From contig NZ_CP119147.1 of assembly GCF_029167645.1 (NCBI RefSeq), forward strand, positions 2,542,001-2,606,000: a DNA stretch of 64,000 nt. The letters are read 5' to 3'. Under the pieces are notes generated by a model. That model was not told where the DNA came from and searched no databases. It worked only from the letters and a program-made list of their open reading frames with translations. Within the stretch, counting starts at the first letter, position 1. Each line of letters begins with the position of its first letter. Positions 1 to 64,000 of the stretch are shown in pieces. The stretch is from Streptomyces sp. AM 2-1-1. GTDB taxonomy: Bacteria; Actinomycetota; Actinomycetes; Streptomycetales; Streptomycetaceae. The position numbers were made by a program, and so were the translations under genes.

Positions 1-966
1 CGCGTCTACCGCGACCACGGCATCCGGCGGATCTTCCTCGCCAACGAGGTGGTGGACCCCGTCGCGCTCGCCTGGATCTCCGGCGAGCTGGACGCGGACC
101 CGGAGTTCACCTGCGTCTGCTACGTCGACTCGGTGCGTGGCGTCGAGTTGATGGACGAGGCGCTGCGCGCGGCGGGGGCCCGTCGGGCGCTCGACGTGGT
201 GGTGGAGCTGGGTGCGGGCGAGGGCGCCCGCACCGGTCTCCGTACGGAGGCGGAGTGCGCGGTGGTCGCGGACGCGGTCGCCGCCGTGTCCACGCTGCGA
301 CTGGTCGGGGTCGCCGGCTACGAGGGCGAGGTGCCGGGGGCGACTCCCGAGCGGGTGGGCGCCTGGCTGCGCCGACTCGTCGCGCTGGCCGTGGAGTTCG
401 ACCGGGCGGGCCGGTTCGCTGGGCTCTCCGGGGGCGAGGAGATCCTGGTGAGCGCGGGCGGCAGCGCCTGGTTCGACGCGGTTGCGGAGGCGTTCGCACA
501 GATCCCTGAACTGAGCCTGCCGGTCTGCAGGTTGTTGCGATCGGGGGCGTACGTCTCGCACGACGACGGTCACTACCGCACGCTGACGCCCTTCAACCGG
601 GTGCCGGAGGAGGGTGAGTTGCGGGCCGCGTTTCGGCTGTGGACGCAGGTCGTCTCGCGTCCCGCCGAGGGCCAGGCGTTCGTCAACGCGGGCAAGCGGG
701 ACGCGGCGTACGACCTCCATCTCCCCGAGGCGCAGGTGGTCCGTTCGGCCCGGGACGGTGCGCTGCGGCCCGCGACCGGGATCACCGTCACCGGCCTCTC
801 CGACCAGCACGGCTGGCTGGCCACCGAGCCGGGGACCGCGCTGGAGGTCGGCGACTGGGTCGGCCTGGGGCTCTCGCACCCCTGCACATCCTTCGACAAG
901 TGGCAGCTCATCCCGGTCGTCCGGGAGGACGGCGCGGTGGTGGAGTACCTGCGCACCTTCTTCTGA
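1..966 (+). CDS. D-serine dehydratase/D-threonine aldolase-like amino-acid deaminase (5' end outside window)
   Basis: The frame is open from base 1, so the N-terminus lies to the left; 321 residues are visible. They show the rest of an alanine-racemase-type barrel followed by the C-terminal beta domain of the DSD1/D-threonine aldolase family. Near the end, a His in 'DQHGW' and the His-x-Cys of 'LSHPCTSFDKW' match the zinc ligands of DSD1-type D-serine dehydratases. The family is PLP-dependent and deaminates or cleaves D-hydroxy amino acids. The D-aminoacylase gene starts 51 bp downstream on the same strand, which suggests an operon that frees D-amino acids from N-acyl forms and then degrades them. 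The exact substrate cannot be read from the sequence. Confidence 0.85.
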   Translation, partial: RVYRDHGIRRIFLANEVVDPVALAWISGELDADPEFTCVCYVDSVRGVELMDEALRAAGARRALDVVVELGAGEGARTGLRTEAECAVVADAVAAVSTLRLVGVAGYEGEVPGATPERVGAWLRRLVALAVEFDRAGRFAGLSGGEEILVSAGGSAWFDAVAEAFAQIPELSLPVCRLLRSGAYVSHDDGHYRTLTPFNRVPEEGELRAAFRLWTQVVSRPAEGQAFVNAGKRDAAYDLHLPEAQVVRSARDGALRPATGITVTGLSDQHGWLATEPGTALEVGDWVGLGLSHPCTSFDKWQLIPVVREDGAVVEYLRTFF

Positions 967-1017
967 GCCGGCCCGCCCCCACCCGAACCGCACTCTCCCC
1001 AGGCCCCGGAGGCCCCC

Positions 1018-2634
1018 ATGGACCTCGTCATCCGTGACGCGCGCGTCGTCGACGGCAGTGGCGCCCCGTCCTACCGGGCGGACGTCGCCGTCGACGGCGG
1101 CCGGATCTCCGCGATCCACCCGGAGGGTGCCCCGGGACGGCGCCCGACGGCCCGCCGCACCCTGGAGGCGGACGGCCTCGCGCTCTCCCCCGGTTTCATC
1201 GACATGCACGCCCACAGCGACCTGGCGCTCCTCCGCGACCCCGACCACAGCGCCAAGGCGGCGCAGGGTGTCACCCTCGAAGTGCTGGGCCAGGACGGAC
1301 TCTCGTACGCCCCCGTCGACGACCGCACGCTGGCCGAGGTGCGGCGCACCATCGCCGGCTGGAACGGCGACGGCGGTGACCTCGACCTGGACTGGCGGAC
1401 GGTCGGCGAGTACCTCGACCGCCTCGACGGGAACTTCGGTGGCCGGGGCATCGCCGTCAACGCCGCCTACCTCGTCCCGCAGGGCACGGTCCGCATGTAC
1501 GCGGTGGGCTGGGAGGACCGTCCCGCCACCGGAGCCGAGCTGGACCGGATGCGCCTGCTGGTCGCGCAGGGCATGCGGGAGGGCGCGGTGGGCATGTCGT
1601 CGGGCCTGACGTACACCCCGGGGATGTACGCGGACGACGCCGAACTCACCGAGCTCTGCCGGGTGGTGGCCGAGCACGGCGGCTACTACTGCCCGCACCA
1701 CCGCTCGTACGGAGCCGGTGCGCTGGAGGCGTACGGGGAGATGGTGCGGCTGACCCGGAAGGCGGGGTGCGCGCTCCATCTCGCCCACGCCACCATGAAC
1801 TTCGGCGTGAACGAGGGCCGCGCCCCGGAGCTGCTCGACCTGCTCGACCGGGCGCTGGACGAGGGCGCCGACATCTCCCTGGACTCGTACCCGTACACCC
1901 CCGGCTGCACCACCCTGGTGGCGATGGTGCCGAGCTGGGCGGGCGAGGGCGGCCCGGCGGCGGTCCTGGCGCGGCTCGCGGACCCCGGCGCCGCCGGGCG
2001 GATACGCCACGACCTGGAGGTCACCGGCTCGGACGGCTGCCACGGGGTGCCGATCGACTGGGACACCATCGAGATATCCGGGGTCACCGTGGGGGCGCTG
2101 GCCGGGTACGTGGGCCATACGGTCGCCGCCTCGGCGCGGGAGCGGGGCGAGGAGCCGTGGACGGTCGCGCGGCGGCTGCTCACCGAGGACCGTCTCGGCA
2201 CCACGATCCTCCAGCACGTGGGGCACGAGGAGAACGTCCGGCGGATCATGCGCCACCGCTCGCACACCGGCGGCAGCGACGGCATCCTGCGGGGCGACAA
2301 GCCGCACCCGCGCGCCTACGGCACCTTCCCGCACTACCTCGGCCGGTACGCCCGGGAGTTGGGGGTCCTCCCGCTGGAGGAGTGCGTGGCCCACCTCACC
2401 TCCCGCCCGGCCGCCCGGCTGCGGCTGACCGACCGGGGGCTGGTCCGCGCCGGGTACCGGGCCGATCTCGTCCTCTTCGACCCGGCGACGGTGGCGGCGG
2501 GGGCGACCTTCGAGGCGCCCCGCACCCTGCCGGTGGGCATCCCGCACGTGCTGATCGACGGCCGGTTCGTCATCGAGGACGGCCGCAGGACCCAGGTGCT
2601 GGCGGGCCGTTCGGTCCGCTCGACCGCGCGCTGA
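1018..2634 (+). CDS. N-acyl-D-amino-acid deacylase (D-aminoacylase), amidohydrolase family
   Basis: The protein has 538 residues, typical of D-aminoacylases and dihydroorotase-like amidohydrolases (COG3653). The N-terminal metal motif 'GFIDMHAHSD' has His at about 64 and 66. A central 'HLAHA' and a C-terminal 'SRPAARLRL...GYRADLVLFDP' segment are typical of the fold. It should hydrolyse N-acyl-D-amino acids in the cytoplasm. GGAGG lies 5 bp before the ATG, and the gene follows the D-amino-acid deaminase by 51 bp. Specificity (neutral, D-Glu or D-Asp) is not decided. The usual metal-site Cys after 'GVT' is not obvious here ('EVLGQDG'), so the metal centre may differ from the Alcaligenes enzyme. 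Confidence 0.88.
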   Translation: MDLVIRDARVVDGSGAPSYRADVAVDGGRISAIHPEGAPGRRPTARRTLEADGLALSPGFIDMHAHSDLALLRDPDHSAKAAQGVTLEVLGQDGLSYAPVDDRTLAEVRRTIAGWNGDGGDLDLDWRTVGEYLDRLDGNFGGRGIAVNAAYLVPQGTVRMYAVGWEDRPATGAELDRMRLLVAQGMREGAVGMSSGLTYTPGMYADDAELTELCRVVAEHGGYYCPHHRSYGAGALEAYGEMVRLTRKAGCALHLAHATMNFGVNEGRAPELLDLLDRALDEGADISLDSYPYTPGCTTLVAMVPSWAGEGGPAAVLARLADPGAAGRIRHDLEVTGSDGCHGVPIDWDTIEISGVTVGALAGYVGHTVAASARERGEEPWTVARRLLTEDRLGTTILQHVGHEENVRRIMRHRSHTGGSDGILRGDKPHPRAYGTFPHYLGRYARELGVLPLEECVAHLTSRPAARLRLTDRGLVRAGYRADLVLFDPATVAAGATFEAPRTLPVGIPHVLIDGRFVIEDGRRTQVLAGRSVRSTAR

Positions 2635-2660
2635 CCCGGGCGCCCGAAGGCCCCCGGGTC
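2633..2660. terminator. Hairpin between convergent D-aminoacylase and protease genes
   Basis: Inverted arms GACCCGGG and CCCGGGTC are separated by 12 bases and start on the D-aminoacylase stop codon. The position between two converging genes fits a bidirectional terminator. There is no U-tract, as is common in Streptomyces. Confidence 0.5.
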
Positions 2661-2682
2661 GGCTCCGTCCGTGCCGCGGGCG

Positions 2683-3609
2683 TTACGGCTTGGGCAGGGC
2701 GCAGCCGCTGCGGTTCAGGTCGATCACGCTGCCGGGACCGACGCAGGGCACGATGCCGTACGTCTGCTGGGCGTAGTTGATGCCCTTGCGCACGGTGACC
2801 GTGCCGTTGGCGTCGACCTCGCACGGGTTGTTGTCCGTGCACCGCTGCCCGTCCTCGTTACCGGTGTTGTTGACGGCGATCACCTTGCCGGTCGCGTTGT
2901 CGATCACCGGGGAGCCGGACGTGCCGCCGATGGTCTGGCAGGCGGAGGTGTAGCGGACCGAGTCCTTCCAGGTCCACGCGCCCTCCTTGAGGCGGTAGAC
3001 GAAGCCGTCGACGGCGCAGGTGTAGGTCCGCTTCCAGTACCCCGACGCGACGGTGATCGCGGTGCCCGCCACCGGGTGGGTGGCGGAGAGCTCCAGGGCC
3101 TTGATGCCGTAGCTGCTCTCTATCTGGGCGTAGGTGCGGGTGAGTTGGTAGAGCGAGATGTCGGTGTCGGTCATCGTGCCGTACGCGATCTTGCTGGCGC
3201 GCAGGGTGCCGACGCCGGTCCCGGCCGCGTTGAGCAGGGTGAAGGAACGGGTGGAGGCGCGGTTCACCAGCACCTGTCCGGCGGCCGGGAAGCCCGTCTC
3301 CAGGCAGTGGCCGTTGGAGAGGACCAGCGCGGGGTCGGTGGGCAGCGCGGTGGGGGTACGGACGACGGAGCCGGAGCAGTTGCTCAGCGCCACGGTGCCG
3401 GCGAAGCCGACCGCCCGCACTCCGGCGGGGGCGGGAGCGGGAGCGGGAGCGACGGACCGTCCGGCGGACGCCGCGGACTTGCCGGCCGACGCCGGAGCAG
3501 CCGTGGACGAGGCGGTGTGCGCCCCGGAGCCGGAGGCGGCTACGGCGGGCACCGTACCGGCTCCGAGGAGCAGGGCGCTCAGAAGCGCGGCGACGAGAGG
3601 CTTTCTCAT
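2683..3609 (-). CDS. Secreted trypsin-like serine protease (S1 family)
   Basis: The protein has 308 residues. Met-Arg-Lys followed by a hydrophobic stretch and an Ala-x-Ala site is a Sec signal peptide. The catalytic triad is visible: His in 'LSNGHCLETG', Asp in 'DTDISLYQL' and Ser in 'GGTSGSPVID'. Several Cys could form disulfides (for example 'NGHC' and 'YTCAVDG'). The ATG at 3609 was chosen because GGAGGGG lies 6-8 bp upstream and the signal peptide starts there; the frame extends further upstream but codes only low-complexity sequence. It is an extracellular endopeptidase with unknown target. The residues between signal peptide and catalytic domain may be a propeptide. Confidence 0.9.
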   Translation of the reverse strand: MRKPLVAALLSALLLGAGTVPAVAASGSGAHTASSTAAPASAGKSAASAGRSVAPAPAPAPAGVRAVGFAGTVALSNCSGSVVRTPTALPTDPALVLSNGHCLETGFPAAGQVLVNRASTRSFTLLNAAGTGVGTLRASKIAYGTMTDTDISLYQLTRTYAQIESSYGIKALELSATHPVAGTAITVASGYWKRTYTCAVDGFVYRLKEGAWTWKDSVRYTSACQTIGGTSGSPVIDNATGKVIAVNNTGNEDGQRCTDNNPCEVDANGTVTVRKGINYAQQTYGIVPCVGPGSVIDLNRSGCALPKP

Positions 3610-3940
3610 GGGGGGTCCCCTCCGATGACCTGGTGCGCGGGCGCACCGGGGTCGGTGGGCACGCACACGCGTGGCCGGAGATCTTCCGGCCTTGGCATGA
3701 GCATGCTCACGTACGGGGTCGAGCCCCCACAAGGGGCGAAAACCAGCCGCGCGCGGGGAGCGGCGCGGGGCCGGCACCGGCTGCGGGCCGACGGCTGCGG
3801 CCGGGCCCCGGGCGAGCGTGGCCCACTCGGGGCCCGGCCGTGGGCGAGCATGGCCCACCCGGGAGCCCGCGAACCCCCGGGGCGGCCCTCGGCGCAGCCG
3901 TGGGGGAGGCCGCCGCCCGAGGCCGCTCGGCCCGGCCGTT
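3610..3940. other. Intergenic region upstream of the protease
   Basis: I find no gene here. It holds the protease promoter region with a perfect 12-bp palindrome TGAGCATGCTCA (3698-3709) about 90 bp upstream of the start. Two near-identical 22-bp copies beginning GGGCGAGC lie at 3810-3831 and 3842-3863 with 20 of 22 bases the same. The rest is GC-rich sequence. Confidence 0.6.
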
Positions 3941-4267
3941 TCAGGCCTCGGCCGCCGCCGCCTCCCGGGCGTAGGTGACGGCCTGGAGGAGCGAGAGGGC
4001 CGGCTCGGCCCGGCGCAGCACCCCGATCGCCTCGGTGGAGTCGGCCGCTCCCTCGTACCCGACCGCCGTGAGCCGCTCACGGACCCACCGGGCCCGGAGC
4101 TCGTGCTCGGGCCGGTCGGCGTAGCGACCGACGAGAGCGAGGGCCCGCTCCAGGCCCGGCCGGTCGGCCGCCGGTGCCGCCGCCAGTTCCGCGCGCAGTG
4201 CGTCGCCGATGGCGGGGGCGTCCCGCAGGACGAGGACGGCGAGGTGTTTCTCGCTGAAGAGGCTCAT
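3941..4267 (-). CDS. Conserved hypothetical protein, 108 aa
   Basis: The start is the ATG at 4267, preceded by GGGGAGAAG at a good spacing. The protein begins 'MSLFSEKHLAVLVLRDAPAIG' and is Ala/Leu/Glu-rich, probably all-helical, soluble, with no signal peptide or membrane segment. I do not recognise a domain. It is divergent from alaA (start 4584), and the roughly 315-bp gap between them is shared regulatory space. The earlier in-frame region up to 4603 has poor Streptomyces coding character and was left out. Confidence 0.7.
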   Translation of the reverse strand: MSLFSEKHLAVLVLRDAPAIGDALRAELAAAPAADRPGLERALALVGRYADRPEHELRARWVRERLTAVGYEGAADSTEAIGVLRRAEPALSLLQAVTYAREAAAAEA

Positions 4268-4583
4268 GTCCGTACTCTTCTCCCCGGCCGACGCTCGCGG
4301 GCGGGAATTGAGCGACTTCTGAGGTACCCCGGAACGTGCGGGGAGGCACCCCGACTGACCGTATGCGCGTTCGGCGGACGGGCCTCGCGTGGCACATCTC
4401 ACCCGCTGCGTCGGTGTATGCCCGTATTCCAAGCCGCACCAGGGGGCCGACCAGAGGTTCCCACGGCTCACCCGCCCGGCGGCATGGCGATGGAAGCCGC
4501 ACCCGCCGGTCGGCGCAGCCCGGAGGAGACCGTCGGGCGGGAACTCCGGGCACGCCGGGAAACACGGCCGTAAGCTCGCGGAC

Positions 4584-5795
4584 ATGCAGGTCATCCAGTC
4601 CACGAAGCTCGCGAACGTCTGCTACGAGATCAGAGGCCCCGTGCTGGAGGAGGCGATGCGGCTGGAAACGGCCGGTCACCGCATCCTCAAGCTCAACACG
4701 GGCAACCCGGCGGCGTTCGGTTTCGAGTGCCCGCCCGAGATCCTCGAAGACATCCTGCGCAACCTCGCCGGGGCGCACGGGTACGGCGACGCGAAGGGCC
4801 TGCTGTCCGCGCGCCGGGGCGTGATGCAGCACTACCAGACCAAGGGCATCCCCCTGGAGGTCGAGGACGTCTACCTCGGCAACGGCGTCTCCGAGCTGAT
4901 CCAGATGTCGATGCAGGCGCTGCTCGACGACGGCGACGAGGTCCTCGTACCGGCCCCCGACTACCCGCTCTGGACCGCTTCGGTCTCGCTGGCGGGAGGG
5001 ACGGCGGTGCACTACCGCTGCGACGAGCAGGCCGACTGGATGCCGGACCTCGCCGACATCGAGCGGAAGATCACGGACCGCACCAAGGCCATCGTGATCA
5101 TCAACCCGAACAACCCGACGGGCGCCGTCTACGACGACGAGATGCTGCGCGGACTGACGGAGATCGCACGGCGCCACAGCCTGGTGGTCTGTTCGGACGA
5201 GATCTACGACCGCATCCTCTACGACGGCGCCACCCACACGCCGACCGCCGCGATCGCCCCCGACCTGCTGGTCCTGACCTTCAACGGCCTGTCCAAGAAC
5301 TACCGGGTGGCCGGATACCGCTCCGGGTGGCTGGCGGTCTGCGGGCCGAAGGAGCACGCCTCCTCGTACATCGAAGGGCTCACCGTCCTCGCCAACATGC
5401 GGCTCTGCGCCAACATGCCCGCGCAGCACGCGGTGGCGGCGGCGCTCGGCGGCCGGCAGTCGATCGACGATCTGGTGCTGCCGGGCGGCCGGATCCTGGA
5501 GCAGCGCGACGTGGCGTACGACCTGCTGACGCAGATCCCCGGGGTGAGCTGCGTGAAGCCGAAGGGCGCCCTCTATCTCTTCCCCCGGCTCGATCCGAAG
5601 GTCTACAAGATCAAGGACGATCGGCAGATGGTGCTGGACCTCCTGCGGGCCGAGAAGATCATGGTGGTGCAGGGCACCGGGTTCAACTGGCCGGACCCCG
5701 ACCACTTCCGGGTGGTCACGCTGCCCCCGGTGGAGGAGCTGCGCGACGCCGTGACCCGGATCGCGCACTTCCTGGACGGCTACAGCCAGCCGTGA
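4584..5795 (+). CDS. alaA: Alanine aminotransferase AlaA-type, PLP-dependent (class I/II)
   Basis: The 403-residue protein matches the remembered E. coli AlaA (YfbQ) sequence almost end to end: 'NVCYEIRGPVLEEA', 'KLNTGNPAAFGF', 'VIINPNNPTGAVY', 'MRLCANMPAQHA'. The PLP lysine is Lys238 in 'FNGLSKNYRVAGYRSGW'. It catalyses pyruvate/glutamate to alanine/2-oxoglutarate exchange in the cytoplasm. The start was set at 4584 because TAAGCT, a TANNNT -10 box, lies 7 bp before the ATG and there is no Shine-Dalgarno, which points to a leaderless mRNA. The frame is open further upstream but without homology. Confidence 0.95.
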   Translation: MQVIQSTKLANVCYEIRGPVLEEAMRLETAGHRILKLNTGNPAAFGFECPPEILEDILRNLAGAHGYGDAKGLLSARRGVMQHYQTKGIPLEVEDVYLGNGVSELIQMSMQALLDDGDEVLVPAPDYPLWTASVSLAGGTAVHYRCDEQADWMPDLADIERKITDRTKAIVIINPNNPTGAVYDDEMLRGLTEIARRHSLVVCSDEIYDRILYDGATHTPTAAIAPDLLVLTFNGLSKNYRVAGYRSGWLAVCGPKEHASSYIEGLTVLANMRLCANMPAQHAVAAALGGRQSIDDLVLPGGRILEQRDVAYDLLTQIPGVSCVKPKGALYLFPRLDPKVYKIKDDRQMVLDLLRAEKIMVVQGTGFNWPDPDHFRVVTLPPVEELRDAVTRIAHFLDGYSQP

Positions 5796-5800
5796 GCGGA

Positions 5801-5829
5801 GCCCGCCGGCGGACGCGTCCCCGGCGGGT
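5801..5829 (+). terminator. Hairpin after alaA
   Basis: CCCGCCGG (5802-5809) pairs with CCGGCGGG (5821-5828). A self-complementary GGACGCGTCC sits in the loop, extending the stem possibilities. It starts six bases after the alaA stop codon. Confidence 0.5.
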
Positions 5830-5884
5830 GCGCCCCCCATGGCGCCCTCACGCCCAGCTTCAGCCACGCCGGCCGCAACCGCGC

Positions 5885-5972
5885 TCGTCGCATCAGGCGG
5901 TCGTCGCATGAGGCGGTCGTCGTGTCAGACGGTCGTCATGTCAGGCGGTCGGGACGTCAGACGGTCGGGACC
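5885..5972. repeat. 16-bp tandem repeat, five and a half copies
   Basis: Consecutive units begin at 5885, 5901, 5917, 5933 and 5949, with a partial sixth at 5965. The consensus is TCGTCGTGTCAGGCGG, and the copies drift progressively towards TCGGGACGTCAGACGG. The array lies between the convergent alaA and the 131-aa gene and runs into the last codons and stop of the latter, so the end of that protein is encoded by the repeat. Confidence 0.85.
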
Positions 5973-6352
5973 AGGTGTTGCGCTGCGGCGTCCGCCAGCG
6001 CGGCGGCGTGCGCGTCCATCCGCTCCGCCGCGAGGATCGCCACGGCGGTGTCGGCGCGCGACGCCGCCACCACGAGCACCCGGCCCGCGAGGGCGTGGGC
6101 GCGGCGGTGCAGGGCGTCGGCCGGGGCGTCGATCAGCCCGGCATGACGGGCCGGGGGCGCGCCTCGCAGCCGTGACACCTGCTCGGCGATGCGCTCAGCT
6201 GCGGCGTCGAGCCCGAGTTCGTCGGTGACGGAGAGGAGCGCGGCGAGGTGACCGGCGAGCTGGATGTCCAGCTCCTCCTCGCGGCTGCGGTGCGGGAAGC
6301 CGGCGGTGTCGGTCGGCGTGTGGACCGACGGGGTGCGGATCGGCTCGTACAT
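5957..6352 (-). CDS. Conserved hypothetical protein, 131 aa
   Basis: The ATG at 6352 has TGGAGG 7 bp upstream. The product starts 'MYEPIRTPSVHTPTD' and continues as an amphipathic, alanine-rich helical protein with His and Arg in the helices ('ALHRRAHALAGRVLVV', 'AAERMDAHAAALADAA'). No signal peptide, membrane segment or known domain is visible. Upstream is an unusually AT-rich promoter (6383-6410) with an imperfect inverted repeat, suggesting dedicated control. The last codons fall in a 16-bp tandem repeat, so the C-terminus is likely to vary between strains. Function unknown. Confidence 0.75.
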   Translation of the reverse strand: MYEPIRTPSVHTPTDTAGFPHRSREEELDIQLAGHLAALLSVTDELGLDAAAERIAEQVSRLRGAPPARHAGLIDAPADALHRRAHALAGRVLVVAASRADTAVAILAAERMDAHAAALADAAAQHLVPTV

Positions 6353-6384
6353 GGGTGGCCTCCAGGTTCTGCGAGAAGACCATC

Positions 6385-6404
6385 TTATCTTGGAATCAGT
6401 CTAA
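6385..6404 (-). promoter_or_regulatory. Imperfect inverted repeat over the promoter of the 131-aa gene
   Basis: TTATCTTGG and TCAGTCTAA face each other across two bases in an AT-rich island. On the minus strand a TAAGAT -10 candidate (6383-6388) overlaps it. TATCTTG half-sites resemble those bound by MarR-family regulators, but the second half matches poorly, so the assignment is tentative. Confidence 0.35.
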
Positions 6405-6552
6405 AGTTGTGCGGGATCCTGGAGAGGTTGCCGGGTCCGCCCCGACGAGGGCGGACCCGGGCGGAGGGCACCCGGCCGGTTCGCCGCGCACCCTCCCCCG
6501 TCACGCGTCCCCCGTCCCCCGTCCCCGTGTTCCGGGCAGCAGGACCTGCGGC

Positions 6553-8292
6553 TCAGACCGGCTTGCGCACGCGGATCGTGGCGGTGGCGGTACTGGCACC
6601 GTGGACGTCGTCGCCCGCGTAGCCGACCTCGTACACCACCTCTCCGTTGGTGCCGGGGACGTCGTCGACCGTGAAGGTGCCGTCCGCCGCGACGGACGCC
6701 GAGGTGAGGGCGTTGGTACCCCTCTTGTCGGTGCGCACCACGGAGAGCGTGAGGGAGGCGGGCAGGGCGCGCCCCTGCGCGGTGAGGGTCCCGGTGATCC
6801 GGAGGCCCACCCCCTTGGTGCCCTCCGCCGGAGCGCTCAGCGCGATCGAGGTCGGCGCTTTCGCCACCTCGGTCCGCAGGGAGACGTTCTCCGTGGGGCG
6901 GTGGGTCAGGTCGCCGGTGAACGAGACGGTGTAGGTGGCCGTGCCGACGACGGACGGCACGTCCAGCACGGTGAAGGTCCCGTCGGTGTCCACTTCGGCC
7001 GCGGCCAGCGTGCGGTCGCCGCCCGCGTCGTGGCGTACCGCCGTCACCTTGACGGGCCGGGCGGGCGCGGGCCCGTCGATCTCCAGCCGGCCCCGGATGC
7101 CGAGGGGCTCGCCGACGACGGGCTGCGCCGCGCTCGTGGAGAGCGCACCGGCGAAGCGGGTGTCGTACTGGGCGGCGGGCGGCTGGATGACGTGCAGCCA
7201 GTACTCCGCCCCGCTGCCGCCGTTGGTGACGGCGAAGAGGCGGGAGCCGTCCTCGGACCAGGCGAGACCGCGCGGGACGACCTTGTTCCCGTCGAGTTCG
7301 CCTTCGAAGGCGAACTCCAGCGGGGGCGTGGCGTCCGCGGGGTCGGCGGCCTGGACCACCAGGTCGGCGGTGGGACCGGTGGCGGCGGCTCCCCGCGCCA
7401 CGTACTTCCCGTCGCGGCTGAAGGCCACCGCGCTGGCCACGGCGCCCGTGGGCAGCGGCTGGTAGCCGGTGGCCGCGTCCGCGAGGTCGTCCGCGCGCAG
7501 CAGCCGGGTGCCGGTACGGGCGTCCGCCACCGCGATCAGGCTGCCGTCGGCCGACTGGGCCACGTCCCTCACGTCGAGTCCGCCCTGGCCGGTGCTGTCG
7601 GCGAACCGGCGTTCGGCGTTGCGGACCAGGGTGGCGCCGCTCGCGTCGAAGACGGTGAGGAAGGGGTCGGTCACGGTGGTCGAGCGGGGCTGGGCCATGA
7701 TCAGCCGGTCCGGGGTCTGCGGGGCACCGAAGAGCCGCAGTCTGCCGGGGGCGTTCCAGCCGGTGGTGACGGCGCGCCCGTCCGAGGTCCCGTAGAGGTG
7801 GTAGGGGCGGTTGTCGCAGTCGCTGGTGGTCGTCGCCTCGGTGTACCAGACCCGCCCGCCCGCGAAGGCGGCGTCCCTCGGGCAGTACACGTCGTACCCC
7901 CCGTAGATCCGGCCGGTCCGCGCGTAGGTGGCGGTGTCGAAGGAGATGAGGCCCGAGGTCTGGCCGACCTCCAGCGTCGAGCCGTCCGAGCTGAGCGCCA
8001 GCGTGGACGGCACGTTGTCCGTCGCCAGGGTGGTGACCTTCTCCCCCGCGAAGTCGTACACCTGGACCGCCCCCGTACCGGCGGTCCTGCGGTCGTCGCT
8101 GAGGTAGACGCGCTGGTGCGCCGAGTCGACGACCAGCGCCCCGAACGAGGTGATCGGCAACTTCGCCACCAACGCCCCCGCCGTGTCGGCCGCTTGGGCG
8201 GCGGGTGCGGCCGCCACGGCGAGCCCGGCGGTGCCGAGCGAGAGTGCGGTGACCGTGGCGGCGACCCGCAGACGGAGCCATGAGTTCTTCAA
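6553..8292 (-). CDS. Secreted beta-propeller protein with C-terminal Ig-like repeats
   Basis: The protein has 579 residues. The start is TTG at 8292, preceded by GGGGGAAG at 5 bp; it gives a clean Sec signal ('MKNSWLRLRVAATVTALSLG' then an Ala-rich region ending AQA-A). Residues about 40-370 hold YVTN/WD-like blade sequences ('GALVVDSAHQRVYLSDD', 'ADGSLIAVADARTGT', 'AFSRDGKYVA', 'AWSEDGSRLFAV'). Residues about 390-579 hold two bacterial Ig-like domains ('VVGTATYTVSFTGD', 'GEVVYEVGYAGDD'). No cell-wall anchor or enzyme motif is seen. It is probably an extracellular binding or adhesion-type protein; the ligand is unknown. Confidence 0.85.
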   Translation of the reverse strand: MKNSWLRLRVAATVTALSLGTAGLAVAAAPAAQAADTAGALVAKLPITSFGALVVDSAHQRVYLSDDRRTAGTGAVQVYDFAGEKVTTLATDNVPSTLALSSDGSTLEVGQTSGLISFDTATYARTGRIYGGYDVYCPRDAAFAGGRVWYTEATTTSDCDNRPYHLYGTSDGRAVTTGWNAPGRLRLFGAPQTPDRLIMAQPRSTTVTDPFLTVFDASGATLVRNAERRFADSTGQGGLDVRDVAQSADGSLIAVADARTGTRLLRADDLADAATGYQPLPTGAVASAVAFSRDGKYVARGAAATGPTADLVVQAADPADATPPLEFAFEGELDGNKVVPRGLAWSEDGSRLFAVTNGGSGAEYWLHVIQPPAAQYDTRFAGALSTSAAQPVVGEPLGIRGRLEIDGPAPARPVKVTAVRHDAGGDRTLAAAEVDTDGTFTVLDVPSVVGTATYTVSFTGDLTHRPTENVSLRTEVAKAPTSIALSAPAEGTKGVGLRITGTLTAQGRALPASLTLSVVRTDKRGTNALTSASVAADGTFTVDDVPGTNGEVVYEVGYAGDDVHGASTATATIRVRKPV

Positions 8293-8438
8293 CGTACTTC
8301 CCCCACAAGCGTGTTGATCCCCCGGGTGGCTCCCGGAGGCGTGCAGGAGGAGCGTAACCCCCGTGAACGGCTAAGGCGCAAGGGTTGACTGAAAACCGGC
8401 GTGTCACGCTAATGCGGCCGGCGGGCCCGAAAACGACG

Positions 8439-8495
8439 GCGGCCCCCGGAACCGCTCGGGGACGCTGTCGCGTCCCGCTCGGGTTCCGGGGGCCG
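8439..8495 (-). terminator. Rho-independent-like terminator of pckG
   Basis: A long imperfect stem is formed by CGGCCCCCGGAACC and GGTTCCGGGGGCCG with further pairing inside. On the minus strand it is followed by GTCGTTTTCGG, a short U-run rare in this genome. It sits 19 bp beyond the pckG stop codon. Confidence 0.75.
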
Positions 8496-8513
8496 TCCGG
8501 CGAGGGTGGGTCG

Positions 8514-10349
8514 TCACCCCAGGCGCTCGACCAACGCCCGGTACTCGTCCCACAGTTCCTTCGGTGTGTGGTCGCCGAAGGTGTTGAGGTGGTCGGGGAC
8601 CAGCGCCGCCTCCTCGCGCCAGATCTCCTTGTCGACGGTGAGCAGGAGCTCCCACTCCGCCTCGGTGAGGTCCAGTCCGTCGGTGTCGATCGAGCCCTTC
8701 GCCGGCAGGATGCCGATCGGCGACCGGACGCCCTCGGCCCTGCCCTCCAGCCGCTCGACGATCCACTTCAGCACCCGGCTGTTCTCACCGAATCCGGGCC
8801 ACACGAACCGGCCCGCGTCGTCCTTGCGGAACCAGTTCACGTAGTAGATCTTCGGCAGCTTCGACTGGTCCGGCTTGTCCGCGCCGACCTTGATCCAGTG
8901 GTTCATGTAGTCGCCCATGTTGTAGCCGCAGAACGGCAGCATGGCGAACGGGTCGCGGCGCAGCTCGCCGACCTTGCCCTCGGCGGCGGCCGTCTTCTCG
9001 GAGGCGACGTTGGCCCCGAGGAAGACACCGTGCTGCCAGGTGAAGGACTCGGTGACCAGCGGTACGGCGGTGGCGCGGCGGCCGCCGAAGAGGATGGCCG
9101 AGATCGGCACGCCCTTCGGGTCCTCCCACTCGGGGGCGATGATCGGGCACTGGCCGGCCGGGACGGTGAAGCGGGCGTTGGGGTGGGCGGCCGGGACACC
9201 GGACTCGGGCGTCCAGTCGTTGCCCTTCCAGTCGATGAGGTGCGCGGGCGGCTCCTCGGTCATGCCCTCCCACCAGACGTCGCCGTCGTCGGTGAGCGCG
9301 ACGTTGGTGAAGACGGAGTTGCCCCACATGGTCTTCATGGCGTTGGCGTTGGTGTGCTCGCCGGTTCCGGGCGCGACGCCGAAGAACCCCGCCTCGGGGT
9401 TGATCGCGTACAGGCGGCCGTCCTCGCCGAACCGCATCCAGGCGATGTCGTCGCCGATGGTCTCGACGCCCCAGCCGGAGATGGTGGGTTCCAGCATCGC
9501 GAGGTTGGTCTTGCCGCAGGCGCTCGGGAACGCGGCGGCGATGTACCTGGGGGCCTCCGACTCCCCTGCCGGCGGGGTGAGTTTGAGGATCAGCATGTGC
9601 TCGGCGAGCCAGCCCTCGTCACGTGCCATGACCGAGGCGATGCGCAGCGCGTAGCACTTCTTGCCCAGCAGTGCGTTGCCGCCGTAGCCGGAGCCGTACG
9701 ACCAGATCTCGCGGTCCTCGGGGAAGTGCGAGATGTACTTGGTGGAGTTGCACGGCCACGGCACGTCCTGCTCCCCCTCCGCGAGCGGGGCGCCGAGGGT
9801 GTGCACGGCCTTGACGAAGAAGCCGTCGGTGCCGAGTTCGTCCAGGACCTCCTGCCCCATCCGCGTCATGGTGCGCATGGAGACGGCGACGTACGCGGAG
9901 TCGGTGAGCTCCACGCCGATCGCGGAGAGCGGGGAGCCGACCGGGCCCATGCAGAAGGGCACGACGTAGAGGGTGCGCCCCCGCATCGAGCCGCGGAAGA
10001 CGCCCTTCTCGCCGGAGAAGATCTCCCGCATCTCGGCGGGCGCCTTCCAGTGGTTGGTCGGGCCCGCGTCCTCCTCCTTCTCGGAGCAGATGAAGGTGCG
10101 GTCCTCCACGCGGGCGACGTCGCTCGGGTCGGAGGCGGCGTAGTAGGAGTTCGGGCGCAGCGTCGCGTCCAGCTTCGTGAAGGTGCCCTTGTCGACGAGC
10201 TCCTGGCACAGCCGCTCGTACTCGGCTTCGGAGCCGTCGCACCAGACCACACGGTCCGGCTGGGTGAGAGCCGCGATCTCGTCGACCCAGGAGACGAGCT
10301 CCTGGTGCCGGGTGGGAAGGGGGGAGGGAGCCGCGATGTCGCGCGCCAC
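8514..10349 (-). CDS. pckG: Phosphoenolpyruvate carboxykinase (GTP)
   Basis: The 611-residue length is typical of GTP-dependent PEPCK. The GTP/P-loop motif '[13 protein letters not shown]' lies at about residues 274-285 and is followed by '[13 protein letters not shown]'. '[18 protein letters not shown]' and '[12 protein letters not shown]' are family hallmarks. It converts oxaloacetate and GTP to PEP in gluconeogenesis. The GTG at 10349 is preferred because AAGGAG lies 5 bp upstream and the protein then begins '[20 protein letters not shown]'; the frame continues 25 codons further upstream without homology. It is monocistronic, with a strong hairpin behind it. Confidence 0.96.
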
Positions 10350-10589
10350 GATCGCTCCTTGTCGAGGGTGGGATTCCGTTGATGCCCCGTGGGGGCTTCG
10401 ACCCGGACGCTTCGACTGCGTCATCCCTGGCGCTCATCCGGTGCCGACCGCACTCATTTGATCATCCGACGCTACCGCCCATCTGTCCAGAGGGCCTCAC
10501 ATGTGAGCATGGCCACTCGGAGAGTGAGCACGGGTCGTGCGGAGAACGGGTAACGACAGCCCTTACGGAGGCGTAGGTAGCATGCGTCC

Positions 10590-11276
10590 ATGACTGCTGC
10601 CGGTGCGTCCGCACCCGAAACCGCCGCCCCGGCCGCCGCGCCGCTCAAGCCGCGGATGCGCGGCTGGCTGCACGCGGGCATGTTCCCCCCGGTGGTCATC
10701 GCCGGCCTGGCACTCGTCCTGCTCGCGGACGGCACCCGGGCGCGGGCCGCCTGCGCGGTGTACGCCCTCAGCGCCTGTCTGCTCTTCGGAGTGAGCGGGA
10801 TCTACCACCGGGGTACGTGGGGCCCGCGGGGCGAGGCGGTACTCCGGCGGCTCGACCACGCGAACATCTTCCTGATCATCGCGGGCACCTACACGCCGCT
10901 GATGCTCCTCCTGCTGCCGGACTCCACCGGGCGGCCGATGCTCTGGGCGGTCTGGGCGGCGGCGCTGGCAGGCGTCGCGTTCCGGGTGTTCTGGGTCGGC
11001 GCCCCCCGCTGGCTCTACACGCCCTGCTACATCGCGATGGGCTGGGCCGCGGTCTTCTTTCTGCCGGACTTCATGCGGGCCGGCGGCGTCGCCGTGCTGG
11101 TCCTGGTCGTCGTCGGCGGTCTGCTCTACAGCGCGGGCGGCGTGATCTACGGTCTCAAGCGCCCCAACCCGTCACCGAGGTTCTTCGGCTTCCACGAGGT
11201 CTTCCACTCGCTGACCCTCGCCGCCTTCACCGCGCACTACGTGGCCATCTCGCTCGTCGCCTACCAGCACGACTGA
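10590..11276 (+). CDS. Hemolysin III family (TrhA/PAQR-like) membrane protein
   Basis: The 228 residues contain about seven hydrophobic segments. The family signature is complete: 'GVSGIYHRG', 'RRLDHANIFLIIAGTYTPL' and the C-terminal 'FHEVFHSLTLAAFTAHYVA', with the conserved His residues thought to bind metal. Members of the PAQR superfamily act as membrane hydrolases or receptors; in bacteria TrhA has been linked to membrane homeostasis. TAGCAT lies 6 bp before the ATG without a ribosome site, so the mRNA is probably leaderless. The gene is convergent with yyaL across a perfect terminator. Confidence 0.92.
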   Translation: MTAAGASAPETAAPAAAPLKPRMRGWLHAGMFPPVVIAGLALVLLADGTRARAACAVYALSACLLFGVSGIYHRGTWGPRGEAVLRRLDHANIFLIIAGTYTPLMLLLLPDSTGRPMLWAVWAAALAGVAFRVFWVGAPRWLYTPCYIAMGWAAVFFLPDFMRAGGVAVLVLVVVGGLLYSAGGVIYGLKRPNPSPRFFGFHEVFHSLTLAAFTAHYVAISLVAYQHD

Positions 11277-11305
11277 GCGGTCGGACCCCTCGCTTTCCGC
11301 GCCCT

Positions 11306-11343
11306 CCCCGGTGGCCGCTGCCGGCAAGCAGCGGCCACCGGGG
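11306..11343. terminator. Perfect 16-bp stem between convergent genes
   Basis: Arms at 11306-11321 and 11328-11343 are perfectly complementary, with a 6-base loop CGGCAA. It lies between the hemolysin III gene and the converging YyaL gene and should stop transcription from both sides. Confidence 0.75.
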
Positions 11344-11353
11344 GGACAGGACC

Positions 11354-13408
<2,055 letters not shown>

Positions 13409-13882
13409 GCCCCAATCCTCGCGCACCGGAAGTGACGGACGGGGGACGGGCTCACCGGGGGCGGAGGTTCGAAGCGCCACCGGGGATCCGGACCGACCCC
13501 GCGCTCCGCACCCCGGCCCGGAGAATTCCATGATCGGCTGAGCCGTGTCCGCGCTGCTGTCCACGCTTGCGGCACCTGCTGGCGGACGCCCCACTCATCC
13601 GTCGGCCCTGGTGTGCGGCCGGGGGGCGGCGTGGGCCGGGGTGCGGTGTGCTCGGTCTGCGAGAAAGGCACCTTCGCCGCGAACACGGCAGACGACGAGG
13701 TAGCCCAGCCGGCCACCGAGAGTCATCGCGGTCCGCGTGGAGATCCCTTCCTCCGGATCGGCCGCGCATCGACCAGGGCCACCGGTCGACCGGGCCTCCG
13801 CGCGACTGCGCGCCCCGCGCCGGAGTGCCGTGGCGCGGGGCGGGTCGGGGCGCCGGCCGGAGGAGGGACGGCGCCCGGGGTG
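13409..13882. other. 474-bp intergenic region
   Basis: I find no convincing gene, RNA gene or repeat. Only the terminator at 13811-13842 and the YyaL promoter at its left edge are recognisable. Open frames on both strands lack ribosome sites and start-codon context and look like high-GC shadows. Confidence 0.6.
13811..13842 (-). terminator. Perfect 11-bp hairpin after mca/small membrane gene
   Basis: CGCCCCGCGCC (13811-13821) pairs with GGCGCGGGGCG (13832-13842) around a 10-base loop, about 40 bp past the stop of the small membrane protein. Confidence 0.6.
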
Positions 13883-14131
13883 CTACTTGCCGCGGGCCGC
13901 GGCGGAGGTGCCGACGTCGGCGCCGGGGGTTTCGGTGTCCTCCGGGGACTCCTGGAAGTTCACCCTGCCCATGTGGCGGTTCATCGACTTCATCAGCAGC
14001 CACACGCCGACCGCGAGCGCGGCGAAGACGAGGAAGCCGAGGACGCCGGGGGTCACCTTGTTCTTGTCGAGCTCGTCGGCGGCCAGCGGGACGAGGTGCG
14101 TCAGTGCCTGGGTCGAGTACATATCAGGCAT
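13883..14131 (-). CDS. Small single-pass membrane protein coupled to mca
   Basis: The 82 residues have one clear membrane helix at about 30-47 ('GVLGFLVFAALAVGVWLLMK') followed by a basic segment 'SMNRHMGRVNF' and an acidic tail, suggesting N-out/C-in topology. The ATG lies inside the end of mca (overlap of 8 bp), so translation is probably coupled. Its constant association with a mycothiol-conjugate amidase suggests a helper role at the membrane, such as near exporters of mercapturates, but that is only inference from position. Confidence 0.85.
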   Translation of the reverse strand: MPDMYSTQALTHLVPLAADELDKNKVTPGVLGFLVFAALAVGVWLLMKSMNRHMGRVNFQESPEDTETPGADVGTSAAARGK

Positions 14132-15005
14132 TGTCGCGGATGCCCGCGAAGAGGTCGCTCTCGGGGAGGGAGGTATCGACTCCGGACTTCACGAGCTCGT
14201 ACTCCTCGGTCGGCCAGACCTCCTTCTGGAGGTCCATCGGCACGCGGAACCAGCCGCCCTCGGGGTCGATCTGCGTGGCGTGCGCGATGAGCGCCCGGTC
14301 CCGCACCTCGAAGAAGTCCGCGCACGGGATGTGCGTGGTCAGGGTGCGCTCGGCGTGGTCCCGCTCGTCCCAGCGCTTCAGCCAGTCGCCGTACGGGGAC
14401 TCCAGGCCACGGGCGAGGAGCGCCTCGTGCAGGGCGACGGTGCGGGGCTTGTTGAAGCCCTGGTTGTAGTAGAGCTTCTGCGGCCTGTACACGGGACCGA
14501 ACCGGTCCTCGGGGAAGCGCTCCTTGTCGTCCGCACCGTCGAACGCGATCATCGTGATCGTGTGCGTCATGATGTGGTCGGGGTGCGGGTAGCCGCCGTT
14601 CTCGTCGTACGTGGTGATGACCTGCGGGCGGAACGCGCGGATCTTGGCGACGAGGCGTCCGGCGGCGGTCTCCGGGTCCTCCAGGGCGAAGCAGCCCTCG
14701 GGGAGCGGGGGCAGCGGGTCGCCCTCGGGGAGGCCGGAGTCGACGAAGCCGAGCCACTCCTGCTCGACGCCGAGGATCGCGCGGGCCTCGTCCATCTCCT
14801 TCCTGCGCACCTCGTGGATGTTCTCCTCGATGTACGCGTCACCCTGGAGCCGGGGATTGAGGATGGAGCCACGTTCGCCGCCGGTGCAGGTGACGACCAT
14901 GACGTCCACCCCCTCGGACACGTACTTGGCCATGGTGGCCGCGCCCTTGCTCGACTCGTCGTCGGGGTGGGCGTGGACGGCCATCAGGCGCAGCTGTTCG
15001 GTCAA
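14124..15005 (-). CDS. mca: Mycothiol S-conjugate amidase
   Basis: The 293 residues carry the LmbE/PIG-L zinc motif 'HAHPDDESSKGAA' (His13, Asp16), plus 'TCTGGERGSILN' and 'HPDHIMTHTITM' that supply the other metal ligands. Mca cleaves mycothiol conjugates of electrophiles and antibiotics into GlcN-inositol and a mercapturic acid that is exported. The start is TTG at 15005 with TGAGGA at 7 bp; it reproduces the family N-terminus 'TEQLRLMAVHAHPDD'. It is divergent from the DUF4307 gene; TATAGG at 15042-15047 is a candidate -10. I looked for a SigR (GGAAT-N18-GTT) promoter and found none with correct spacing. Confidence 0.95.
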   Translation of the reverse strand: MTEQLRLMAVHAHPDDESSKGAATMAKYVSEGVDVMVVTCTGGERGSILNPRLQGDAYIEENIHEVRRKEMDEARAILGVEQEWLGFVDSGLPEGDPLPPLPEGCFALEDPETAAGRLVAKIRAFRPQVITTYDENGGYPHPDHIMTHTITMIAFDGADDKERFPEDRFGPVYRPQKLYYNQGFNKPRTVALHEALLARGLESPYGDWLKRWDERDHAERTLTTHIPCADFFEVRDRALIAHATQIDPEGGWFRVPMDLQKEVWPTEEYELVKSGVDTSLPESDLFAGIRDNA

Positions 15006-15102
15006 GACTCGATCCTCAGTTATTCGTCGCGATGGGCAACTCCTATAGTGACCGAACGGGAAGGTGGAAAATTCCTCGGTTCCCGGCTCAGGAGGAACGA
15101 TC

Positions 15103-15516
15103 ATGACCACGGTGCGCGAGGCCACACCCGAGGGCCGGTACGGCCGGAACCGGGATGAGCGCGCCGACCGCAAGCTCAAGGTGATCGGCGGCGTCCTGGG
15201 CGCGGCCCTGGTCGGTGTGATCGTCTGGATCGGTGTGGACTACGTCGGTGGCACGGACATCAGCGCCGAACTGATCAAGTCGAAGATCGTCTCCGACGAG
15301 CGGGCCGAGGCCCACCTCGAAGTGCGCAAGGAGAAGGACGCCGGCGGTTTCTGCACGGTGCGCGCGCTGGACGCGGAGGGTGGCGAGGTCGCCCGCAAGG
15401 ACTTCCGGTTCGACCAGCCCGAGGACCGCGTCGACGAGGTCGTGGTGCTGCGCACGACGTCCCGCGCGAGCGCGGTGGAGCTGCTGGGCTGCACGGGCGG
15501 CGGCTCGGCCGGCTGA
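15103..15516 (+). CDS. DUF4307 membrane protein
   Basis: The 137 residues have a basic N-terminus ('GRYGRNRDERADRKLK'), one membrane helix at about 25-47 and an extracytoplasmic domain with two Cys ('GGFCTVRALD', 'LLGCTGG') that could form a disulfide. This layout is typical of DUF4307, whose function is unknown. AGGAGG sits 6 bp before the ATG. It is divergent from mca, and the pair is found together in actinobacteria, suggesting a shared condition of expression. Overlapping -10 candidates on opposite strands lie at 15042-15049 (CCTATAGT). Confidence 0.88.
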   Translation: MTTVREATPEGRYGRNRDERADRKLKVIGGVLGAALVGVIVWIGVDYVGGTDISAELIKSKIVSDERAEAHLEVRKEKDAGGFCTVRALDAEGGEVARKDFRFDQPEDRVDEVVVLRTTSRASAVELLGCTGGGSAG

Positions 15517-15714
15517 GCCCGGTGGGGCGCGGGGCCGGTCGGCCCCCGCGGGTCCGGAGGGACCGTACGGTCCGCCACGCTTCCATCGGCGACGAGTAAC
15601 CTTCTCCCCCTTTGCCCGGGAAATTGTTAGGCTCGTGGTTTCGCCCACCCGTTGGGGAACAAGCTCCCGGGTAGGGCGATGCTTTGTATTCCCAGTACCG
15701 ACGAGGAGCACCCT

Positions 15715-16212
15715 GTGACCCAGACCAGCGAAAACGTCACCTGGCTCACGCAGGAGGCGTACAACCAGCTCAAGGCCGAGCTGGATTACCTGTCTGGTCC
15801 CGCGCGCACGGAGATCTCCGTCAAGATCGCGGCGGCCCGTGAGGAGGGCGACCTCCGCGAGAACGGCGGGTACCACGCGGCCAAGGAGGAGCAGGGCAAG
15901 ATGGAGCTCCGGGTGCGCCAGCTCACCCAGCTCCTGGAGCACGCGAAGGTCGGCGAGGCGCCCGCCGACGACGGCGTGGTCGAGCCCGGCATGGTCGTGA
16001 CGATCGCCTTCGACGGCGACGAAGACGACACGCTGACGTTCCTGCTCGCCTCCCGCGAGTACGCCAGCTCGGAGATCGAGACGTACTCGCCGCAGTCGCC
16101 GCTCGGCCGCGGTGTCGACGGCAAGCGCACCGGCGACGACGCGGAGTACGAGCTGCCCAACGGCAAGAAGGCCTCGGTGAAGATCCTCTCGGCCAAGCCG
16201 TACACCGGCTGA
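15715..16212 (+). CDS. greA: Transcription elongation factor GreA
   Basis: The 165 residues show the GreA coiled coil with 'LSGPARTEISVKIAAAREEGDLRENGGYHAAKEEQGKME'-type sequence, whose tip acidic residues (Asp-Leu-Arg-Glu-Asn) stimulate RNA cleavage in backtracked RNA polymerase. The C-terminal FKBP-like domain ends 'ASVKILSAKPYTG'. The GTG at 15715 has GAGGAG 6 bp upstream. It is followed directly by a strong terminator. The 198-bp upstream gap, rich in T/A for this genome (near 15600-15650), holds its promoter, which I could not assign to a sigma factor. Confidence 0.96.
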   Translation: MTQTSENVTWLTQEAYNQLKAELDYLSGPARTEISVKIAAAREEGDLRENGGYHAAKEEQGKMELRVRQLTQLLEHAKVGEAPADDGVVEPGMVVTIAFDGDEDDTLTFLLASREYASSEIETYSPQSPLGRGVDGKRTGDDAEYELPNGKKASVKILSAKPYTG

Positions 16213-16244
16213 GCCACCGGCCACCGCGCACACGGCACGCGAGA

Positions 16245-16298
16245 GCCCCGGCCGCCCGGATCCCCCCACGGGGACGATCCGGGCGGCCGGGGCCTTTT
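16245..16298. terminator. Strong terminator after greA
   Basis: An 18-bp perfect stem (16245-16262 with 16276-16293) is followed on the plus strand by CTTTTCG. It separates greA from the converging ABC exporter genes. Confidence 0.85.
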
Positions 16299-16379
16299 CG
16301 CGTGCCGCACGGGCCTTGTGTGCCGCACGTGCGTGCCCCGATCCGGAGGCAAGCCCGCGCGCCCCGGCTGGGGCGCGGC

Positions 16380-17237
16380 TCAGCCGGAGGCGGAGCGGTA
16401 CTTCCGGACGGCGAGGGTGCGGAAGACCAGCAGGATGAGGACGGACCAGATCACCGACGCCCAGACGGGGTGCTGCATCGGCCAGGCGTCCGGGGTGACG
16501 AAGCCGGGCGGGAGGTTGCCGAAGAGTTCGCGGCAGGCCTGCACGGTCGCGCTGAAGGGGTTCCACTCGGCGATGTACCGCAGGAAGGTCGGCATCTGGT
16601 TGGCGTCCACGAAGGCGTTCGAGATGAACGTGAGCGGGAAGAGCCAGATCAGCCCGCCGGAGGTGGCCGCCTCGGGGGTGCGCACGGTCAGCCCGATGAG
16701 GGCGCCGATCCAGGAGAAGGCGTAACCGAGCAGCAGGAGCAGGACGAAGCCGAAGAGGACCTTGCCGATGTTCTCGTGGGTGCGCCAGCCGACGATCAGC
16801 GCCACGATCGCGAGCACCACCAGGGTGAGGGCGGTCTGCACGAGGTCGGCGATGGTCCGCCCGGTGAGGACCGCGCCCCGTGCCATCGGCAGGGAGCGGA
16901 ACCGGTCGATCAGCCCTTTGTGCATGTCGTCCGCGATGCCCGCGCCGGCGCCCGCCGTGGCGAAGGTGACCGTCTGGGCGAAGATGCCGGCCATGAGGTA
17001 CTCGCGGTAGGCCTGTTCGGAGATGGTGCTACCGACCTGGATCGATCCGCCGAAGACGTACGTGAAGAGGACCACGAACATGATCGGCTGGACCAGTCCG
17101 AAGATGACCATCTCGGGGATGCGGGTCATCCGGATCAGGTTGCGCTTGGCGATGACGAGGGAGTCGCCGACGGACTGGACGATGCCGCCGGCGGGGCGGG
17201 GCGCCAGGGTCCGGACCTCTTCCGTGCCGGTGGTCAC
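16380..17237 (-). CDS. ABC-2 type exporter permease (DrrB-like)
   Basis: The 285 residues have about six membrane segments and the ABC-2 signature ('VQPIMFVVLFTYVFGGSI', 'FPLTFISNAFVDANQMPTFLRYIAEWNPFS'). The GTG start overlaps the stop codon of the upstream ATPase gene by four bases (GTGA), so the two are translationally coupled. Together they form a DrrAB-type efflux pump, a family that exports antibiotics or lipids; the substrate cannot be inferred here. The gene ends opposite the greA terminator. Confidence 0.92.
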   Translation of the reverse strand: MTTGTEEVRTLAPRPAGGIVQSVGDSLVIAKRNLIRMTRIPEMVIFGLVQPIMFVVLFTYVFGGSIQVGSTISEQAYREYLMAGIFAQTVTFATAGAGAGIADDMHKGLIDRFRSLPMARGAVLTGRTIADLVQTALTLVVLAIVALIVGWRTHENIGKVLFGFVLLLLLGYAFSWIGALIGLTVRTPEAATSGGLIWLFPLTFISNAFVDANQMPTFLRYIAEWNPFSATVQACRELFGNLPPGFVTPDAWPMQHPVWASVIWSVLILLVFRTLAVRKYRSASG

Positions 17238-18295
17238 CGCGGGTCCTCCTTCGTCGTGTTCACGGCGGGCCCCGTGCCGGACGCCCCGGCCGTCGAACCG
17301 CCTTCTCGGTGGGGCGCACGGTCCTCGCCGTGCGCGCCGTTGCCCTCGGCCGCGCTCTCGGCGACGTGGCCGGTGAGCGAGATGAAGACGTCGTCCAGGG
17401 TGGGACGGCGCAACCCGATGTCGTCGATCTCCACGCCCCGGCCGTCGAGGTCGCGGATGACCTCGGCCAGGAGTTTGGCCCCGCCGGTGACCGGGACGGT
17501 CAGTTTGCGGGTGTGCCGGGCGACGGTGACCTCGCCCTTGCCGAAGCGGGTGAGCACCTCGCGGGCCGGTTCGATCTCGTCGGGGCGGTGGACGACGACC
17601 TCGACGCGCTCGCCGCCGGTACGTGCCTTGAGCTGGTCCGACGTACCGCGGGCGATGACCTTGCCGTGGTCGATGACGCAGATGTCGTGGGCGAGGTGGT
17701 CGGCCTCTTCGAGGTACTGCGTGGTGAGCAGCAGTGTCGTTCCGCCACCGACCAGCTCCTCGATGACCTCCCAGAGCTGCTGGCGGTTGCGGGGGTCGAG
17801 CCCGGTGGTCGGTTCGTCCATGAACATGACCGGGGGCTGCACGACGAGCGCCGCCGCGAGGTCGAGCCGGCGCCGCATGCCGCCGGAGTACGTCTTGGCG
17901 GGCCGGTCGGCCGCGTCGGCGAGGTGGAACCGCTCCAGCAGCTCCGTCGCCCGCCGCTTCGCGTCGCGGGCCCGCATCTGGTAGAGCCGGGCGACCATCT
18001 GGAGGTTCTCCCGGCCGGTCAGGTACTCGTCGACCGCCGCGAACTGGCCGGAGAGCCCGATGGACCGGCGTACCTCGTTGGGCTTGGCGAGCACGTCGAT
18101 GCCTGCCACGACGGCCCGTCCGCTGTCGGGCCGCAACAGGGTGGTGAGGACCCGCACCGCGGTCGTCTTGCCGGCGCCATTGGGTCCGAGGAGGCCGAGA
18201 ACGGTCCCTTCTGGGACGTCGAGATCGACGCCGTCCAGCGCTCGTACGTCGCCGAAGGTCTTCACCAGACCCTCGGCATGGATCGCACCTGGCAC
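17234..18295 (-). CDS. ABC exporter ATPase (DrrA-like, daunorubicin-resistance family)
   Basis: The 353 residues begin 'PGAIHAEGLVKTFGDVRALDGV'. Walker A 'GPNGAGKTT' is at about 37-45, the signature 'YSGGMRRRLDLAAAL' and Walker B 'VMFMDEPTTGLD' follow, and a DrrA-type C-terminal domain ends 'RRPTLDDVFISLTGH'. The GTG at 18295 is the most likely start (G-rich site about 9 bp upstream); the open frame further upstream shows no homology. It energises the permease encoded immediately downstream. No regulator is adjacent. Confidence 0.92.
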   Translation of the reverse strand: MPGAIHAEGLVKTFGDVRALDGVDLDVPEGTVLGLLGPNGAGKTTAVRVLTTLLRPDSGRAVVAGIDVLAKPNEVRRSIGLSGQFAAVDEYLTGRENLQMVARLYQMRARDAKRRATELLERFHLADAADRPAKTYSGGMRRRLDLAAALVVQPPVMFMDEPTTGLDPRNRQQLWEVIEELVGGGTTLLLTTQYLEEADHLAHDICVIDHGKVIARGTSDQLKARTGGERVEVVVHRPDEIEPAREVLTRFGKGEVTVARHTRKLTVPVTGGAKLLAEVIRDLDGRGVEIDDIGLRRPTLDDVFISLTGHVAESAAEGNGAHGEDRAPHREGGSTAGASGTGPAVNTTKEDPR

Positions 18296-18443
18296 AGGGC
18301 ATACCCCCGGTTCGCTGTCGGACGGAACTGTTGCCCGTTCGGGTGACTCCTGTGCGAATCCTAGGGAAGCGAGGGGCCGAAGGGGTGCCGGAACACGATT
18401 CCCGGTCTCCGTTTTCGGGCTGCCTCCACCGGGCCGGCGGTCC

Positions 18444-19676
18444 TCAGTCGACGATGAGGTGGCCCGCACCGCGCAGGACGGCGGCGACCTCCTCGCAGTG
18501 CTCCGGGCCCTTGGTCTCCAGGTGCAGTTCGACCTCCGCCTCGGAGAGGCCGAGACGGGGCTCGGTCCGTACGTGGCTGATGTCGAGCACGTTCGCGTCG
18601 GACTCCGACAGGGTGGCGAGCAGCGCGGCCAGGGCCCCGGGCCGGTCGACGATCCGCACCCGGAGGCTGAGGTAGCGGCCGGCGGCGGCCAGGCCGTGGC
18701 GGAGGATGCGCTGCATGAGCAGCGGGTCGACGTTGCCGCCGGAGAGCACGGCGACGACGGGCCCCCGGAAGGACTCCGGGTCGCTGAGCAGGGCGGCGAC
18801 CGGGCTGGCACCCGCCGGTTCGACGACCAGTTTGGCCCGCTCCAGGCAGAGCAGCAGGGCGCTGGAGAGTTCGTCCTCGGTGACCGTGCGGACCTCGTCG
18901 ACCAGCTCCTCGATCAGGCGGAACGGTACGTCGCCGGGGCGGCCGACCTTGATGCCGTCGGCCATCGTGTGCGGCGCCGTCTCCAGGGCGACCGGGTACC
19001 CGGCGGCCAGCGAGGGCGGGTACGCGGCGGCGCCCGCCGCCTGCACGCCGATGATCCTCACGTCGGGGCGCAGCGCCTTGACCGCGACGGCGATGCCCGC
19101 CGCGAGCCCGCCCCCGCCGATGCCGACGACGATGGTGCGTACCTCGGGGCACTGTTCGAGGATCTCCAGGCCGACGGTGCCCTGGCCCGCGATGATGTCC
19201 GGGTGGTCGAAGGGGTGGATGAAGACCGCCCCGGCCCGTTCCGCGTACTCCTGGGCGGCGGCGAGCGTCTCGTCGACGACCTGGCCGTGCAGCCGGACCT
19301 CGGCCCCGTACTCGCGGGTCGCCGCGATCTTGGGGAGGGGTGCGCCGACCGGCATGAAGACCGTGGAGCGTACGCCGAGCAGCGAAGAGGCGAGTGCCAC
19401 ACCCTGCGCATGGTTTCCGGCGCTGGCGGCCACGACGCCGCCGGCCCGTTCCTCCGGCGTGAGGCCGGCGATGCGCACGTAGGCGCCGCGCAGTTTGAAG
19501 GAGCCGGTGCGCTGGAGGTTCTCGCACTTGAACTGGACCGGCGCGCCGACGAGCTCCGAAAGGTGGCGGCTGCCCTCCATCGCGGTCGTTCTGGCCACGC
19601 CCGACAGTATTTTCTGGGCGCCCCGGACGTCGTCGAGGATCAGGGGCGAGGGGGGGACCGACGTACCGAAGCTCAT
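18444..19676 (-). CDS. ilvA: Threonine ammonia-lyase (threonine dehydratase) with ACT domain
   Basis: The 410 residues are of the medium-length class: a PLP-binding fold with Lys61 in 'GSFKLRGAYVRI', the glycine-rich 'SAGNHAQGVAL' and 'VGIGGGGLAAG' phosphate-binding loops, and a C-terminal ACT domain ('LSLRVRIVDRPGALAALLATLSE'). It deaminates threonine, and probably serine, to 2-oxobutyrate. It could be biosynthetic (isoleucine) or catabolic; the single ACT domain fits either. GAGACT lies 7 bp before the ATG, a leaderless-type promoter. It is divergent from the MarR gene. Confidence 0.93.
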   Translation of the reverse strand: MSFGTSVPPSPLILDDVRGAQKILSGVARTTAMEGSRHLSELVGAPVQFKCENLQRTGSFKLRGAYVRIAGLTPEERAGGVVAASAGNHAQGVALASSLLGVRSTVFMPVGAPLPKIAATREYGAEVRLHGQVVDETLAAAQEYAERAGAVFIHPFDHPDIIAGQGTVGLEILEQCPEVRTIVVGIGGGGLAAGIAVAVKALRPDVRIIGVQAAGAAAYPPSLAAGYPVALETAPHTMADGIKVGRPGDVPFRLIEELVDEVRTVTEDELSSALLLCLERAKLVVEPAGASPVAALLSDPESFRGPVVAVLSGGNVDPLLMQRILRHGLAAAGRYLSLRVRIVDRPGALAALLATLSESDANVLDISHVRTEPRLGLSEAEVELHLETKGPEHCEEVAAVLRGAGHLIVD

Positions 19677-19843
19677 GGACGCCAGTCTCGCAGCTCGTCG
19701 GAGCGGCGTCCGCCCGGTGGTCGCGCCGGCCTCGCGGCCGCGCGGGCACGGTGCCCGGGTTTGCCCACCCGGGACACACCCGGTCGCGTCGCCGCGTACT
19801 CTGTCCCCCACCCATCCGCACCGCACGAAGAGAGCTATTGGCC

Positions 19844-20374
19844 ATGCCCCCTCAGGACATGACGAATGCTGCGTCTCCCTCGGGGGAGGACGTCGCCCCG
19901 CCGCGGGGATCCGAGCCCGTCGTTCTCGACGCTCTCCAGCACCAGGTGGCGGTCTTCGCCCGGCGTGCCGAGCAGACCCGTCTCGGTGGTCTCGGCAAGG
20001 TGCGCAACTCGATGGACCGGGCCGCCTACCTGCTGCTGAACCGGCTGGACCGGGAGGGCCCGATGGGCGTGAAGGCGCTGGCCGCGGGCATGGGGATCGA
20101 CTCCTCGACGGTGACCCGTCAGGTGGCCCCGCTGGTGGACACCGGCCTGGTCAAGCGGACCTCGCACCCGGAGGACGGCAGGGCCGTCGTGCTCCAGCTC
20201 TCGCCCCGGGGCCAGTCCCGACTCGACGAGGTGCGCGCCTCCCGCCGCGATCTGATGTCGCAGGTCACGGAGGAGTGGAGCGAGGAGGAACGGGACGTCT
20301 TCTGCACCCTGCTGACCCGCTTCAACGACGCTCTCGCGGTGCGCCAGGCCGCTTACCAGCAGCAGGGCGACTGA
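19844..20374 (+). CDS. MarR-family transcriptional regulator
   Basis: The 176 residues contain a winged helix-turn-helix at about 60-125: 'AAYLLLNRLDREGPMGVKALAAGMGIDSSTVTRQVAPLVDTGLVKRTSHPEDGRAVVLQLS'-type layout, with flanking dimerisation helices. MarR proteins repress efflux or stress genes and are released by small phenolic ligands or oxidants. The ATG at 19844 was taken because a GAAGAGAG ribosome-site-like stretch precedes it; a second ATG five codons later is possible. It is divergent from threonine dehydratase (gap 167 bp) and followed 51 bp later by the DUF1059 gene, a likely operon. Target genes unknown. Confidence 0.9.
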   Translation: MPPQDMTNAASPSGEDVAPPRGSEPVVLDALQHQVAVFARRAEQTRLGGLGKVRNSMDRAAYLLLNRLDREGPMGVKALAAGMGIDSSTVTRQVAPLVDTGLVKRTSHPEDGRAVVLQLSPRGQSRLDEVRASRRDLMSQVTEEWSEEERDVFCTLLTRFNDALAVRQAAYQQQGD

Positions 20375-20425
20375 GCGAGAACTACCCTGGAAGGGCTGGC
20401 CCACGTGGACGACGAGGAGGCCGTC

Positions 20426-20617
20426 ATGACCAGGAAAGTCGCCGACTGCCGGAAGTATCCGAGTGTGTCGGGCTGCACGCTGACCATCTCCGGCGAGGAG
20501 GAAGAGGTCGTCCGCGCGGCGGCCGAGCACGCCGTCTCGGTGCACGAGCACACGGACGGCCCCGACCTGCGTGAGCAGGTCAGGGCGTCGCTGGAGGACG
20601 AGAAGGCGGCCGTCTGA
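20426..20617 (+). CDS. DUF1059 small protein
   Basis: The 63 residues match DUF1059 well: 'RKVADCRKYPSVSGCTLTISGEEEEVVRAAAEHAVSVHEH' pattern with two conserved Cys and a His pair, previously suggested to be metal-binding. GAGGAGG sits 5 bp before the ATG; an in-frame GTG 21 bp earlier was rejected for lack of a site. It is probably cotranscribed with the MarR gene. Function unknown. Confidence 0.85.
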   Translation: MTRKVADCRKYPSVSGCTLTISGEEEEVVRAAAEHAVSVHEHTDGPDLREQVRASLEDEKAAV

Positions 20618-20661
20618 GACGTCCGGGGCGCCCCACGCCCCGGACCCGCGCGCCTGACCCT

Positions 20662-20699
20662 CGCTTCGGCGCGTGACCCGCGCTTCGGCGCGTGACCCG
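20662..20699. repeat. Two copies of a 19-bp tandem repeat
   Basis: CGCTTCGGCGCGTGACCCG is repeated perfectly at 20662-20680 and 20681-20699, downstream of the DUF1059 gene. No function is evident. Confidence 0.7.
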
Positions 20700-20723
20700 C
20701 ACCCGCCGGTTCCCTGACCACGA

Positions 20724-20754
20724 CCCCGCCGCCCGCGGAAGACCGGCGGCGGGG
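20724..20754. terminator. Hairpin between convergent DUF1059 and metB
   Basis: CCCCGCCGCC (20724-20733) pairs with GGCGGCGGGG (20745-20754), just beyond the metB stop codon. Confidence 0.6.
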
Positions 20755-20761
20755 CGCCGCG

Positions 20762-21907
20762 TCAGCCGAGCGCCTGGGTGAGGTCGGCCAGCAGGTCGTC
20801 GCCGTTCTCGATGCCGACGGAGAGCCGCACCAGGTCGCCCGGCACCTCCAGCGGGGAGCCGGCGGCGGAGGCGTGCGTCATCCGCCCCGGGTGCTCCAGC
20901 AGCGACTCGACCCCGCCGAGCGACTCGCCGAGCGTGAACAGCCGGGCCCGGTCGCAGACTTCGACGGCCGCCTCCTCGCCGCCGCGCACCCGGAAGGAGA
21001 CCATGCCGCCGAACGCCCGCATCTGCTTGGCCGCGACCTCGTGGCCCGGGTGGTCCGGCAGCCCCGGGTAGAGGACGTGCGTCACAGCGGGGTGTCGGGT
21101 GAGGAGTTCGGCGATCCGGCCGGCGTTCTCCGTGTGCCGGTCCATGCGGACGGCGAGGGTCTTGATGCCCCGCAGCACCAGCCAGGCGTCGAACGGTCCG
21201 GCCACCGCGCCCATCGCGTTCTGGTGGAACGCCAACTCCTCGGCGAGACCGGGGTCGTCGACGATCAGCGCACCGCCGACCACGTCGGAGTGGCCGCCCA
21301 TGTACTTGGTGGTGGAGTGCACCACGACGTCCGCGCCGAGCGCCAACGGCTGCTGGAGGTAAGGACTGGCGAAGGTGTTGTCGACGACCAGCCGGGCGCC
21401 GGCCTGGCGGGCCACGCCCGCGACGGCCGCGATGTCGGTGATGCCGAGCAGCGGGTTGGACGGCGTCTCGACCCAGACCACCTTGGTGCGCGGGGTGAGC
21501 GCGGCGCGTACCGCGGCGACGTCCGAGGTGTCGGCCACAGAGAACTCCACGCCCCAGCGGGAGGCCACCTTGGCGAACAGCCGGAAGGTGCCGCCGTAGG
21601 CGTCGTCGGGGATCACCACATGGTCGCCGGGGGTGAGCAGCGTACGGAGCAGGCAGTCCTCGGCGGCGAGTCCGGAGGCGAAGGCCAGTCCCCGGCGCCC
21701 GCCCTCCAGCGCCGCGAGGTTCTCCTCGAGGGCGGTGCGCGTCGGGTTGGCGCTGCGGCTGTACTCGTAGCCACCCCGCAGTCCGCCCACGCCGTCCTGC
21801 TTGTACGTGGACACCTGGTAGATGGGCGGGACGACGGCGCCGGTGAGCGGATCGGCGGTGTTTCCCGCGTGGATCGCGAGGGTCTCGAAGCTGTGCTGGT
21901 CGGTCAT
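20762..21907 (-). CDS. metB: Cystathionine gamma-synthase/lyase (Cys/Met metabolism PLP enzyme)
   Basis: The 381 residues are a full trans-sulfuration enzyme: 'AIHAGNTADPLTGAVVPPIYQVSTY', 'EYSRSANPTRTALEENLAALEGG', and PLP lysine Lys201 in 'VVHSTTKYMGGHSDVVGG'. The family makes cystathionine from O-acyl-homoserine and cysteine, or cleaves it; sequence alone does not separate the two activities. TACGCT lies 8 bp before the ATG, suggesting a leaderless mRNA. The next gene diverges from it with only 67 bp between starts. msrA two genes away continues the methionine theme. Confidence 0.93.
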   Translation of the reverse strand: MTDQHSFETLAIHAGNTADPLTGAVVPPIYQVSTYKQDGVGGLRGGYEYSRSANPTRTALEENLAALEGGRRGLAFASGLAAEDCLLRTLLTPGDHVVIPDDAYGGTFRLFAKVASRWGVEFSVADTSDVAAVRAALTPRTKVVWVETPSNPLLGITDIAAVAGVARQAGARLVVDNTFASPYLQQPLALGADVVVHSTTKYMGGHSDVVGGALIVDDPGLAEELAFHQNAMGAVAGPFDAWLVLRGIKTLAVRMDRHTENAGRIAELLTRHPAVTHVLYPGLPDHPGHEVAAKQMRAFGGMVSFRVRGGEEAAVEVCDRARLFTLGESLGGVESLLEHPGRMTHASAAGSPLEVPGDLVRLSVGIENGDDLLADLTQALG

Positions 21908-21974
21908 GAGGCCCGAGCGTAGTTCGTCCCGAGGGCCCGCACCGGACGCTGGGCCGTACGGGGACAATGGGTCC

Positions 21975-23081
21975 ATGGAGATTCTGTGGTTCCTGCTCGT
22001 GCTCTGCATGATCACGGCGGTACTCGTACCGTTCCTGCGAGGCCGCCGGGGCGGTGGTGTCCGGCTCGCGATGCCCGGTTCGCCCGACGCCGCCGACCCG
22101 GAGACGTACGGCTTCGTGCGCCAGGAGTTGCTGGACGTACGGCTACCGGGCCCGGACCAGGACCTGGTGGACGTGCTGCACGTCGTGCAGGCCACCCAGG
22201 AGTGGCGCGCGGCGGCCCAACTGCTCGCCGGTACGCCCCAGGAGGGCGAGCTGCGGTGGCAGCGGGTACAGGCGTTCGCCGGGGCGGCCTCGCTCGAACT
22301 CGCCGCCCGGCCGGGCGTCGGCGGTGGGTGGCTGCGCGCCTGGCGCGCGGATGCGCCGGGGGACGCCGGCGCGGCGGCGGCGCACGCGGAGTTCCTGGTG
22401 CAGCAGGCGTGGCGCTCCTCCGCCGTGGGGAGTGAGGACTTCCGGATCCTGCTGGACGAGGCGCGCACGGTGGCGGGCGAGGCGGCGGCGCTCGCTCCCC
22501 ACGACCCCGCTCCCTACGTCACGCAGCTGGCCGTGGCGCGCGGACTGGGGTACGCCCCCGAGGAGTTCGACCGGCTCTGGGCGGAGATCATCGACCGCGC
22601 CCCGGCCCACTTCGGGGCGCACCTGGCGGCGCTGCACTACTGGTCCTCGAAGTGGCACGGTTCGCGCGAACTCGCCGACCGGTTCGCCACCTCCGCCGCG
22701 GCCCGCGCCCCGCACGGCTCGCTCCTCGCCGCACTGCCGCTCTTCTCGCTCTACGACAACCTGCCCGAGGTGAACCTGACGCCGGACTTCTACCGGAGCG
22801 CGGCGGTCACCAAGGCCGTCGAGGGCGCGATGTTCGCCGTCCACGCGGCCCGGCAGGACGACCCGATGCTCGCCCACGTCCGGCATCTGCTGGTGCTCTT
22901 CCTGGTCCGGATGGAGCGCTGGGCCGAGGCGATGCACCAGTTCGTCCACATCGACGGGTACGTCGGGGCGCTGCCCTGGACCGAGGACTCCGACCCCGCC
23001 GCCGAGTACGCGATCTACCGGGCGCTCGCGGTGGCCGGGTACGAGGCGAACGGCGGCAGCCCGGCGCGACTGCTCGGGTAG
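21975..23081 (+). CDS. Membrane-anchored TPR-like protein of unknown function
   Basis: The 368 residues start with a single membrane helix ('[21 protein letters not shown]') and a basic stop-transfer 'RGRRGGG'. The cytoplasmic part is all-helical with tetratricopeptide-like character ('[27 protein letters not shown]', '[17 protein letters not shown]'). No enzyme motif is visible. The ATG at 21975 is preferred: GACAAT lies 6 bp upstream (leaderless type), and the membrane anchor begins there. It is divergent from metB and upstream of msrA by 94 bp. Confidence 0.8.
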
Positions 23082-23175
23082 GCGGTACCGGGGGGAACGG
23101 CATCCGGCCCCTCGCGGAATGCGGGGCGGTGCGGAGATGTTGTCCCGGTACCGCCCCGTAGAAGGAGGACCGATC

Positions 23176-23838
23176 ATGCTGTTCGGCCGTACACCCGTGC
23201 TCCCCTCCCCCGAGCAGGCCCTCAAGGGCAGCCCGACCCCGACGTTCACGGTGCCCGACCGTCACATCGTGCTCGGCAACCCGCTGCTGGGGCCGTACCC
23301 GGAGGGCCTGGAGGTCGCCGACTTCGCGCTGGGCTGTTTCTGGGGTGCCGAGCGCAAGTTCTGGCAGACGGAGGGCGTCTGGACGACGCTCGTCGGCTAC
23401 CAGGGCGGCTACACCGAGAACCCCACGTACGAGGAGACCTGCTCCGGCCGGACCGGTCACACGGAGGCCGTCCGGGTCGTCTTCGACCCCGAGGTCGTGG
23501 CGTACTCGGAGCTGCTGAAGCTGTTCTGGGAGTCGCACAACCCGACCCAGGGCTTCCGCCAGGGCAATGACGTCGGTACGCAGTACCGCTCGGCGCTCTA
23601 CACGCACTCCGCCGAGCAGGCCGAGGCCGCCGCCGCGTCCCGCGAGGCGTACCAGAAGGTCCTGACCGGTTCGGGGTACGGCGAGATCACCACGGAGATC
23701 CTGCCCGCCGAGGGCCGCACCTTCTGGCCGGCCGAGGCGTACCACCAGCAGTACCTGGAGAAGAACCCGGGCGGTTACTGCGGCATCGGCGGTACGGGCG
23801 TCTCCTGCCCGATCGGCGTGGCACCCGCCCAGAGCTGA
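23176..23838 (+). CDS. msrA: Peptide-methionine (S)-S-oxide reductase MsrA
   Basis: The 220 residues carry the catalytic '[14 protein letters not shown]' with Cys54. Other family motifs are '[21 protein letters not shown]'-type sequence, '[18 protein letters not shown]' and a C-terminal '[13 protein letters not shown]' with recycling cysteines. It repairs oxidised methionine with thioredoxin as reductant. GAAGGAGG lies 6 bp before the ATG. A perfect terminator follows. Confidence 0.96.
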
Positions 23839-23904
23839 TCCGGGAGCCCGGCCGGGACCGGGACCGGGTGTCCCGGGCCGCCGGCCCGGACGCGGCCGTA
23901 CGTC

Positions 23905-23941
23905 CCGACGGGGGGCGCCCACCACGGGCGCCCCCCGTCGG
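23905..23941. terminator. Perfect 16-bp stem terminator
   Basis: Arms 23905-23920 and 23926-23941 are perfectly complementary around the loop ACCAC, between msrA and the converging DUF4190 gene. Confidence 0.8.
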
Positions 23942-23964
23942 CGTCCCGGCTCGGGCGTCCCGGG

Positions 23965-24372
23965 TCAGGCGTCGGTGAGCACCGCGAGGCCCGCGACCAG
24001 CCCGGCGAGGGCCAGGCCCGCCAGCAGGCAGACGAGCAGCACCAGCCAGCCGGTCAGGAGGGAGACCAGCGCGACTCCTCGACCACTGCCGCCGAGTCGC
24101 TTGCCCCGGTAGCGGCCGATGTGCCCGGCGGTGATGGCGATCAGCGCGCACAGCGTCGCGAGGGTGACGAAGACGGCCGGGTTGATCAGGGCGATGCCGG
24201 TGGCGAAGTTCCCCAGGGCGCCGACGGCGCCCAGCGCGAAGAAGCCGCTGACCTGGGCCGCCCGGTTCCTCGGCGCGGGGGCCCGCGCCGGGTCCGGCGG
24301 CCGCGCCGGCCCGTCGGCCGCGCCCGGGGCGTGCCCGCCGGCCGTCGTCGGTGTGCCGTCCGTACCGCTCAT
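23965..24372 (-). CDS. DUF4190-type small membrane protein
   Basis: The 135 residues have a Pro/Ala-rich cytoplasmic N-terminus and two to three hydrophobic segments in the second half ('VSGFFALGAVGALGNF', 'VFVTLATLCALIAITAGHIGRYRGKR', 'LLTGWLVLLVCLLAGLALAGLV'). The 'GHIGRYR...GRGVALVSLLTGW' layout is that of DUF4190. GGGGGAC precedes the ATG. Function unknown. It follows the XRE regulator by 73 bp on the same strand and could be cotranscribed. Confidence 0.82.
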   Translation of the reverse strand: MSGTDGTPTTAGGHAPGAADGPARPPDPARAPAPRNRAAQVSGFFALGAVGALGNFATGIALINPAVFVTLATLCALIAITAGHIGRYRGKRLGGSGRGVALVSLLTGWLVLLVCLLAGLALAGLVAGLAVLTDA

Positions 24373-24445
24373 GCGCGCGTCCCCCGTCTGGCTGTCTGCC
24401 GTCTCGGCAGGGGATCCTACGGTGGTGTGCGCGGCAGGTGCGCCG

Positions 24446-24940
24446 TCAGGCGGCCAGCCTCACCTGGGCGCGGGGCGCGTCACCGCCCGGGGAACGCGTG
24501 ACCGGGTGGAAGCCGGCGGGACGGGCCAGCTCCGCGGCCGCCCGGCCGAGTACGTCCGCGAGGCGGAGCCCCAGGGCGTGGGAGGCGGCGGCGAGGACTT
24601 CCGAGGACGCCTCCTTGCGGCCCCGCTCCAGCTCGGAGAGGTACCCGAACGAGATTCGGGCGGCGTCCGCGACGTCCTTCAACGTCCGCCTCTGGGCGAG
24701 GCGTTCGCGGTGCAGGATCGCGCCGACGAGGTCCCGCAGCAGGGGCTCCCGGGACGGCTGCGGCACGGGACCCGGCGTCGCGGGGAACGGCCGCAGGGGT
24801 ATCACCCGGGCGCCGCCCGCCGGACCGGAGGCCGCCGGTCCGGGGGCCGCCGGACCGGGGGCGGACAGCCGGGGGGCCGACGGACCGGCGGTCCGGTGGC
24901 CGGTGGCGTACGGGCTGGTGTCCCTCGCTCGGATCGTCAT
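24446..24940 (-). CDS. ClgR/PopR-like XRE-family regulator with C-terminal Ala-Ala
   Basis: The 164 residues have a disordered Pro/Ala-rich N-terminus (about 1-60) and a Cro/CI helix-turn-helix at about 68-135 ('RRTLKDVADAARISFGYLSELERGRKEASSEVLAAASHALGLRLADVLGRA' region). The recognition helix 'ISFGYLSELERGRKEASSE' is the ClgR/PopR hallmark; those activators control clp protease genes. The protein ends 'VRLAA'; terminal Ala-Ala is the ClpP degradation signal described for PopR. TAGGCT lies 7 bp before the ATG (leaderless type). No clp gene is in this window, so its targets are unknown. Confidence 0.87.
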   Translation of the reverse strand: MTIRARDTSPYATGHRTAGPSAPRLSAPGPAAPGPAASGPAGGARVIPLRPFPATPGPVPQPSREPLLRDLVGAILHRERLAQRRTLKDVADAARISFGYLSELERGRKEASSEVLAAASHALGLRLADVLGRAAAELARPAGFHPVTRSPGGDAPRAQVRLAA

Positions 24941-25097
24941 GACCGCAAGCCTAGGAGCGACGCCGTACCCGTGGGGCGTACGGCGCTGTGCCCTCGGCGG
25001 ATCCGCTGAGGGAGAAACCGCGCAACCCCGCGGGGCCGGCGCCGCCCGCGCCCGGTGCGGTCGCGGCGCCACCCCCTCCCCGGGCCGGTTCCGGCCC

Positions 25098-25153
25098 GGG
25101 GAGGGCCCGGGGACGGCCCCGGCTCGGGGAGGGCCCGGGGACGGCCCCGGCTC
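25098..25153. repeat. Perfect tandem duplication of a 28-bp GC-rich unit
   Basis: Two identical 28-bp copies at 25098-25125 and 25126-25153 begin GGGGAGGGCCCGGGG and end CCGGCTC; a partial third (GGGGAGG) follows. They lie between the gdhA stop codon and the XRE gene. Each copy can fold (GGGCC/GGCCC), so they may act as the gdhA terminator. Confidence 0.75.
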
Positions 25154-25167
25154 GGGGAGGCCCTCCG

Positions 25168-27002
<1,835 letters not shown>

Positions 27003-27686
27003 TCAGGCGGAGGCGTTCTCCGTGACGGTGACCTTGCCCTTGCGGATGGTGGCGAGGCGCGGGGCCTTGCGGGCGAGGGCGCTGTCGTGGGTGACCATGA
27101 CGAAGGTCAGCCCCAGCTCCTTCCAGAGCCCTTCGAGCAGCGTCATGATCTCGTCGCGCATCGACTCGTCGAGGTTGCCGGTGGGCTCGTCGGCGAGGAG
27201 CACCTTGGGCTTCTTGACCAGCGCGCGGGCGATGGCGACGCGCTGCTGCTGCCCACCGGACATCTCGCTCGGCAGGTGGGAGGGGCGGTCGCCGAGGCCG
27301 ACCGATTCCAGCGCCTCGACGGCCCGCTCGCGGCGGAGCTTGGCGCCGATGCCGAGCGGGACCAGGGCCGTCTCGACGTTCTCCGCTGCGGTGAGCGTCG
27401 GGATCAGGTTGAAGCTCTGGAAGACGAAGCCGATGGACTCGGCCCGGACCTTGGTGAGCTTGGCTTCGGAGAGTCTGGCGAGGTCGACGCCGTCGAGCTC
27501 GACGGTGCCCTCGGTCGGCCGGTCGAGACCGCCGAGCATCTGGAGGAGGGTGGACTTGCCCCCGCCGGTGGGGCCCTGGATGACGAGGCGACCGCCGTCC
27601 TCGATGGTCAGGTCGACCCCGGCGAGGGCGTCGACCTTGGTCTTTCCCCGCAGGTAGCGCTTGGTGACGCCACTGAGCTGATACAC
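27003..27686 (-). CDS. MacB/LolD-type ABC transporter ATPase
   Basis: The 227 residues are a complete nucleotide-binding domain: Walker A 'GPTGGGKST' at about 38-46, Q-loop 'GFVFQSFNLIPTLTAAENV', signature 'MSGGQQQRVAIARALV', Walker B 'VLLADEPTGNLD' and H-loop 'VMVTHD'. The 'FNLIPTLTAAENVE' segment is typical of the MacB/LolD/FtsE group. It follows its permease gene by 55 bp on the same strand. These mechanotransmission ABC systems move lipoproteins, peptides or toxins without a pore; the substrate is unknown. Confidence 0.93.
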   Translation of the reverse strand: MYQLSGVTKRYLRGKTKVDALAGVDLTIEDGGRLVIQGPTGGGKSTLLQMLGGLDRPTEGTVELDGVDLARLSEAKLTKVRAESIGFVFQSFNLIPTLTAAENVETALVPLGIGAKLRRERAVEALESVGLGDRPSHLPSEMSGGQQQRVAIARALVKKPKVLLADEPTGNLDESMRDEIMTLLEGLWKELGLTFVMVTHDSALARKAPRLATIRKGKVTVTENASA

Positions 27687-27741
27687 GTGTGGACTCCTGC
27701 TGTACGTACGGAAGAGGGGGACGTGGAGCCGGTGCCGAGGG

Positions 27742-29208
27742 CTACTCGACGCGGCGCAGGGCGTCGGCCGGACGCAGCCGGGAGGCGCGCCAGCCGCCGA
27801 ACGCGCCGGCGATGAGCCCGCCCGCCACGGCCAGTACGACAGCGATCACGATGGTGGAGACGGAGACCGGTGCGGTCAGCGCGATGTCCAGGGTCTTCGC
27901 GGCGGTCTGACGGCCGGGGCCGCCCATCCCGCCGCCCGCCATGCCGCCACCGCCGCCGGAGCCGAGCTCCGCGGTGAGGGTGGGGCTGATCGCGGTGACG
28001 ACGTAGGCGCCGGCCAGGCCGACGGCGATACCGAGGACACCGCCCATGAGGCCGTTGACCAGCGCCTCGCCGACGACCTGGCGGGTGACCCGGCCGCTCT
28101 TCCAGCCGAGGGCCTTCAGGGTGCCGAACTCGCGGACGCGGCGGCTGACCGCCGAGGAGGTGAGCAGGCCCGCCACCACGAAGGCGGCGATCAGGACGAC
28201 GATGGAGAGCCACTTGCCGACGCTGGAGGCCAGGTCGGAGGCGGTGGAGAGGGAGCCGGAGACCGTGTCGGCCAGGTCGGCGGAGGTGGTGACGGTGGTG
28301 CCGGAGATGTTCTTCTGGATGGTCGACTTGACGCTGTCGATGGCGGTCGAGTCCTTGGCCTTCACGTAGACCGTGGTGACCTTGGACTTCGAGTCCGCGA
28401 GCGTCTGCGCCTGCTGGAGCGGGATGTAGAGGTTCGCGGCGGCGTCACCGCTGCTGGCGGTGGAGACCCCGACGATCGTGAACGTGGTGCCGGAGACGGT
28501 GACCGTCTTGCCGACCGCGAGCGACTTCTCCTTGGCGTAGGAGGCGTCGACGACGGCGACCTCGGCGTTCGTCTCGGTGGTCGTGAAGGTGCGGCCCGCG
28601 GTGATCTCGGAGGAGGTCAGCGGACCGAGGTCCTGGTGGGTGACGTCGGTGCCGTACACGGTGTAGGAGTTGACGTCGAAGGAGGCGCCGCCGCCCTCGA
28701 CGCGTCCCTCTCCGGTGCCGCCGCCCTGGCCGCCGCCCGGACCGCCCTGGCCGCCGGCGCTGCCCGACGACGGGTCCTGCTGGAACTCGCCGCGCTTGAA
28801 CTGGCCGTCGACCTTCATCACGTTCAGGCTCAGGCCGCCGACCGCGCTCGCCACGCCGGTCTGCTGACCGACCTTGGTGACGGTGGAGTCGGCGAGGGTC
28901 TGGAAGCCCTGGACCATGACCCGGTCCGTGCTCTGCGTCGCGTCGTCGTCGCTGTCCTTGGCGTCGAAGTTGAACTTCGGGCGCTCCCGGGCGCCCGTGG
29001 AGCCCTGCGCCGCAGCGGCCTTGGTCACGGTCATGTCCGTGCCGAGGCCGTACAGCGATTGAAGGACCTTGTCCTGGGCCTTGCCCATCCCGGCGGTGAC
29101 CGAGCTGACGACGATGACCAGCGCAATGCCGAGGGCGAGCCCCGAGGCGACGACCAGCGCCGCCTTTCTGCGACGGCGCAGCTCGCGCCGGAGGTAGGTG
29201 AAGAACAT
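27742..29208 (-). CDS. MacB/FtsX-type ABC transporter permease
   Basis: The 488 residues have the MacB layout: a membrane helix at about 17-40 ('AALVVASGLALGIALVIVVSSV'), a large extracytoplasmic MacB_PCD-like domain (about 45-330) with a Gly-rich insert at about 150-170, and three C-terminal helices in the FtsX domain ('VVLIAAFVVAGLLTSSAVSRRVREFGTLKALGW'). It pairs with the downstream ATPase. The upstream neighbour is an L,D-transpeptidase lipoprotein, so the system may act at the cell envelope, but that is inference from position. Confidence 0.92.
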   Translation of the reverse strand: MFFTYLRRELRRRRKAALVVASGLALGIALVIVVSSVTAGMGKAQDKVLQSLYGLGTDMTVTKAAAAQGSTGARERPKFNFDAKDSDDDATQSTDRVMVQGFQTLADSTVTKVGQQTGVASAVGGLSLNVMKVDGQFKRGEFQQDPSSGSAGGQGGPGGGQGGGTGEGRVEGGGASFDVNSYTVYGTDVTHQDLGPLTSSEITAGRTFTTTETNAEVAVVDASYAKEKSLAVGKTVTVSGTTFTIVGVSTASSGDAAANLYIPLQQAQTLADSKSKVTTVYVKAKDSTAIDSVKSTIQKNISGTTVTTSADLADTVSGSLSTASDLASSVGKWLSIVVLIAAFVVAGLLTSSAVSRRVREFGTLKALGWKSGRVTRQVVGEALVNGLMGGVLGIAVGLAGAYVVTAISPTLTAELGSGGGGGMAGGGMGGPGRQTAAKTLDIALTAPVSVSTIVIAVVLAVAGGLIAGAFGGWRASRLRPADALRRVE

Positions 29209-29340
29209 GCCGCGAACCTATGGACCGGGCGTGATGGTGGGTTAAGGCCGCGATGAGAGACGGATGAGAACCTGCCCGGCGGGAGACTCCCCGGCCGGTA
29301 CGCCACCTTCGCGAACCGTCCGCAACCCCGGTGAACGCCC

Positions 29341-29389
29341 GAGGGCGGTGGCGCCGGCGGTCCGTCGGGACCGGGGTGCCACCGCCCTC
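29341..29389 (-). terminator. Hairpin after the L,D-transpeptidase gene
   Basis: GAGGGCGGTGGC (29341-29352) and GCCACCGCCCTC (29378-29389) are perfectly complementary with a 25-base loop, 33 bp beyond the stop codon. Confidence 0.6.
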
Positions 29390-29421
29390 GTACGGAGAAC
29401 GGGGTGGACGTGCGGGGGGGA

Positions 29422-30693
29422 TCAGGCCGCAGAGCCGGCGGTCCACTCCGACCAGTCCATGTTCCAGCCGTTGAGGCCGTTGTCCGGGGAGATGGTCTTG
29501 TCCGGGGAGTTCTTCACGATGACGACGTCGCCGACGAGCGAGTGGTCGTAGAACCACGCGGCGGGCTGGTCGGCGTCGCCCGCGCCCTTGACGTCCTTGA
29601 GGCCGACGCAGCCGTGGCTGGTGTTGGCCGAGCCGAAGATGCTGGAGCTGCCCCAGTAGTTGCCGTGCACGAAGGTGCCGGAGCTGGAGAGACGCATGGC
29701 GTGCGGGACGTCCTTGATGTCGTACTCGCCCTTGCCGTCGTCGTCGGTGAAGCCGACCGTGGCGCCGTCCATCCGGGTCTCCTTGTACTTCTCGGAGATC
29801 ACCATCTGGCCGTTGTACGTCGGGTTGTCGGGCGACCCGGCGGAGATCGGGATCGTCTTGATCGTCTTGCCGTCCTGGGTGACGGTCATGGTGTGCGCGG
29901 CCGCGTCCACGGTGGAGACCTGGTTGCGGCCCACCTTGAAGGTGACGGTCTTCTGCTGGACGCCGAAGACGCCGTCCGCGCCCTCCACGCCGTCCAGCGC
30001 GAGCTTCAGTGTGACGGTGGAGCCGCCCGTCCAGTAGTCCTCGGGGCGCAGGTCGAGGCGCTGCGAGTTGAACCAGTGGCCGACGACTTCCTGGCCGCTG
30101 CTCGACGTGACGGTGATGCCGGCCTGGACGGCCGCCTTGTCGGTGATCGCCTTGTTGAAGTTGATCGAGACCGGCATGCCGACGCCGACGGTGGACCCGT
30201 TCTCGGGGGTGAAGTTACCGATGAAGCTGTTGTCGGGGGAGACGGTGGTGAAGGAGCCGTTCTCGTGCGCCTCGCGGCCCTTGGAGTCCTTCGCCGACGC
30301 GCTGATCTTGTAGGTGGTCGAGCGCTCCAGCTGCGCGGCGGGCTTCCAGCTCTTCCCGTCCGCGGCGAGCGTGCCCTCCACGGCGTCCCCGGCGGCGGTC
30401 GTCATGGTGACGGTGGTCAGCGTCCCCTTGGCGACGGTGACCTTGGCCGCGTTGTTGATGCTGGCGTTGGTCGAGCCGTTCTTCGGCGCGATCGATATCT
30501 GGGCCTCGGACACGTCCTGGGCCGCCGCCTCGTCGACCGCGGTCTGGGACTTCTGCGAACTGCCGGCGCTCGTGGGAGTCGAATCGGCACCGTCGTCGCT
30601 GCACGCCGAGAGCACCAGCACGCCGCCGAGCAGTGCGGACGCGGCCATCAGGCTCCTACGCCGCTTCTTGTCCGTGGTCACACGCTTCTCCAT
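29422..30693 (-). CDS. L,D-transpeptidase lipoprotein with Ig-like domains
   Basis: The 423 residues start with a lipoprotein signal ending in lipobox 'LVLSAC'. Two Ig-like domains span about 60-280 ('APKNGSTNASINNAAKVTVAKG', 'TPENGSTVGVGMPVSINFNKAI'). The YkuD catalytic domain follows, with 'HGNYWGSSSIFGSANTSHGC' and nucleophile Cys362 in 'SHGCVGL'. Such enzymes form 3-3 cross-links in peptidoglycan and are beta-lactam tolerant except to carbapenems. This is the arrangement of mycobacterial LdtMt2-type proteins. It has no evident operon partner. Confidence 0.95.
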   Translation of the reverse strand: MEKRVTTDKKRRRSLMAASALLGGVLVLSACSDDGADSTPTSAGSSQKSQTAVDEAAAQDVSEAQISIAPKNGSTNASINNAAKVTVAKGTLTTVTMTTAAGDAVEGTLAADGKSWKPAAQLERSTTYKISASAKDSKGREAHENGSFTTVSPDNSFIGNFTPENGSTVGVGMPVSINFNKAITDKAAVQAGITVTSSSGQEVVGHWFNSQRLDLRPEDYWTGGSTVTLKLALDGVEGADGVFGVQQKTVTFKVGRNQVSTVDAAAHTMTVTQDGKTIKTIPISAGSPDNPTYNGQMVISEKYKETRMDGATVGFTDDDGKGEYDIKDVPHAMRLSSSGTFVHGNYWGSSSIFGSANTSHGCVGLKDVKGAGDADQPAAWFYDHSLVGDVVIVKNSPDKTISPDNGLNGWNMDWSEWTAGSAA

Positions 30694-31025
30694 CGTTGCC
30701 CAATCCCAAAATCCCCGTCCGGCGCCGCCAGGTCAGGGTCCCCGTCAATGTTCCAGAACCCCGGTCGGTGGCGATCCGTTCCACATCCGTACCGGATGTG
30801 GGGAACACCACTCATCGACGCGTCTCCGACGGCCTTGGTTCCCGCCTCCCCGGGCGGGTCCGGCGCGGTTCCCGTCCGGCCCGGCGCGCGGCCCGCGAAC
30901 GGGCGTCCTCACACGTCGGACCGGTCGCCGCGCACGGCTGTCCGCTTGTCGTCTCCCTCCATTCTCCTCGGTCCGCCGGCTCTCCCCGCCGCCGTCGGCG
31001 GTGCCGGGGAGACCCCGGGGCCGGC
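30694..31025. other. 332-bp intergenic region
   Basis: It contains the L,D-transpeptidase promoter at the left and, at about 30981-31011, a hairpin (CTCCCCG with CGGGGAG around CCGCC/GGCGG) that probably ends the 149-aa gene. I see no gene in it. Confidence 0.55.
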
Positions 31026-31475
31026 CTAGGCGTCCTCGGGGCCCTTCCCGGCGTACTCGCTGTGGTCGGTGTAGTCGGTGTAGTCGGTGGGGTCGTCTCC
31101 GTCACGCCTCCGCTCGTCCGCGGCGTCGTCCGGCTCCACGGCCTCGCTGCTCCAGGAAGCTTCGGCGAGCTCGATGCCCGGTAGGGCGCCGACGAGGTCG
31201 AGCGGGTCGATCAGCGAGGCGAGCGCCTCTGCGGCGTCTGCCCGGACGAGGGACTCGGCATGCCTGCGTTCGTGGTCCGTCCCGTCGTCGTCGGGGTCGG
31301 GGGTGGCGTCCTCGTACTCCGCGGCGACCGCTTCGAGGGCGGCACCGGTCAGCGCCCCGGGGTCGGTGATCTCCACCACCAGCTCGACCTGGAGACGGAC
31401 GAACGCGGGCTGCCCCACGGCGGCCTCGGGGGTGCCCTGCGGGGTGCTCGGTGACGTGTTCGGTGAAGTGCTCAT
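31026..31475 (-). CDS. Acidic hypothetical protein, 149 aa
   Basis: The protein begins 'MSTSPNTSPSTPQGTPEAAVG', continues with a compact central part ('FVRLQVELVVEITDPGALTGAALEAVAAEYED', 'ALASLIDPLDLVGALPGIELAEASW') and ends in a very acidic tail with repeats ('DYTDYTDHSEY') encoded by 9-bp direct repeats. No known domain, signal or membrane segment. TACGCT lies 7 bp before the ATG, consistent with leaderless expression and supporting this start. Probably a soluble cytoplasmic protein; function unknown. Confidence 0.75.
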   Translation of the reverse strand: MSTSPNTSPSTPQGTPEAAVGQPAFVRLQVELVVEITDPGALTGAALEAVAAEYEDATPDPDDDGTDHERRHAESLVRADAAEALASLIDPLDLVGALPGIELAEASWSSEAVEPDDAADERRRDGDDPTDYTDYTDHSEYAGKGPEDA

Positions 31476-31642
31476 GTGCGGGAGCGTAGGGCTCCGGATC
31501 GCACGCGCTCCCCCGACCCGCTGCGGCGGCCGCGCGTCCCGGGCCGGGGCCGGACGCGCCGGGGCGCTCGGCGCTCCTGGATGAAGGTCGTACCATCGGC
31601 CCACGGGGGTCAACTCAAGGTCGTCGTCAGGGGATCGAATCT

Positions 31643-31951
31643 GTGACCATCACTCGTCGCACACTGCTGACCGTCTCCGTCGCGGGCGTCGTACTCGGCG
31701 CGCTCTGCTTCGTACCGTCGGCGAAGAACACGGACGACACGTCCTCGCGGACCGGGCCGGCGAGATCCGCCGGCCATGCCCCGGTGCAGCGGGAGGACGA
31801 GTCGTACGGCTCGTCGAGCCGGTCGTTCGCGCAGGCGGGCGCCGGTTCCGGCACGGGCACCACGCCGTATCTGATCGGCGGCACGGTCCTGCTGGGCCTG
31901 GGCGCGGGCTACGTGGCCCGTTCGGACCGCAGGTCCTCCTCGCCCGCCTGA
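31643..31951 (+). CDS. Small exported or membrane-anchored protein, 102 aa
   Basis: Starting at a GTG, the protein has an Arg-Arg N-terminus 'MTITRRTLLTVSVAGVVLGALCF', a signal or anchor helix, then a polar Ser/Gly-rich linker, a second hydrophobic stretch ('YLIGGTVLLGLGAGYVA') and a basic end. The layout resembles small Streptomyces proteins with two membrane segments and an extracytoplasmic loop. No family is recognised. It converges on hutH across a perfect terminator. Confidence 0.7.
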   Translation: MTITRRTLLTVSVAGVVLGALCFVPSAKNTDDTSSRTGPARSAGHAPVQREDESYGSSSRSFAQAGAGSGTGTTPYLIGGTVLLGLGAGYVARSDRRSSSPA

Positions 31952-31958
31952 CGGTGCG

Positions 31959-31995
31959 CGTCCGGCCGCCCGCCGCTCCGGCGGGCGGCCGGACG
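31959..31995. terminator. Perfect 16-bp stem before the end of hutH
   Basis: Arms 31959-31974 and 31980-31995 pair perfectly around the loop GCTCC, between the 102-aa gene and converging hutH. Confidence 0.8.
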
Positions 31996-31997
31996 TG

Positions 31998-33548
31998 TCA
32001 GTCCAGCGGTCCGGTGACCCGCTCCACGGCCCGGATCAGCCCTCCGCCGCGGACGAACGCGTCCGCGGCGGCCAGGTCGGGGGCGAGGAAGCGGTCCGGC
32101 CCCGGGCCCTCGGCGCCCGCCGCGCGCAGCGCCTCCACGGCGGCGCGGGAGGCCGCGGCGGGGAACAGCCCGCCGGCGGCGCGCAGTTCCACACCGCGCG
32201 CCGCCGCGTACAGCTCGATCGCGACGATCCTCGTGAGGTCGTCCACGGCGGTACGGAGTTTGCGCGCGGCCGACCACCCCATCGAGACGTGGTCCTCCTG
32301 CATCGCGGAGGACGGGATCGAGTCGGCCGAGGCGGGCACGGCCAGCCGCTTCATCTCGCTGACCAGGGCCGCCTGCGTGTACTGAGCGATCATCAGGCCG
32401 GAGTCCACACCGGCGTCGTCGGCGAGGAACGGCGGCAGTCCGTGCGAGCGGTTCTTGTCGAGCAGCCGGTCGGTGCGGCGCTCGCAGATGGAGCCGAGGT
32501 CGGCGGCGACGATCGCCAGGAAGTCGAGGACGTACGCGACCGGCGCGCCGTGGAAGTTGCCGTTGGACTCCACCCGGCCGTCGGGCAGCACCACCGGGTT
32601 GTCGACGGCGGCGGCGAGCTCCCGGTCGGCGACGGTGGCGGCGTACGCCAGGGTGTCCCGGCCCGCGCCGTTGACCTGGGGCGCGCAGCGCACGGAGTAG
32701 GCGTCCTGGACCCGGGGCGCGTCGTCCTGGTGGTGCCCGGTGAGGCCGGAACCCTCCAGGACCCGCAGCATGTTGGCGGCGCTGACGCCCTGCCCGGGGT
32801 GCGGGCGGATGGCGTGCAGTTCGGGGGCGAGGACCTTCTCGGTGCCGAGCAGTGCCTCCAGCGAGAGCGCGGCGGTGATGTCGGCGCCGGTGTAGAGCGC
32901 GCGCAGATCGGCGAGGGCCATCACCAGCATGCCGAGCATGCCGTCGGTGCCGTTGAGGAGGGCGAGCCCTTCCTTCTCCCGCAGCTCGACGGGGGTGATG
33001 CCGTGTGCGGCGAGGAGTTCGGCGGCGGGGCGCACGGTGCCGTCCGGCCCTTCGGCCTCCCCCTCGCCCATCAGCGCGAGGGCGCAGTGCGCGAGCGGGG
33101 CGAGGTCGCCGGAGCAGCCGAGGGAGCCGAACTCGTGGACGACCGGGGTGATGCCCGCGTTGAGCAGGTCGGCCATGGTCTGCGCGACCTCGGGGCGTAC
33201 GCCGGTGTGGCCGGAGGCGACCGTCTTGAGCCGGAGGAACATCAGCGCGCGCACCACCTCGCGCTCCACGCGCGGACCCATGCCCGCGGCGTGCGAGCGG
33301 ACGATGTTGCGCTGGAGCCGTCCGCGCAGCTCGGGGCTGATGTGGCGGGTCGCGAGGGCGCCGAAACCGGTGGAGACGCCGTAGACGGGTTCGGGCCGGG
33401 CGGCGAGGGCGTCGACGGTCCCGCGGGCTGCCGCGAGCGCGTCGAGCGCCTCGGCGGACAGAACGACGCGCGCGCCGGCGCGGGCCACGGCCAGGACGTC
33501 CTCGGCGGTGGTGCCGGAGGTCCCCAGCACGACTGTGTGCATATCCAT
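31998..33548 (-). CDS. hutH: Histidine ammonia-lyase
   Basis: The 516 residues are a typical HAL: 'VYGVSTGFGALATRHI', 'LLNGTDGMLGMLVMA', 'SVRCAPQVNGAGRDTL' and 'SSAMQEDHVSMGW'. The MIO prosthetic group forms from Cys145-Ser146-Gly147 ('GSLGCSGDLAPLAH'); most HALs have Ala-Ser-Gly. It converts histidine to urocanate, first step of the Hut pathway; no other hut gene is in the window. TAGGGT lies 7 bp before the ATG at 33548, so the transcript is probably leaderless and this start is favoured over the ATG two codons later. An inverted repeat covers the promoter. Confidence 0.95.
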   Translation of the reverse strand: MDMHTVVLGTSGTTAEDVLAVARAGARVVLSAEALDALAAARGTVDALAARPEPVYGVSTGFGALATRHISPELRGRLQRNIVRSHAAGMGPRVEREVVRALMFLRLKTVASGHTGVRPEVAQTMADLLNAGITPVVHEFGSLGCSGDLAPLAHCALALMGEGEAEGPDGTVRPAAELLAAHGITPVELREKEGLALLNGTDGMLGMLVMALADLRALYTGADITAALSLEALLGTEKVLAPELHAIRPHPGQGVSAANMLRVLEGSGLTGHHQDDAPRVQDAYSVRCAPQVNGAGRDTLAYAATVADRELAAAVDNPVVLPDGRVESNGNFHGAPVAYVLDFLAIVAADLGSICERRTDRLLDKNRSHGLPPFLADDAGVDSGLMIAQYTQAALVSEMKRLAVPASADSIPSSAMQEDHVSMGWSAARKLRTAVDDLTRIVAIELYAAARGVELRAAGGLFPAAASRAAVEALRAAGAEGPGPDRFLAPDLAAADAFVRGGGLIRAVERVTGPLD

Positions 33549-33549
33549 A

Positions 33550-33570
33550 TTCAGAACCCTACGTACTGAA
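33550..33570 (-). promoter_or_regulatory. hutH promoter with overlapping inverted repeat
   Basis: TTCAG (33550-33554) and CTGAA (33566-33570) face each other across 11 bases. The interval contains the minus-strand -10 candidate TAGGGT (33556-33561). A regulator bound here would block the polymerase. The regulator is unknown. Confidence 0.45.
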
Positions 33571-33660
33571 ACTGGCCATGTCATCAGTCCCGGGTCATCG
33601 GCGCTTGCCCGTTTGGACCCTTACCGTCCGGTGGGTGGCCCCGCCGATCCGTCCGGCCTC

Positions 33661-34815
33661 TCACGGCCGGTTGCCCCGGAGCCTGCGGCGGTCGTGGGCG
33701 GGGGTCGGGGGCGAGTCGGCCAGCCGGAGCACCTCGCCGTCCCGGCCGGCCACCACCGGGCCCACCGCGCGATCGGCCTTGGCGCGGTACTGCGCCGCGT
33801 CGGCGAGGCGGAAGAGCCGCCGGGCCGAGTGCACCGGCCCGATCGGGTCGCCGGTCGAGGCGACCCCGCAGGCCACTCCCTCGCCCAGCTCCAGAGCGGC
33901 GGCGCGCTCGCACAGCTCGGTGGCGACCCGGATCACCTCGTCCGTCCCGGGGCCCACCGCGATCAGGCAGAACTCGTCGCCGCCGAGCCGGGCGGCGAGG
34001 GCGTCCGGCAGTATCGCGCCGCAGCGCGAGAGCACCGAGCCGAAACGTTCCAGCAGACGGTCTCCCACGGCGTGGCCATGGGTGTCGTTGACCGCCTTGA
34101 GCCCGTTGAGGTCGCACACCACGAGGCTGACCACGGCGCCCTCCACCCGGTGCCGTTCCACCGCCTCGTCCAGCCGGATGTCCACGGCCCTGCGGTTGGC
34201 GAGACCGGTCAGGGGGTCGGTGAAGGCGAGTTTGCGGACCTCCTCCAGCCGCTCGGTCTGCGCGATGCCGGCCGCGACCACGGCCGCCAGCACCGTCGCG
34301 AAGTCGGCGTCGTCCCGGTCGAAGACGGGCATCCCCGCCGGGCGGGCCACGTAGAGCTCGCCCCACGCCCGGCCGTGCAGCACGATCGGCGCGACGACGC
34401 AGCAGCCGCGGCCGCGCCGCCGGAGCGCGGCGACCCGCTGGTGGCAGAACGGGCGCGCGCCCCGGGCCGGCGCGCCCTCGACGGGACGGCCGTCCACGGT
34501 CTCCACCCAGGCGTCGGGCTCGCCGCCGCCCGCCCATCGCTCGTGCAGGAACTCGGTGATCTCCGGGAAACGGTCGACGGAGTAGGCCTCCTCGTCGGGG
34601 AACTCCTCCTCCCCCTCGGCCCGCTCCCCGGCGTTCACCAGGACCCGGAGCCTGCCCCGGTCGCGCTCCCACACCGAGAGCGCGGCGAAGGAGCCGCCCA
34701 GCGCGTCGCGGGCGCCCAGCGCGGCGGCCCGCCACGACTCCTTCGCGGTGTAGGCCGCCGCCATGGTCTGCGCCAGCGAAACGACCGCCCGCAGTCGCAC
34801 ATCGTCACCACCCAT
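33661..34815 (-). CDS. GAF-GGDEF protein, probable diguanylate cyclase
   Basis: The 384 residues have a GAF-like sensor (about 1-190) and a GGDEF domain (about 196-360). The active site is intact: 'FTDPLTGLANRR', 'DLNGLKAVNDTHGHAVGD' and 'GGDEF' at 278-282. The inhibitory I-site (RxxD five residues before GGDEF) is absent; 'LPDA' stands there. It should make cyclic di-GMP, which in Streptomyces holds off development through BldD. TAAGCT lies 6 bp before the ATG (leaderless type). The signal sensed by the GAF domain is unknown. Confidence 0.9.
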   Translation of the reverse strand: MGGDDVRLRAVVSLAQTMAAAYTAKESWRAAALGARDALGGSFAALSVWERDRGRLRVLVNAGERAEGEEEFPDEEAYSVDRFPEITEFLHERWAGGGEPDAWVETVDGRPVEGAPARGARPFCHQRVAALRRRGRGCCVVAPIVLHGRAWGELYVARPAGMPVFDRDDADFATVLAAVVAAGIAQTERLEEVRKLAFTDPLTGLANRRAVDIRLDEAVERHRVEGAVVSLVVCDLNGLKAVNDTHGHAVGDRLLERFGSVLSRCGAILPDALAARLGGDEFCLIAVGPGTDEVIRVATELCERAAALELGEGVACGVASTGDPIGPVHSARRLFRLADAAQYRAKADRAVGPVVAGRDGEVLRLADSPPTPAHDRRRLRGNRP

Positions 34816-34912
34816 CCCACCAGCTTATGTACGTATGCGCTGGTGTGATCGTCGGACGATCGGGACGCGGTGCGGTTACCCCGGGCTCACCCCACCCGGG
34901 AGTCACCCTGCG

Positions 34913-35728
34913 TCATCCGAGCCCCGGCCACCGCGGCTTCCGCTTCTCGTTGAACGCCGCCACGCCCTCCGCGCGGTCGCCGGAGAAGGCCACCGACCGC
35001 CAGGCCGCGTCCTCCACCTCCAGGCCCGTCCGCAGGTCGAGCCCGTGGCCGAGCCGCAGCGCGCGCTTGGCGGCCCGCAGACCGACCGGGGAGTTGGCCG
35101 CGATCCGGCCGGCCAGTGCCAGCGCCGCGTCCCGGTCCTCACCGGCCTCCACCAGCTCGTCCACCAGCCCCAGGGCGTGGGCCTGGGCGGCCTCCACCCG
35201 GCGGGCGGTGAAGATCAGCTCGGCCGCCCGGGCCGCACCGACCCGCCGGGGCAGCAGCTGGGTACCGCCGCCGCCCGGGATGACGCCGACCGACACCTCG
35301 GGCAGCCCCACCACGGCGGTGCGGTCGGCCACGATCACGTCGCAGGAGAGGGCCAGCTCGAAGCCGCCGCCGAGGGCGAACCCGTGTACCGCGGCGACCG
35401 CCGGCATCGGCAGCTCCAGCACCCCGGTGTACGCGGCGCGCGTCACGGGCCGCTGCCGCCCCAGTTCGGCGTCGCCGAGCGAGTTGCGCTCCTTGAGGTC
35501 GGCGCCGACGCAGAAGGCGCGCGGGCTGCTGGAGGAGACGACGGTGACGCGCACCTCCGGGTCCGCGCCGAGCGCCTCGCAGGCGGCGGCGACCGACCGG
35601 GCCATCTCCGAGGAGACCGCGTTCATCGCCTCCGGGCGGTCGAGCACCAGCTCCGCGACGTGCGCGGGCTCCGTGTGACGCCGTACGACGACGAACTCCC
35701 CGAACCGCTGCTCGGACGTGACACTCAT
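34913..35728 (-). CDS. Enoyl-CoA hydratase/isomerase family protein
   Basis: The 271 residues show the crotonase fold: oxyanion-hole segments 'AFCVGADLKE' and 'GFALGGGFELALSCDVIVA', then 'LPEVSVGVIPGGGGTQLLPR' with the Glu expected in hydratases, and 'RRVEAAQAHALGLVDELV'. It probably hydrates 2-enoyl-CoA in fatty-acid or branched-chain amino-acid breakdown. GGAGGG lies 9 bp before the ATG. It sits between the GGDEF gene and adenylate cyclase on the same strand. The exact substrate is not readable. Confidence 0.9.
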   Translation of the reverse strand: MSVTSEQRFGEFVVVRRHTEPAHVAELVLDRPEAMNAVSSEMARSVAAACEALGADPEVRVTVVSSSSPRAFCVGADLKERNSLGDAELGRQRPVTRAAYTGVLELPMPAVAAVHGFALGGGFELALSCDVIVADRTAVVGLPEVSVGVIPGGGGTQLLPRRVGAARAAELIFTARRVEAAQAHALGLVDELVEAGEDRDAALALAGRIAANSPVGLRAAKRALRLGHGLDLRTGLEVEDAAWRSVAFSGDRAEGVAAFNEKRKPRWPGLG

Positions 35729-35795
35729 GTTCCATCCCTCCGGTGGTGGTGTTCCGGGGGATCCTAGGGTCTTCGCGGGGAAGGCAGGGCCGCTC

Positions 35796-36992
35796 TCAGC
35801 GACCGCCGCCGCGCCGGGTCAGCATCCACGGTTCGACCACACCGAGGCCGCGCACCGGCCGCTGCCACATCGGCTGGAGCTGGAAGCGGTAGGCGGGCAG
35901 CGGGGGCTCGTCGGTGAGCGTCCGCCCCTCCTTCTCGGCGAGCCGGGCCCGCTCGGCCGCCGCGGCGATCTCCTCGGCCGCCCGGGCCTCGGACGCGGGG
36001 GAGTCGCCCGTACGGATCAGCTCCTCGGCGAACGCCCCGTCCACCAGGACGGCGTCCTTCGCCGCTATCGAGGTGAGCCGGCTGGCCAGGTTCACGGTGG
36101 TCCCGAAGACATCGCCCATCCGGGTGGTGACGGTGCCGAAGGCGATGCCCACGCGCAGCGCCGGCATCGTCGCGTCGGCGGACATCGCCTCGATGAGCCG
36201 CAGCGCGATCTCGGCGGCCGTACCGGCGTCGTCGGCGGCGAAGAGCACCTCGTCACCGAGGGTCTTCACCAGGCGGCCGCCGTACGCGGCCACCAGGTCG
36301 GCGGCGGTCGTCTCGAAGGCCTCGACCAGCTCGCCGAGTTCCTCCTCCTCCAGCCGCCGGGTGAGACGGGTGAACCCGACCAGGTCGGCGAAGCCCACCG
36401 CGAGCCGCCGGTCGACCATCTCCTCGTCGTCCTGCGCCTGGACGACCCGCCCCGTGGAGGCCGCCAGCTGCCGCCGCCAGACGTACACCAGGAACTCCTG
36501 GAGCTCCGGCAGCAGCAGCTCGATCAGGGGGTACGTGACCTCGGTGCGGGTCATGCCGGCCTCGGGCGGTTCGGTCAGCCCCTCCAGGAACGAGTCGATC
36601 TGCCATTCGGCCAGCCGGGCGGTGGTCTGTCCGGTGGAGCGGGCCACCTGGATGGCCATCGGCTCGCTCAGCAGGCCCGCCTCGACGAGGCCGGCGAGGC
36701 GGCGCAGGGCCAGCACGTCCGCCTCGGTGAGCGCCTTGGCCTGGCCGATGTCGGCGAAGCCCATCGCCCGCCAGAAGCGCGAGGCCAGGTCCATCGAGAC
36801 ACCGGCGGTGCGGGCCGCCTGGAAGGGGGTGTACTGGCGCTCGGCACCGAGGATCAGCTGTTCCAGCCGGATCGCCAGCGGATCGTCGGTCGGTTCCACC
36901 GTGTGGTCGACCTCGTGATGGGGCGCGGCATGGACCGAGGGGTCCGACGGGGGCCGTGCGCCCGCGTCCGAACCCGTGTCGCCGACGGTCAC
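35796..36992 (-). CDS. cya: Class III adenylate cyclase (Rv1264-like)
   Basis: The 398 residues match the length and layout of mycobacterial Rv1264: an N-terminal helical autoinhibitory domain (about 40-200) and a C-terminal catalytic domain. Catalytic residues are all visible: metal Asp in '[11 protein letters not shown]', Lys in '[11 protein letters not shown]', substrate Asp in 'GDVFGTTVN', and the Asn and Arg of 'VNLASRL'. It makes cAMP and should work as a homodimer; Rv1264 is pH-sensing. In S. coelicolor cya supports germination and development. The start is GTG, with AGGAGG 6 bp upstream. Confidence 0.95.
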
Positions 36993-37210
36993 CAGCCGCC
37001 TCCTGCCCGTTCCCTGCGCACTGCCCTGCCGATCTGTCGCTGGATCGCCTCAACGATACGGCAGGTGTGCCCTGGCTCACGTCCTCGTCACCCCGGCGCG
37101 GGTGCGTCGGACGCGGCGGCTCACGCGTTCGCGCTCCGGCGCGCGCCCCGTTCATCCTCCGGGGTGGCGGGCGTTCGCCTCCCGTACGCCCTGGTGCGGG
37201 GCGTACGACG

Positions 37211-38083
37211 TCAGACCAGTCCGCCCGCCGCGCCGCGCAGGTGCACGATGTCGCCCGCCGAGACCGGCTGCCGGCGCCCGTCGCCGGTGGAGAGGATCAG
37301 CCTTCCGTCGCCGTCGACCGCGACGGCCTGTCCGACCACGGAGCGGTCGCCCGGCAGTTCGGCCCGCACGGTCCGGTCGAGCGTGGCGCAGCCCGCCGCG
37401 TACGCGGCCTGGAGCCCGCTGCCGGCCGCGTCGCCTCCGGCCGCGCGCCACTGCCCGTACCACTGCTCCAGCGAGCGCAGGACGGCCCGCAGCAGGGTCT
37501 CGCGGTCGAGCGAGACAGCTCCGGCGAGGGCCAGGGAGCCGGCGGTGGGGGCGGGGAGTTCGTCGGCGCGCAGCGAGACGTTGAGTCCGAGGCCGACGAC
37601 GACGCCGTCCCCGGCGCGCTCGGCGAGGATGCCGCCGGTCTTCCGCTCGGCGCCGTCCACGGTCACCAGCAGGTCGTTGGGCCACTTCAGCGCCATGTCC
37701 ACCCCGGCGGCGCGGGCCAGACCGGTGGCGGCGGCGACCCCGGTGAGCAGCGGCAGCCATCCCCAGCGCTCCGCCGGCACCTCGGTGGGCGCGAGGTACA
37801 CGGAGAGGAAGAGCCCGGAGCGCGGCGGCGCGCTCCAGACCCGGTCGAGCCGTCCGCGTCCGGCGTTCTGCACCTCGGCGACGAGCACGGCGCCCTCGGC
37901 GGGCGGGTTCCCGGAGGCCGCCCGGGCGGCGAGGTCGGTGTTGGTGGAGCCGGTCTCCTCCACCACGTCGAGCGAGGTCCACAGCGCGCCCGGCCGCAGC
38001 AGTCCGCGGCGGAGCGCGGGGGTGTTCAGGGGCGGCCGGTCCAGGTCCGACCAGCGGTTCGATGGCGCATCCGGGGGTGTCAT
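37211..38083 (-). CDS. birA: Biotin--acetyl-CoA-carboxylase ligase
   Basis: The 290 residues contain the ligase core: '[15 protein letters not shown]', the biotinyl-AMP loop '[23 protein letters not shown]' (usually GRGRxGR), 'LKWPNDLLV' and 'GILAER...[10 protein letters not shown]', plus a C-terminal SH3-like domain. It lacks the N-terminal DNA-binding domain of E. coli BirA, so it is a ligase only. It is divergent from pccB and should biotinylate AccA2 encoded nearby. TAGGGT is 7 bp before the ATG (leaderless type). Confidence 0.94.
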
Positions 38084-38263
38084 GCAAGCCACCCTAGGTG
38101 TGGCAAAGGACGCACGAGGACGCACTGCCGATCCGCGGGGCCGCCGATACGCTACGGAGCAGTAGCCGTTCAGGAACGAGGGCTTCCCGTGGTGCTCACC
38201 GGGCCCGTCCCCCGGGACCAAGCCCCCGTCATCTTCCGTGACCAGGCAGGGAGCCGCCACCCG

Positions 38264-39844
38264 ATGTCCGAGCCGCAGAGCGACATCCACACCACCGCCG
38301 GCAAGATCGCGGACCTGCAGCGCCGTATCGGCGAGGCGACGCACGCCGGTTCCGAGCGCGCGGTCGAGAAGCAGCACGCGAAGGGCAAACTCACGGCGCG
38401 GGAGCGGGTGGACCTGCTCCTGGACGAGGGTTCCTTCACGGAACTCGACGAGTTCGCCCGTCACCGCTCGACCAACTTCGGGATCGAGAAGAACCGCCCC
38501 TACGGGGACGGGGTGGTGACCGGCTACGGCACGGTCGACGGCCGGCCGGTCTGCGTGTACTCGCAGGACTTCACGATCTTCGGCGGCTCGCTGGGCGAGG
38601 TCTACGGCGAGAAGATCGTCAAGGTCATGGACTTCGCGCTGAAGACCGGCTGCCCGGTCATCGGCATCAACGACGGCGGCGGCGCCCGCATCCAGGAAGG
38701 GGTGGCGGCGCTCGGGCTGTTCGCGGAGATCTTCCGGCGCAACGTGCACGCCTCCGGTGTCGTCCCGCAGATCTCGCTGATCGTCGGCCCCTGCGCGGGC
38801 GGTGCGGTCTACTCCCCCGCGATCACCGACTTCACGGTCATGGTCGACCGGACCTCGCACATGTTCATCACCGGCCCCGACGTCATCAAGACGGTCACCG
38901 GCGAGGACGTGGGCTTCGAGGAACTGGGCGGAGCCCGTACCCACAACACCACCTCCGGTGTGGCGCACCACCTCGCGGGCGACGAGAAGGACGCCATCGA
39001 GTACGTCAAGTCCCTCCTGTCGTACCTCCCGTCGAACAACCTCTCCGAGCCGCCCGCCTTCCCGGAGGAGGCGGACCTGGGGACGACCGACGAGGACCGC
39101 GAGCTCGACACGCTGATCCCGGACTCCGCGAACCAGCCGTACGACATGCACACCGCCATCGAGCACGTGCTGGACGACGCCGAATTCCTGGAGACCCAGG
39201 CCCTGTTCGCGCCGAACATCATCACCGGCTTCGGCCGCGTGGAGGGCCGGCCCGTCGGTGTCGTCGCCAACCAGCCGATGCAGTTCGCCGGTTGTCTGGA
39301 CATCGACGCCAGTGAGAAGGCCGCGCGCTTCGTCCGCACCTGTGACGCGTTCAACGTGCCGGTGCTCACCTTCGTCGACGTGCCGGGCTTCCTGCCGGGC
39401 GTGGACCAGGAGTACGGCGGCATCATCCGCCGGGGCGCCAAGCTGATCTACGCCTACGCGGAGGCGACCGTCCCGCTGATCACGGTCATCACCCGCAAGG
39501 CGTTCGGCGGGGCGTACGACGTGATGGGCTCCAAGCACCTCGGCGCCGACGTCAACCTCGCCTGGCCGACCGCGCAGATCGCCGTCATGGGCGCGCAGGG
39601 TGCGGTGAACATCCTGCACCGGCGCACCATCGCCGCCGCCGAGGACCCCGAGGCGACCCGCGCGCAGCTGATGACGGAGTACGAGGACGCGCTGCTCAAC
39701 CCGTACGTGGCGGCCGAACGCGGCTACGTCGATGCGGTGATCCTGCCCTCGGACACCCGCAAGCAGGTCGTGAAGGCGCTCCGGCAGCTGCGCACCAAGC
39801 GGGAGTCGCTGCCGCCGAAGAAGCACGGCAACATCCCGCTCTAG
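38264..39844 (+). CDS. pccB: Propionyl-CoA carboxylase beta subunit (carboxyltransferase)
   Basis: The 526 residues closely match remembered S. coelicolor PccB, from '[23 protein letters not shown]' to the C-terminal '[17 protein letters not shown]'. The two crotonase-like halves carry oxyanion glycines ('[16 protein letters not shown]', '[16 protein letters not shown]'). The Asp in 'GGAYDVMG' corresponds to the residue reported to select propionyl-CoA. It carboxylates propionyl-CoA to methylmalonyl-CoA with AccA2 and PccE. The ATG at 38264 was selected by homology with AGGGAG upstream. It forms an operon with pccE. Confidence 0.96.
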
Positions 39845-39882
39845 AAGAGGTGCGGGAGCCACGAGCACGGACGGGAGTCCAC

Positions 39883-40086
39883 ATGATCAAGGTCGTACGG
39901 GGCAATCCGACCCCCGAGGAGCTCGCCGCCGCCCTGGCGGTGGTCCGGGTGCGCGCCGCTGCGGCGGCGGCTCCGCAGACGCGGAGCACGCCCCGCGCCC
40001 AGTGGTCGGACCCGGCGCGGATCGCCCGCGCCGCCCGGCCGCTGCCCGGGCCGGGCGCGTGGGCGCGCACCTACTGGCCCGCGTGA
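39883..40086 (+). CDS. pccE: Acyl-CoA carboxylase epsilon subunit
   Basis: The 67 residues fit the small actinobacterial epsilon subunits: an N-terminal 'MIKVVRGNPTPEELAAALAVVR' and a C-terminal 'SDPARIARAARPLPGPGAWARTYWPA' ending in Trp. These bridge the alpha and beta subunits and raise activity. CGGGAG sits 6 bp before the ATG and the gene starts 38 bp after pccB. Confidence 0.93.
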   Translation: MIKVVRGNPTPEELAAALAVVRVRAAAAAAPQTRSTPRAQWSDPARIARAARPLPGPGAWARTYWPA

Positions 40087-40139
40087 GCGGCACCCCGCGC
40101 CTCCGCCACCGGGGGTGACCGCGCCCCCTTTGCCCGGGT

Positions 40140-40163
40140 GGCCTGAGTACCCGTACTCAGGCC
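40140..40163. promoter_or_regulatory. Perfect 24-bp palindrome upstream of the 42-aa gene
   Basis: Arms GGCCTGAGTAC (40140-40150) and GTACTCAGGCC (40153-40163) are perfectly complementary around CC. CAGGAT (40182-40187), 7 bp before the ATG at 40195, is a leaderless -10 candidate, which puts the palindrome over the -35 region. It could be an operator; a terminator of pccB-pccE is the alternative, but there is no T-run. Confidence 0.6.
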
Positions 40164-40194
40164 GCGCGGCGGCGGGCGGAGCAGGATCGGACGC

Positions 40195-40323
40195 ATGCTG
40201 TGGTCCGACCCGGAGAACCGCCCGCCGAAGGAACTGCGCGACGCCCAGGAGATGATGCGGCGCGCGGGGTTCCTGCTGGCGGTGGCCATGGTGGTCGCGA
40301 TGTTCGTGGTCGGCCTGGGCTGA
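40195..40323 (+). CDS. 42-aa single-pass membrane protein
   Basis: This short gene reads '[21 protein letters not shown]' followed by a membrane helix ('[19 protein letters not shown]') and stops. The charged N-terminus with a conserved-looking Trp-Ser-Asp-Pro start, strict third-position GC and a plausible promoter support it. It lies between pccE and maf in the same direction. Function unknown; a small membrane regulator is possible. Confidence 0.7.
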
Positions 40324-40451
40324 GGACGTGGGGGCCGGCCACGCGGCCCCGTCGTCCGCGTCCCGGAGCCGTGCCCGCGCACGGCCCGCCCGCCTCACGG
40401 CGCCGTACGCGCGCTCGGTCCGCCCGCGCGGCGGGTCCTACGATGGCCCCC

Positions 40452-41054
40452 ATGACTGCTCAGCGCCGGCTCGTGCTCGCCTCCGCCTCCCCCGCCCGCC
40501 TCGGCCTGCTGCGGCAGGCGGGCTTCGCTCCCGAGAAGATCGTCAGCGGGGTGGACGAGGACGCGCTCTCCGCCCCCACCCCCGGTGAGCTGGCGCTCGT
40601 ACTCGCGCGGGCCAAGGCCGACGCCGTGGCGGCGCTCCCGGAGACGGCCGGCGCCCTGGTCGTGGGGTGCGATTCGGTGCTCGACCTGGACGGGGAGGCG
40701 CTGGGCAAGCCCGCCGACGCCGAGGAGGCCACCGCCCGCTGGAAGGCGATGCGCGGCCGCGCCGGCGTGCTGCGGACCGGCCACAGCGTGGTCGACACCG
40801 CGAGCGGCCGCACGGCGTCCGCGACCGCGTCGACGGTCGTCCGCTTCGGCGAGCCGACCGACGCCGAGATCGCCGCCTACGTGGCGACGGGCGAACCGCT
40901 GCACGTGGCGGGCGCGTTCACCCTGGACGGCCTCTCGGCCCCGTTCGTCGACTCCATCGAGGGCGACCACTCCAACGTGATCGGGCTCTCGTTGCCGCTG
41001 CTGCGCCGGCTCCTCGGCGAACTGGGCGTGTCGGTCACGGAGTTGTGGGCCTGA
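40452..41054 (+). CDS. maf: Maf-like nucleoside triphosphate pyrophosphatase
   Basis: The 200 residues show the Maf fold: N-terminal '[21 protein letters not shown]', the central '[20 protein letters not shown]' with catalytic Asp, and '[20 protein letters not shown]'. Maf proteins hydrolyse dTTP/UTP or modified pyrimidine nucleotides and are linked to septum control. The usual 'QG' near the C-terminus is replaced by 'LDG', so specificity may differ. TACGAT lies 7 bp before the ATG, another leaderless-type promoter. The 3' end overlaps the converging membrane gene by 20 bp. Confidence 0.92.
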
Positions 41055-41523
41055 TCACCACGGGCGCCGGGGTCCCTCCGGCGTCGGGCGCCCCTCCCGC
41101 CCCCGCGGCCACTGCCGCTCCGGGCTCGTGGCGGGCGGGGTCGTAGCCGATCAGGGTGCCGACGAGCAGGGCGAGCGTGACCATCATGGAGGCGAACGCG
41201 AACCAGCCGATCAGACCCACCGCCAGGGCACCGAGGAGCCCGTGCACGACGGCGGTGGCGATCAGCGCGAAGCGGCCCGCCCTGCCCGGGGAGCGGTCGC
41301 GCACCCCGGCGGTCAGCGCGACCAGCGCGACGCTCACCAGCAGGGCCGCCGACACCCCGCCCATCACCCAGGCGCCGGTGCTCATCGCCCCGGGCTCCAG
41401 GCCCGCCAGCGACATGTTCTGATTCTCCGCCACCGTGGCGAGGACCGTGTTGACGATCCCCACCCCCACCGCCTCGGCGAGGAGGACCAGCGCGGTCACG
41501 ACGGCCACCGGTCTGCGCACCAC
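41035..41523 (-). CDS. Four-helix integral membrane protein of unknown function
   Basis: The 162 residues have four hydrophobic segments ('[22 protein letters not shown]', '[22 protein letters not shown]', '[21 protein letters not shown]', '[18 protein letters not shown]') and a short cytoplasmic tail rich in Gly/Ala/Pro. No domain is recognised. The GTG start at 41523 has AGGGGG 8 bp upstream. Its 3' end overlaps maf on the opposite strand by 20 bp. It is divergent from accA2. Confidence 0.82.
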
Positions 41524-41887
41524 GGCGCCACCCCCTGTTACTCCTGGTTACGTGCGACACCGCGGACCCTACTAACGGGTAAACATCTGGACAAGGGTGC
41601 GCGCACCTCCGGCCCCGCCAGGGGACGCGGCAAAGAATTACGTCATCCGTTCGTGGGGTTGTGACAAAGAAAAGCCACCGGTCGTTGCGCCTACGGACAG
41701 AGACCTGGACCACACCTCGTGGTTACTGTGCCGTTGAGGGTGGCGGCGTACCCTGTTCCGACAAGGGATTTTGCGACTCCGGAAGCACCGAATTCACTCT
41801 CCGCGTGGGCAAGCCCACTCATGGGGACGGGTCGTACGGCCGTGTTGGTTGTCCCTAAACTCAGCTTGTTCCTAGGAGGGAGTCATC
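41524..41887 (+). promoter_or_regulatory. 364-bp control region of accA2
   Basis: No gene is seen. Near its right end TAAACT (41856-41861) is a reasonable -10 for accA2 and would give a leader of about 20 bases carrying AGGAGGG. The middle (41560-41665) is AT-richer than the surroundings, with repeats of TTACT/TAACG-type motifs whose meaning is unknown. Confidence 0.45.
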
Positions 41888-43639
41888 GTGCGCAAGGTGC
41901 TCATCGCCAACCGTGGCGAAATCGCTGTCCGTGTCGCTCGGGCTTGCCGGGATGCCGGGATCGCCAGCGTCGCCGTATACGCCGATCCGGACCGGGACGC
42001 TCTGCACGTCCGCGCGGCCGACGAGGCGTTCGCACTGGGCGGTGACACCCCGGCAGCCAGCTATCTGGACATGGCCAAGGTGCTGCGCGCCGCCGCCGAC
42101 TCCGGCGCGGACGCCATTCACCCGGGGTACGGATTCCTGTCGGAGAACGCGGAGTTCGCGCAGGCGGTGCTGGACGCCGGGCTGACCTGGATCGGCCCCC
42201 CGCCGCAGGCGATCCGCGATCTCGGTGACAAGGTCGCCGCCCGGCACATCGCGCAGCGCGCCGGTGCCCCGCTCGTCGCCGGCACCCCGGACCCGGTCTC
42301 CGGTTCCGACGAGGTGGTGGCGTTCGCGCGGGAGCACGGTCTGCCCATCGCCATCAAGGCCGCCTTCGGCGGCGGCGGCCGCGGTCTGAAGGTCGCCCGC
42401 ACCCTCGAAGAGATCCCCGAGCTGTACGACTCCGCCGTCCGCGAGGCCGTCGCGGCGTTCGGCCGGGGCGAGTGCTTCGTCGAGCGCTACCTCGACAAGC
42501 CGCGCCACGTCGAGACCCAGTGCCTGGCCGACTCGCACGGCAACGTCGTCGTCGTCTCCACCCGGGACTGCTCGCTCCAGCGCCGCCACCAGAAGCTGGT
42601 CGAGGAGGCCCCGGCCCCCTTCCTCTCCGAGGCGCAGAACGCCCAGCTGTACTCCGCGTCGAAGGCGATCCTGAAGGAGGCCGGCTACGTCGGCGCCGGC
42701 ACGGTCGAGTTCCTCGTCGGCATGGACGGCACGATCTCCTTCCTGGAGGTCAACACCCGTCTGCAGGTGGAGCACCCGGTGACCGAGGAGGTCACCGGCC
42801 TCGACCTGGTCCGCGAGATGTTCCGGATCGCCGACGGCGAGAAGCTGGGGTACGACGACCCGGCCGTGCGCGGTCACTCCTTCGAGTTCCGCATCAACGG
42901 CGAGGACCCGGGCCGGGGCTTCCTGCCCGCCCCGGGCACCGTCACCAAGTTCGACGCCCCGACCGGTCCCGGTGTCCGGCTCGACGCGGGTGTCGAGTCC
43001 GGCAGCGTCATCGGCCCCGCCTGGGACTCCCTCCTGGCGAAGCTGGTCGTCACCGGTGCCACCCGTGAACAGGCGCTCCAGCGCGCCGCCCGCGCGCTCG
43101 GCGAGTTCACCGTGGAGGGCATGGCGACCGCCATCCCGTTCCACCGCGCGGTCGTCGCCGACCCGGCGTTCACCTCGAACCCGTTCCGTATCCACACCCG
43201 GTGGATCGAGACCGAGTTCGTCAACGAGATCAAGCCCTTCACCTCCCCCGCCGAGGCGGACGAGGACGAGGGCAACCGGGAGATCGTCGTCGTCGAGGTC
43301 GGCGGCCGGCGCCTGGAGGTCTCGCTCCCCTCGTCGCTGGGCATGAGCCTCGCGCGCACGGGCCTGGCGGCCGGGGCGAAGCCGAAGCGCCGCGCGGCGA
43401 AGAAGGCCGGCTCCGCGGCGTCCGGCGACACCCTCGCCTCCCCCATGCAGGGCACCATCGTCAAGGTGGCCGTGGAAGAGGGCCAGGAGGTCAAGGAGGG
43501 CGACCTCGTCGTCGTCCTGGAGGCCATGAAGATGGAGCAGCCGCTCAACGCGCACCGCTCCGGCACGATCACCGGCCTCAGCGCCGAGGTGGGCGGCTCG
43601 CTCTCCTCCGGCGCCGCGATCTGCGAGATCAAGGGCTGA
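41888..43639 (+). CDS. accA2: Acyl-CoA carboxylase alpha subunit (biotin carboxylase + BCCP)
   Basis: The 583 residues fuse a biotin carboxylase (about 1-450: '[20 protein letters not shown]', '[14 protein letters not shown]', '[12 protein letters not shown]', '[18 protein letters not shown]') to a biotin carboxyl carrier domain (about 510-583) with biotinyl Lys548 in 'EAMKMEQ'. An Ala/Lys-rich linker joins them. It carboxylates biotin with bicarbonate and ATP and serves the beta subunits (PccB here). GTG start with AGGAGGG 7 bp upstream. BirA encoded nearby should attach the biotin. A terminator follows. Confidence 0.96.
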
Positions 43640-43667
43640 CGCGGGTCACCCTCACCCGGAACACTCC

Positions 43668-43714
43668 GGCCCCGCCCGGTCCGTACGCCCTCCGCGTACG
43701 GACCGGGCGGGGCC
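43668..43714 (+). terminator. Long hairpin after accA2
   Basis: Arms beginning GGCCCCGCCCGGTCCGTACG pair with the complementary run ending at 43714, with the 7-base loop CCCTCCG. It starts 29 bp after the stop codon and is followed by TTCG. Confidence 0.75.
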
Positions 43715-43811
43715 TTCGCGCGTACCGGTGCCGGGCACCGATCCCCGGAGCGGAAGGGGGTGCGGGGCGGTCCGCGGGCGGGTGGAGCGGGCACGGTGGC
43801 ATCCTGGAGCC

Positions 43812-44516
43812 GTGGAGACCCGGCAGGACGACCCCACCATGGCCCGCGTGACGCCGCCGCGCACGGCACCGAGCACCGCCCCGGCTCCGGACGGCGCCGG
43901 GGCTGCTTCCGGGCTGCCCGCGCCCGTCCCGGCACCCGGGCGGCCGATGCGGGCCGACGCCCGCCGCAACCACGACCGGCTGGTCGGCGAGGCCCGCACC
44001 CTCTTCGCCGAACAGGGCACCGACGCCTCGCTGGAGGACCTCGCCCGGCGCGCGGGGGTCGGGATCGGCACGCTGTACCGGCACTTCCCCACCCGGCACG
44101 CGCTGATGAACGCCGTCTTCCAGGACGCCCTGGCGGACCTGCTCGACCGCTCGTACGCCCTGGCGAGGGCGGAGCATCCGTGCCGGGCCCTGGTGGAGTG
44201 GCTCGGCGCGATCGTCCGGCACGCGGGCGAGTACCGGGGGCTGGCCCAGGGACTGCTGACGGCCTCGACGGACGCGACCTCTGCCCTGGCGCCCTGTCAC
44301 GTCCCCCTGCGCGAGGCGGGGGCCCGGCTGCTGGCACGGGCGCAGGAGAGCGGGGCCGTACGGGCCGACGTGTCGATCGGCGATCTCCTGCAGCTGACCA
44401 ACGCCATCGCGCTCGCCGCGGAGAAGAACCCCGGGGACCCGGGGCTGGCCGACCGGCTGCTCCTGCTGACGCTGCGAGGGCTCGAGGGCCGGGAGGACAC
44501 GGCGCCGGTGCGCTGA
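43812..44516 (+). CDS. TetR-family transcriptional regulator
   Basis: The product is 234 residues from the GTG at 43812, which has CATCCT 6 bp upstream (leaderless type); an ATG nine codons later with a weak AGGACG site is the alternative. After a Pro/Ala-rich leader, the TetR helix-turn-helix is clear: 'NHDRLVGEARTLFAEQGTDASLEDLARRAGVGIGTLYRHFPTRHALM' region. The C-terminal ligand domain is typical of TetR proteins with a Trp/His-poor pocket. It converges on the DeoR gene, so its target is not obviously adjacent. Confidence 0.88.
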   Translation: METRQDDPTMARVTPPRTAPSTAPAPDGAGAASGLPAPVPAPGRPMRADARRNHDRLVGEARTLFAEQGTDASLEDLARRAGVGIGTLYRHFPTRHALMNAVFQDALADLLDRSYALARAEHPCRALVEWLGAIVRHAGEYRGLAQGLLTASTDATSALAPCHVPLREAGARLLARAQESGAVRADVSIGDLLQLTNAIALAAEKNPGDPGLADRLLLLTLRGLEGREDTAPVR

Positions 44517-44606
44517 GGCGCTGGTGCGCTGAGGTCCTCCGCCTCCCCGGCCCCGGGGTGCGGCGCTCACGGCGCGAACCCTCCGCGGGACCGGTCGACG
44601 GGACCT

Positions 44607-45581
44607 TCAGCGGCGGCGCAGGTCCGCCACGCGGGCGCGCTCCGGGCCGGGGTCGGCCAGTACCGCCGCACCGCGCAACTGCTGTCCGAGGCCGCCGTTC
44701 TGGGTGCGGCGCTGGCCCGGCAGGGGCATCTCGCGCCGGGCTCTGCCGCTCGGCGGGGCGTGCTCCGGGCCCGGGGCGCCGGAGGAGGTGGTGTCGGTGT
44801 CGCCACCCGCGAGGGTGATCTCGACGCCCTGGTCGGCCAGGGCCTGGATCTCGGCGGCGGCCCGCTCGTCCTGGGGCGGGGGCTCGTCCGTGACCAGCCG
44901 GGTGACCAGCTCCGTCGGCACCGTCTGGAACATGGTGTCGGCGCCGAGTTTGGTGTGGTCGGCGAGCACGACCACCTCGGCGGCGGCCTGCACCAGGGCG
45001 CGGTCGACGCTGGCCGAGAGCATGTTGGAGGTGGAGAGGCCGCGCTCGGCCGTCAGCCCGCTCCCGGACAGGAAGGCCCGGGAGACCCGCAGCCCCTGGA
45101 GGGACTGCTCGGCGCCGCTCCCCACCAGGGCGTAGTTGCTCCCGCGCAGGGTGCCGCCGGTCATCACGACCTCCACGCGGTTGGCGTGGGCGAGGGCCTG
45201 CGCGACCAGCAGGGAGTTGGTCACCACGGTCAGACCGGGCACCCGGGCGAGCCGGCGGGCCAGCTCCTGCGTGGTCGTACCGGCGCCGACGACGATGGCC
45301 TCGCCCTCACCGACCAGGCCGGCCGCCGCGTCGGCGATGGCCGTCTTCTCCGCGGACGAGAGATGGGATTTCTGCGGAAAGCCGGACTCCCGCGTAAAAC
45401 CGCCCGGCAAGACCGCACCGCCGTGCCGGCGGTCGAGGAGTCCTTCTGCCTCCAGCGCCCGCACGTCCCGCCGTACGGTCACTTCGGAGGTCTGGACGAC
45501 GCGGGCGAGCTCACGGAGCGATACCGCCCCGTTCGCGCGCACCATTTCGAGGATCAGTTGACGACGTTCTGCAGCGAACAC
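44607..45581 (-). CDS. DeoR-family transcriptional regulator (candidate nucleoside regulon repressor)
   Basis: The product is 324 residues from the GTG at 45581. The N-terminal DeoR helix-turn-helix is 'FAAERRQLILEMVRANGAVSLRELARVVQTSEVTVRRDVRALEAEGLLDRRHGGAV'-type; the sugar-phosphate sensor domain follows ('VVGAGTTTQELARRL', 'VVTNSLLVAQALAHANRVEVVMTGGTL', 'VVVLADHTKLG'). A disordered tail ends the protein. TACTGT lies 7 bp before the GTG (leaderless), and the core ACGCGCGT shared with three nucleoside promoters lies just upstream. Position among nucleoside genes and family function suggest it binds that motif; this is inference. Confidence 0.9.
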   Translation of the reverse strand: MFAAERRQLILEMVRANGAVSLRELARVVQTSEVTVRRDVRALEAEGLLDRRHGGAVLPGGFTRESGFPQKSHLSSAEKTAIADAAAGLVGEGEAIVVGAGTTTQELARRLARVPGLTVVTNSLLVAQALAHANRVEVVMTGGTLRGSNYALVGSGAEQSLQGLRVSRAFLSGSGLTAERGLSTSNMLSASVDRALVQAAAEVVVLADHTKLGADTMFQTVPTELVTRLVTDEPPPQDERAAAEIQALADQGVEITLAGGDTDTTSSGAPGPEHAPPSGRARREMPLPGQRRTQNGGLGQQLRGAAVLADPGPERARVADLRRR

Positions 45582-45603
45582 AGAACTGACAGTAACCTGA
45601 CCC

Positions 45604-45611
45604 ACGCGCGT
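45604..45611 (-). promoter_or_regulatory. Core ACGCGCGT at the DeoR-gene promoter
   Basis: The 8-bp core of the CTACGCGCGTAG palindrome occurs 9 bp upstream of the TACTGT -10 of the DeoR gene. The outer CTA/TAG bases are missing, so it is a weaker site; it could serve autoregulation. An 8-mer alone can occur by chance. Confidence 0.4.
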
Positions 45612-45843
45612 TTTCAGCGCATTGGGCCGGATTGCAGAAGTTGGCCACGAAGTGGGTCGCCAAGTGATATACGCGAAACCGATGTTGTCAGAGCTGTCCG
45701 CGGAGTCGCCGTCAGTTGCCGCCGGATCGACCGCCAGATGCGCACACCTGGTCGAGGAGCGGTCAGATGCGATCCGTTCGCTCCCCAACAGGCCCCTGCG
45801 CAACGGCGGTTGCCGAGGCGCGGGGGACGGTCGCGCGGGGTGA

Positions 45844-47283
45844 CTAGATCTCGCCGTCGAGCTTCCGGGTGTGCAACTGGCGGGCCACCTCGGCGATCGA
45901 ACCCGACAGGGACGGGTAGACCGTGAACGCGTTCGCGATCTGTTCCACCGTCAAGTTGTTGTCGACCGCGACCGAAATCGGATGAATGAGTTCGCTGGCG
46001 CGCGGCGCGACGACACAGCCGCCGACCACGATGCCGGTGCCGGGGCGGCAGAAGATCTTGACGAAGCCGTCCCGGATGCCGAGCATCTTGGCGCGCGGGT
46101 TGCGCAGCAGGGGGAGCTTGACGACCCGCGCCTCGATCTTCCCGGCGTCCACGTCGGCCTGGGTGCAGCCGACGGTGGCGATCTCCGGGTCGGTGAAGAC
46201 GTTGGAGGAGACGGACTTCAGGTTCAGCGGGGCCACCGCGTCGCCGAGGAAGTGGTACATCGCGATCCGGCCCTGCATCGCGGCGACCGAGGCCAGCGCG
46301 AAGACCCCCGTGACGTCACCGGCGGCGTAGACACCGGGGGCGCTCGTGCGGGAGACCTTGTCGGTCTTGATGTGGCCGGACTCCTTGAGGTGGACGCCGG
46401 CCTCCTCCAGGCCCATGCCCTCGGTGTTCGGGATCGCGCCGACCGCCATCAGGCAGTGCGAGCCGGAGATGGTCCGGCCGTCCGCGAGGGTGACCTCCAC
46501 CCGGTCGCCGACGCGCTTGGCGGCCTGGGCGCGGGAGCGGGCCATGACGTTCATGCCCCGGCGGCGGAACACGTCCTCCAGCACGGCGGCGGCGTCGGGG
46601 TCCTCGCCCGGCAGAACCCGGTCGCGGGAGGAGACGAGGGTGACCCGGGAACCGAGCGCCTGGTAGGCGCCGGCGAACTCGGCGCCGGTGACGCCGGAAC
46701 CGACCACGATGAGCTCCTCGGGGAGTTCGTCGAGGTCGTAGACCTGGGTCCAGTTGAGGATGCGCTCGCCGTCGGGCTGCGCGTCCGGGATCTCGCGGGG
46801 GTGGCCGCCGGTGGCGATCAGGACCGCGTCGGCGGTGAGCCGCTCCTCGGTGCCGTCCACCGCGGTCACCACGACCTGGCGGGAGCCGTCGGCGGCCTGG
46901 AGGCCCTCCAGCCGGCCGCGGCCGCGCACCACCCGGGCACCGGACCGGGTGACGGAGGCGGTGATGTCGTGGGACTGCGCGAGCGCGAGGCGCTTCACCC
47001 GCCGGTTGACCTTGCCGAGGTCGACACCGACCACCCGGGCGGCCTGCTCCAGGTGCGGGGTGTCGTCCGCGACGATGATGCCCAGTTCCTCGTAGGAGGA
47101 GTCGAAGGTCGTCATCACCTCGGCGGTGGCGATCAGGGTCTTCGAGGGGACGCAGTCGGTGAGGACGGACGCGCCGCCGAGGCCGTCGCAGTCGACGACG
47201 GTGACGTCCGCCCCGAGCTGGGTGCCCACCAGTGCCGCCTCGTAGCCGCCGGGGCCGCCGCCGATGATCACGATCCTGGTCAC
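45844..47283 (-). CDS. lpdA: LpdA-like flavoprotein (NAD(P)H quinone reductase type) lacking the redox disulfide
   Basis: The 479 residues are a dihydrolipoamide dehydrogenase-fold flavoenzyme: FAD site 'VIIGGGPGGYEAALVG', NAD site 'VVGSGVTGAEFAGAY', 'TSAPGVYAAGDVTG' and a dimerisation domain ending 'HTRKLDGEI'. The usual disulfide motif GGTCLNxGC reads 'GGASVLTDCVPSK', so the first Cys is Ser39 and only Cys44 remains. That is the situation in mycobacterial LpdA (Rv3303c), which reduces quinones rather than lipoamide. The GTG at 47283 starts the FAD motif. It is divergent from the glutamylcyclotransferase-like gene. Confidence 0.9.
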   Translation of the reverse strand: MTRIVIIGGGPGGYEAALVGTQLGADVTVVDCDGLGGASVLTDCVPSKTLIATAEVMTTFDSSYEELGIIVADDTPHLEQAARVVGVDLGKVNRRVKRLALAQSHDITASVTRSGARVVRGRGRLEGLQAADGSRQVVVTAVDGTEERLTADAVLIATGGHPREIPDAQPDGERILNWTQVYDLDELPEELIVVGSGVTGAEFAGAYQALGSRVTLVSSRDRVLPGEDPDAAAVLEDVFRRRGMNVMARSRAQAAKRVGDRVEVTLADGRTISGSHCLMAVGAIPNTEGMGLEEAGVHLKESGHIKTDKVSRTSAPGVYAAGDVTGVFALASVAAMQGRIAMYHFLGDAVAPLNLKSVSSNVFTDPEIATVGCTQADVDAGKIEARVVKLPLLRNPRAKMLGIRDGFVKIFCRPGTGIVVGGCVVAPRASELIHPISVAVDNNLTVEQIANAFTVYPSLSGSIAEVARQLHTRKLDGEI

Positions 47284-47569
47284 GAAAAGTCCGCCTCGGG
47301 TGGTGTCGTCCCGCGGCCGTCTGCCGTCCCGGCCGGGGTCCGGGGGATCGCCCCGGGGGCATGCAGTACGTACTCCATTGTCCCGCACCCGCCGAGCCGC
47401 TTCGCTCCGGGGCCCTCCATCCGGGCCCCGCGGCCTTCCCCGCAGCTCGGGCGGGGTGGCCGGGCCGCCGCGCCGACGACCTCCCGGCGGCCCCGGGGGG
47501 CCTTCTCTTCCGGGCTGTTCCTGGCGGGAGTCCGGCACGTCGCGGCGCATCTCCCGTACCCTCGGACTC

Positions 47570-48007
47570 ATGTCGCTCTACGCCGCGTACGCCGGCAACC
47601 TCGACGCGCGGCTGATGACGCGCCGCGCACCGCATTCCCCGCTGCGCGGTACGGGCTGGCTCAACGGCTGGCGGCTGACGTTCGGCGGGGAGCAGATGGG
47701 GTGGGAAGGTGCGCTGGCGACGGTCGTCGAAGCGCCGCGCTCCCAGGTCTTCGTCGCCCTCTACGACGTGGCTCCGATGGACGAGGACTCCCTGGACCGC
47801 TGGGAGGGTGTCGGCCTCGACATCTACCGGCGGATGCGGGTGCGCGTGCACACCCTGGACGGCGAGGAGCCGGCCTGGATGTACGTGCTCAACGGGTACG
47901 AGGGCGGGTTGCCCTCCGCCCGCTACCTCGGCGAGGTGGCCGACGCGGCGGAGTCCGCCGGGGCCCCGCACGACTACGTGATGGAGTTGCGCAAGCGTCC
48001 CTGCTGA
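47570..48007 (+). CDS. Gamma-glutamylcyclotransferase-like (AIG2/GGCT fold) protein
   Basis: The 145 residues begin with the family motif 'MSLYAAYAGNLDARLMTRRAP' (the YGS/YAGN substrate loop) and contain 'ALYDVAPMDEDSLDRWEGV' with the conserved Glu. Members release 5-oxoproline from gamma-glutamyl compounds. TACCCT lies 7 bp before the ATG and there is no ribosome site, so the mRNA is probably leaderless. It precedes purine nucleoside phosphorylase by 157 bp in the same direction but punA has its own promoter. Confidence 0.87.
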   Translation: MSLYAAYAGNLDARLMTRRAPHSPLRGTGWLNGWRLTFGGEQMGWEGALATVVEAPRSQVFVALYDVAPMDEDSLDRWEGVGLDIYRRMRVRVHTLDGEEPAWMYVLNGYEGGLPSARYLGEVADAAESAGAPHDYVMELRKRPC

Positions 48008-48128
48008 CCCGGACGGGTCCGTGTTCCACGTACCCCGCGGGTCCGGTGCGCCGCTTCGGGAGTCCTGCTCCCGCCCTCCTCGGCGTACGGGGACACGGAG
48101 GGACCGGAGGAGGTCCGCGCCGGTCCAT

Positions 48129-48140
48129 CTACGCGCGTAG
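48129..48140. promoter_or_regulatory. Operator palindrome CTACGCGCGTAG at the purine nucleoside phosphorylase promoter
   Basis: A perfect 12-bp palindrome lies 12 bp upstream of the -10 box TACCCT (48153-48158), which itself is 6 bp from the GTG start. It therefore covers the -35 region. Identical sequences occur at deoC and adenosine deaminase. Confidence 0.8.
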
Positions 48141-48164
48141 GGATTCAGCGGTTACCCTCGTGCG

Positions 48165-48989
48165 GTGAACGCATCTGTTATTCCGGACAACATCCAGGAC
48201 GACCCGCACGCGGTGGCCGCCGATGCCGCCGCCAGGCTGCGCGAGCTGACCGGCGCCGAGACCCACGACGTGGTCCTCGTGATGGGGTCCGGGTGGGGGC
48301 CCGCGGGCGATGCGCTCGGGGTCCCGGACGCCGAGTTCCCGGTCACGCACCTGCCCGGATTCCCGCCCCCCGCGGTCGAGGGCCACGGCGGCACGGTCCG
48401 CTCGTACCTCATCGGCGGCAAGCGCGTGCTGGTCTTCCTCGGCCGCACCCACTTCTACGAGGGCCGGGGCGTCGCCGCCGTCGCCCACGGCGTCCGTACG
48501 GCCGTCGCAGCGGGATGCCGGACCGTCGTGCTGACCAACGGCTGCGGCGGACTGCGCGAGGGCATGCGCCCGGGACAGCCGGTACTGATCTCCGACCACA
48601 TCAACCTCACCGCCACCTCCCCGATCATCGGCGCCAACTTCGTCGACCTGACCGACCTCTACTCCCCCCGGCTGCGGACGCTCTGCCAGGAGATCGACCC
48701 CTCGCTGGAAGAGGGCGTGTACGTGCAGTTCCCCGGCCCGCACTACGAGACCCCGGCCGAGATCGGCATGGTCCGCGCGATGGGCGGCGACCTGGTGGGC
48801 ATGTCCACCGTGCTGGAGGCCATCGCGGCGCGCGAGGCGGGCGCGGAGGTGCTCGGCATCTCGCTGGTGACCAACCTCGCCGCCGGTCTCTCCGGCGAAC
48901 CGCTCAATCACGAAGAGGTCCTGCAGGCGGGCCGGGACTCGGCCGCGCGCATGGGCGACCTGCTGGCCCGGGTACTGAGACAGATCTGA
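48165..48989 (+). CDS. punA: Purine nucleoside phosphorylase (class I, trimeric)
   Basis: The 274 residues match PNP: phosphate site '[15 protein letters not shown]', '[13 protein letters not shown]', purine-binding '[43 protein letters not shown]' region and '[17 protein letters not shown]'. It splits (deoxy)inosine and (deoxy)guanosine into base and (deoxy)ribose-1-phosphate. The GTG at 48165 is likely leaderless. A phosphomutase gene follows, which would isomerise the sugar phosphate towards deoC. Confidence 0.95.
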
Positions 48990-49076
48990 CCGGCCGGGCG
49001 CCGGCGCGCACCCCGCGTGGCCGGCGCCGGCCCCCGTACCGGACGCATCCCCGTCATCCCCGAAGGGTGGACCCCC

Positions 49077-50738
49077 GTGCAGCACGACGACCTCCTCGAC
49101 CGGGCCAGGGCCTGGCAGGCCGAGGACCCGGACCCCGAGACGCGGGACGAACTGGGCCGGCTGATCGCCGCCGACGGCCCCGCAGCCCGCGCCGAGCTCG
49201 CCGCGCGCTTCGCGGGCACCCTCCAGTTCGGCACCGCCGGGCTGCGCGGGGAGCTGGGCGCCGGGCCGATGCGGATGAACCGGTCCGTCGTGATCCGGGC
49301 CGCCGCCGGACTCGCCGCGTACCTCAGGGCCCGGGCGGGCCGGGGAGACGCTCCCGGCCTCGTCGTCATCGGCTACGACGCCCGCTACCGCTCGGCCGAC
49401 TTCGCCCGGGACACCGCCGCGGTGATGACCGGGGCCGGGCTGCGCGCCGCCGTGCTGCCGCGCCCGCTGCCGACCCCCGTCCTCGCGTACGCCGTACGGC
49501 ACCTGGGGGCCGTCGCCGGCGTGGAGGTCACCGCGAGCCACAACCCGCCGCGCGACAACGGCTACAAGGTCTACCTGGGCGACGGCTCGCAGATCGTGCC
49601 CCCGGCGGACGCGGAGATCGCCGCGGCCATCGCGGCGGTCGGCCCGCTCGCCGGGGTGGACCGCCCCGAGGGCGGCTGGCAGGTCCTCGGCGACGAGGTC
49701 CTCGACGCCTACCTGGCCCGGACCGACGCCGTCCTCTCCGCCGGCTCCCCGCGCACCGCCCGGACCGTCTACACGGCGATGCACGGTGTCGGCACCTCCG
49801 TGCTGACCGCCGCCTTCGAGCGGGCCGGGTTCCCGGCGCCGGTGCTCGTCGCCGAACAGGCCGAGCCCGACCCGGCCTTCCCCACCGTCGCGTTCCCCAA
49901 CCCGGAGGAACCGGGCGCGATGGACCTCTCCTTCGCGACCGCGCGACGGGTGGAGCCCGACCTGGTCATCGCCAACGACCCGGACGCGGACCGCTGCGCC
50001 GTCGCCGTCCCGGACCCGGCGGCCGACGGCGGCTGGCGGATGCTGCGCGGCGACGAGGTCGGCGCCCTGCTCGCGGCGCACCTGGTGGACCGCGGCGCCG
50101 AGGGCGTCCTCGCCGCCTCGATCGTCTCCTCCTCGCTGCTCGGCCGGATCGCCGAACGGGCCGGTCTCGGGTACGAGGAGACGCTGACCGGCTTCAAGTG
50201 GATCGCCCGCGTGGACGGCCTGCGCTACGGCTACGAGGAGGCGCTCGGCTACTGCGTCGACCCCGACGGCGTACGGGACAAGGACGGCATCACCGCCGCG
50301 CTGGTCGTCGCCGAGCTCGCCTCGGTGCTCAAGGAGCGCGGCCGCACCCTGCTCGACCTGCTGGACGATCTGGCGCTCGCGCACGGCCTGCACGCGACCG
50401 ACCAGCTCTCGGTCCGGGTGGAGGACCTCTCGGTCATCGCCGACGCCATGGAGCGGCTGCGGGAGCGGCCGCCCGTCGCGCTGGCCGGACTGGCGGTGAC
50501 CTCGGCGGAGGACCTCTCGAAGGGTTCCGCGCCGCTGCCGCCCACGGACGGGCTGCGCTACCGGCTGGACGGGGCCCGGGTGATCGTCCGCCCGAGCGGG
50601 ACCGAGCCGAAGCTGAAGTGCTACCTGGAGGTCGTCGTGCCGGTCGCCTCGGCGGACGGGCTGCCCGCCGCGCGGGCCCGGGCGGCGGAGCTGCTGGCCG
50701 GGATCAGGCGGGACCTCTCCGCCGCGGCCGGCATCTGA
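49077..50738 (+). CDS. Phosphohexomutase-family enzyme, probably phosphopentomutase
   Basis: The 553 residues are an alpha-D-phosphohexomutase: catalytic Ser in 'VEVTASHNPPRDNGYKVY', metal loop 'NDPDADRCAVAV', sugar loop 'GYEEALGYCV' and C-terminal phosphate loop 'RPSGTEPKLKCYLEV'. Annotated homologues are called phosphomannomutase; the place directly after purine nucleoside phosphorylase and the PgcA/PgmB-type length suggest ribose/deoxyribose-1-phosphate as substrate. The GTG at 49077 has AAGGGTGG 7 bp upstream. Confidence 0.9.
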   Translation: MQHDDLLDRARAWQAEDPDPETRDELGRLIAADGPAARAELAARFAGTLQFGTAGLRGELGAGPMRMNRSVVIRAAAGLAAYLRARAGRGDAPGLVVIGYDARYRSADFARDTAAVMTGAGLRAAVLPRPLPTPVLAYAVRHLGAVAGVEVTASHNPPRDNGYKVYLGDGSQIVPPADAEIAAAIAAVGPLAGVDRPEGGWQVLGDEVLDAYLARTDAVLSAGSPRTARTVYTAMHGVGTSVLTAAFERAGFPAPVLVAEQAEPDPAFPTVAFPNPEEPGAMDLSFATARRVEPDLVIANDPDADRCAVAVPDPAADGGWRMLRGDEVGALLAAHLVDRGAEGVLAASIVSSSLLGRIAERAGLGYEETLTGFKWIARVDGLRYGYEEALGYCVDPDGVRDKDGITAALVVAELASVLKERGRTLLDLLDDLALAHGLHATDQLSVRVEDLSVIADAMERLRERPPVALAGLAVTSAEDLSKGSAPLPPTDGLRYRLDGARVIVRPSGTEPKLKCYLEVVVPVASADGLPAARARAAELLAGIRRDLSAAAGI

Positions 50739-50804
50739 CCCCCGGGCGTCCGGCCGGCGGCAGCAGACGCACCGCACACGGCAGCCGGCGCACGGCACAC
50801 GGAA

Positions 50805-50838
50805 GCGGGCCGGTCCTCCCGAGGGAGGGCCGGCCCGC
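50805..50838. terminator. Hairpin between the mutase and PH-domain gene
   Basis: GCGGGCCGGTCCTCCC (50805-50820) pairs with 50823-50838 with one G-T mismatch. It lies between two converging genes. Confidence 0.65.
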
Positions 50839-50873
50839 CCGTTCGTGCGGGACGCCCGTGCCGGGGGCCGTCG

Positions 50874-51518
50874 TCAGCCGGTGGCGAAGAGGACCGCCAG
50901 CGCGATCGCGCCCGCGACCGCGGGCGCGATGATCTCCCAGGCCCAGCGGACCGAGGCGGACACCTCGGGCCCCCCGGGCGCGGCGATGCCCTGCGAGGCG
51001 GCGGCGGCCCGCAGCTCGGCGTCGTCGTGGGCGAGCTGGCGAAGTTCCGACACCGCCTGGTCGGCCGCGGCGGGACGCACCTGGCCCTCGGCGAGCCCTC
51101 CCCCGCGCTGGGCGGCCGTCGACTGGCGCAGCGCCCGCTTCCGGTCGCGCAGCGAGACGGGCAGCGCCCACACCTGGTACTTCGTGCCACCGGTGGTGTA
51201 CAGCTCGGTCGAGTACGCGGCGCGGATGCCCTCCACCGCCGACCACGGCAGCGTGATCGTGCGGAACGGGTTGCGGACCAGGATGCGCCGGGTTCCGGCC
51301 AGCACGGCGGGCCGCAGCGTGAGGGCGATCACCAGGGGCGCCACCAGCGCCGTCGCCGACAGCGCCTGCCACGGCGCACGGCCCTCCCCGGTGAAGAGCG
51401 CGTCGCCGAGCAGCCAGGCGATCAGCAGGAGCAGCAGTACGCCGGCCACCATCGCGGCACCCGACCGGTAGGTGCGGTCGGCGTAGGTGGGCTCGTCGGG
51501 GGGCGTGGAGCTCGTCAT
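50874..51518 (-). CDS. Bacterial PH-domain membrane protein
   Basis: The 214 residues have two N-terminal membrane helices ('AAMVAGVLLLLLIAWLLGDALF', 'ALSATALVAPLVIALTL'), a cytoplasmic PH-like domain at about 75-130 ('AGTRRILVRNPFRTITLPWSAVEGIRAAYSTELYTTGGTKYQVWALPV' pattern) and one C-terminal helix. CACAAT lies 6 bp before the ATG (leaderless type). Function unknown. It interrupts the nucleoside gene series on the opposite strand, and its promoter faces deoC. Confidence 0.85.
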   Translation of the reverse strand: MTSSTPPDEPTYADRTYRSGAAMVAGVLLLLLIAWLLGDALFTGEGRAPWQALSATALVAPLVIALTLRPAVLAGTRRILVRNPFRTITLPWSAVEGIRAAYSTELYTTGGTKYQVWALPVSLRDRKRALRQSTAAQRGGGLAEGQVRPAAADQAVSELRQLAHDDAELRAAAASQGIAAPGGPEVSASVRWAWEIIAPAVAGAIALAVLFATG

Positions 51519-51636
51519 GGCCCGATTGTGCCTGACGCCGGGCCGGGCACGGGGCGGCCGGGTCCCGCCCGGGGGTCCGGCGCGCGCGGGGGCCCGCGCG
51601 GAGCACTTCGCGGGCCGCACCCCCCTGTACAGGTCG

Positions 51637-51648
51637 CTACGCGCGTAG
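51637..51648. promoter_or_regulatory. Operator palindrome CTACGCGCGTAG at the deoC promoter
   Basis: This perfect copy directly abuts the -10 box TATGCT (51650-51655), which is 6 bp from the GTG start of deoC. A bound protein would occlude the promoter. Confidence 0.8.
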
Positions 51649-51661
51649 ATATGCTCCCCTG

Positions 51662-52615
51662 GTGACCATGCCCACCTCTGCACCCGCATTCTCCGGCGCG
51701 ACCGCGTCCGACGGTGCGTTGCGCCGCTTCCTGCACGGGCTGCCCGGCGTCGACGCCGTCGGCCTCGAAGCGCGCGCCGCCTCGCTCGGCACCCGGTCGA
51801 TCAAGACGACGGCCAAGGCGTACGCGATCGATCTCGCCATCTCGATGATCGACCTGACGACGCTGGAAGGCGCGGACACCCCGGGCAAGGTCCGGGCGCT
51901 CTGCGCGAAGGCCCTGCACCCCGATCCGACCGACCGGACCACCCCGCGCACCGCCGCGGTCTGCGTCTACCCCGACATGGCGGCGACCGCGGTCGCCGCG
52001 CTGGCCGGCTCGGAGGTGAAGGTGGCGTCCGTGGCGACGGCCTTCCCGGCCGGCCGCGCGGCGCTCCCCGTCAAGCTCGCGGACGTCCGCGACGCGGTGG
52101 CGGCCGGGGCCGACGAGATCGACATGGTGATCGACCGGGGCGCGTTCCTGGCCGGCCACTACCTCAAGGTGTACGAGGAGATCACGGCTGTGAAGGCCGA
52201 GTGCGGCAGCGCCCGCCTCAAGGTCATCTTCGAGACCGGCGAGCTCTCCACGTACGACAACATCCGCCGCGCCTCCTGGCTCGGGATGCTGGCCGGCGCC
52301 GACTTCATCAAGACGTCGACGGGCAAGGTCGCGACCAGCGCCACGCCCGCCAACACCCTGCTGATGCTGGAGGCCGTCCGCGACTTCCGCCGTGAGACCG
52401 GCGTCCAGATCGGCGTGAAGCCCGCGGGCGGCATCCGCACGACCAAGGACGCGGTCAAGTTCCTGGTCCTGGTCAACGAGACCGCGGGCGAGGACTGGCT
52501 GGACAACCACTGGTTCCGGTTCGGCGCCTCCGGCCTGCTGAACGATCTGCTGATGCAGCGCCAGAAGCTCAGCACCGGCCGTTACTCCGGCCCCGATTAC
52601 GTGACGGTGGACTGA
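51662..52615 (+). CDS. deoC: Deoxyribose-phosphate aldolase
   Basis: The 317 residues are of the long DERA type. The Schiff-base Lys217 lies in 'AGADFIKTSTGK', the partner Lys253 in 'VKPAGGIRT', and Asp/Lys of 'EIDMVIDRGAFL' complete the site. It cleaves 2-deoxyribose-5-phosphate to acetaldehyde and glyceraldehyde-3-phosphate. Two aldehyde dehydrogenase genes follow at 5 bp and with an 8-bp overlap, so the acetaldehyde is probably oxidised by their products. Start at a GTG with no ribosome site and a TANNNT box 6 bp away, so probably leaderless. Confidence 0.96.
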   Translation: MTMPTSAPAFSGATASDGALRRFLHGLPGVDAVGLEARAASLGTRSIKTTAKAYAIDLAISMIDLTTLEGADTPGKVRALCAKALHPDPTDRTTPRTAAVCVYPDMAATAVAALAGSEVKVASVATAFPAGRAALPVKLADVRDAVAAGADEIDMVIDRGAFLAGHYLKVYEEITAVKAECGSARLKVIFETGELSTYDNIRRASWLGMLAGADFIKTSTGKVATSATPANTLLMLEAVRDFRRETGVQIGVKPAGGIRTTKDAVKFLVLVNETAGEDWLDNHWFRFGASGLLNDLLMQRQKLSTGRYSGPDYVTVD

Positions 52616-52620
52616 TCCCC

Positions 52621-54057
52621 ATGGCATCTGCATTCGAGTACGCCCCCGCCCCCGAGTCGCGGTCGGTCGTCGACATCGCGCCCTCGTACGGCCTGTTCAT
52701 CGACGGTGAGTTCACCGAGGCCGCCGACGGCAAGGTTTTCAAGACCGTCTCGCCGAGCAGCGAGGAGGTCCTCTCCGAGGTCGCCCGCGCGGGCGAGGCG
52801 GACGTGGACCGCGCGGTCCGTGCGGCCCGCAAGGCGTTCGAGAAGTGGTCGGCGCTGCCCGGCTCCGAACGCGCCAAGTACCTCTTCCGGATCGCCCGGA
52901 TCGTCCAGGAGCGCAGCCGTGAGCTGGCCGTGCTGGAGACCCTGGACAACGGCAAGCCGATCCGGGAGACCCGCGACACCGACCTCCCGCTGGTCGCGGC
53001 GCACTTCTTCTACTACGCGGGCTGGGCGGACAAGCTCGGCCACGCCGGTTTCGGCGCGGACCCGCGCCCGCTGGGCGTGGCCGGCCAGGTCATCCCGTGG
53101 AACTTCCCGCTGCTGATGCTGGCGTGGAAGATCGCCCCGGCGCTCGCCGCCGGTAACACGGTGGTCCTCAAGCCGGCCGAGACGACCCCTCTCTCGGCCC
53201 TGTTCTTCGCGGACATCTGCCGCCAGGCGGGTCTGCCGAAGGGCGTCGTCAACATCCTCACCGGGTACGGCGACGCGGGCGCGGCCCTCGTGGTGCACCC
53301 GGACGTGAACAAGGTCGCCTTCACCGGCTCCACCGCCGTGGGCAAGGCCATCGCCCGGCAGGTCGCGGGGACCGACAAGAAGGTCACCCTGGAGCTGGGC
53401 GGCAAGGGCGCCAACATCGTCTTCGACGACGCCCCCGTCGACCAGGCGGTGGAGGGGATCGTCACCGGCATCTTCTTCAACCAGGGCCAGGTCTGCTGCG
53501 CGGGCTCCCGCCTCCTGGTGCAGGAGTCGGTCCACGACGAGGTGCTGGACGCGCTGAAGCGGCGGCTGACCACGCTGCGCCTCGGCGACCCGCTGGACAA
53601 GAACACCGACATCGGCGCGATCAACTCCGCGGAGCAGCTCTCCCGGATCACCGCGCTGGTGGAGACGGGCGAGGCGGAGGGCGCGGAGCGCTGGAGCGCG
53701 CCGTGCGCACTGCCGTCCTCGGGTTACTGGTTCGCGCCGACGCTCTTCACCGGCGTCACCCAGGCCCACACGGTCGCCCGGGACGAGATCTTCGGCCCGG
53801 TGCTCTCGGTGCTGACCTTCCGCACCCCCGACGAGGCCGTCGCCAAGGCCAACAACACGCAGTACGGCCTGTCGGCGGGCATCTGGACGGAGAAGGGCTC
53901 CCGCATCCTCGCGGTGGCGAACAGGCTCCGGGCGGGCGTCGTCTGGGCCAACACGTTCAACAAGTTCGACCCCACCTCGCCGTTCGGCGGGTACAAGGAG
54001 TCGGGCTACGGCCGCGAGGGCGGCCGTCACGGCCTGGAGGCGTACCTCGATGTCTGA
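52621..54057 (+). CDS. Aldehyde dehydrogenase (full length)
   Basis: The 478 residues are a complete NAD(P)-dependent ALDH: 'IPWNFPLLMLAWKIAPALAAGNTVVLKP', catalytic Glu in 'LELGGKGANIVFDDA', nucleophile Cys in 'FNQGQVCCAGSR', and 'EIFGPVLSVLTF'. It starts 5 bp after deoC, so it most likely oxidises acetaldehyde from deoxyribose breakdown to acetate. The 3' end overlaps the next gene by 8 bp. Confidence 0.93.
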   Translation: MASAFEYAPAPESRSVVDIAPSYGLFIDGEFTEAADGKVFKTVSPSSEEVLSEVARAGEADVDRAVRAARKAFEKWSALPGSERAKYLFRIARIVQERSRELAVLETLDNGKPIRETRDTDLPLVAAHFFYYAGWADKLGHAGFGADPRPLGVAGQVIPWNFPLLMLAWKIAPALAAGNTVVLKPAETTPLSALFFADICRQAGLPKGVVNILTGYGDAGAALVVHPDVNKVAFTGSTAVGKAIARQVAGTDKKVTLELGGKGANIVFDDAPVDQAVEGIVTGIFFNQGQVCCAGSRLLVQESVHDEVLDALKRRLTTLRLGDPLDKNTDIGAINSAEQLSRITALVETGEAEGAERWSAPCALPSSGYWFAPTLFTGVTQAHTVARDEIFGPVLSVLTFRTPDEAVAKANNTQYGLSAGIWTEKGSRILAVANRLRAGVVWANTFNKFDPTSPFGGYKESGYGREGGRHGLEAYLDV

Positions 54058-54994
54058 GCAGGAATCGACCAACGGCTCGGCCGTGCGGCGCCTCGGCGTC
54101 TTCAAGACCTACAAGCTGTACGTCGGGGGCAAGTTCCCCCGCTCCGAGAGCGGCCGGGTGTACGAGGTGACCGACTCCAAGGGCAAGTGGCTCGCGAACG
54201 CCCCCCAGTCGTCCCGCAAGGACGCGCGGGACGCGGTCGTCGCGGCCCGCAAGGCTTTCGGCGGCTGGTCCGGCGCGACCGCCTACAACCGCGGCCAGAT
54301 CCTCTACCGCGTCGCCGAGATGCTGGAGGGGCGCCGGGACCAGTTCGTCCGCGAAGTGGCCGAGGCCGAAGGGCTGTCGAAGTCCAGGGCGGCGGCCGTG
54401 GTGGACGCGGCGGTGGACCGCTGGGTCTGGTACGCGGGGTGGACCGACAAGATCGGCCAGGTCGTGGGCGGGGCCAACCCGGTCGCGGGGCCGTACTTCA
54501 ACCTGTCGACGCCCGAGCCGACCGGTGTGGTCGCCGTCCTGGCGCCGCAGCGCTCGTCGTTCCTCGGGCTGGTCTCGGTGATCGCCCCGGTGATCGCGAC
54601 CGGGAACACGGCCGTGGTGGTCGCCTCCGCCGGAGCCCCGCTGCCGGCGCTCTCGCTGGGCGAGGTACTGGCCACCTCCGACCTGCCCGGCGGGGTGGTG
54701 AACCTGCTCTCCGGTGCCACCGCCGAGCTGGCGGCCCCGCTCGCGGCCCACCAGGACGTCAACGCCGTTGACCTCACCGGCGCGGACACGGCGCTGGCGA
54801 AGGAGCTGGAGATCGCGGCGGCCGACAACCTGAAGCGCGTACTCCGTCCACAGGCTGTGGACGGGGCGGCGGACCCGGCGGCCGAACCGGACTGGACCGC
54901 CGACCCGGGTACGCACCGGCTGACCGCGTTCCTGGAGACGAAGACGGTCTGGCACCCCACGGGGGCGCTGGGCGTCTCCGGCTCGTCGTACTGA
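54050..54994 (+). CDS. Half-length aldehyde dehydrogenase homologue without catalytic Cys
   Basis: The 314 residues align with the N-terminal half of an ALDH ('FKTYKLYVGGKFPRSESGRVYEV', 'AVVAARKAFGGWSGATAYNRGQILYRVAEML', 'GANPVAGPYFNLSTPEPTGVVAVLAPQRSSFLGL'). The fold then ends in 'AADNLKRVLRP...LTAFLETKTVWHP'. The cofactor fold is largely present, but the catalytic domain with the nucleophilic Cys and the GQ.C motif is absent. It is not a recent frameshift: the frame is clean and ends in its own motif. It overlaps the upstream ALDH by 8 bp, so the two are probably made together and may form a hetero-oligomer. Confidence 0.88.
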   Translation: MSEQESTNGSAVRRLGVFKTYKLYVGGKFPRSESGRVYEVTDSKGKWLANAPQSSRKDARDAVVAARKAFGGWSGATAYNRGQILYRVAEMLEGRRDQFVREVAEAEGLSKSRAAAVVDAAVDRWVWYAGWTDKIGQVVGGANPVAGPYFNLSTPEPTGVVAVLAPQRSSFLGLVSVIAPVIATGNTAVVVASAGAPLPALSLGEVLATSDLPGGVVNLLSGATAELAAPLAAHQDVNAVDLTGADTALAKELEIAAADNLKRVLRPQAVDGAADPAAEPDWTADPGTHRLTAFLETKTVWHPTGALGVSGSSY

Positions 54995-55023
54995 CGCGGC
55001 GGCGGGTCCGTCCGGGACGGGGT

Positions 55024-55060
55024 GACGGGGGCCGGCCCCACGAGGAGGCAGGCCCCCGTC
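55024..55060. terminator. Hairpin between the ALDH operon and the secreted protein gene
   Basis: GACGGGGGCC (55024-55033) pairs perfectly with GGCCCCCGTC (55051-55060), between converging genes. Confidence 0.65.
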
Positions 55061-55084
55061 CGCGTGTCCCGGGCGACTCCGCGG

Positions 55085-55501
55085 TCAGCGCGCCCCGGTG
55101 ATCAGGCCGGTGGCCGGCCCCACCAGGGGCAGGTCGCGGAGCGCGCCGCCGTCGGTCAGGTGATCGGTGACCAGGGCGGTGGAGACCGGCTTGAAGTCCG
55201 CGACCTGCGTGCCCACCGCGTTGTCCAGCGGGTCCGATCCGGTCTTCGCCAGCGGGTCCAGCTGGAGGGCGGTGATCGGGGCGATGCTGTTCGACAACGC
55301 GCCGGTCAGCGCGGGAGCCGCCGCGTCGGTCACCGCCGACAGGGCCGCCTCCGCGCTGTCGCCCGCCTCGGTCAGGGCCGGGGGCGTGGCAGCCTGCGCG
55401 GACGCGGCGCCCGCGCCGAGCGCGGCGCCCATCGCGGTGACGGTCAGCCCGGCGCGCAGCAGGACGCGCCGCGAGGGCCTGGTTCGTGCGTGACGTGCCA
55501 T
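55085..55501 (-). CDS. Small secreted protein (138 aa)
   Basis: The protein has an Arg-Arg signal peptide ('RPSRRVLLRAGLTVTAMGAAL' region), possibly Tat-dependent, ending in an Ala-rich cleavage region. The mature part is about 95 residues, rich in Ala/Leu/Asp ('ALTEAGDSAEAALSAVTDAAAPALTGAL'), with no Cys. It resembles in style the other small secreted protein at 61.5-61.8 kb. AGGTGGG lies about 5 bp before the ATG at 55501; a GTG three codons earlier is an alternative. Function unknown. Confidence 0.75.
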   Translation of the reverse strand: MARHARTRPSRRVLLRAGLTVTAMGAALGAGAASAQAATPPALTEAGDSAEAALSAVTDAAAPALTGALSNSIAPITALQLDPLAKTGSDPLDNAVGTQVADFKPVSTALVTDHLTDGGALRDLPLVGPATGLITGAR

Positions 55502-55628
55502 TTTTCCCACCTGATCGACTTCGTTTCGGTAGCCGTACGTGCGCGCAGAGTAGTGGAGATGTGATGCTCGATACCAACAGGACTCCCGAGGGGTCGCCTG
55601 CTCGGGTCATGCCTCACACTTTTGTTCT

Positions 55629-56270
55629 GTGAGTTCCCAACCGATCCCGACGCGCGTGGTCCTCCTCGCAGGACCCTCCGGCTCCGGGAAGTCCTTCCTC
55701 GCCGCCCGTACCGGTCTTCCGGTGCTGCGGCTGGACGACTTCTACAAGGAGGCCAACGATCCGACCCTGCCCCAGGTCACCGGCAGCACGGACATCGACT
55801 GGGACTCCGCGGAGTCCTGGGACATGGAGTCGGCCGTCGCCGCCGTCGCGGAACTCTGCCGGACCGGCAGCACCCGGGTGCCGGTCTACGACATCTCCCT
55901 GAGCGCGCGCACGGGCACCGAAGTGCTGCACATCGACCGTTCACCGCTCTTCGTGGCCGAAGGCATCTTCGCGGCGGACATCGTCGGGCGCTGTCAGGAG
56001 TTGGGCCTGCTCGCCGACGCGATCTGCCTGCGCGGGCGCCCTTCGACCACGTTCCGCCGGAGACTGGTGCGGGACCTGCGCGAGGGCCGCAAGTCGGTGG
56101 CGTTCCTGCTGCGGCGCGGCTGGCGGCTGATGCGCGCCGAGCGCCGGATCGTGGCCCGCCAGGCGGCGTTGGGCGCCCACCCGTGCGGCAAGGAAGAGGC
56201 GCTCGGCCGGCTGGCCGCGGCCGCGGCGGGCCGCTGCCGCCGCACCCCGGCGGGGAGCGGTACGGCGTAA
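55629..56270 (+). CDS. P-loop uridine/nucleoside kinase-like protein
   Basis: The 213 residues have Walker A 'LLAGPSGSGKSFLA' at about 12-22, 'VLRLDDFYKEAND' (Asp of the nucleoside site), 'VPVYDISLSARTG' and 'FVAEGIFAADIVG', all hallmarks of uridine kinases (udk/PRK family), with an unusual basic C-terminal half ('RRRLVRDLREGRKSVAFLLRRGWRLMRAERR'). It probably phosphorylates a nucleoside or related sugar. The GTG start has CACTTT 6 bp upstream (leaderless type). It lies between the nucleoside and afsQ blocks. Confidence 0.85.
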   Translation: MSSQPIPTRVVLLAGPSGSGKSFLAARTGLPVLRLDDFYKEANDPTLPQVTGSTDIDWDSAESWDMESAVAAVAELCRTGSTRVPVYDISLSARTGTEVLHIDRSPLFVAEGIFAADIVGRCQELGLLADAICLRGRPSTTFRRRLVRDLREGRKSVAFLLRRGWRLMRAERRIVARQAALGAHPCGKEEALGRLAAAAAGRCRRTPAGSGTA

Positions 56271-56317
56271 CGGGCGGCCCGCCGGCCGGGCGGGACGTGA
56301 CCGGCGGGAACGGCGGA

Positions 56318-56353
56318 CGGGGCCGTACGGGCCCCCCAGCCCGTACGGCCCCG
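56318..56353. terminator. Hairpin between the kinase gene and sigQ
   Basis: CGGGGCCGTACGGG pairs with CCCGTACGGCCCCG at 56340-56353, followed on the plus strand by CCGCTTTTCC. Confidence 0.75.
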
Positions 56354-56445
56354 CCGCTTTTCCGTGCCCCCGTGTCCCCCGAGGTCCCCCCGTCGCCCGC
56401 CGTTTCCCCCCGGAGCGGCGGGCTCCGTCGTTCCCCCGTCGCCCT

Positions 56446-57234
56446 TCAGGCCACCAGCTCGCCGAAGGACTCCTTCTCGTCACGTCCGAAGCTGAGGACC
56501 TCGTCCTCGCGCAGCCGGCGGAGCGACCGCCAGATGCTGGACTTCACCGTGCCGACACTGATGTCGAGGATGGCCGCGATCTCCGGGTCGGTGCGCCCCT
56601 CGTAGTAGCGCAGGACCAGCATGGTGCGCTGGAGTTCGGGCAGCCGGGCGAGTGCCTGCCAGAGCACCGCGCGCAGTTCCGTGCCGCGCATCGCGTCCGT
56701 GTCGCCGACCGTCTCCGGCAGCTCCTCGGTCGGGTACTCGTTGAGCTTGCGGCGGCGCCAGGCACTGATGTGCAGGTTGGTCATCGTGCGGCGCAGGTAG
56801 CCGCCGACGGCCGCCTTGTCACTGATCCTGTCCCACGCCCGGTAGGTCGAGAAGAGGGCGCTCTGCAGCAGGTCCTCGGCCTCGAACCGGTCGCCGGTCA
56901 GGTGGTAGGCGGTCGCGTACAGGGAGGCGCGGCGCTCCTGGACGTAGGCCGTGAACGCCGCTTCGGCGTCCTCGGCCCCCGCCAGGGGCGTCCGCTCCCC
57001 CGTGGTGCCCTCCCCGTACGCGCTTCCCCCGTGTCCCCGGTACGTTCCCCCGTACGTGCTGCCGCCGACGTCCCCCGCGTCGGCGACCGGTGTCAGCGAA
57101 GGGTGCTGACGCCCGGTGCCGCGAACGCACCCCCGCCCGTTCACCGCACCCGACTTCTCCGGGATCCTGCCGACATCGTGGAGACGCGTGACCACTGCGC
57201 TGGAGCCGGTGCGCTGCAGCTGCCGTGCGTTCAT
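56446..57234 (-). CDS. sigQ: RNA polymerase sigma factor SigQ (SigE family)
   Basis: The 262 residues have a long N-terminal extension (about 1-95, Gly/Thr-rich) and then ECF regions: region 2 'ASLYATAYHLTGDRFEAEDLLQSALFSTYRAWDRI' and region 4 'LARLPELQRTMLVLRYYEGRTDPEIAAILDISVGTVKSSIWRSLRRLRE'. In S. coelicolor sigQ lies beside afsQ1/Q2, is controlled by AfsQ1 and influences antibiotic production. The ATG at 57234 has GGGGGG upstream. It is divergent from afsQ1 with an AfsQ1 box between them. Confidence 0.93.
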   Translation of the reverse strand: MNARQLQRTGSSAVVTRLHDVGRIPEKSGAVNGRGCVRGTGRQHPSLTPVADAGDVGGSTYGGTYRGHGGSAYGEGTTGERTPLAGAEDAEAAFTAYVQERRASLYATAYHLTGDRFEAEDLLQSALFSTYRAWDRISDKAAVGGYLRRTMTNLHISAWRRRKLNEYPTEELPETVGDTDAMRGTELRAVLWQALARLPELQRTMLVLRYYEGRTDPEIAAILDISVGTVKSSIWRSLRRLREDEVLSFGRDEKESFGELVA

Positions 57235-57317
57235 CGTGCGCCCCCTGTCGGTGGAGTCCGTTCGAACCGTGTGCCAACGAGTCTGACCGGGCAGTTTCAT
57301 GGCACTGTCCGCCGACT

Positions 57318-57333
57318 GTCACAGAGCTGTCAC
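57318..57333. promoter_or_regulatory. AfsQ1 box between sigQ and afsQ1
   Basis: GTCAC-AGAGCT-GTCAC fits the published AfsQ1 consensus GTnAC-n6-GTnAC exactly. It lies about 85 bp upstream of the sigQ start and about 160 bp upstream of afsQ1, so it can serve either promoter. Confidence 0.85.
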
Positions 57334-57492
57334 AGGCCCCGTGAGGTCGTAACCGCCCCAACCGGGTTCGCGCGGCGGGGCCGTGCCGCGACCCCGGCCA
57401 CGCTCCGCGGGGCGGCGCGTGAGGGCGCGGGCGGACAGGAAGTGGTGCCCCACGGTCGAACTGCGGCGCCACCATGGGCCAGAATGGCGTCC

Positions 57493-58170
57493 GTGCCTTT
57501 CCTGTTGCTGATCGAGGACGACGACGCCATCCGCACGGCCCTCGAACTCTCGCTGTCACGCCAGGGCCACCGAGTGGTCACCGCGGCGACGGGAGAGGAC
57601 GGCCTCAACCTCCTCCGGGAGCAGCGACCCGACCTGGTGGTGCTGGACGTGATGCTGCCCGGCATCGACGGTTTCGAGGTCTGCCGGCGCATCCGCCGCA
57701 CCGACCAGCTGCCCATCATCCTGCTGACGGCGCGCAGCGACGACATCGACGTGGTGGTGGGCCTGGAGTCGGGCGCCGACGACTACGTGGTGAAGCCGGT
57801 GCAGGGCCGGGTGCTGGACGCGCGCATCCGGGCCGTACTGCGGCGCGGGGAGCGGGAGTCGACGGACTCGGCGACCTTCGGGAGCGTGGTCATCGACCGC
57901 TCCGCGATGACGGTGACCAAGGACGGGGCGGATCTCCAGCTGACCCCGACGGAGCTGCGGCTCCTGCTGGAGCTGAGCCGCCGGCCCGGACAGGCCCTGT
58001 CCCGGCAGCAGTTGCTGCGGCTGGTGTGGGAACACGACTACCTCGGCGATTCGCGGCTCGTGGACGCCTGCGTGCAGCGGCTGCGGGCGAAGGTGGAGGA
58101 CGTGCCGTCCTCGCCGACGCTGATCCGTACGGTGCGGGGCGTGGGGTACCGGCTGGACTCGCCTCAGTGA
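57493..58170 (+). CDS. afsQ1: Response regulator AfsQ1
   Basis: The 225 residues match S. coelicolor AfsQ1 almost identically. Receiver: 'FLLLIEDDDAIRTALELS', phospho-acceptor Asp52 in 'VVLDVMLPG', Lys in 'DDYVVKPV'; then an OmpR/PhoB winged helix. AfsQ1 controls antibiotic production and nitrogen/phosphate-linked genes. The GTG at 57493 is chosen: CAGAAT lies 7 bp upstream (leaderless type), and it gives the S. coelicolor length. An ATG three codons earlier exists. It overlaps afsQ2 by 4 bp. Confidence 0.97.
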   Translation: MPFLLLIEDDDAIRTALELSLSRQGHRVVTAATGEDGLNLLREQRPDLVVLDVMLPGIDGFEVCRRIRRTDQLPIILLTARSDDIDVVVGLESGADDYVVKPVQGRVLDARIRAVLRRGERESTDSATFGSVVIDRSAMTVTKDGADLQLTPTELRLLLELSRRPGQALSRQQLLRLVWEHDYLGDSRLVDACVQRLRAKVEDVPSSPTLIRTVRGVGYRLDSPQ

Positions 58171-59699
58171 GTGGACGTGCCGGGCGCACGGTCCGTGCGG
58201 GCCTGCGCTGGAGCAGTCTGCGGCTGCGGCTGGTGGTGGTGTTCGGGCTGGTGGCCCTGACGGCGGCGGTGTCGGCGTCGGCGATCGCGTACTGGCTCAA
58301 CCGCGAGGCGGTGCTGACCCGTACGCAGGACGCGGCGCTCGGGGACTTCCGGCGGCAGATGCAGAACCGGGCGGCGTCGCTGCCGTTGCGGCCCACCAAG
58401 GACGATCTCCAGTCCGCAGCCGCGCAGATGGCGGACAGCGGACCGGGGTACGCGGTGCTGCTGGAGGACGAGCGGGACGGCGGGAAGCCGATCGTCGGCT
58501 ACTCCGACCTGGACACCTTCACCAAGGTGGACGTGCCCGGCTCGCTGGAGCGGCAGGTCGCCGCGAAGCAGAAGCGGACCTCGGGCAACGCGGACGAGTA
58601 CCACCTCTTCTGGCAGCGCACGAGCATCGGCGGCACTCCGTACCTGGTGGCGGGGACCCGGATCATCGGCGGCGGGCCGACCGGCTACATGCTGAAGTCG
58701 CTCGACCAGGAGCGCGAGGACCTCAACTCCCTGGCCTGGTCGCTGGGGATCGCGACCACACTGGCGCTGGTCGGCTCGGCGCTGCTCGCGCAGGCCGCGG
58801 CGACGACCGTGCTCCGGCCGGTGCAGCGACTCGGTGACGCGGCGCGCAAGCTGGGCGAGGGGAAGCTGGACACCCGGCTGGTGGTCTCCGGAACGGACGA
58901 ACTCGCCGAACTCTCCCGTACGTTCAACCGGGCCGCCGGTTCGCTGGAGAAGAAGGTCGCGGACATGAGTGCGCGGGAGGAGTCCAGCCGCCGGTTCGTC
59001 GCGGACATGTCCCACGAACTGCGTACGCCGCTCACCGCGATCACCGCGGTGGCGGAGGTGCTGGAGGACGAGGCGGACAGTCTCGACCCGATGATCGCGC
59101 CCGCCGTGCACCTGGTGGTGAGCGAGACCCGGCGGCTCAACGACCTGGTGGAGAACCTCATGGAGGTCACCCGCTTCGACGCGGGGACGGCCCGGCTGGT
59201 CCTGGACACGGTGGACGTCGCCGACCAGGTCACCGCCTGCATCGACGCCCGGGCCTGGCTGGACGCGGTCGAACTGGACGCGGAGCGCGGCATGATGGTG
59301 CGGCTCGACCCGCGCCGGCTCGACGTGATCCTGGCGAATCTGATCGGCAACGCGCTCAAGCACGGCGGTTCACCCGTGCGGGTGCGCGTACGCACCGAGG
59401 GTGAGGAACTGGTCATCGAGGTACGCGACCACGGGCCGGGGATCCCCGGGGACGTGCTGCCGCACGTCTTCGACCGGTTCTACAAGGCGAGCGCGTCCCG
59501 TCCGCGCTCCGAGGGCAGCGGCCTCGGGCTGTCGATCGCCATGGAGAACGCGCTCATCCACGGCGGCACCATCTCCGCCGCCAACTCCCCGGACGGCGAC
59601 GGCGCGGTGTTCGTCCTGCGGCTGCCGCGCGACGCCGAGGACGGCGGCGCCGCGGACACCGACGCCGGCGACGCCGGCGCGGACGGCGGGGCGTCGTGA
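58167..59699 (+). CDS. afsQ2: Sensor histidine kinase AfsQ2
   Basis: The 510 residues have two membrane helices (about 18-42 and 188-210), a periplasmic sensor between, HAMP ('RPVQRLGDAARKLGEGKLDTRL'), phospho-acceptor His283 in 'DMSHELRTPL', and ATPase boxes 'NLIGNALKHGG', 'DHGPGIPGDVLPHVFDRF', 'GSGLGLSIA'. It is the partner of AfsQ1. The GTG start overlaps the afsQ1 stop (GTGA), giving translational coupling. The signal is unknown. Confidence 0.97.
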   Translation: MSGRAGRTVRAGLRWSSLRLRLVVVFGLVALTAAVSASAIAYWLNREAVLTRTQDAALGDFRRQMQNRAASLPLRPTKDDLQSAAAQMADSGPGYAVLLEDERDGGKPIVGYSDLDTFTKVDVPGSLERQVAAKQKRTSGNADEYHLFWQRTSIGGTPYLVAGTRIIGGGPTGYMLKSLDQEREDLNSLAWSLGIATTLALVGSALLAQAAATTVLRPVQRLGDAARKLGEGKLDTRLVVSGTDELAELSRTFNRAAGSLEKKVADMSAREESSRRFVADMSHELRTPLTAITAVAEVLEDEADSLDPMIAPAVHLVVSETRRLNDLVENLMEVTRFDAGTARLVLDTVDVADQVTACIDARAWLDAVELDAERGMMVRLDPRRLDVILANLIGNALKHGGSPVRVRVRTEGEELVIEVRDHGPGIPGDVLPHVFDRFYKASASRPRSEGSGLGLSIAMENALIHGGTISAANSPDGDGAVFVLRLPRDAEDGGAADTDAGDAGADGGAS

Positions 59700-60304
59700 G
59701 ACCGGCGGGAGTGCGCCGTCCGCTCACCGGGCTGGCCCTGGCCGCGGCCGCCGCCGCCCTGGTGACGGGGTGCGGCATCCGGTCCACCACGGTGCCGGTC
59801 GACGCGGGGGCGGCGCCCTCCCGGGTGCCCTGCCGCACGGCGGGTCAGGGTTCCGGCTCGCAGTCGGCCGAGGAGCTGGTGCGGGTCTATCTGGTCTGCG
59901 CGTCGGAGCTGGTGGCGGTCGACCGTACGCTCCCGGACGCCGAGCGGAACCTCGGGCGGCTGGGGCTGGCGCGGGCGCTGCTGGCGCAGATCCGGCAGTC
60001 GCCGCTCGCCGTCGAGCGGCGCGCCGGCTTCACCACGGGCGTTCCCTCGGACCTGACCGTCGGGGAGGCGGCCTCGGACGATCCGGCGGGCGTCCTGCGG
60101 CTGAGCGCCCAGCCGGAGGACCTGTCCGCCGAGGCTCTGGCCCAGGTGGTGTGCACCTTCGCCGAGGAGAGCGCCCTCGTCACCGACGGCTCGGTCTGGC
60201 TCGGCGGTCCGAGCGACTACGCCCCGCGCGGGTACCTCTGCACGACGGAGACGAAGGCGCGGCCGCAGAACGTCCCGACGCGGAGCACGCCGCCGGCCGG
60301 CTGA
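59696..60304 (+). CDS. afsQ3: AfsQ3-type lipoprotein coupled to afsQ2
   Basis: The 202 residues have a lipoprotein signal ending 'LVTGCG' and a mature domain with several Cys ('VPCRTAG', 'VYLVCASELV', 'QVVCTFAEESA', 'YLCTTE'). The GTG start overlaps the afsQ2 stop by 4 bp, so all three afsQ proteins are coupled. Remembered S. coelicolor SCO4905 has the same position. It is probably an extracytoplasmic partner of the AfsQ2 sensor; no biochemical function is known to me. Confidence 0.88.
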   Translation: MRPAGVRRPLTGLALAAAAAALVTGCGIRSTTVPVDAGAAPSRVPCRTAGQGSGSQSAEELVRVYLVCASELVAVDRTLPDAERNLGRLGLARALLAQIRQSPLAVERRAGFTTGVPSDLTVGEAASDDPAGVLRLSAQPEDLSAEALAQVVCTFAEESALVTDGSVWLGGPSDYAPRGYLCTTETKARPQNVPTRSTPPAG

Positions 60305-60551
60305 GCAGGCGGTGGGCGGCTGAGCAGGCGGTGGACGGCGGCGCCCGGTGCGGTGGGGGCGCCGGTGCGGTGGGGGCCGGTCTGCGGTGCGTGTCGCTGC
60401 GGCTCCCGGCACGATCGCTCCGACGGGGCGGACGAGAGTGCAGGGGGCGGCGTGGCGGGTGGGGCGCCGCGGGGGCGCGCGTGCCGTGCTCTGCGCCACT
60501 TCGCGCCGTCCGCCCGGAACCGTTCGCTCGGGGACCGGCGTCTAGGGGGGC

Positions 60552-61103
60552 GTGCGACAAGGTCCCGGCGGTCAGGCCGTCACCCGGTTCCGCGTGGTGG
60601 GGTTCACTCTTCTCCTCGCGCATCTCGTGGTCGTCGGGTGGCTGACCCTGCGCCCCCTGGACGTCCCCTGGATGACCGCCGCGAATTTCACGCCCCTCGA
60701 CGGCATCCGGGCGGACCTCGCGCTCGGCCCCGGGGCGGCGGTGCGCCGGATAGGCGCGGGGCTGCTGCTGCTGGCGCCGCTCGGGTTCCTGCTGCCGATG
60801 GCGGACGCCCGGCTCACCGTCTCCCCCTGGGCGTCCCTGGTCCGTACGACCGCCGCCGGGGCGCTGATCTCCCTCGCCATCGAGCTGGGGCAGACCGGGG
60901 TGCCCGGGCAGGTGGTGGACATCGACTCGCTGCTGCTGAACACGGTGGGGGTACTCCTGGCCCATCTGCTGGTGGTGCCGTGCGTACGGGCCCGGCTGCG
61001 GCGCCGGCGCCGGCTCACCGCCCCCGCGCCGTCGGGCGCGGAGCCGGACGGCACCCCTCAGGGCTCCACCCCGACGATTACCAGGGTTGGGGTCGCACCG
61101 TAG
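60552..61103 (+). CDS. VanZ-like membrane protein
   Basis: The 183 residues show four hydrophobic segments and the VanZ pattern 'GWLTLRPLDVPW', 'NFTPLDGIRADL', 'LLLLAPLGFLLPM', 'ELGQTGVPGQVVDIDSLLLNTVGVLLAH'. VanZ domains are linked to glycopeptide tolerance in enterococci, but most relatives have unknown roles. The GTG at 60552 is next to a G-run ribosome site. It lies 247 bp after afsQ3, separated by GC-rich direct repeats. Confidence 0.87.
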   Translation: MRQGPGGQAVTRFRVVGFTLLLAHLVVVGWLTLRPLDVPWMTAANFTPLDGIRADLALGPGAAVRRIGAGLLLLAPLGFLLPMADARLTVSPWASLVRTTAAGALISLAIELGQTGVPGQVVDIDSLLLNTVGVLLAHLLVVPCVRARLRRRRRLTAPAPSGAEPDGTPQGSTPTITRVGVAP

Positions 61104-61193
61104 AGGGAGGCACCGGCCACCCCGGCGGAGCGACCATGGATACATCGGGAGCGCCGCAGCGGCTGCTCCCCCGGTCCCCTCAAGGAGCCCACC

Positions 61194-61409
61194 ATGGCCG
61201 CACCGGTTCGCCCTCGTGACGGACGCATGATCGCCGGAGTGTGCGCGGCGCTGGCACAGCGCTTCGGTACCTCCGCGACGACCATGCGCGTCATCTTCCT
61301 GGTCTCGTGCTTGCTTCCCGGTCCGCAGTTCCTCGTCTACCTGGCGCTGTGGGTCCTGCTGCCCGGGGAGAAGTCCTCGTCGGGCACCACCTCCGCGACG
61401 GCCTGGTGA
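61194..61409 (+). CDS. PspC-domain membrane protein
   Basis: The 71 residues are a PspC domain: 'RPRDGRMIAGVCAALAQRFGTSATTMRVIFLVSCLLPGPQFLVYLALWVLLPGE' pattern with one long hydrophobic segment. PspC proteins take part in phage-shock-type membrane stress sensing. AAGGAG precedes the ATG by 6 bp. A perfect 24-bp hairpin terminator follows. Confidence 0.92.
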   Translation: MAAPVRPRDGRMIAGVCAALAQRFGTSATTMRVIFLVSCLLPGPQFLVYLALWVLLPGEKSSSGTTSATAW

Positions 61410-61445
61410 TCCGGGCACGACGGGGGCACGGCAGCAGCGCGGAGA

Positions 61446-61498
61446 CGTACGTCAGTGGGGCACCCGGCCGGTCAGGCCGGGTGCCCCACTGACGTACG
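61446..61498. terminator. Perfect 24-bp-stem bidirectional terminator
   Basis: Arms 61446-61469 and 61475-61498 are exactly complementary, with the 5-base loop GGTCA. It lies between the PspC gene and the converging small secreted protein gene. Confidence 0.9.
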
Positions 61499-61520
61499 GG
61501 ACCGGGTGGAGGTTTCCGGG

Positions 61521-61820
61521 TCAGCCGCCGAGCGGGATGCCGTTCAGGTCGAGGCCCTTGGTCGGCAGTCCGCCGAGGAGCTGGGTGACGGGCGCGGCGG
61601 CGTCGGTGGCCTTGCCGCCGAGGAGGCTGCCGGTGGTCTCCTTGACCGGGAGGGTCTGGGCGGCGTGGCCCAGGTTCGACAGACCGTCGGTGGAGACGGG
61701 CAGGGCGCTGCCCGCGTCGAGCGGGAGCGCGGAGGCGGCCGAGGCGCTGCCGGCGGCGGCAGCGGCGAAGGCGGCACCGAGAGCGGCGACACCGAGGATG
61801 CGGGCGGAGGAGAGCTTCAT
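61521..61820 (-). CDS. Small secreted protein (99 aa)
   Basis: A Sec signal peptide ('MKLSSARILGVAALGAAFAA' then an Ala-rich region) is followed by about 70 residues rich in Leu, Gly, Thr and Asp with no Cys ('LPLDAGSALPVSTDGLSNLGHAAQTLPVKE'). Repeated 'LLGG' and 'GLDLNGIPLGG' are visible. AAGGAAA lies 6-8 bp before the ATG. Its style resembles the secreted protein at 55.1 kb. Such small exported Streptomyces proteins have no assigned role. Confidence 0.8.
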   Translation of the reverse strand: MKLSSARILGVAALGAAFAAAAAGSASAASALPLDAGSALPVSTDGLSNLGHAAQTLPVKETTGSLLGGKATDAAAPVTQLLGGLPTKGLDLNGIPLGG

Positions 61821-61952
61821 GGCTTTTTCCTTGGAGAAAGGGAATGCGGGCGGCTCTGCAAAGTAGCCACCGGGTTCCCCGCTCCGCAAATGGCACGACA
61901 CGCGGAAAAGGGCCGGGGAATGTGTTCCCCGGCCCTCGCCGATCCTTCCCGT

Positions 61953-63107
61953 TCAGTCCTGTTCGAGCGCGGAGACGCTGGTCGCGGCGGTCTGACTGAA
62001 CAGCCACGCGGACTTCAGTTCGGCGTATCCCGGCTTCACCACGTCGTTGATCATCGCGAGACGTTCATCGAAAGGAATGAATGCTGATTTCATCGCATTG
62101 ACGGTGAACCACTGCATGTCGTCGAGCGTGTATCCGAAAGTCTCGGTCAGCCGCTCGAATTCCTGGCTCATGCTCGTCCCGCTCATCAGGCGGTTGTCGG
62201 TGTTGACCGTGGCGCGGAAGTGCAAGGTGCGCAGCAGCCCGATCGGGTGCTGCGCGTAGGAGGCGGCAGCGCCGGTCTGGAGGTTCGAGGTGGGGCAGAG
62301 CTCCAGCGGGATGCGCTTGTCGCGCACGTAGGAGGCGAGGCGGCCGAGCTTGACCGTGCCGTCCTCGGCGATCTCGATGTCGTCGATGATCCGGACCCCG
62401 TGGCCGAGCCGGTCGGCGCCGCACCACTGGAGGGCCTGCCAGATCGAGGGCAGCCCGAACGCCTCGCCGGCGTGGATGGTGAAGTGGTTGTTCTCCCGCT
62501 TGAGGTACTCGAAGGCGTCCAGGTGGCGGGTGGGGGGGAATCCGGCCTCGGCGCCCGCGATGTCGAAGCCCACGACCCCGGTGTCCCGGTAGCGGTTGGC
62601 GAGTTCGGCGATCTCCAGCGAGCGTGCGGCGTGCCGCATGGCGGTGAGCAGCGCGCCGACCCGGATGCGACGCCCGGCCTCGCGGGCCAGCCGCTCCCCC
62701 GCGCGAAAGCCCTCGTTGACCGCCTCCACGACCTCTTCGAGGGTGAGCCCGCCGGTCAGGTGCTGCTCGGGGGCGTACCGCACCTCGGCGTAGACGACGC
62801 CGTCCTCGGCGAGGTCCTGGGCGCACTCGGAGGCGACGCGGACGAGCGCCTCGCGGGTCTGCATGACGGCGCAGGTGTGGGCGAACGTCTCCAGGTAGCG
62901 CTCGAGCGAACCGGAGTCGGCCGCCTCGCGGAACCAGGTCCCCAGCTTGTCGGGGTCGCTCTCCGGCAGGTCCTCGTACCCCTGGTCACGGGCGAGTTCG
63001 ACGATGGTGCCCGGGCGCAGCCCGCCGTCGAGGTGGTCGTGGAGGAGCACCTTCGGGGCGCGGCGGATCTGGTCGGCGTCGGGGGCGTGGCGCAACTGGC
63101 TCGTCAT
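61953..63107 (-). CDS. add: Adenosine deaminase
   Basis: The 384 residues are a metallo-dependent adenosine deaminase: zinc His pair in '[12 protein letters not shown]', '[13 protein letters not shown]' (catalytic Glu), '[11 protein letters not shown]' and '[16 protein letters not shown]'. It converts (deoxy)adenosine to (deoxy)inosine, feeding the phosphorylase encoded at 48 kb. TAGAGT lies 6 bp before the ATG (leaderless type), with the CTACGCGCGTAG operator 4 bp further upstream. Confidence 0.95.
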
Positions 63108-63123
63108 CCGGGCACTCTAACGC

Positions 63124-63135
63124 CTACGCGCGTAG
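63124..63135. promoter_or_regulatory. Operator palindrome CTACGCGCGTAG at the add promoter
   Basis: The third perfect copy lies in the -10/-35 spacer of add, whose minus-strand -10 is TAGAGT (63114-63119). The divergent hydrolase gene starts 75 bp away and might also respond. Confidence 0.8.
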
Positions 63136-63210
63136 ATCGCCGAGGGACGATACGTAACAGTGACAGTGCGGACAGGTGGAGTACACCCGTGCTTCTGACA
63201 CTGTTCTGTT

Positions 63211-63996
63211 GTGACCACGCGCGCGCTTCCCCTGCCCACTGCCCGGCTCGGGCGGCCCGTACGGGCCGCAGGACCGTCCCCGGAGGTCGGTGGCGTCGTC
63301 CTGCTGCTCCCGGACGGAGCCGTCGAATCCCGCCGCCGGCCCTCCGCCTTCTCGTACGCCGGCCAGCTGCCGTTCGCCCGCGCGCTGGCGCGGGCCGGGC
63401 GGGACGACGGGCTGACCGTGCACGTCCTGCACTACCGCCACCGGGGCTGGAACGCCGGGGACGCCGACCCGGCGGCGGACGCCGGGTGGGCGGCGGACGA
63501 GGTGGTGCGCCGCTACGGCGACGTGCCGGTCTGTCTCGTCGGCCACGGCATGGGCGGCCGGGCGGCGCTGCGCGCCGGGGGGCATCCGGCGGTCGCCGCC
63601 GTACTGGCGATGGCGCCCTGGCTCCCGGGGCAGGCCGGACCTCCCGCCCGGACCGGCCCGGAGGCGTCGGCCGAGCCGGTGAAGCAGCTGGCCGGGCGCC
63701 GGGTGCTCATCGTGCACGGCACCAACGACTCCCACACCGACCCCGAGCTCTCCTTCCGGCTGGCCGCCCGGGCCAAGAAGGCCAACCGGGACACCTGCCG
63801 CTTCGAGGTCCACTCGGACGGTCACGCCCTGCGCGAGCACCGGGCCGAGGTGGTGGCGCTCGCCGCCGACTTCGTCCGGGGCTCGCTCTTCGGCCGCTCC
63901 TACGCCCGGCCGGTCGCCGACGCCCTCGCCGCGCCGCCGCCGCTGGGTCTGCGGATGCCGCTGGCCGCCGGGTTCGGCCGGACGCTGCGGCGCTGA
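63211..63996 (+). CDS. Alpha/beta-hydrolase-fold protein with the nucleophile Ser replaced
   Basis: The 261 residues have an alpha/beta-hydrolase layout: 'GVVLLLPDGAVESRR', 'VHVLHYRHRGWN', the nucleophile-elbow region 'VCLVGHGMGGRAAL' and a late 'VLIVHGTNDSHTDP' with the acid and a possible His ('HSDGHALREH'). The usual GHSMGG motif reads GHGMGG, so Gly113 stands in place of Ser. It may be inactive, a regulator, or use another residue. GTG start with CACTGT 6 bp upstream. It is divergent from add. Confidence 0.82.
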   Translation: MTTRALPLPTARLGRPVRAAGPSPEVGGVVLLLPDGAVESRRRPSAFSYAGQLPFARALARAGRDDGLTVHVLHYRHRGWNAGDADPAADAGWAADEVVRRYGDVPVCLVGHGMGGRAALRAGGHPAVAAVLAMAPWLPGQAGPPARTGPEASAEPVKQLAGRRVLIVHGTNDSHTDPELSFRLAARAKKANRDTCRFEVHSDGHALREHRAEVVALAADFVRGSLFGRSYARPVADALAAPPPLGLRMPLAAGFGRTLRR

Positions 63997-64000
63997 AGCG

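Follow-up and report, generated by a model that had tools for sequence, protein, structure and literature searches.

Three genes of nucleoside catabolism in the window (the whole stretch of DNA analysed here, 64,000 nt) carry the same 12-bp palindrome, CTACGCGCGTAG, in their promoters, which raises the question of whether it is a shared operator and what kind of protein would bind it. One exact copy (48129-48140) lies over the -35 region of the purine nucleoside phosphorylase (PNP) gene (48165-48989, + strand, GTG start), 12 bp upstream of the -10 element TACCCT (48153-48158); since the GTG follows only 6 bp after this element, the PNP mRNA is probably leaderless. The second copy (51637-51648) is located in the promoter spacer of deoC for deoxyribose-phosphate aldolase (51662-52615, + strand, GTG start at 51662), one base before the -10 element TATGCT (51650-51655), and the next gene after deoC encodes an aldehyde dehydrogenase (52621-54057). 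The third (63124-63135) is found in the promoter spacer of add for adenosine deaminase (61953-63107, - strand, ATG at 63107), 4 bp before the -10 element TAGAGT (63119-63114, - strand). The first-pass annotation had named these three genes and placed TANNNT promoters just before their start codons. Both points were confirmed, as PNP, deoC and add score above the curated cut-offs of TIGR01698, TIGR00126 and PRK09358, respectively, and six bases separate the -10 element from the start codon at all three.

Scans of the window and of the whole 7.2 Mb genome agree with the earlier claim that no further full copy exists: the exact palindrome occurs three times in the genome, at PNP, deoC and add, and its reversed-pattern control does not occur at all. 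Thus, the many copies at unrelated or intragenic positions that would have spoken against an operator were not seen. Allowing up to 2 mismatches gives 6 matches in the window while shuffles predict 4.6, close to chance level, so within the window only the exact and positioned copies are informative. The strength of the operator case lies in genome-wide and comparative tests. With at most one mismatch, the genome holds 17 places (reversed control: 29). Eight are at regulon genes and one falls within the gene of an HNH nuclease; the other 8 lie in coding sequence, in the neighbourhood of GH25/MarR, SGNH-lipase or Lrp genes, or where no gene is clear. The pattern CTANNCGNNTAG is found at 9 places (reversed control: 59). 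Seven of these are the sites at PNP, deoC, add, deoA, an ABC ATPase gene, an LTD nuclease gene and purS. The near-exact sites include those at deoA and at the bmp-type ABC transporter, which a whole-genome scan had been expected to test. In this genome, the site is therefore shared by most promoters of the pathway and rare elsewhere.

Several other places were inspected individually. The site in the HNH nuclease gene of this genome (L022) falls within signal-peptide codons and is doubtful; in another genome (L260), CTACGCGGGTAG stands upstream of a gene for an HNH-like secreted protein, with HNH domain and signal peptide recognized by eye. In this genome an Lrp/AsnC gene begins 105 bp after CTACGCGGGTAG. 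An autoregulated Lrp/AsnC protein as the binder is unsupported, as a survey of 43 of the 52 CTANNCGNNTAG places in 8 further genomes met no Lrp gene. One of these surveyed places (L271) lies within an XRE-like coding sequence, as read by eye. In the present genome, a MarR gene is located near CCACGCGCGTAG. At the exact 12-mers outside the family Streptomycetaceae (L054-L057, L063, L214, L215), none of the reference proteins of this analysis has a match.

The comparative evidence is extensive. Exact copies are present in all 101 sampled Streptomyces genomes (2-6 copies each; reversed-pattern control 0-3) and in 80 of 81 genomes of the family; these genomes are related, so the counts do not represent independent events. 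The promoter sets of PNP, deoC, add, the LTD nuclease, 5'-nucleotidase and purS were collected by protein match and not by motif. At PNP, all 20 family cluster regions contain the site (15 exact, 4 with one mismatch and 1 with two), and all 18 deoC promoters of the family contain it at 0-1 mismatch. The add site is exact in all 14 family promoters read (13 genomes, G013 twice), while at all 19 add loci read from other families the best match has 3-5 mismatches. Across the PNP, deoC and add sites, bases 1-7 and base 10 are invariant and the flanks vary. Of the same promoters, 1.1-2.4% match a scrambled palindrome within 2 mismatches, and among neighbouring genes a site within 2 mismatches was found in 2/18 lpdA, 0/20 pgm, 0/18 aldh and 0/49 deoR promoters. 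In addition, 59 of 65 exact-site loci from 65 family genomes are at PNP, add, ABC ATPase, purN, ada2, deoC or purS; for this tally, the reference proteins for ada2 and purN came from loci of the same set. The scan of other Streptomyces proposed in the first-pass annotation thus found the site retained at orthologous promoters, with scrambled-motif and neighbouring-gene controls. Chance occurrence of palindromes in GC-rich DNA would account for the 2-mismatch matches in the window and for one-mismatch places being fewer than those of the reversed control, but it is refuted by the controls, the rarity of the exact site, its gene set and its conservation, and we give it practically no weight.

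Sites are also found at genes beyond nucleoside catabolism. The secreted LTD nuclease has a site within 2 mismatches in 72 of 73 Streptomycetaceae promoters and in 0 of 7 promoters of Pseudonocardiaceae. For 5'-nucleotidase it lies within 2 mismatches in 16 of 21 promoters and beyond 2 mismatches in the other 5; for purS the corresponding numbers are 21 and 9 of 30 family genomes. At purN, exact sites occur in 7 genomes, which belong to two genera. In the 8 further genomes, among the 43 examined CTANNCGNNTAG places, 36 fit the regulon, one is at a sugar ABC transporter and 6 do not fit. The proposal of a nucleoside-catabolism regulon is strongly supported, as copies are rare, mostly at nucleoside genes and conserved. 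Its restriction to catabolism does not hold, however, because the site also occurs at purS, purN and the genes for the nuclease and 5'-nucleotidase.

The placement of the site differs by gene: at some it covers the -35 region, at others it falls within the spacer or overlaps the -10 element. The distance to the -10 element is fixed at deoC (1 bp; 18/18), add (4 bp; 14/14) and the nuclease (72/72), while the distance to TANNNT varies at PNP (12 bp in 11/20) and purS. Fixed spacing would also be expected if the palindrome were an activator site or a special promoter part instead of an operator, and a MerR-type activator bound in the spacer is a formally possible variant. However, the position changes from gene to gene, and some positions are unlike those of a classical activator; moreover, the nuclease promoters retain a mostly conserved upstream TTG.C element at about -35. 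We therefore regard an activator or promoter element as very unlikely.

Taken together, CTACGCGCGTAG is most probably (probability about 0.87) the operator of one sequence-specific dimeric repressor conserved across Streptomycetaceae and controlling nucleic-acid scavenging, a reading drawn from sequence comparison. We observed the sites at these genes, their conservation, and their placement over the -35 region, in the spacer or on the -10 element; because of this placement, repression by occlusion is proposed, in which a protein would bind the palindrome and block RNA polymerase. A nucleoside, purine or sugar-phosphate signal would then release or load the repressor. Under such control, the secreted nuclease and 5'-nucleotidase would yield nucleosides outside the cell, the bmp-type ABC transporter would import them, and add, PNP, deoA and deoC would degrade them, while purS (and purN in two genera) would tie the regulon to purine synthesis. 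At the places examined, no one regulator gene appears repeatedly downstream of the site, so the putative binder is probably not autoregulated through it.

The first-pass annotation had suggested the local DeoR-family protein as the repressor, perhaps released by a sugar phosphate; deoxyribose-5-phosphate or a similar compound would be the candidate signal. Its gene (44607-45581, - strand, GTG start probably at 45581) encodes HTH_DeoR and DeoRC domains, so that a sensor domain of the DeoR type is present. All 81 family genomes have one match at E<=1e-60, with orthologues 82-100% identical. In 19 of 20 cluster regions the gene is no further than about 11 kb from PNP, and the remaining region ended short of it. 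The 8-bp core ACGCGCGT reported upstream of deoR (45604-45611) is indeed present, but it stands outside the operator set: none of 49 deoR promoters from 44 family genomes contains a 12-mer site within 2 mismatches (the best match in this genome has 3), so the core is a chance match, and autoregulation of DeoR through it, a frequent though not a necessary trait of such regulons, was rejected. The deoR promoters share a different, partly conserved block. Furthermore, DeoR orthologues with 58-70% identity and a nearly identical recognition helix (SEVTVRRD) exist in 11 genomes of two other families; the exact 12-mer is absent from 10 of them, the eleventh (G204) has one copy, which lies within a predicted coding sequence, and no site was found at the add promoters read in 7 of the 11. 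Secreted nucleases and purine synthesis also exceed the scope of a DeoR regulon. The local DeoR as repressor is thus unsupported, and we consider it unlikely.

The predicted repressor is best read as PurR-like rather than DeoR-like in scope. LacI-family operators are even palindromes with a central CpG, and the palindrome found here has this style. It may be a purine-sensing, PurR-like repressor, perhaps of the LacI family, which purine sufficiency would load and whose release under starvation would free purine synthesis, nucleic-acid digestion and uptake together. The purS and purN sites, on which the evidence for de novo purine synthesis rests, point in this direction, but the sites at deoC, PNP, add and the nuclease are better conserved than that at purS, a pattern that also suits catabolite induction, and we hold this identity tentatively, with the odds somewhat against it. 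A little more credible, if still short of even odds, is the broader idea that a family-wide master repressor sets purine or nucleotide hunger; its release would turn on extracellular DNA digestion, dephosphorylation, nucleoside uptake and breakdown, and purine synthesis at once.

Streptomycetes are known for their nucleases and for dying, recycled hyphae. In the literature searched, which excluded subscription journals and preprints, we found no paper on the operator or regulon and no regulator described as tying nuclease secretion to nucleoside use; the matches to the motif string were unrelated, judged by title. If the master repressor exists, it would be a switch for recycling the nucleic acid of the organism's own dying hyphae or of neighbours. 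The operator could serve as bait to fish out its binder, the promoter list could supply reporters, and available expression data would allow the predicted regulon to be checked. Since antibiotic production is affected by the supply of purine nucleotides (e.g. for the signal ppGpp), the repressor could also be of practical use as a target.

In E. coli, DeoR and CytR regulate genes of nucleoside catabolism (deo genes, cdd, transporters) through operators that are short palindromes, and this arrangement is shared here. However, the operator differs, the Streptomycetaceae set adds nuclease, 5'-nucleotidase and purine synthesis genes, and the binder is putative. PurR regulons, governed by a LacI-type protein in E. 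coli and a PRPP-dependent one in Bacillus, likewise place purine synthesis together with the uptake of nucleosides or bases under a common operator, but the sequence here is unlike either of theirs, and the Streptomycetaceae set, with its putative binder, includes nucleoside catabolism and secreted nucleases. We assume that SCO4920, a deoR-family gene of S. coelicolor, is possibly the orthologue of the DeoR gene in the window. Network module 431 of S. coelicolor is centred on SCO4920 and linked to development genes, and the words nucleoside and purine are absent from the main text of that report (PMC3224704).

The exact 12-bp palindrome lies at the promoters of purine nucleoside phosphorylase (PNP; 48129-48140), deoC (51637-51648) and adenosine deaminase (add; 63124-63135), as the first-pass annotation had stated, and no further copy exists in the 64 kb window or the 7,215,805-base genome. 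Curated models confirm these three genes, and each promoter carries a TANNNT -10 element six bases before the start codon. With one mismatch allowed, the palindrome finds 17 places in the genome and its reversed pattern 29, so a one-mismatch hit by itself carries no significance. Genes of one theme lie at 8 of these 17, the three exact copies included; one further place is within an HNH nuclease gene and eight are elsewhere. The theme sites comprise CTATGCGCGTAG, lying 7 kb beyond the window end in the gap that separates deoA from a gene that looks cdd-like by eye, CTACGCGTGTAG, 12 kb beyond it and ahead of a bmp-type ABC transporter's ATPase gene, and one-mismatch sites at the gene for a protein with lamin-tail and exo/endonuclease-phosphatase domains (LTD nuclease), at a 5'-nucleotidase gene (signal peptides of both by eye) and at purS, identified by its own sequence and a Pfam match of its orthologue. 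The symmetric pattern CTANNCGNNTAG occurs at 9 places vs 59 for the reversed control, and 7 of the 9 are at theme genes. At one CTANNCGNNTAG place (L195) there is no adjoining gene start, and at another (L023:3005-3016) the sequence is CTACGCGGGTAG, followed after 105 bp by an Lrp/AsnC regulator gene of the source genome. The starts of the sigma factor and histidine kinase genes between deoC and add (56446-59699) have no match within two mismatches.

The scan of other Streptomyces that the annotation had proposed found the exact 12-mer in all 101 genus genomes sampled (source genome included). It is present in 80 of 81 family genomes and 16 of 17 genera, the sole exception (G250) having two mismatches at PNP and one at deoC. 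In a class-wide sample of 148 genomes it occurs in 16, of which 11 belong to the same genus; seven loci from the five others matched no reference protein used. Among 65 exact-site loci (one per family genome), 59 are at PNP (26), add (13), the ABC ATPase (13), purN (3), ada2 (2), deoC (1) or purS (1), with the ada2 and purN reference proteins drawn from this same set; the other six are at a HAD gene (1, by its own reference), at lpdA (1, assigned) or without assignment (4). Another 18 family places, retrieved by their coordinates, comprise 15 at such genes, two at He_PIG proteins and one at neither. Both He_PIG-domain proteins (L207:225-1952 and L208:2052-3806, one genus) have signal-like N-termini and an exact site upstream, and are possibly a new regulon member.

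Promoters were also picked by protein irrespective of the motif; 119 scrambled palindromes of equal composition served as the control. All 14 add promoters (13 genomes, G013 twice) are exact, as are 15 of 20 for PNP (four at one mismatch, one at two) and 9 of 18 for deoC (nine at one). For purS (n=30), 16 are at one, 5 at two and 9 beyond two mismatches; for 5'-nucleotidase (21 matches, 20 of 41 genomes), 13, 3 and 5. Among named LTD nuclease records, the best 80 of 428 relatives among the matches listed, the 73 from Streptomycetaceae (Streptomyces, Kitasatospora) have 6 exact sites, 64 at one, 2 at two and 1 at four mismatches, and all seven from Pseudonocardiaceae (Amycolatopsis, Prauserella, Pseudonocardia) show 4-5 mismatches. 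Scrambled motifs reach one mismatch or fewer in 0-0.4% of promoters and two or fewer in 1.1-2.4%, and neighbouring genes reach two or fewer in 2/18 (lpdA), 0/20 (pgm) and 0/18 (aldh). The class-wide add comparison (best 30 loci; add found in 105 of 148 genomes) gave exact sites at 11 of 11 Streptomyces loci and none at the 19 outside the family (best 3-5 mismatches).

The distance from site to -10 is 4 bp at add (14/14), 1 bp at deoC (18/18) and 12 bp at PNP in 11 of 20, the others varying or lacking TANNNT by the rule used. At the nuclease gene the site overlaps the -10 by 3 bp (72/72), with an upstream TTG.C element mostly kept. From this geometry the palindrome covers the -35, spacer or -10, and a dimer bound to it would block RNA polymerase. 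For purS the spacing rule gave no clear answer, and a GGTA...T element was seen by eye 14-17 bp downstream in many sequences. A second near-site occurs at the nuclease gene in Kitasatospora loci, in L331 and in L253, whose gene is a nuclease by eye.

Five other Streptomyces genomes (L034, L041, L197, L198, L213) have a second, divergent adenosine deaminase gene, ada2, in which the exact 12-mer spans codons 3-7 (M-T-A-T-R-V), so this operator also encodes the protein N-terminus. Sites precede purS (L010, L059, among L165-L194) and, in two genera, purN (L090, L092, L093, L205, L206, L211, L255), and from these sequences the operator may be common to purine synthesis and nucleoside breakdown. There are also single cases. 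In one Streptomyces genome (L270), CTACCCGTGTAG stands upstream of a gene for the binding protein of a sugar ABC transporter, which looks ribose-like by eye; in one distant genus (L267:1968-2012), CTACGCGCGTAA and CTACGCGCGTAG follow Opp-type ATPase genes and are 33 bp apart.

The local DeoR-family protein (44607..45581, minus strand), which the annotation had favoured as repressor, is an unlikely binder. Each of 81 family genomes does contain a single match to it at E<=1e-60, but the core ACGCGCGT near the deoR start was seen in the source genome alone among the deoR promoters compared, and none of 49 deoR promoters, which come from 44 genomes (five contributing two), is within two mismatches of the site. 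A different element, AACTTC...GG.GCAAA..GCTGAAA..AGACGGTC, is partly conserved among the family's deoR promoters (L094-L123, L217-L235). It immediately precedes the -10 and may be where DeoR itself, or some other regulator, binds; the source genome (45590-45680) departs from it. A class-wide search also found DeoR orthologues of 58-70% identity, their recognition helix nearly unchanged, in 11 genomes outside the family, ten of which lack the exact 12-mer, while the other (G204) has one copy within a predicted coding region; add promoters in seven of the 11 (G136, G153, G168, G183, G194, G215, G225) are at best 4-5 mismatches away. At the places examined, no regulator gene was found repeatedly downstream of the site. 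A PurR-like repressor is a tentative candidate, somewhat likelier than DeoR, and the rest of the probability goes to some other protein. A survey of eight other genomes gave 52 places. Of the 43 examined, 36 are at regulon genes, including G252:2258744 (by distance to a truncated add match) and the L253 and L260 genes, taken for nucleases by eye; one is at a sugar ABC transporter and six do not fit. No Lrp gene was found at these 43 places. Regulator genes appear singly: Lrp and MarR genes near sites of the source genome, a match inside an XRE-like gene (L271), and lsr2 across from purS (L059, G227).

Searches of an open-licence paper library turned up no description of this operator or of any Streptomyces nucleoside regulon. 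SCO4914, SCO4901 and SCO4920 are presumably the orthologues of the window's deoC, add and deoR. SCO4914 is a deoxyribose-phosphate aldolase (PMC3293853), and its promoter counts among the targets that WblC binds and represses (PMC7157823). SCO4920, a member of the deoR family, occupies the centre of another network module (PMC3224704) and also figures in a regulator table of a carbon catabolite regulation study (PMC4848846). In a comparison of strains, the adenosine deaminase SCO4901 and some putative nucleases were much more abundant in S. coelicolor than in the other strain (PMC7244524). That both kinds of enzyme were abundant together agrees with the regulon, though it is no test of it.
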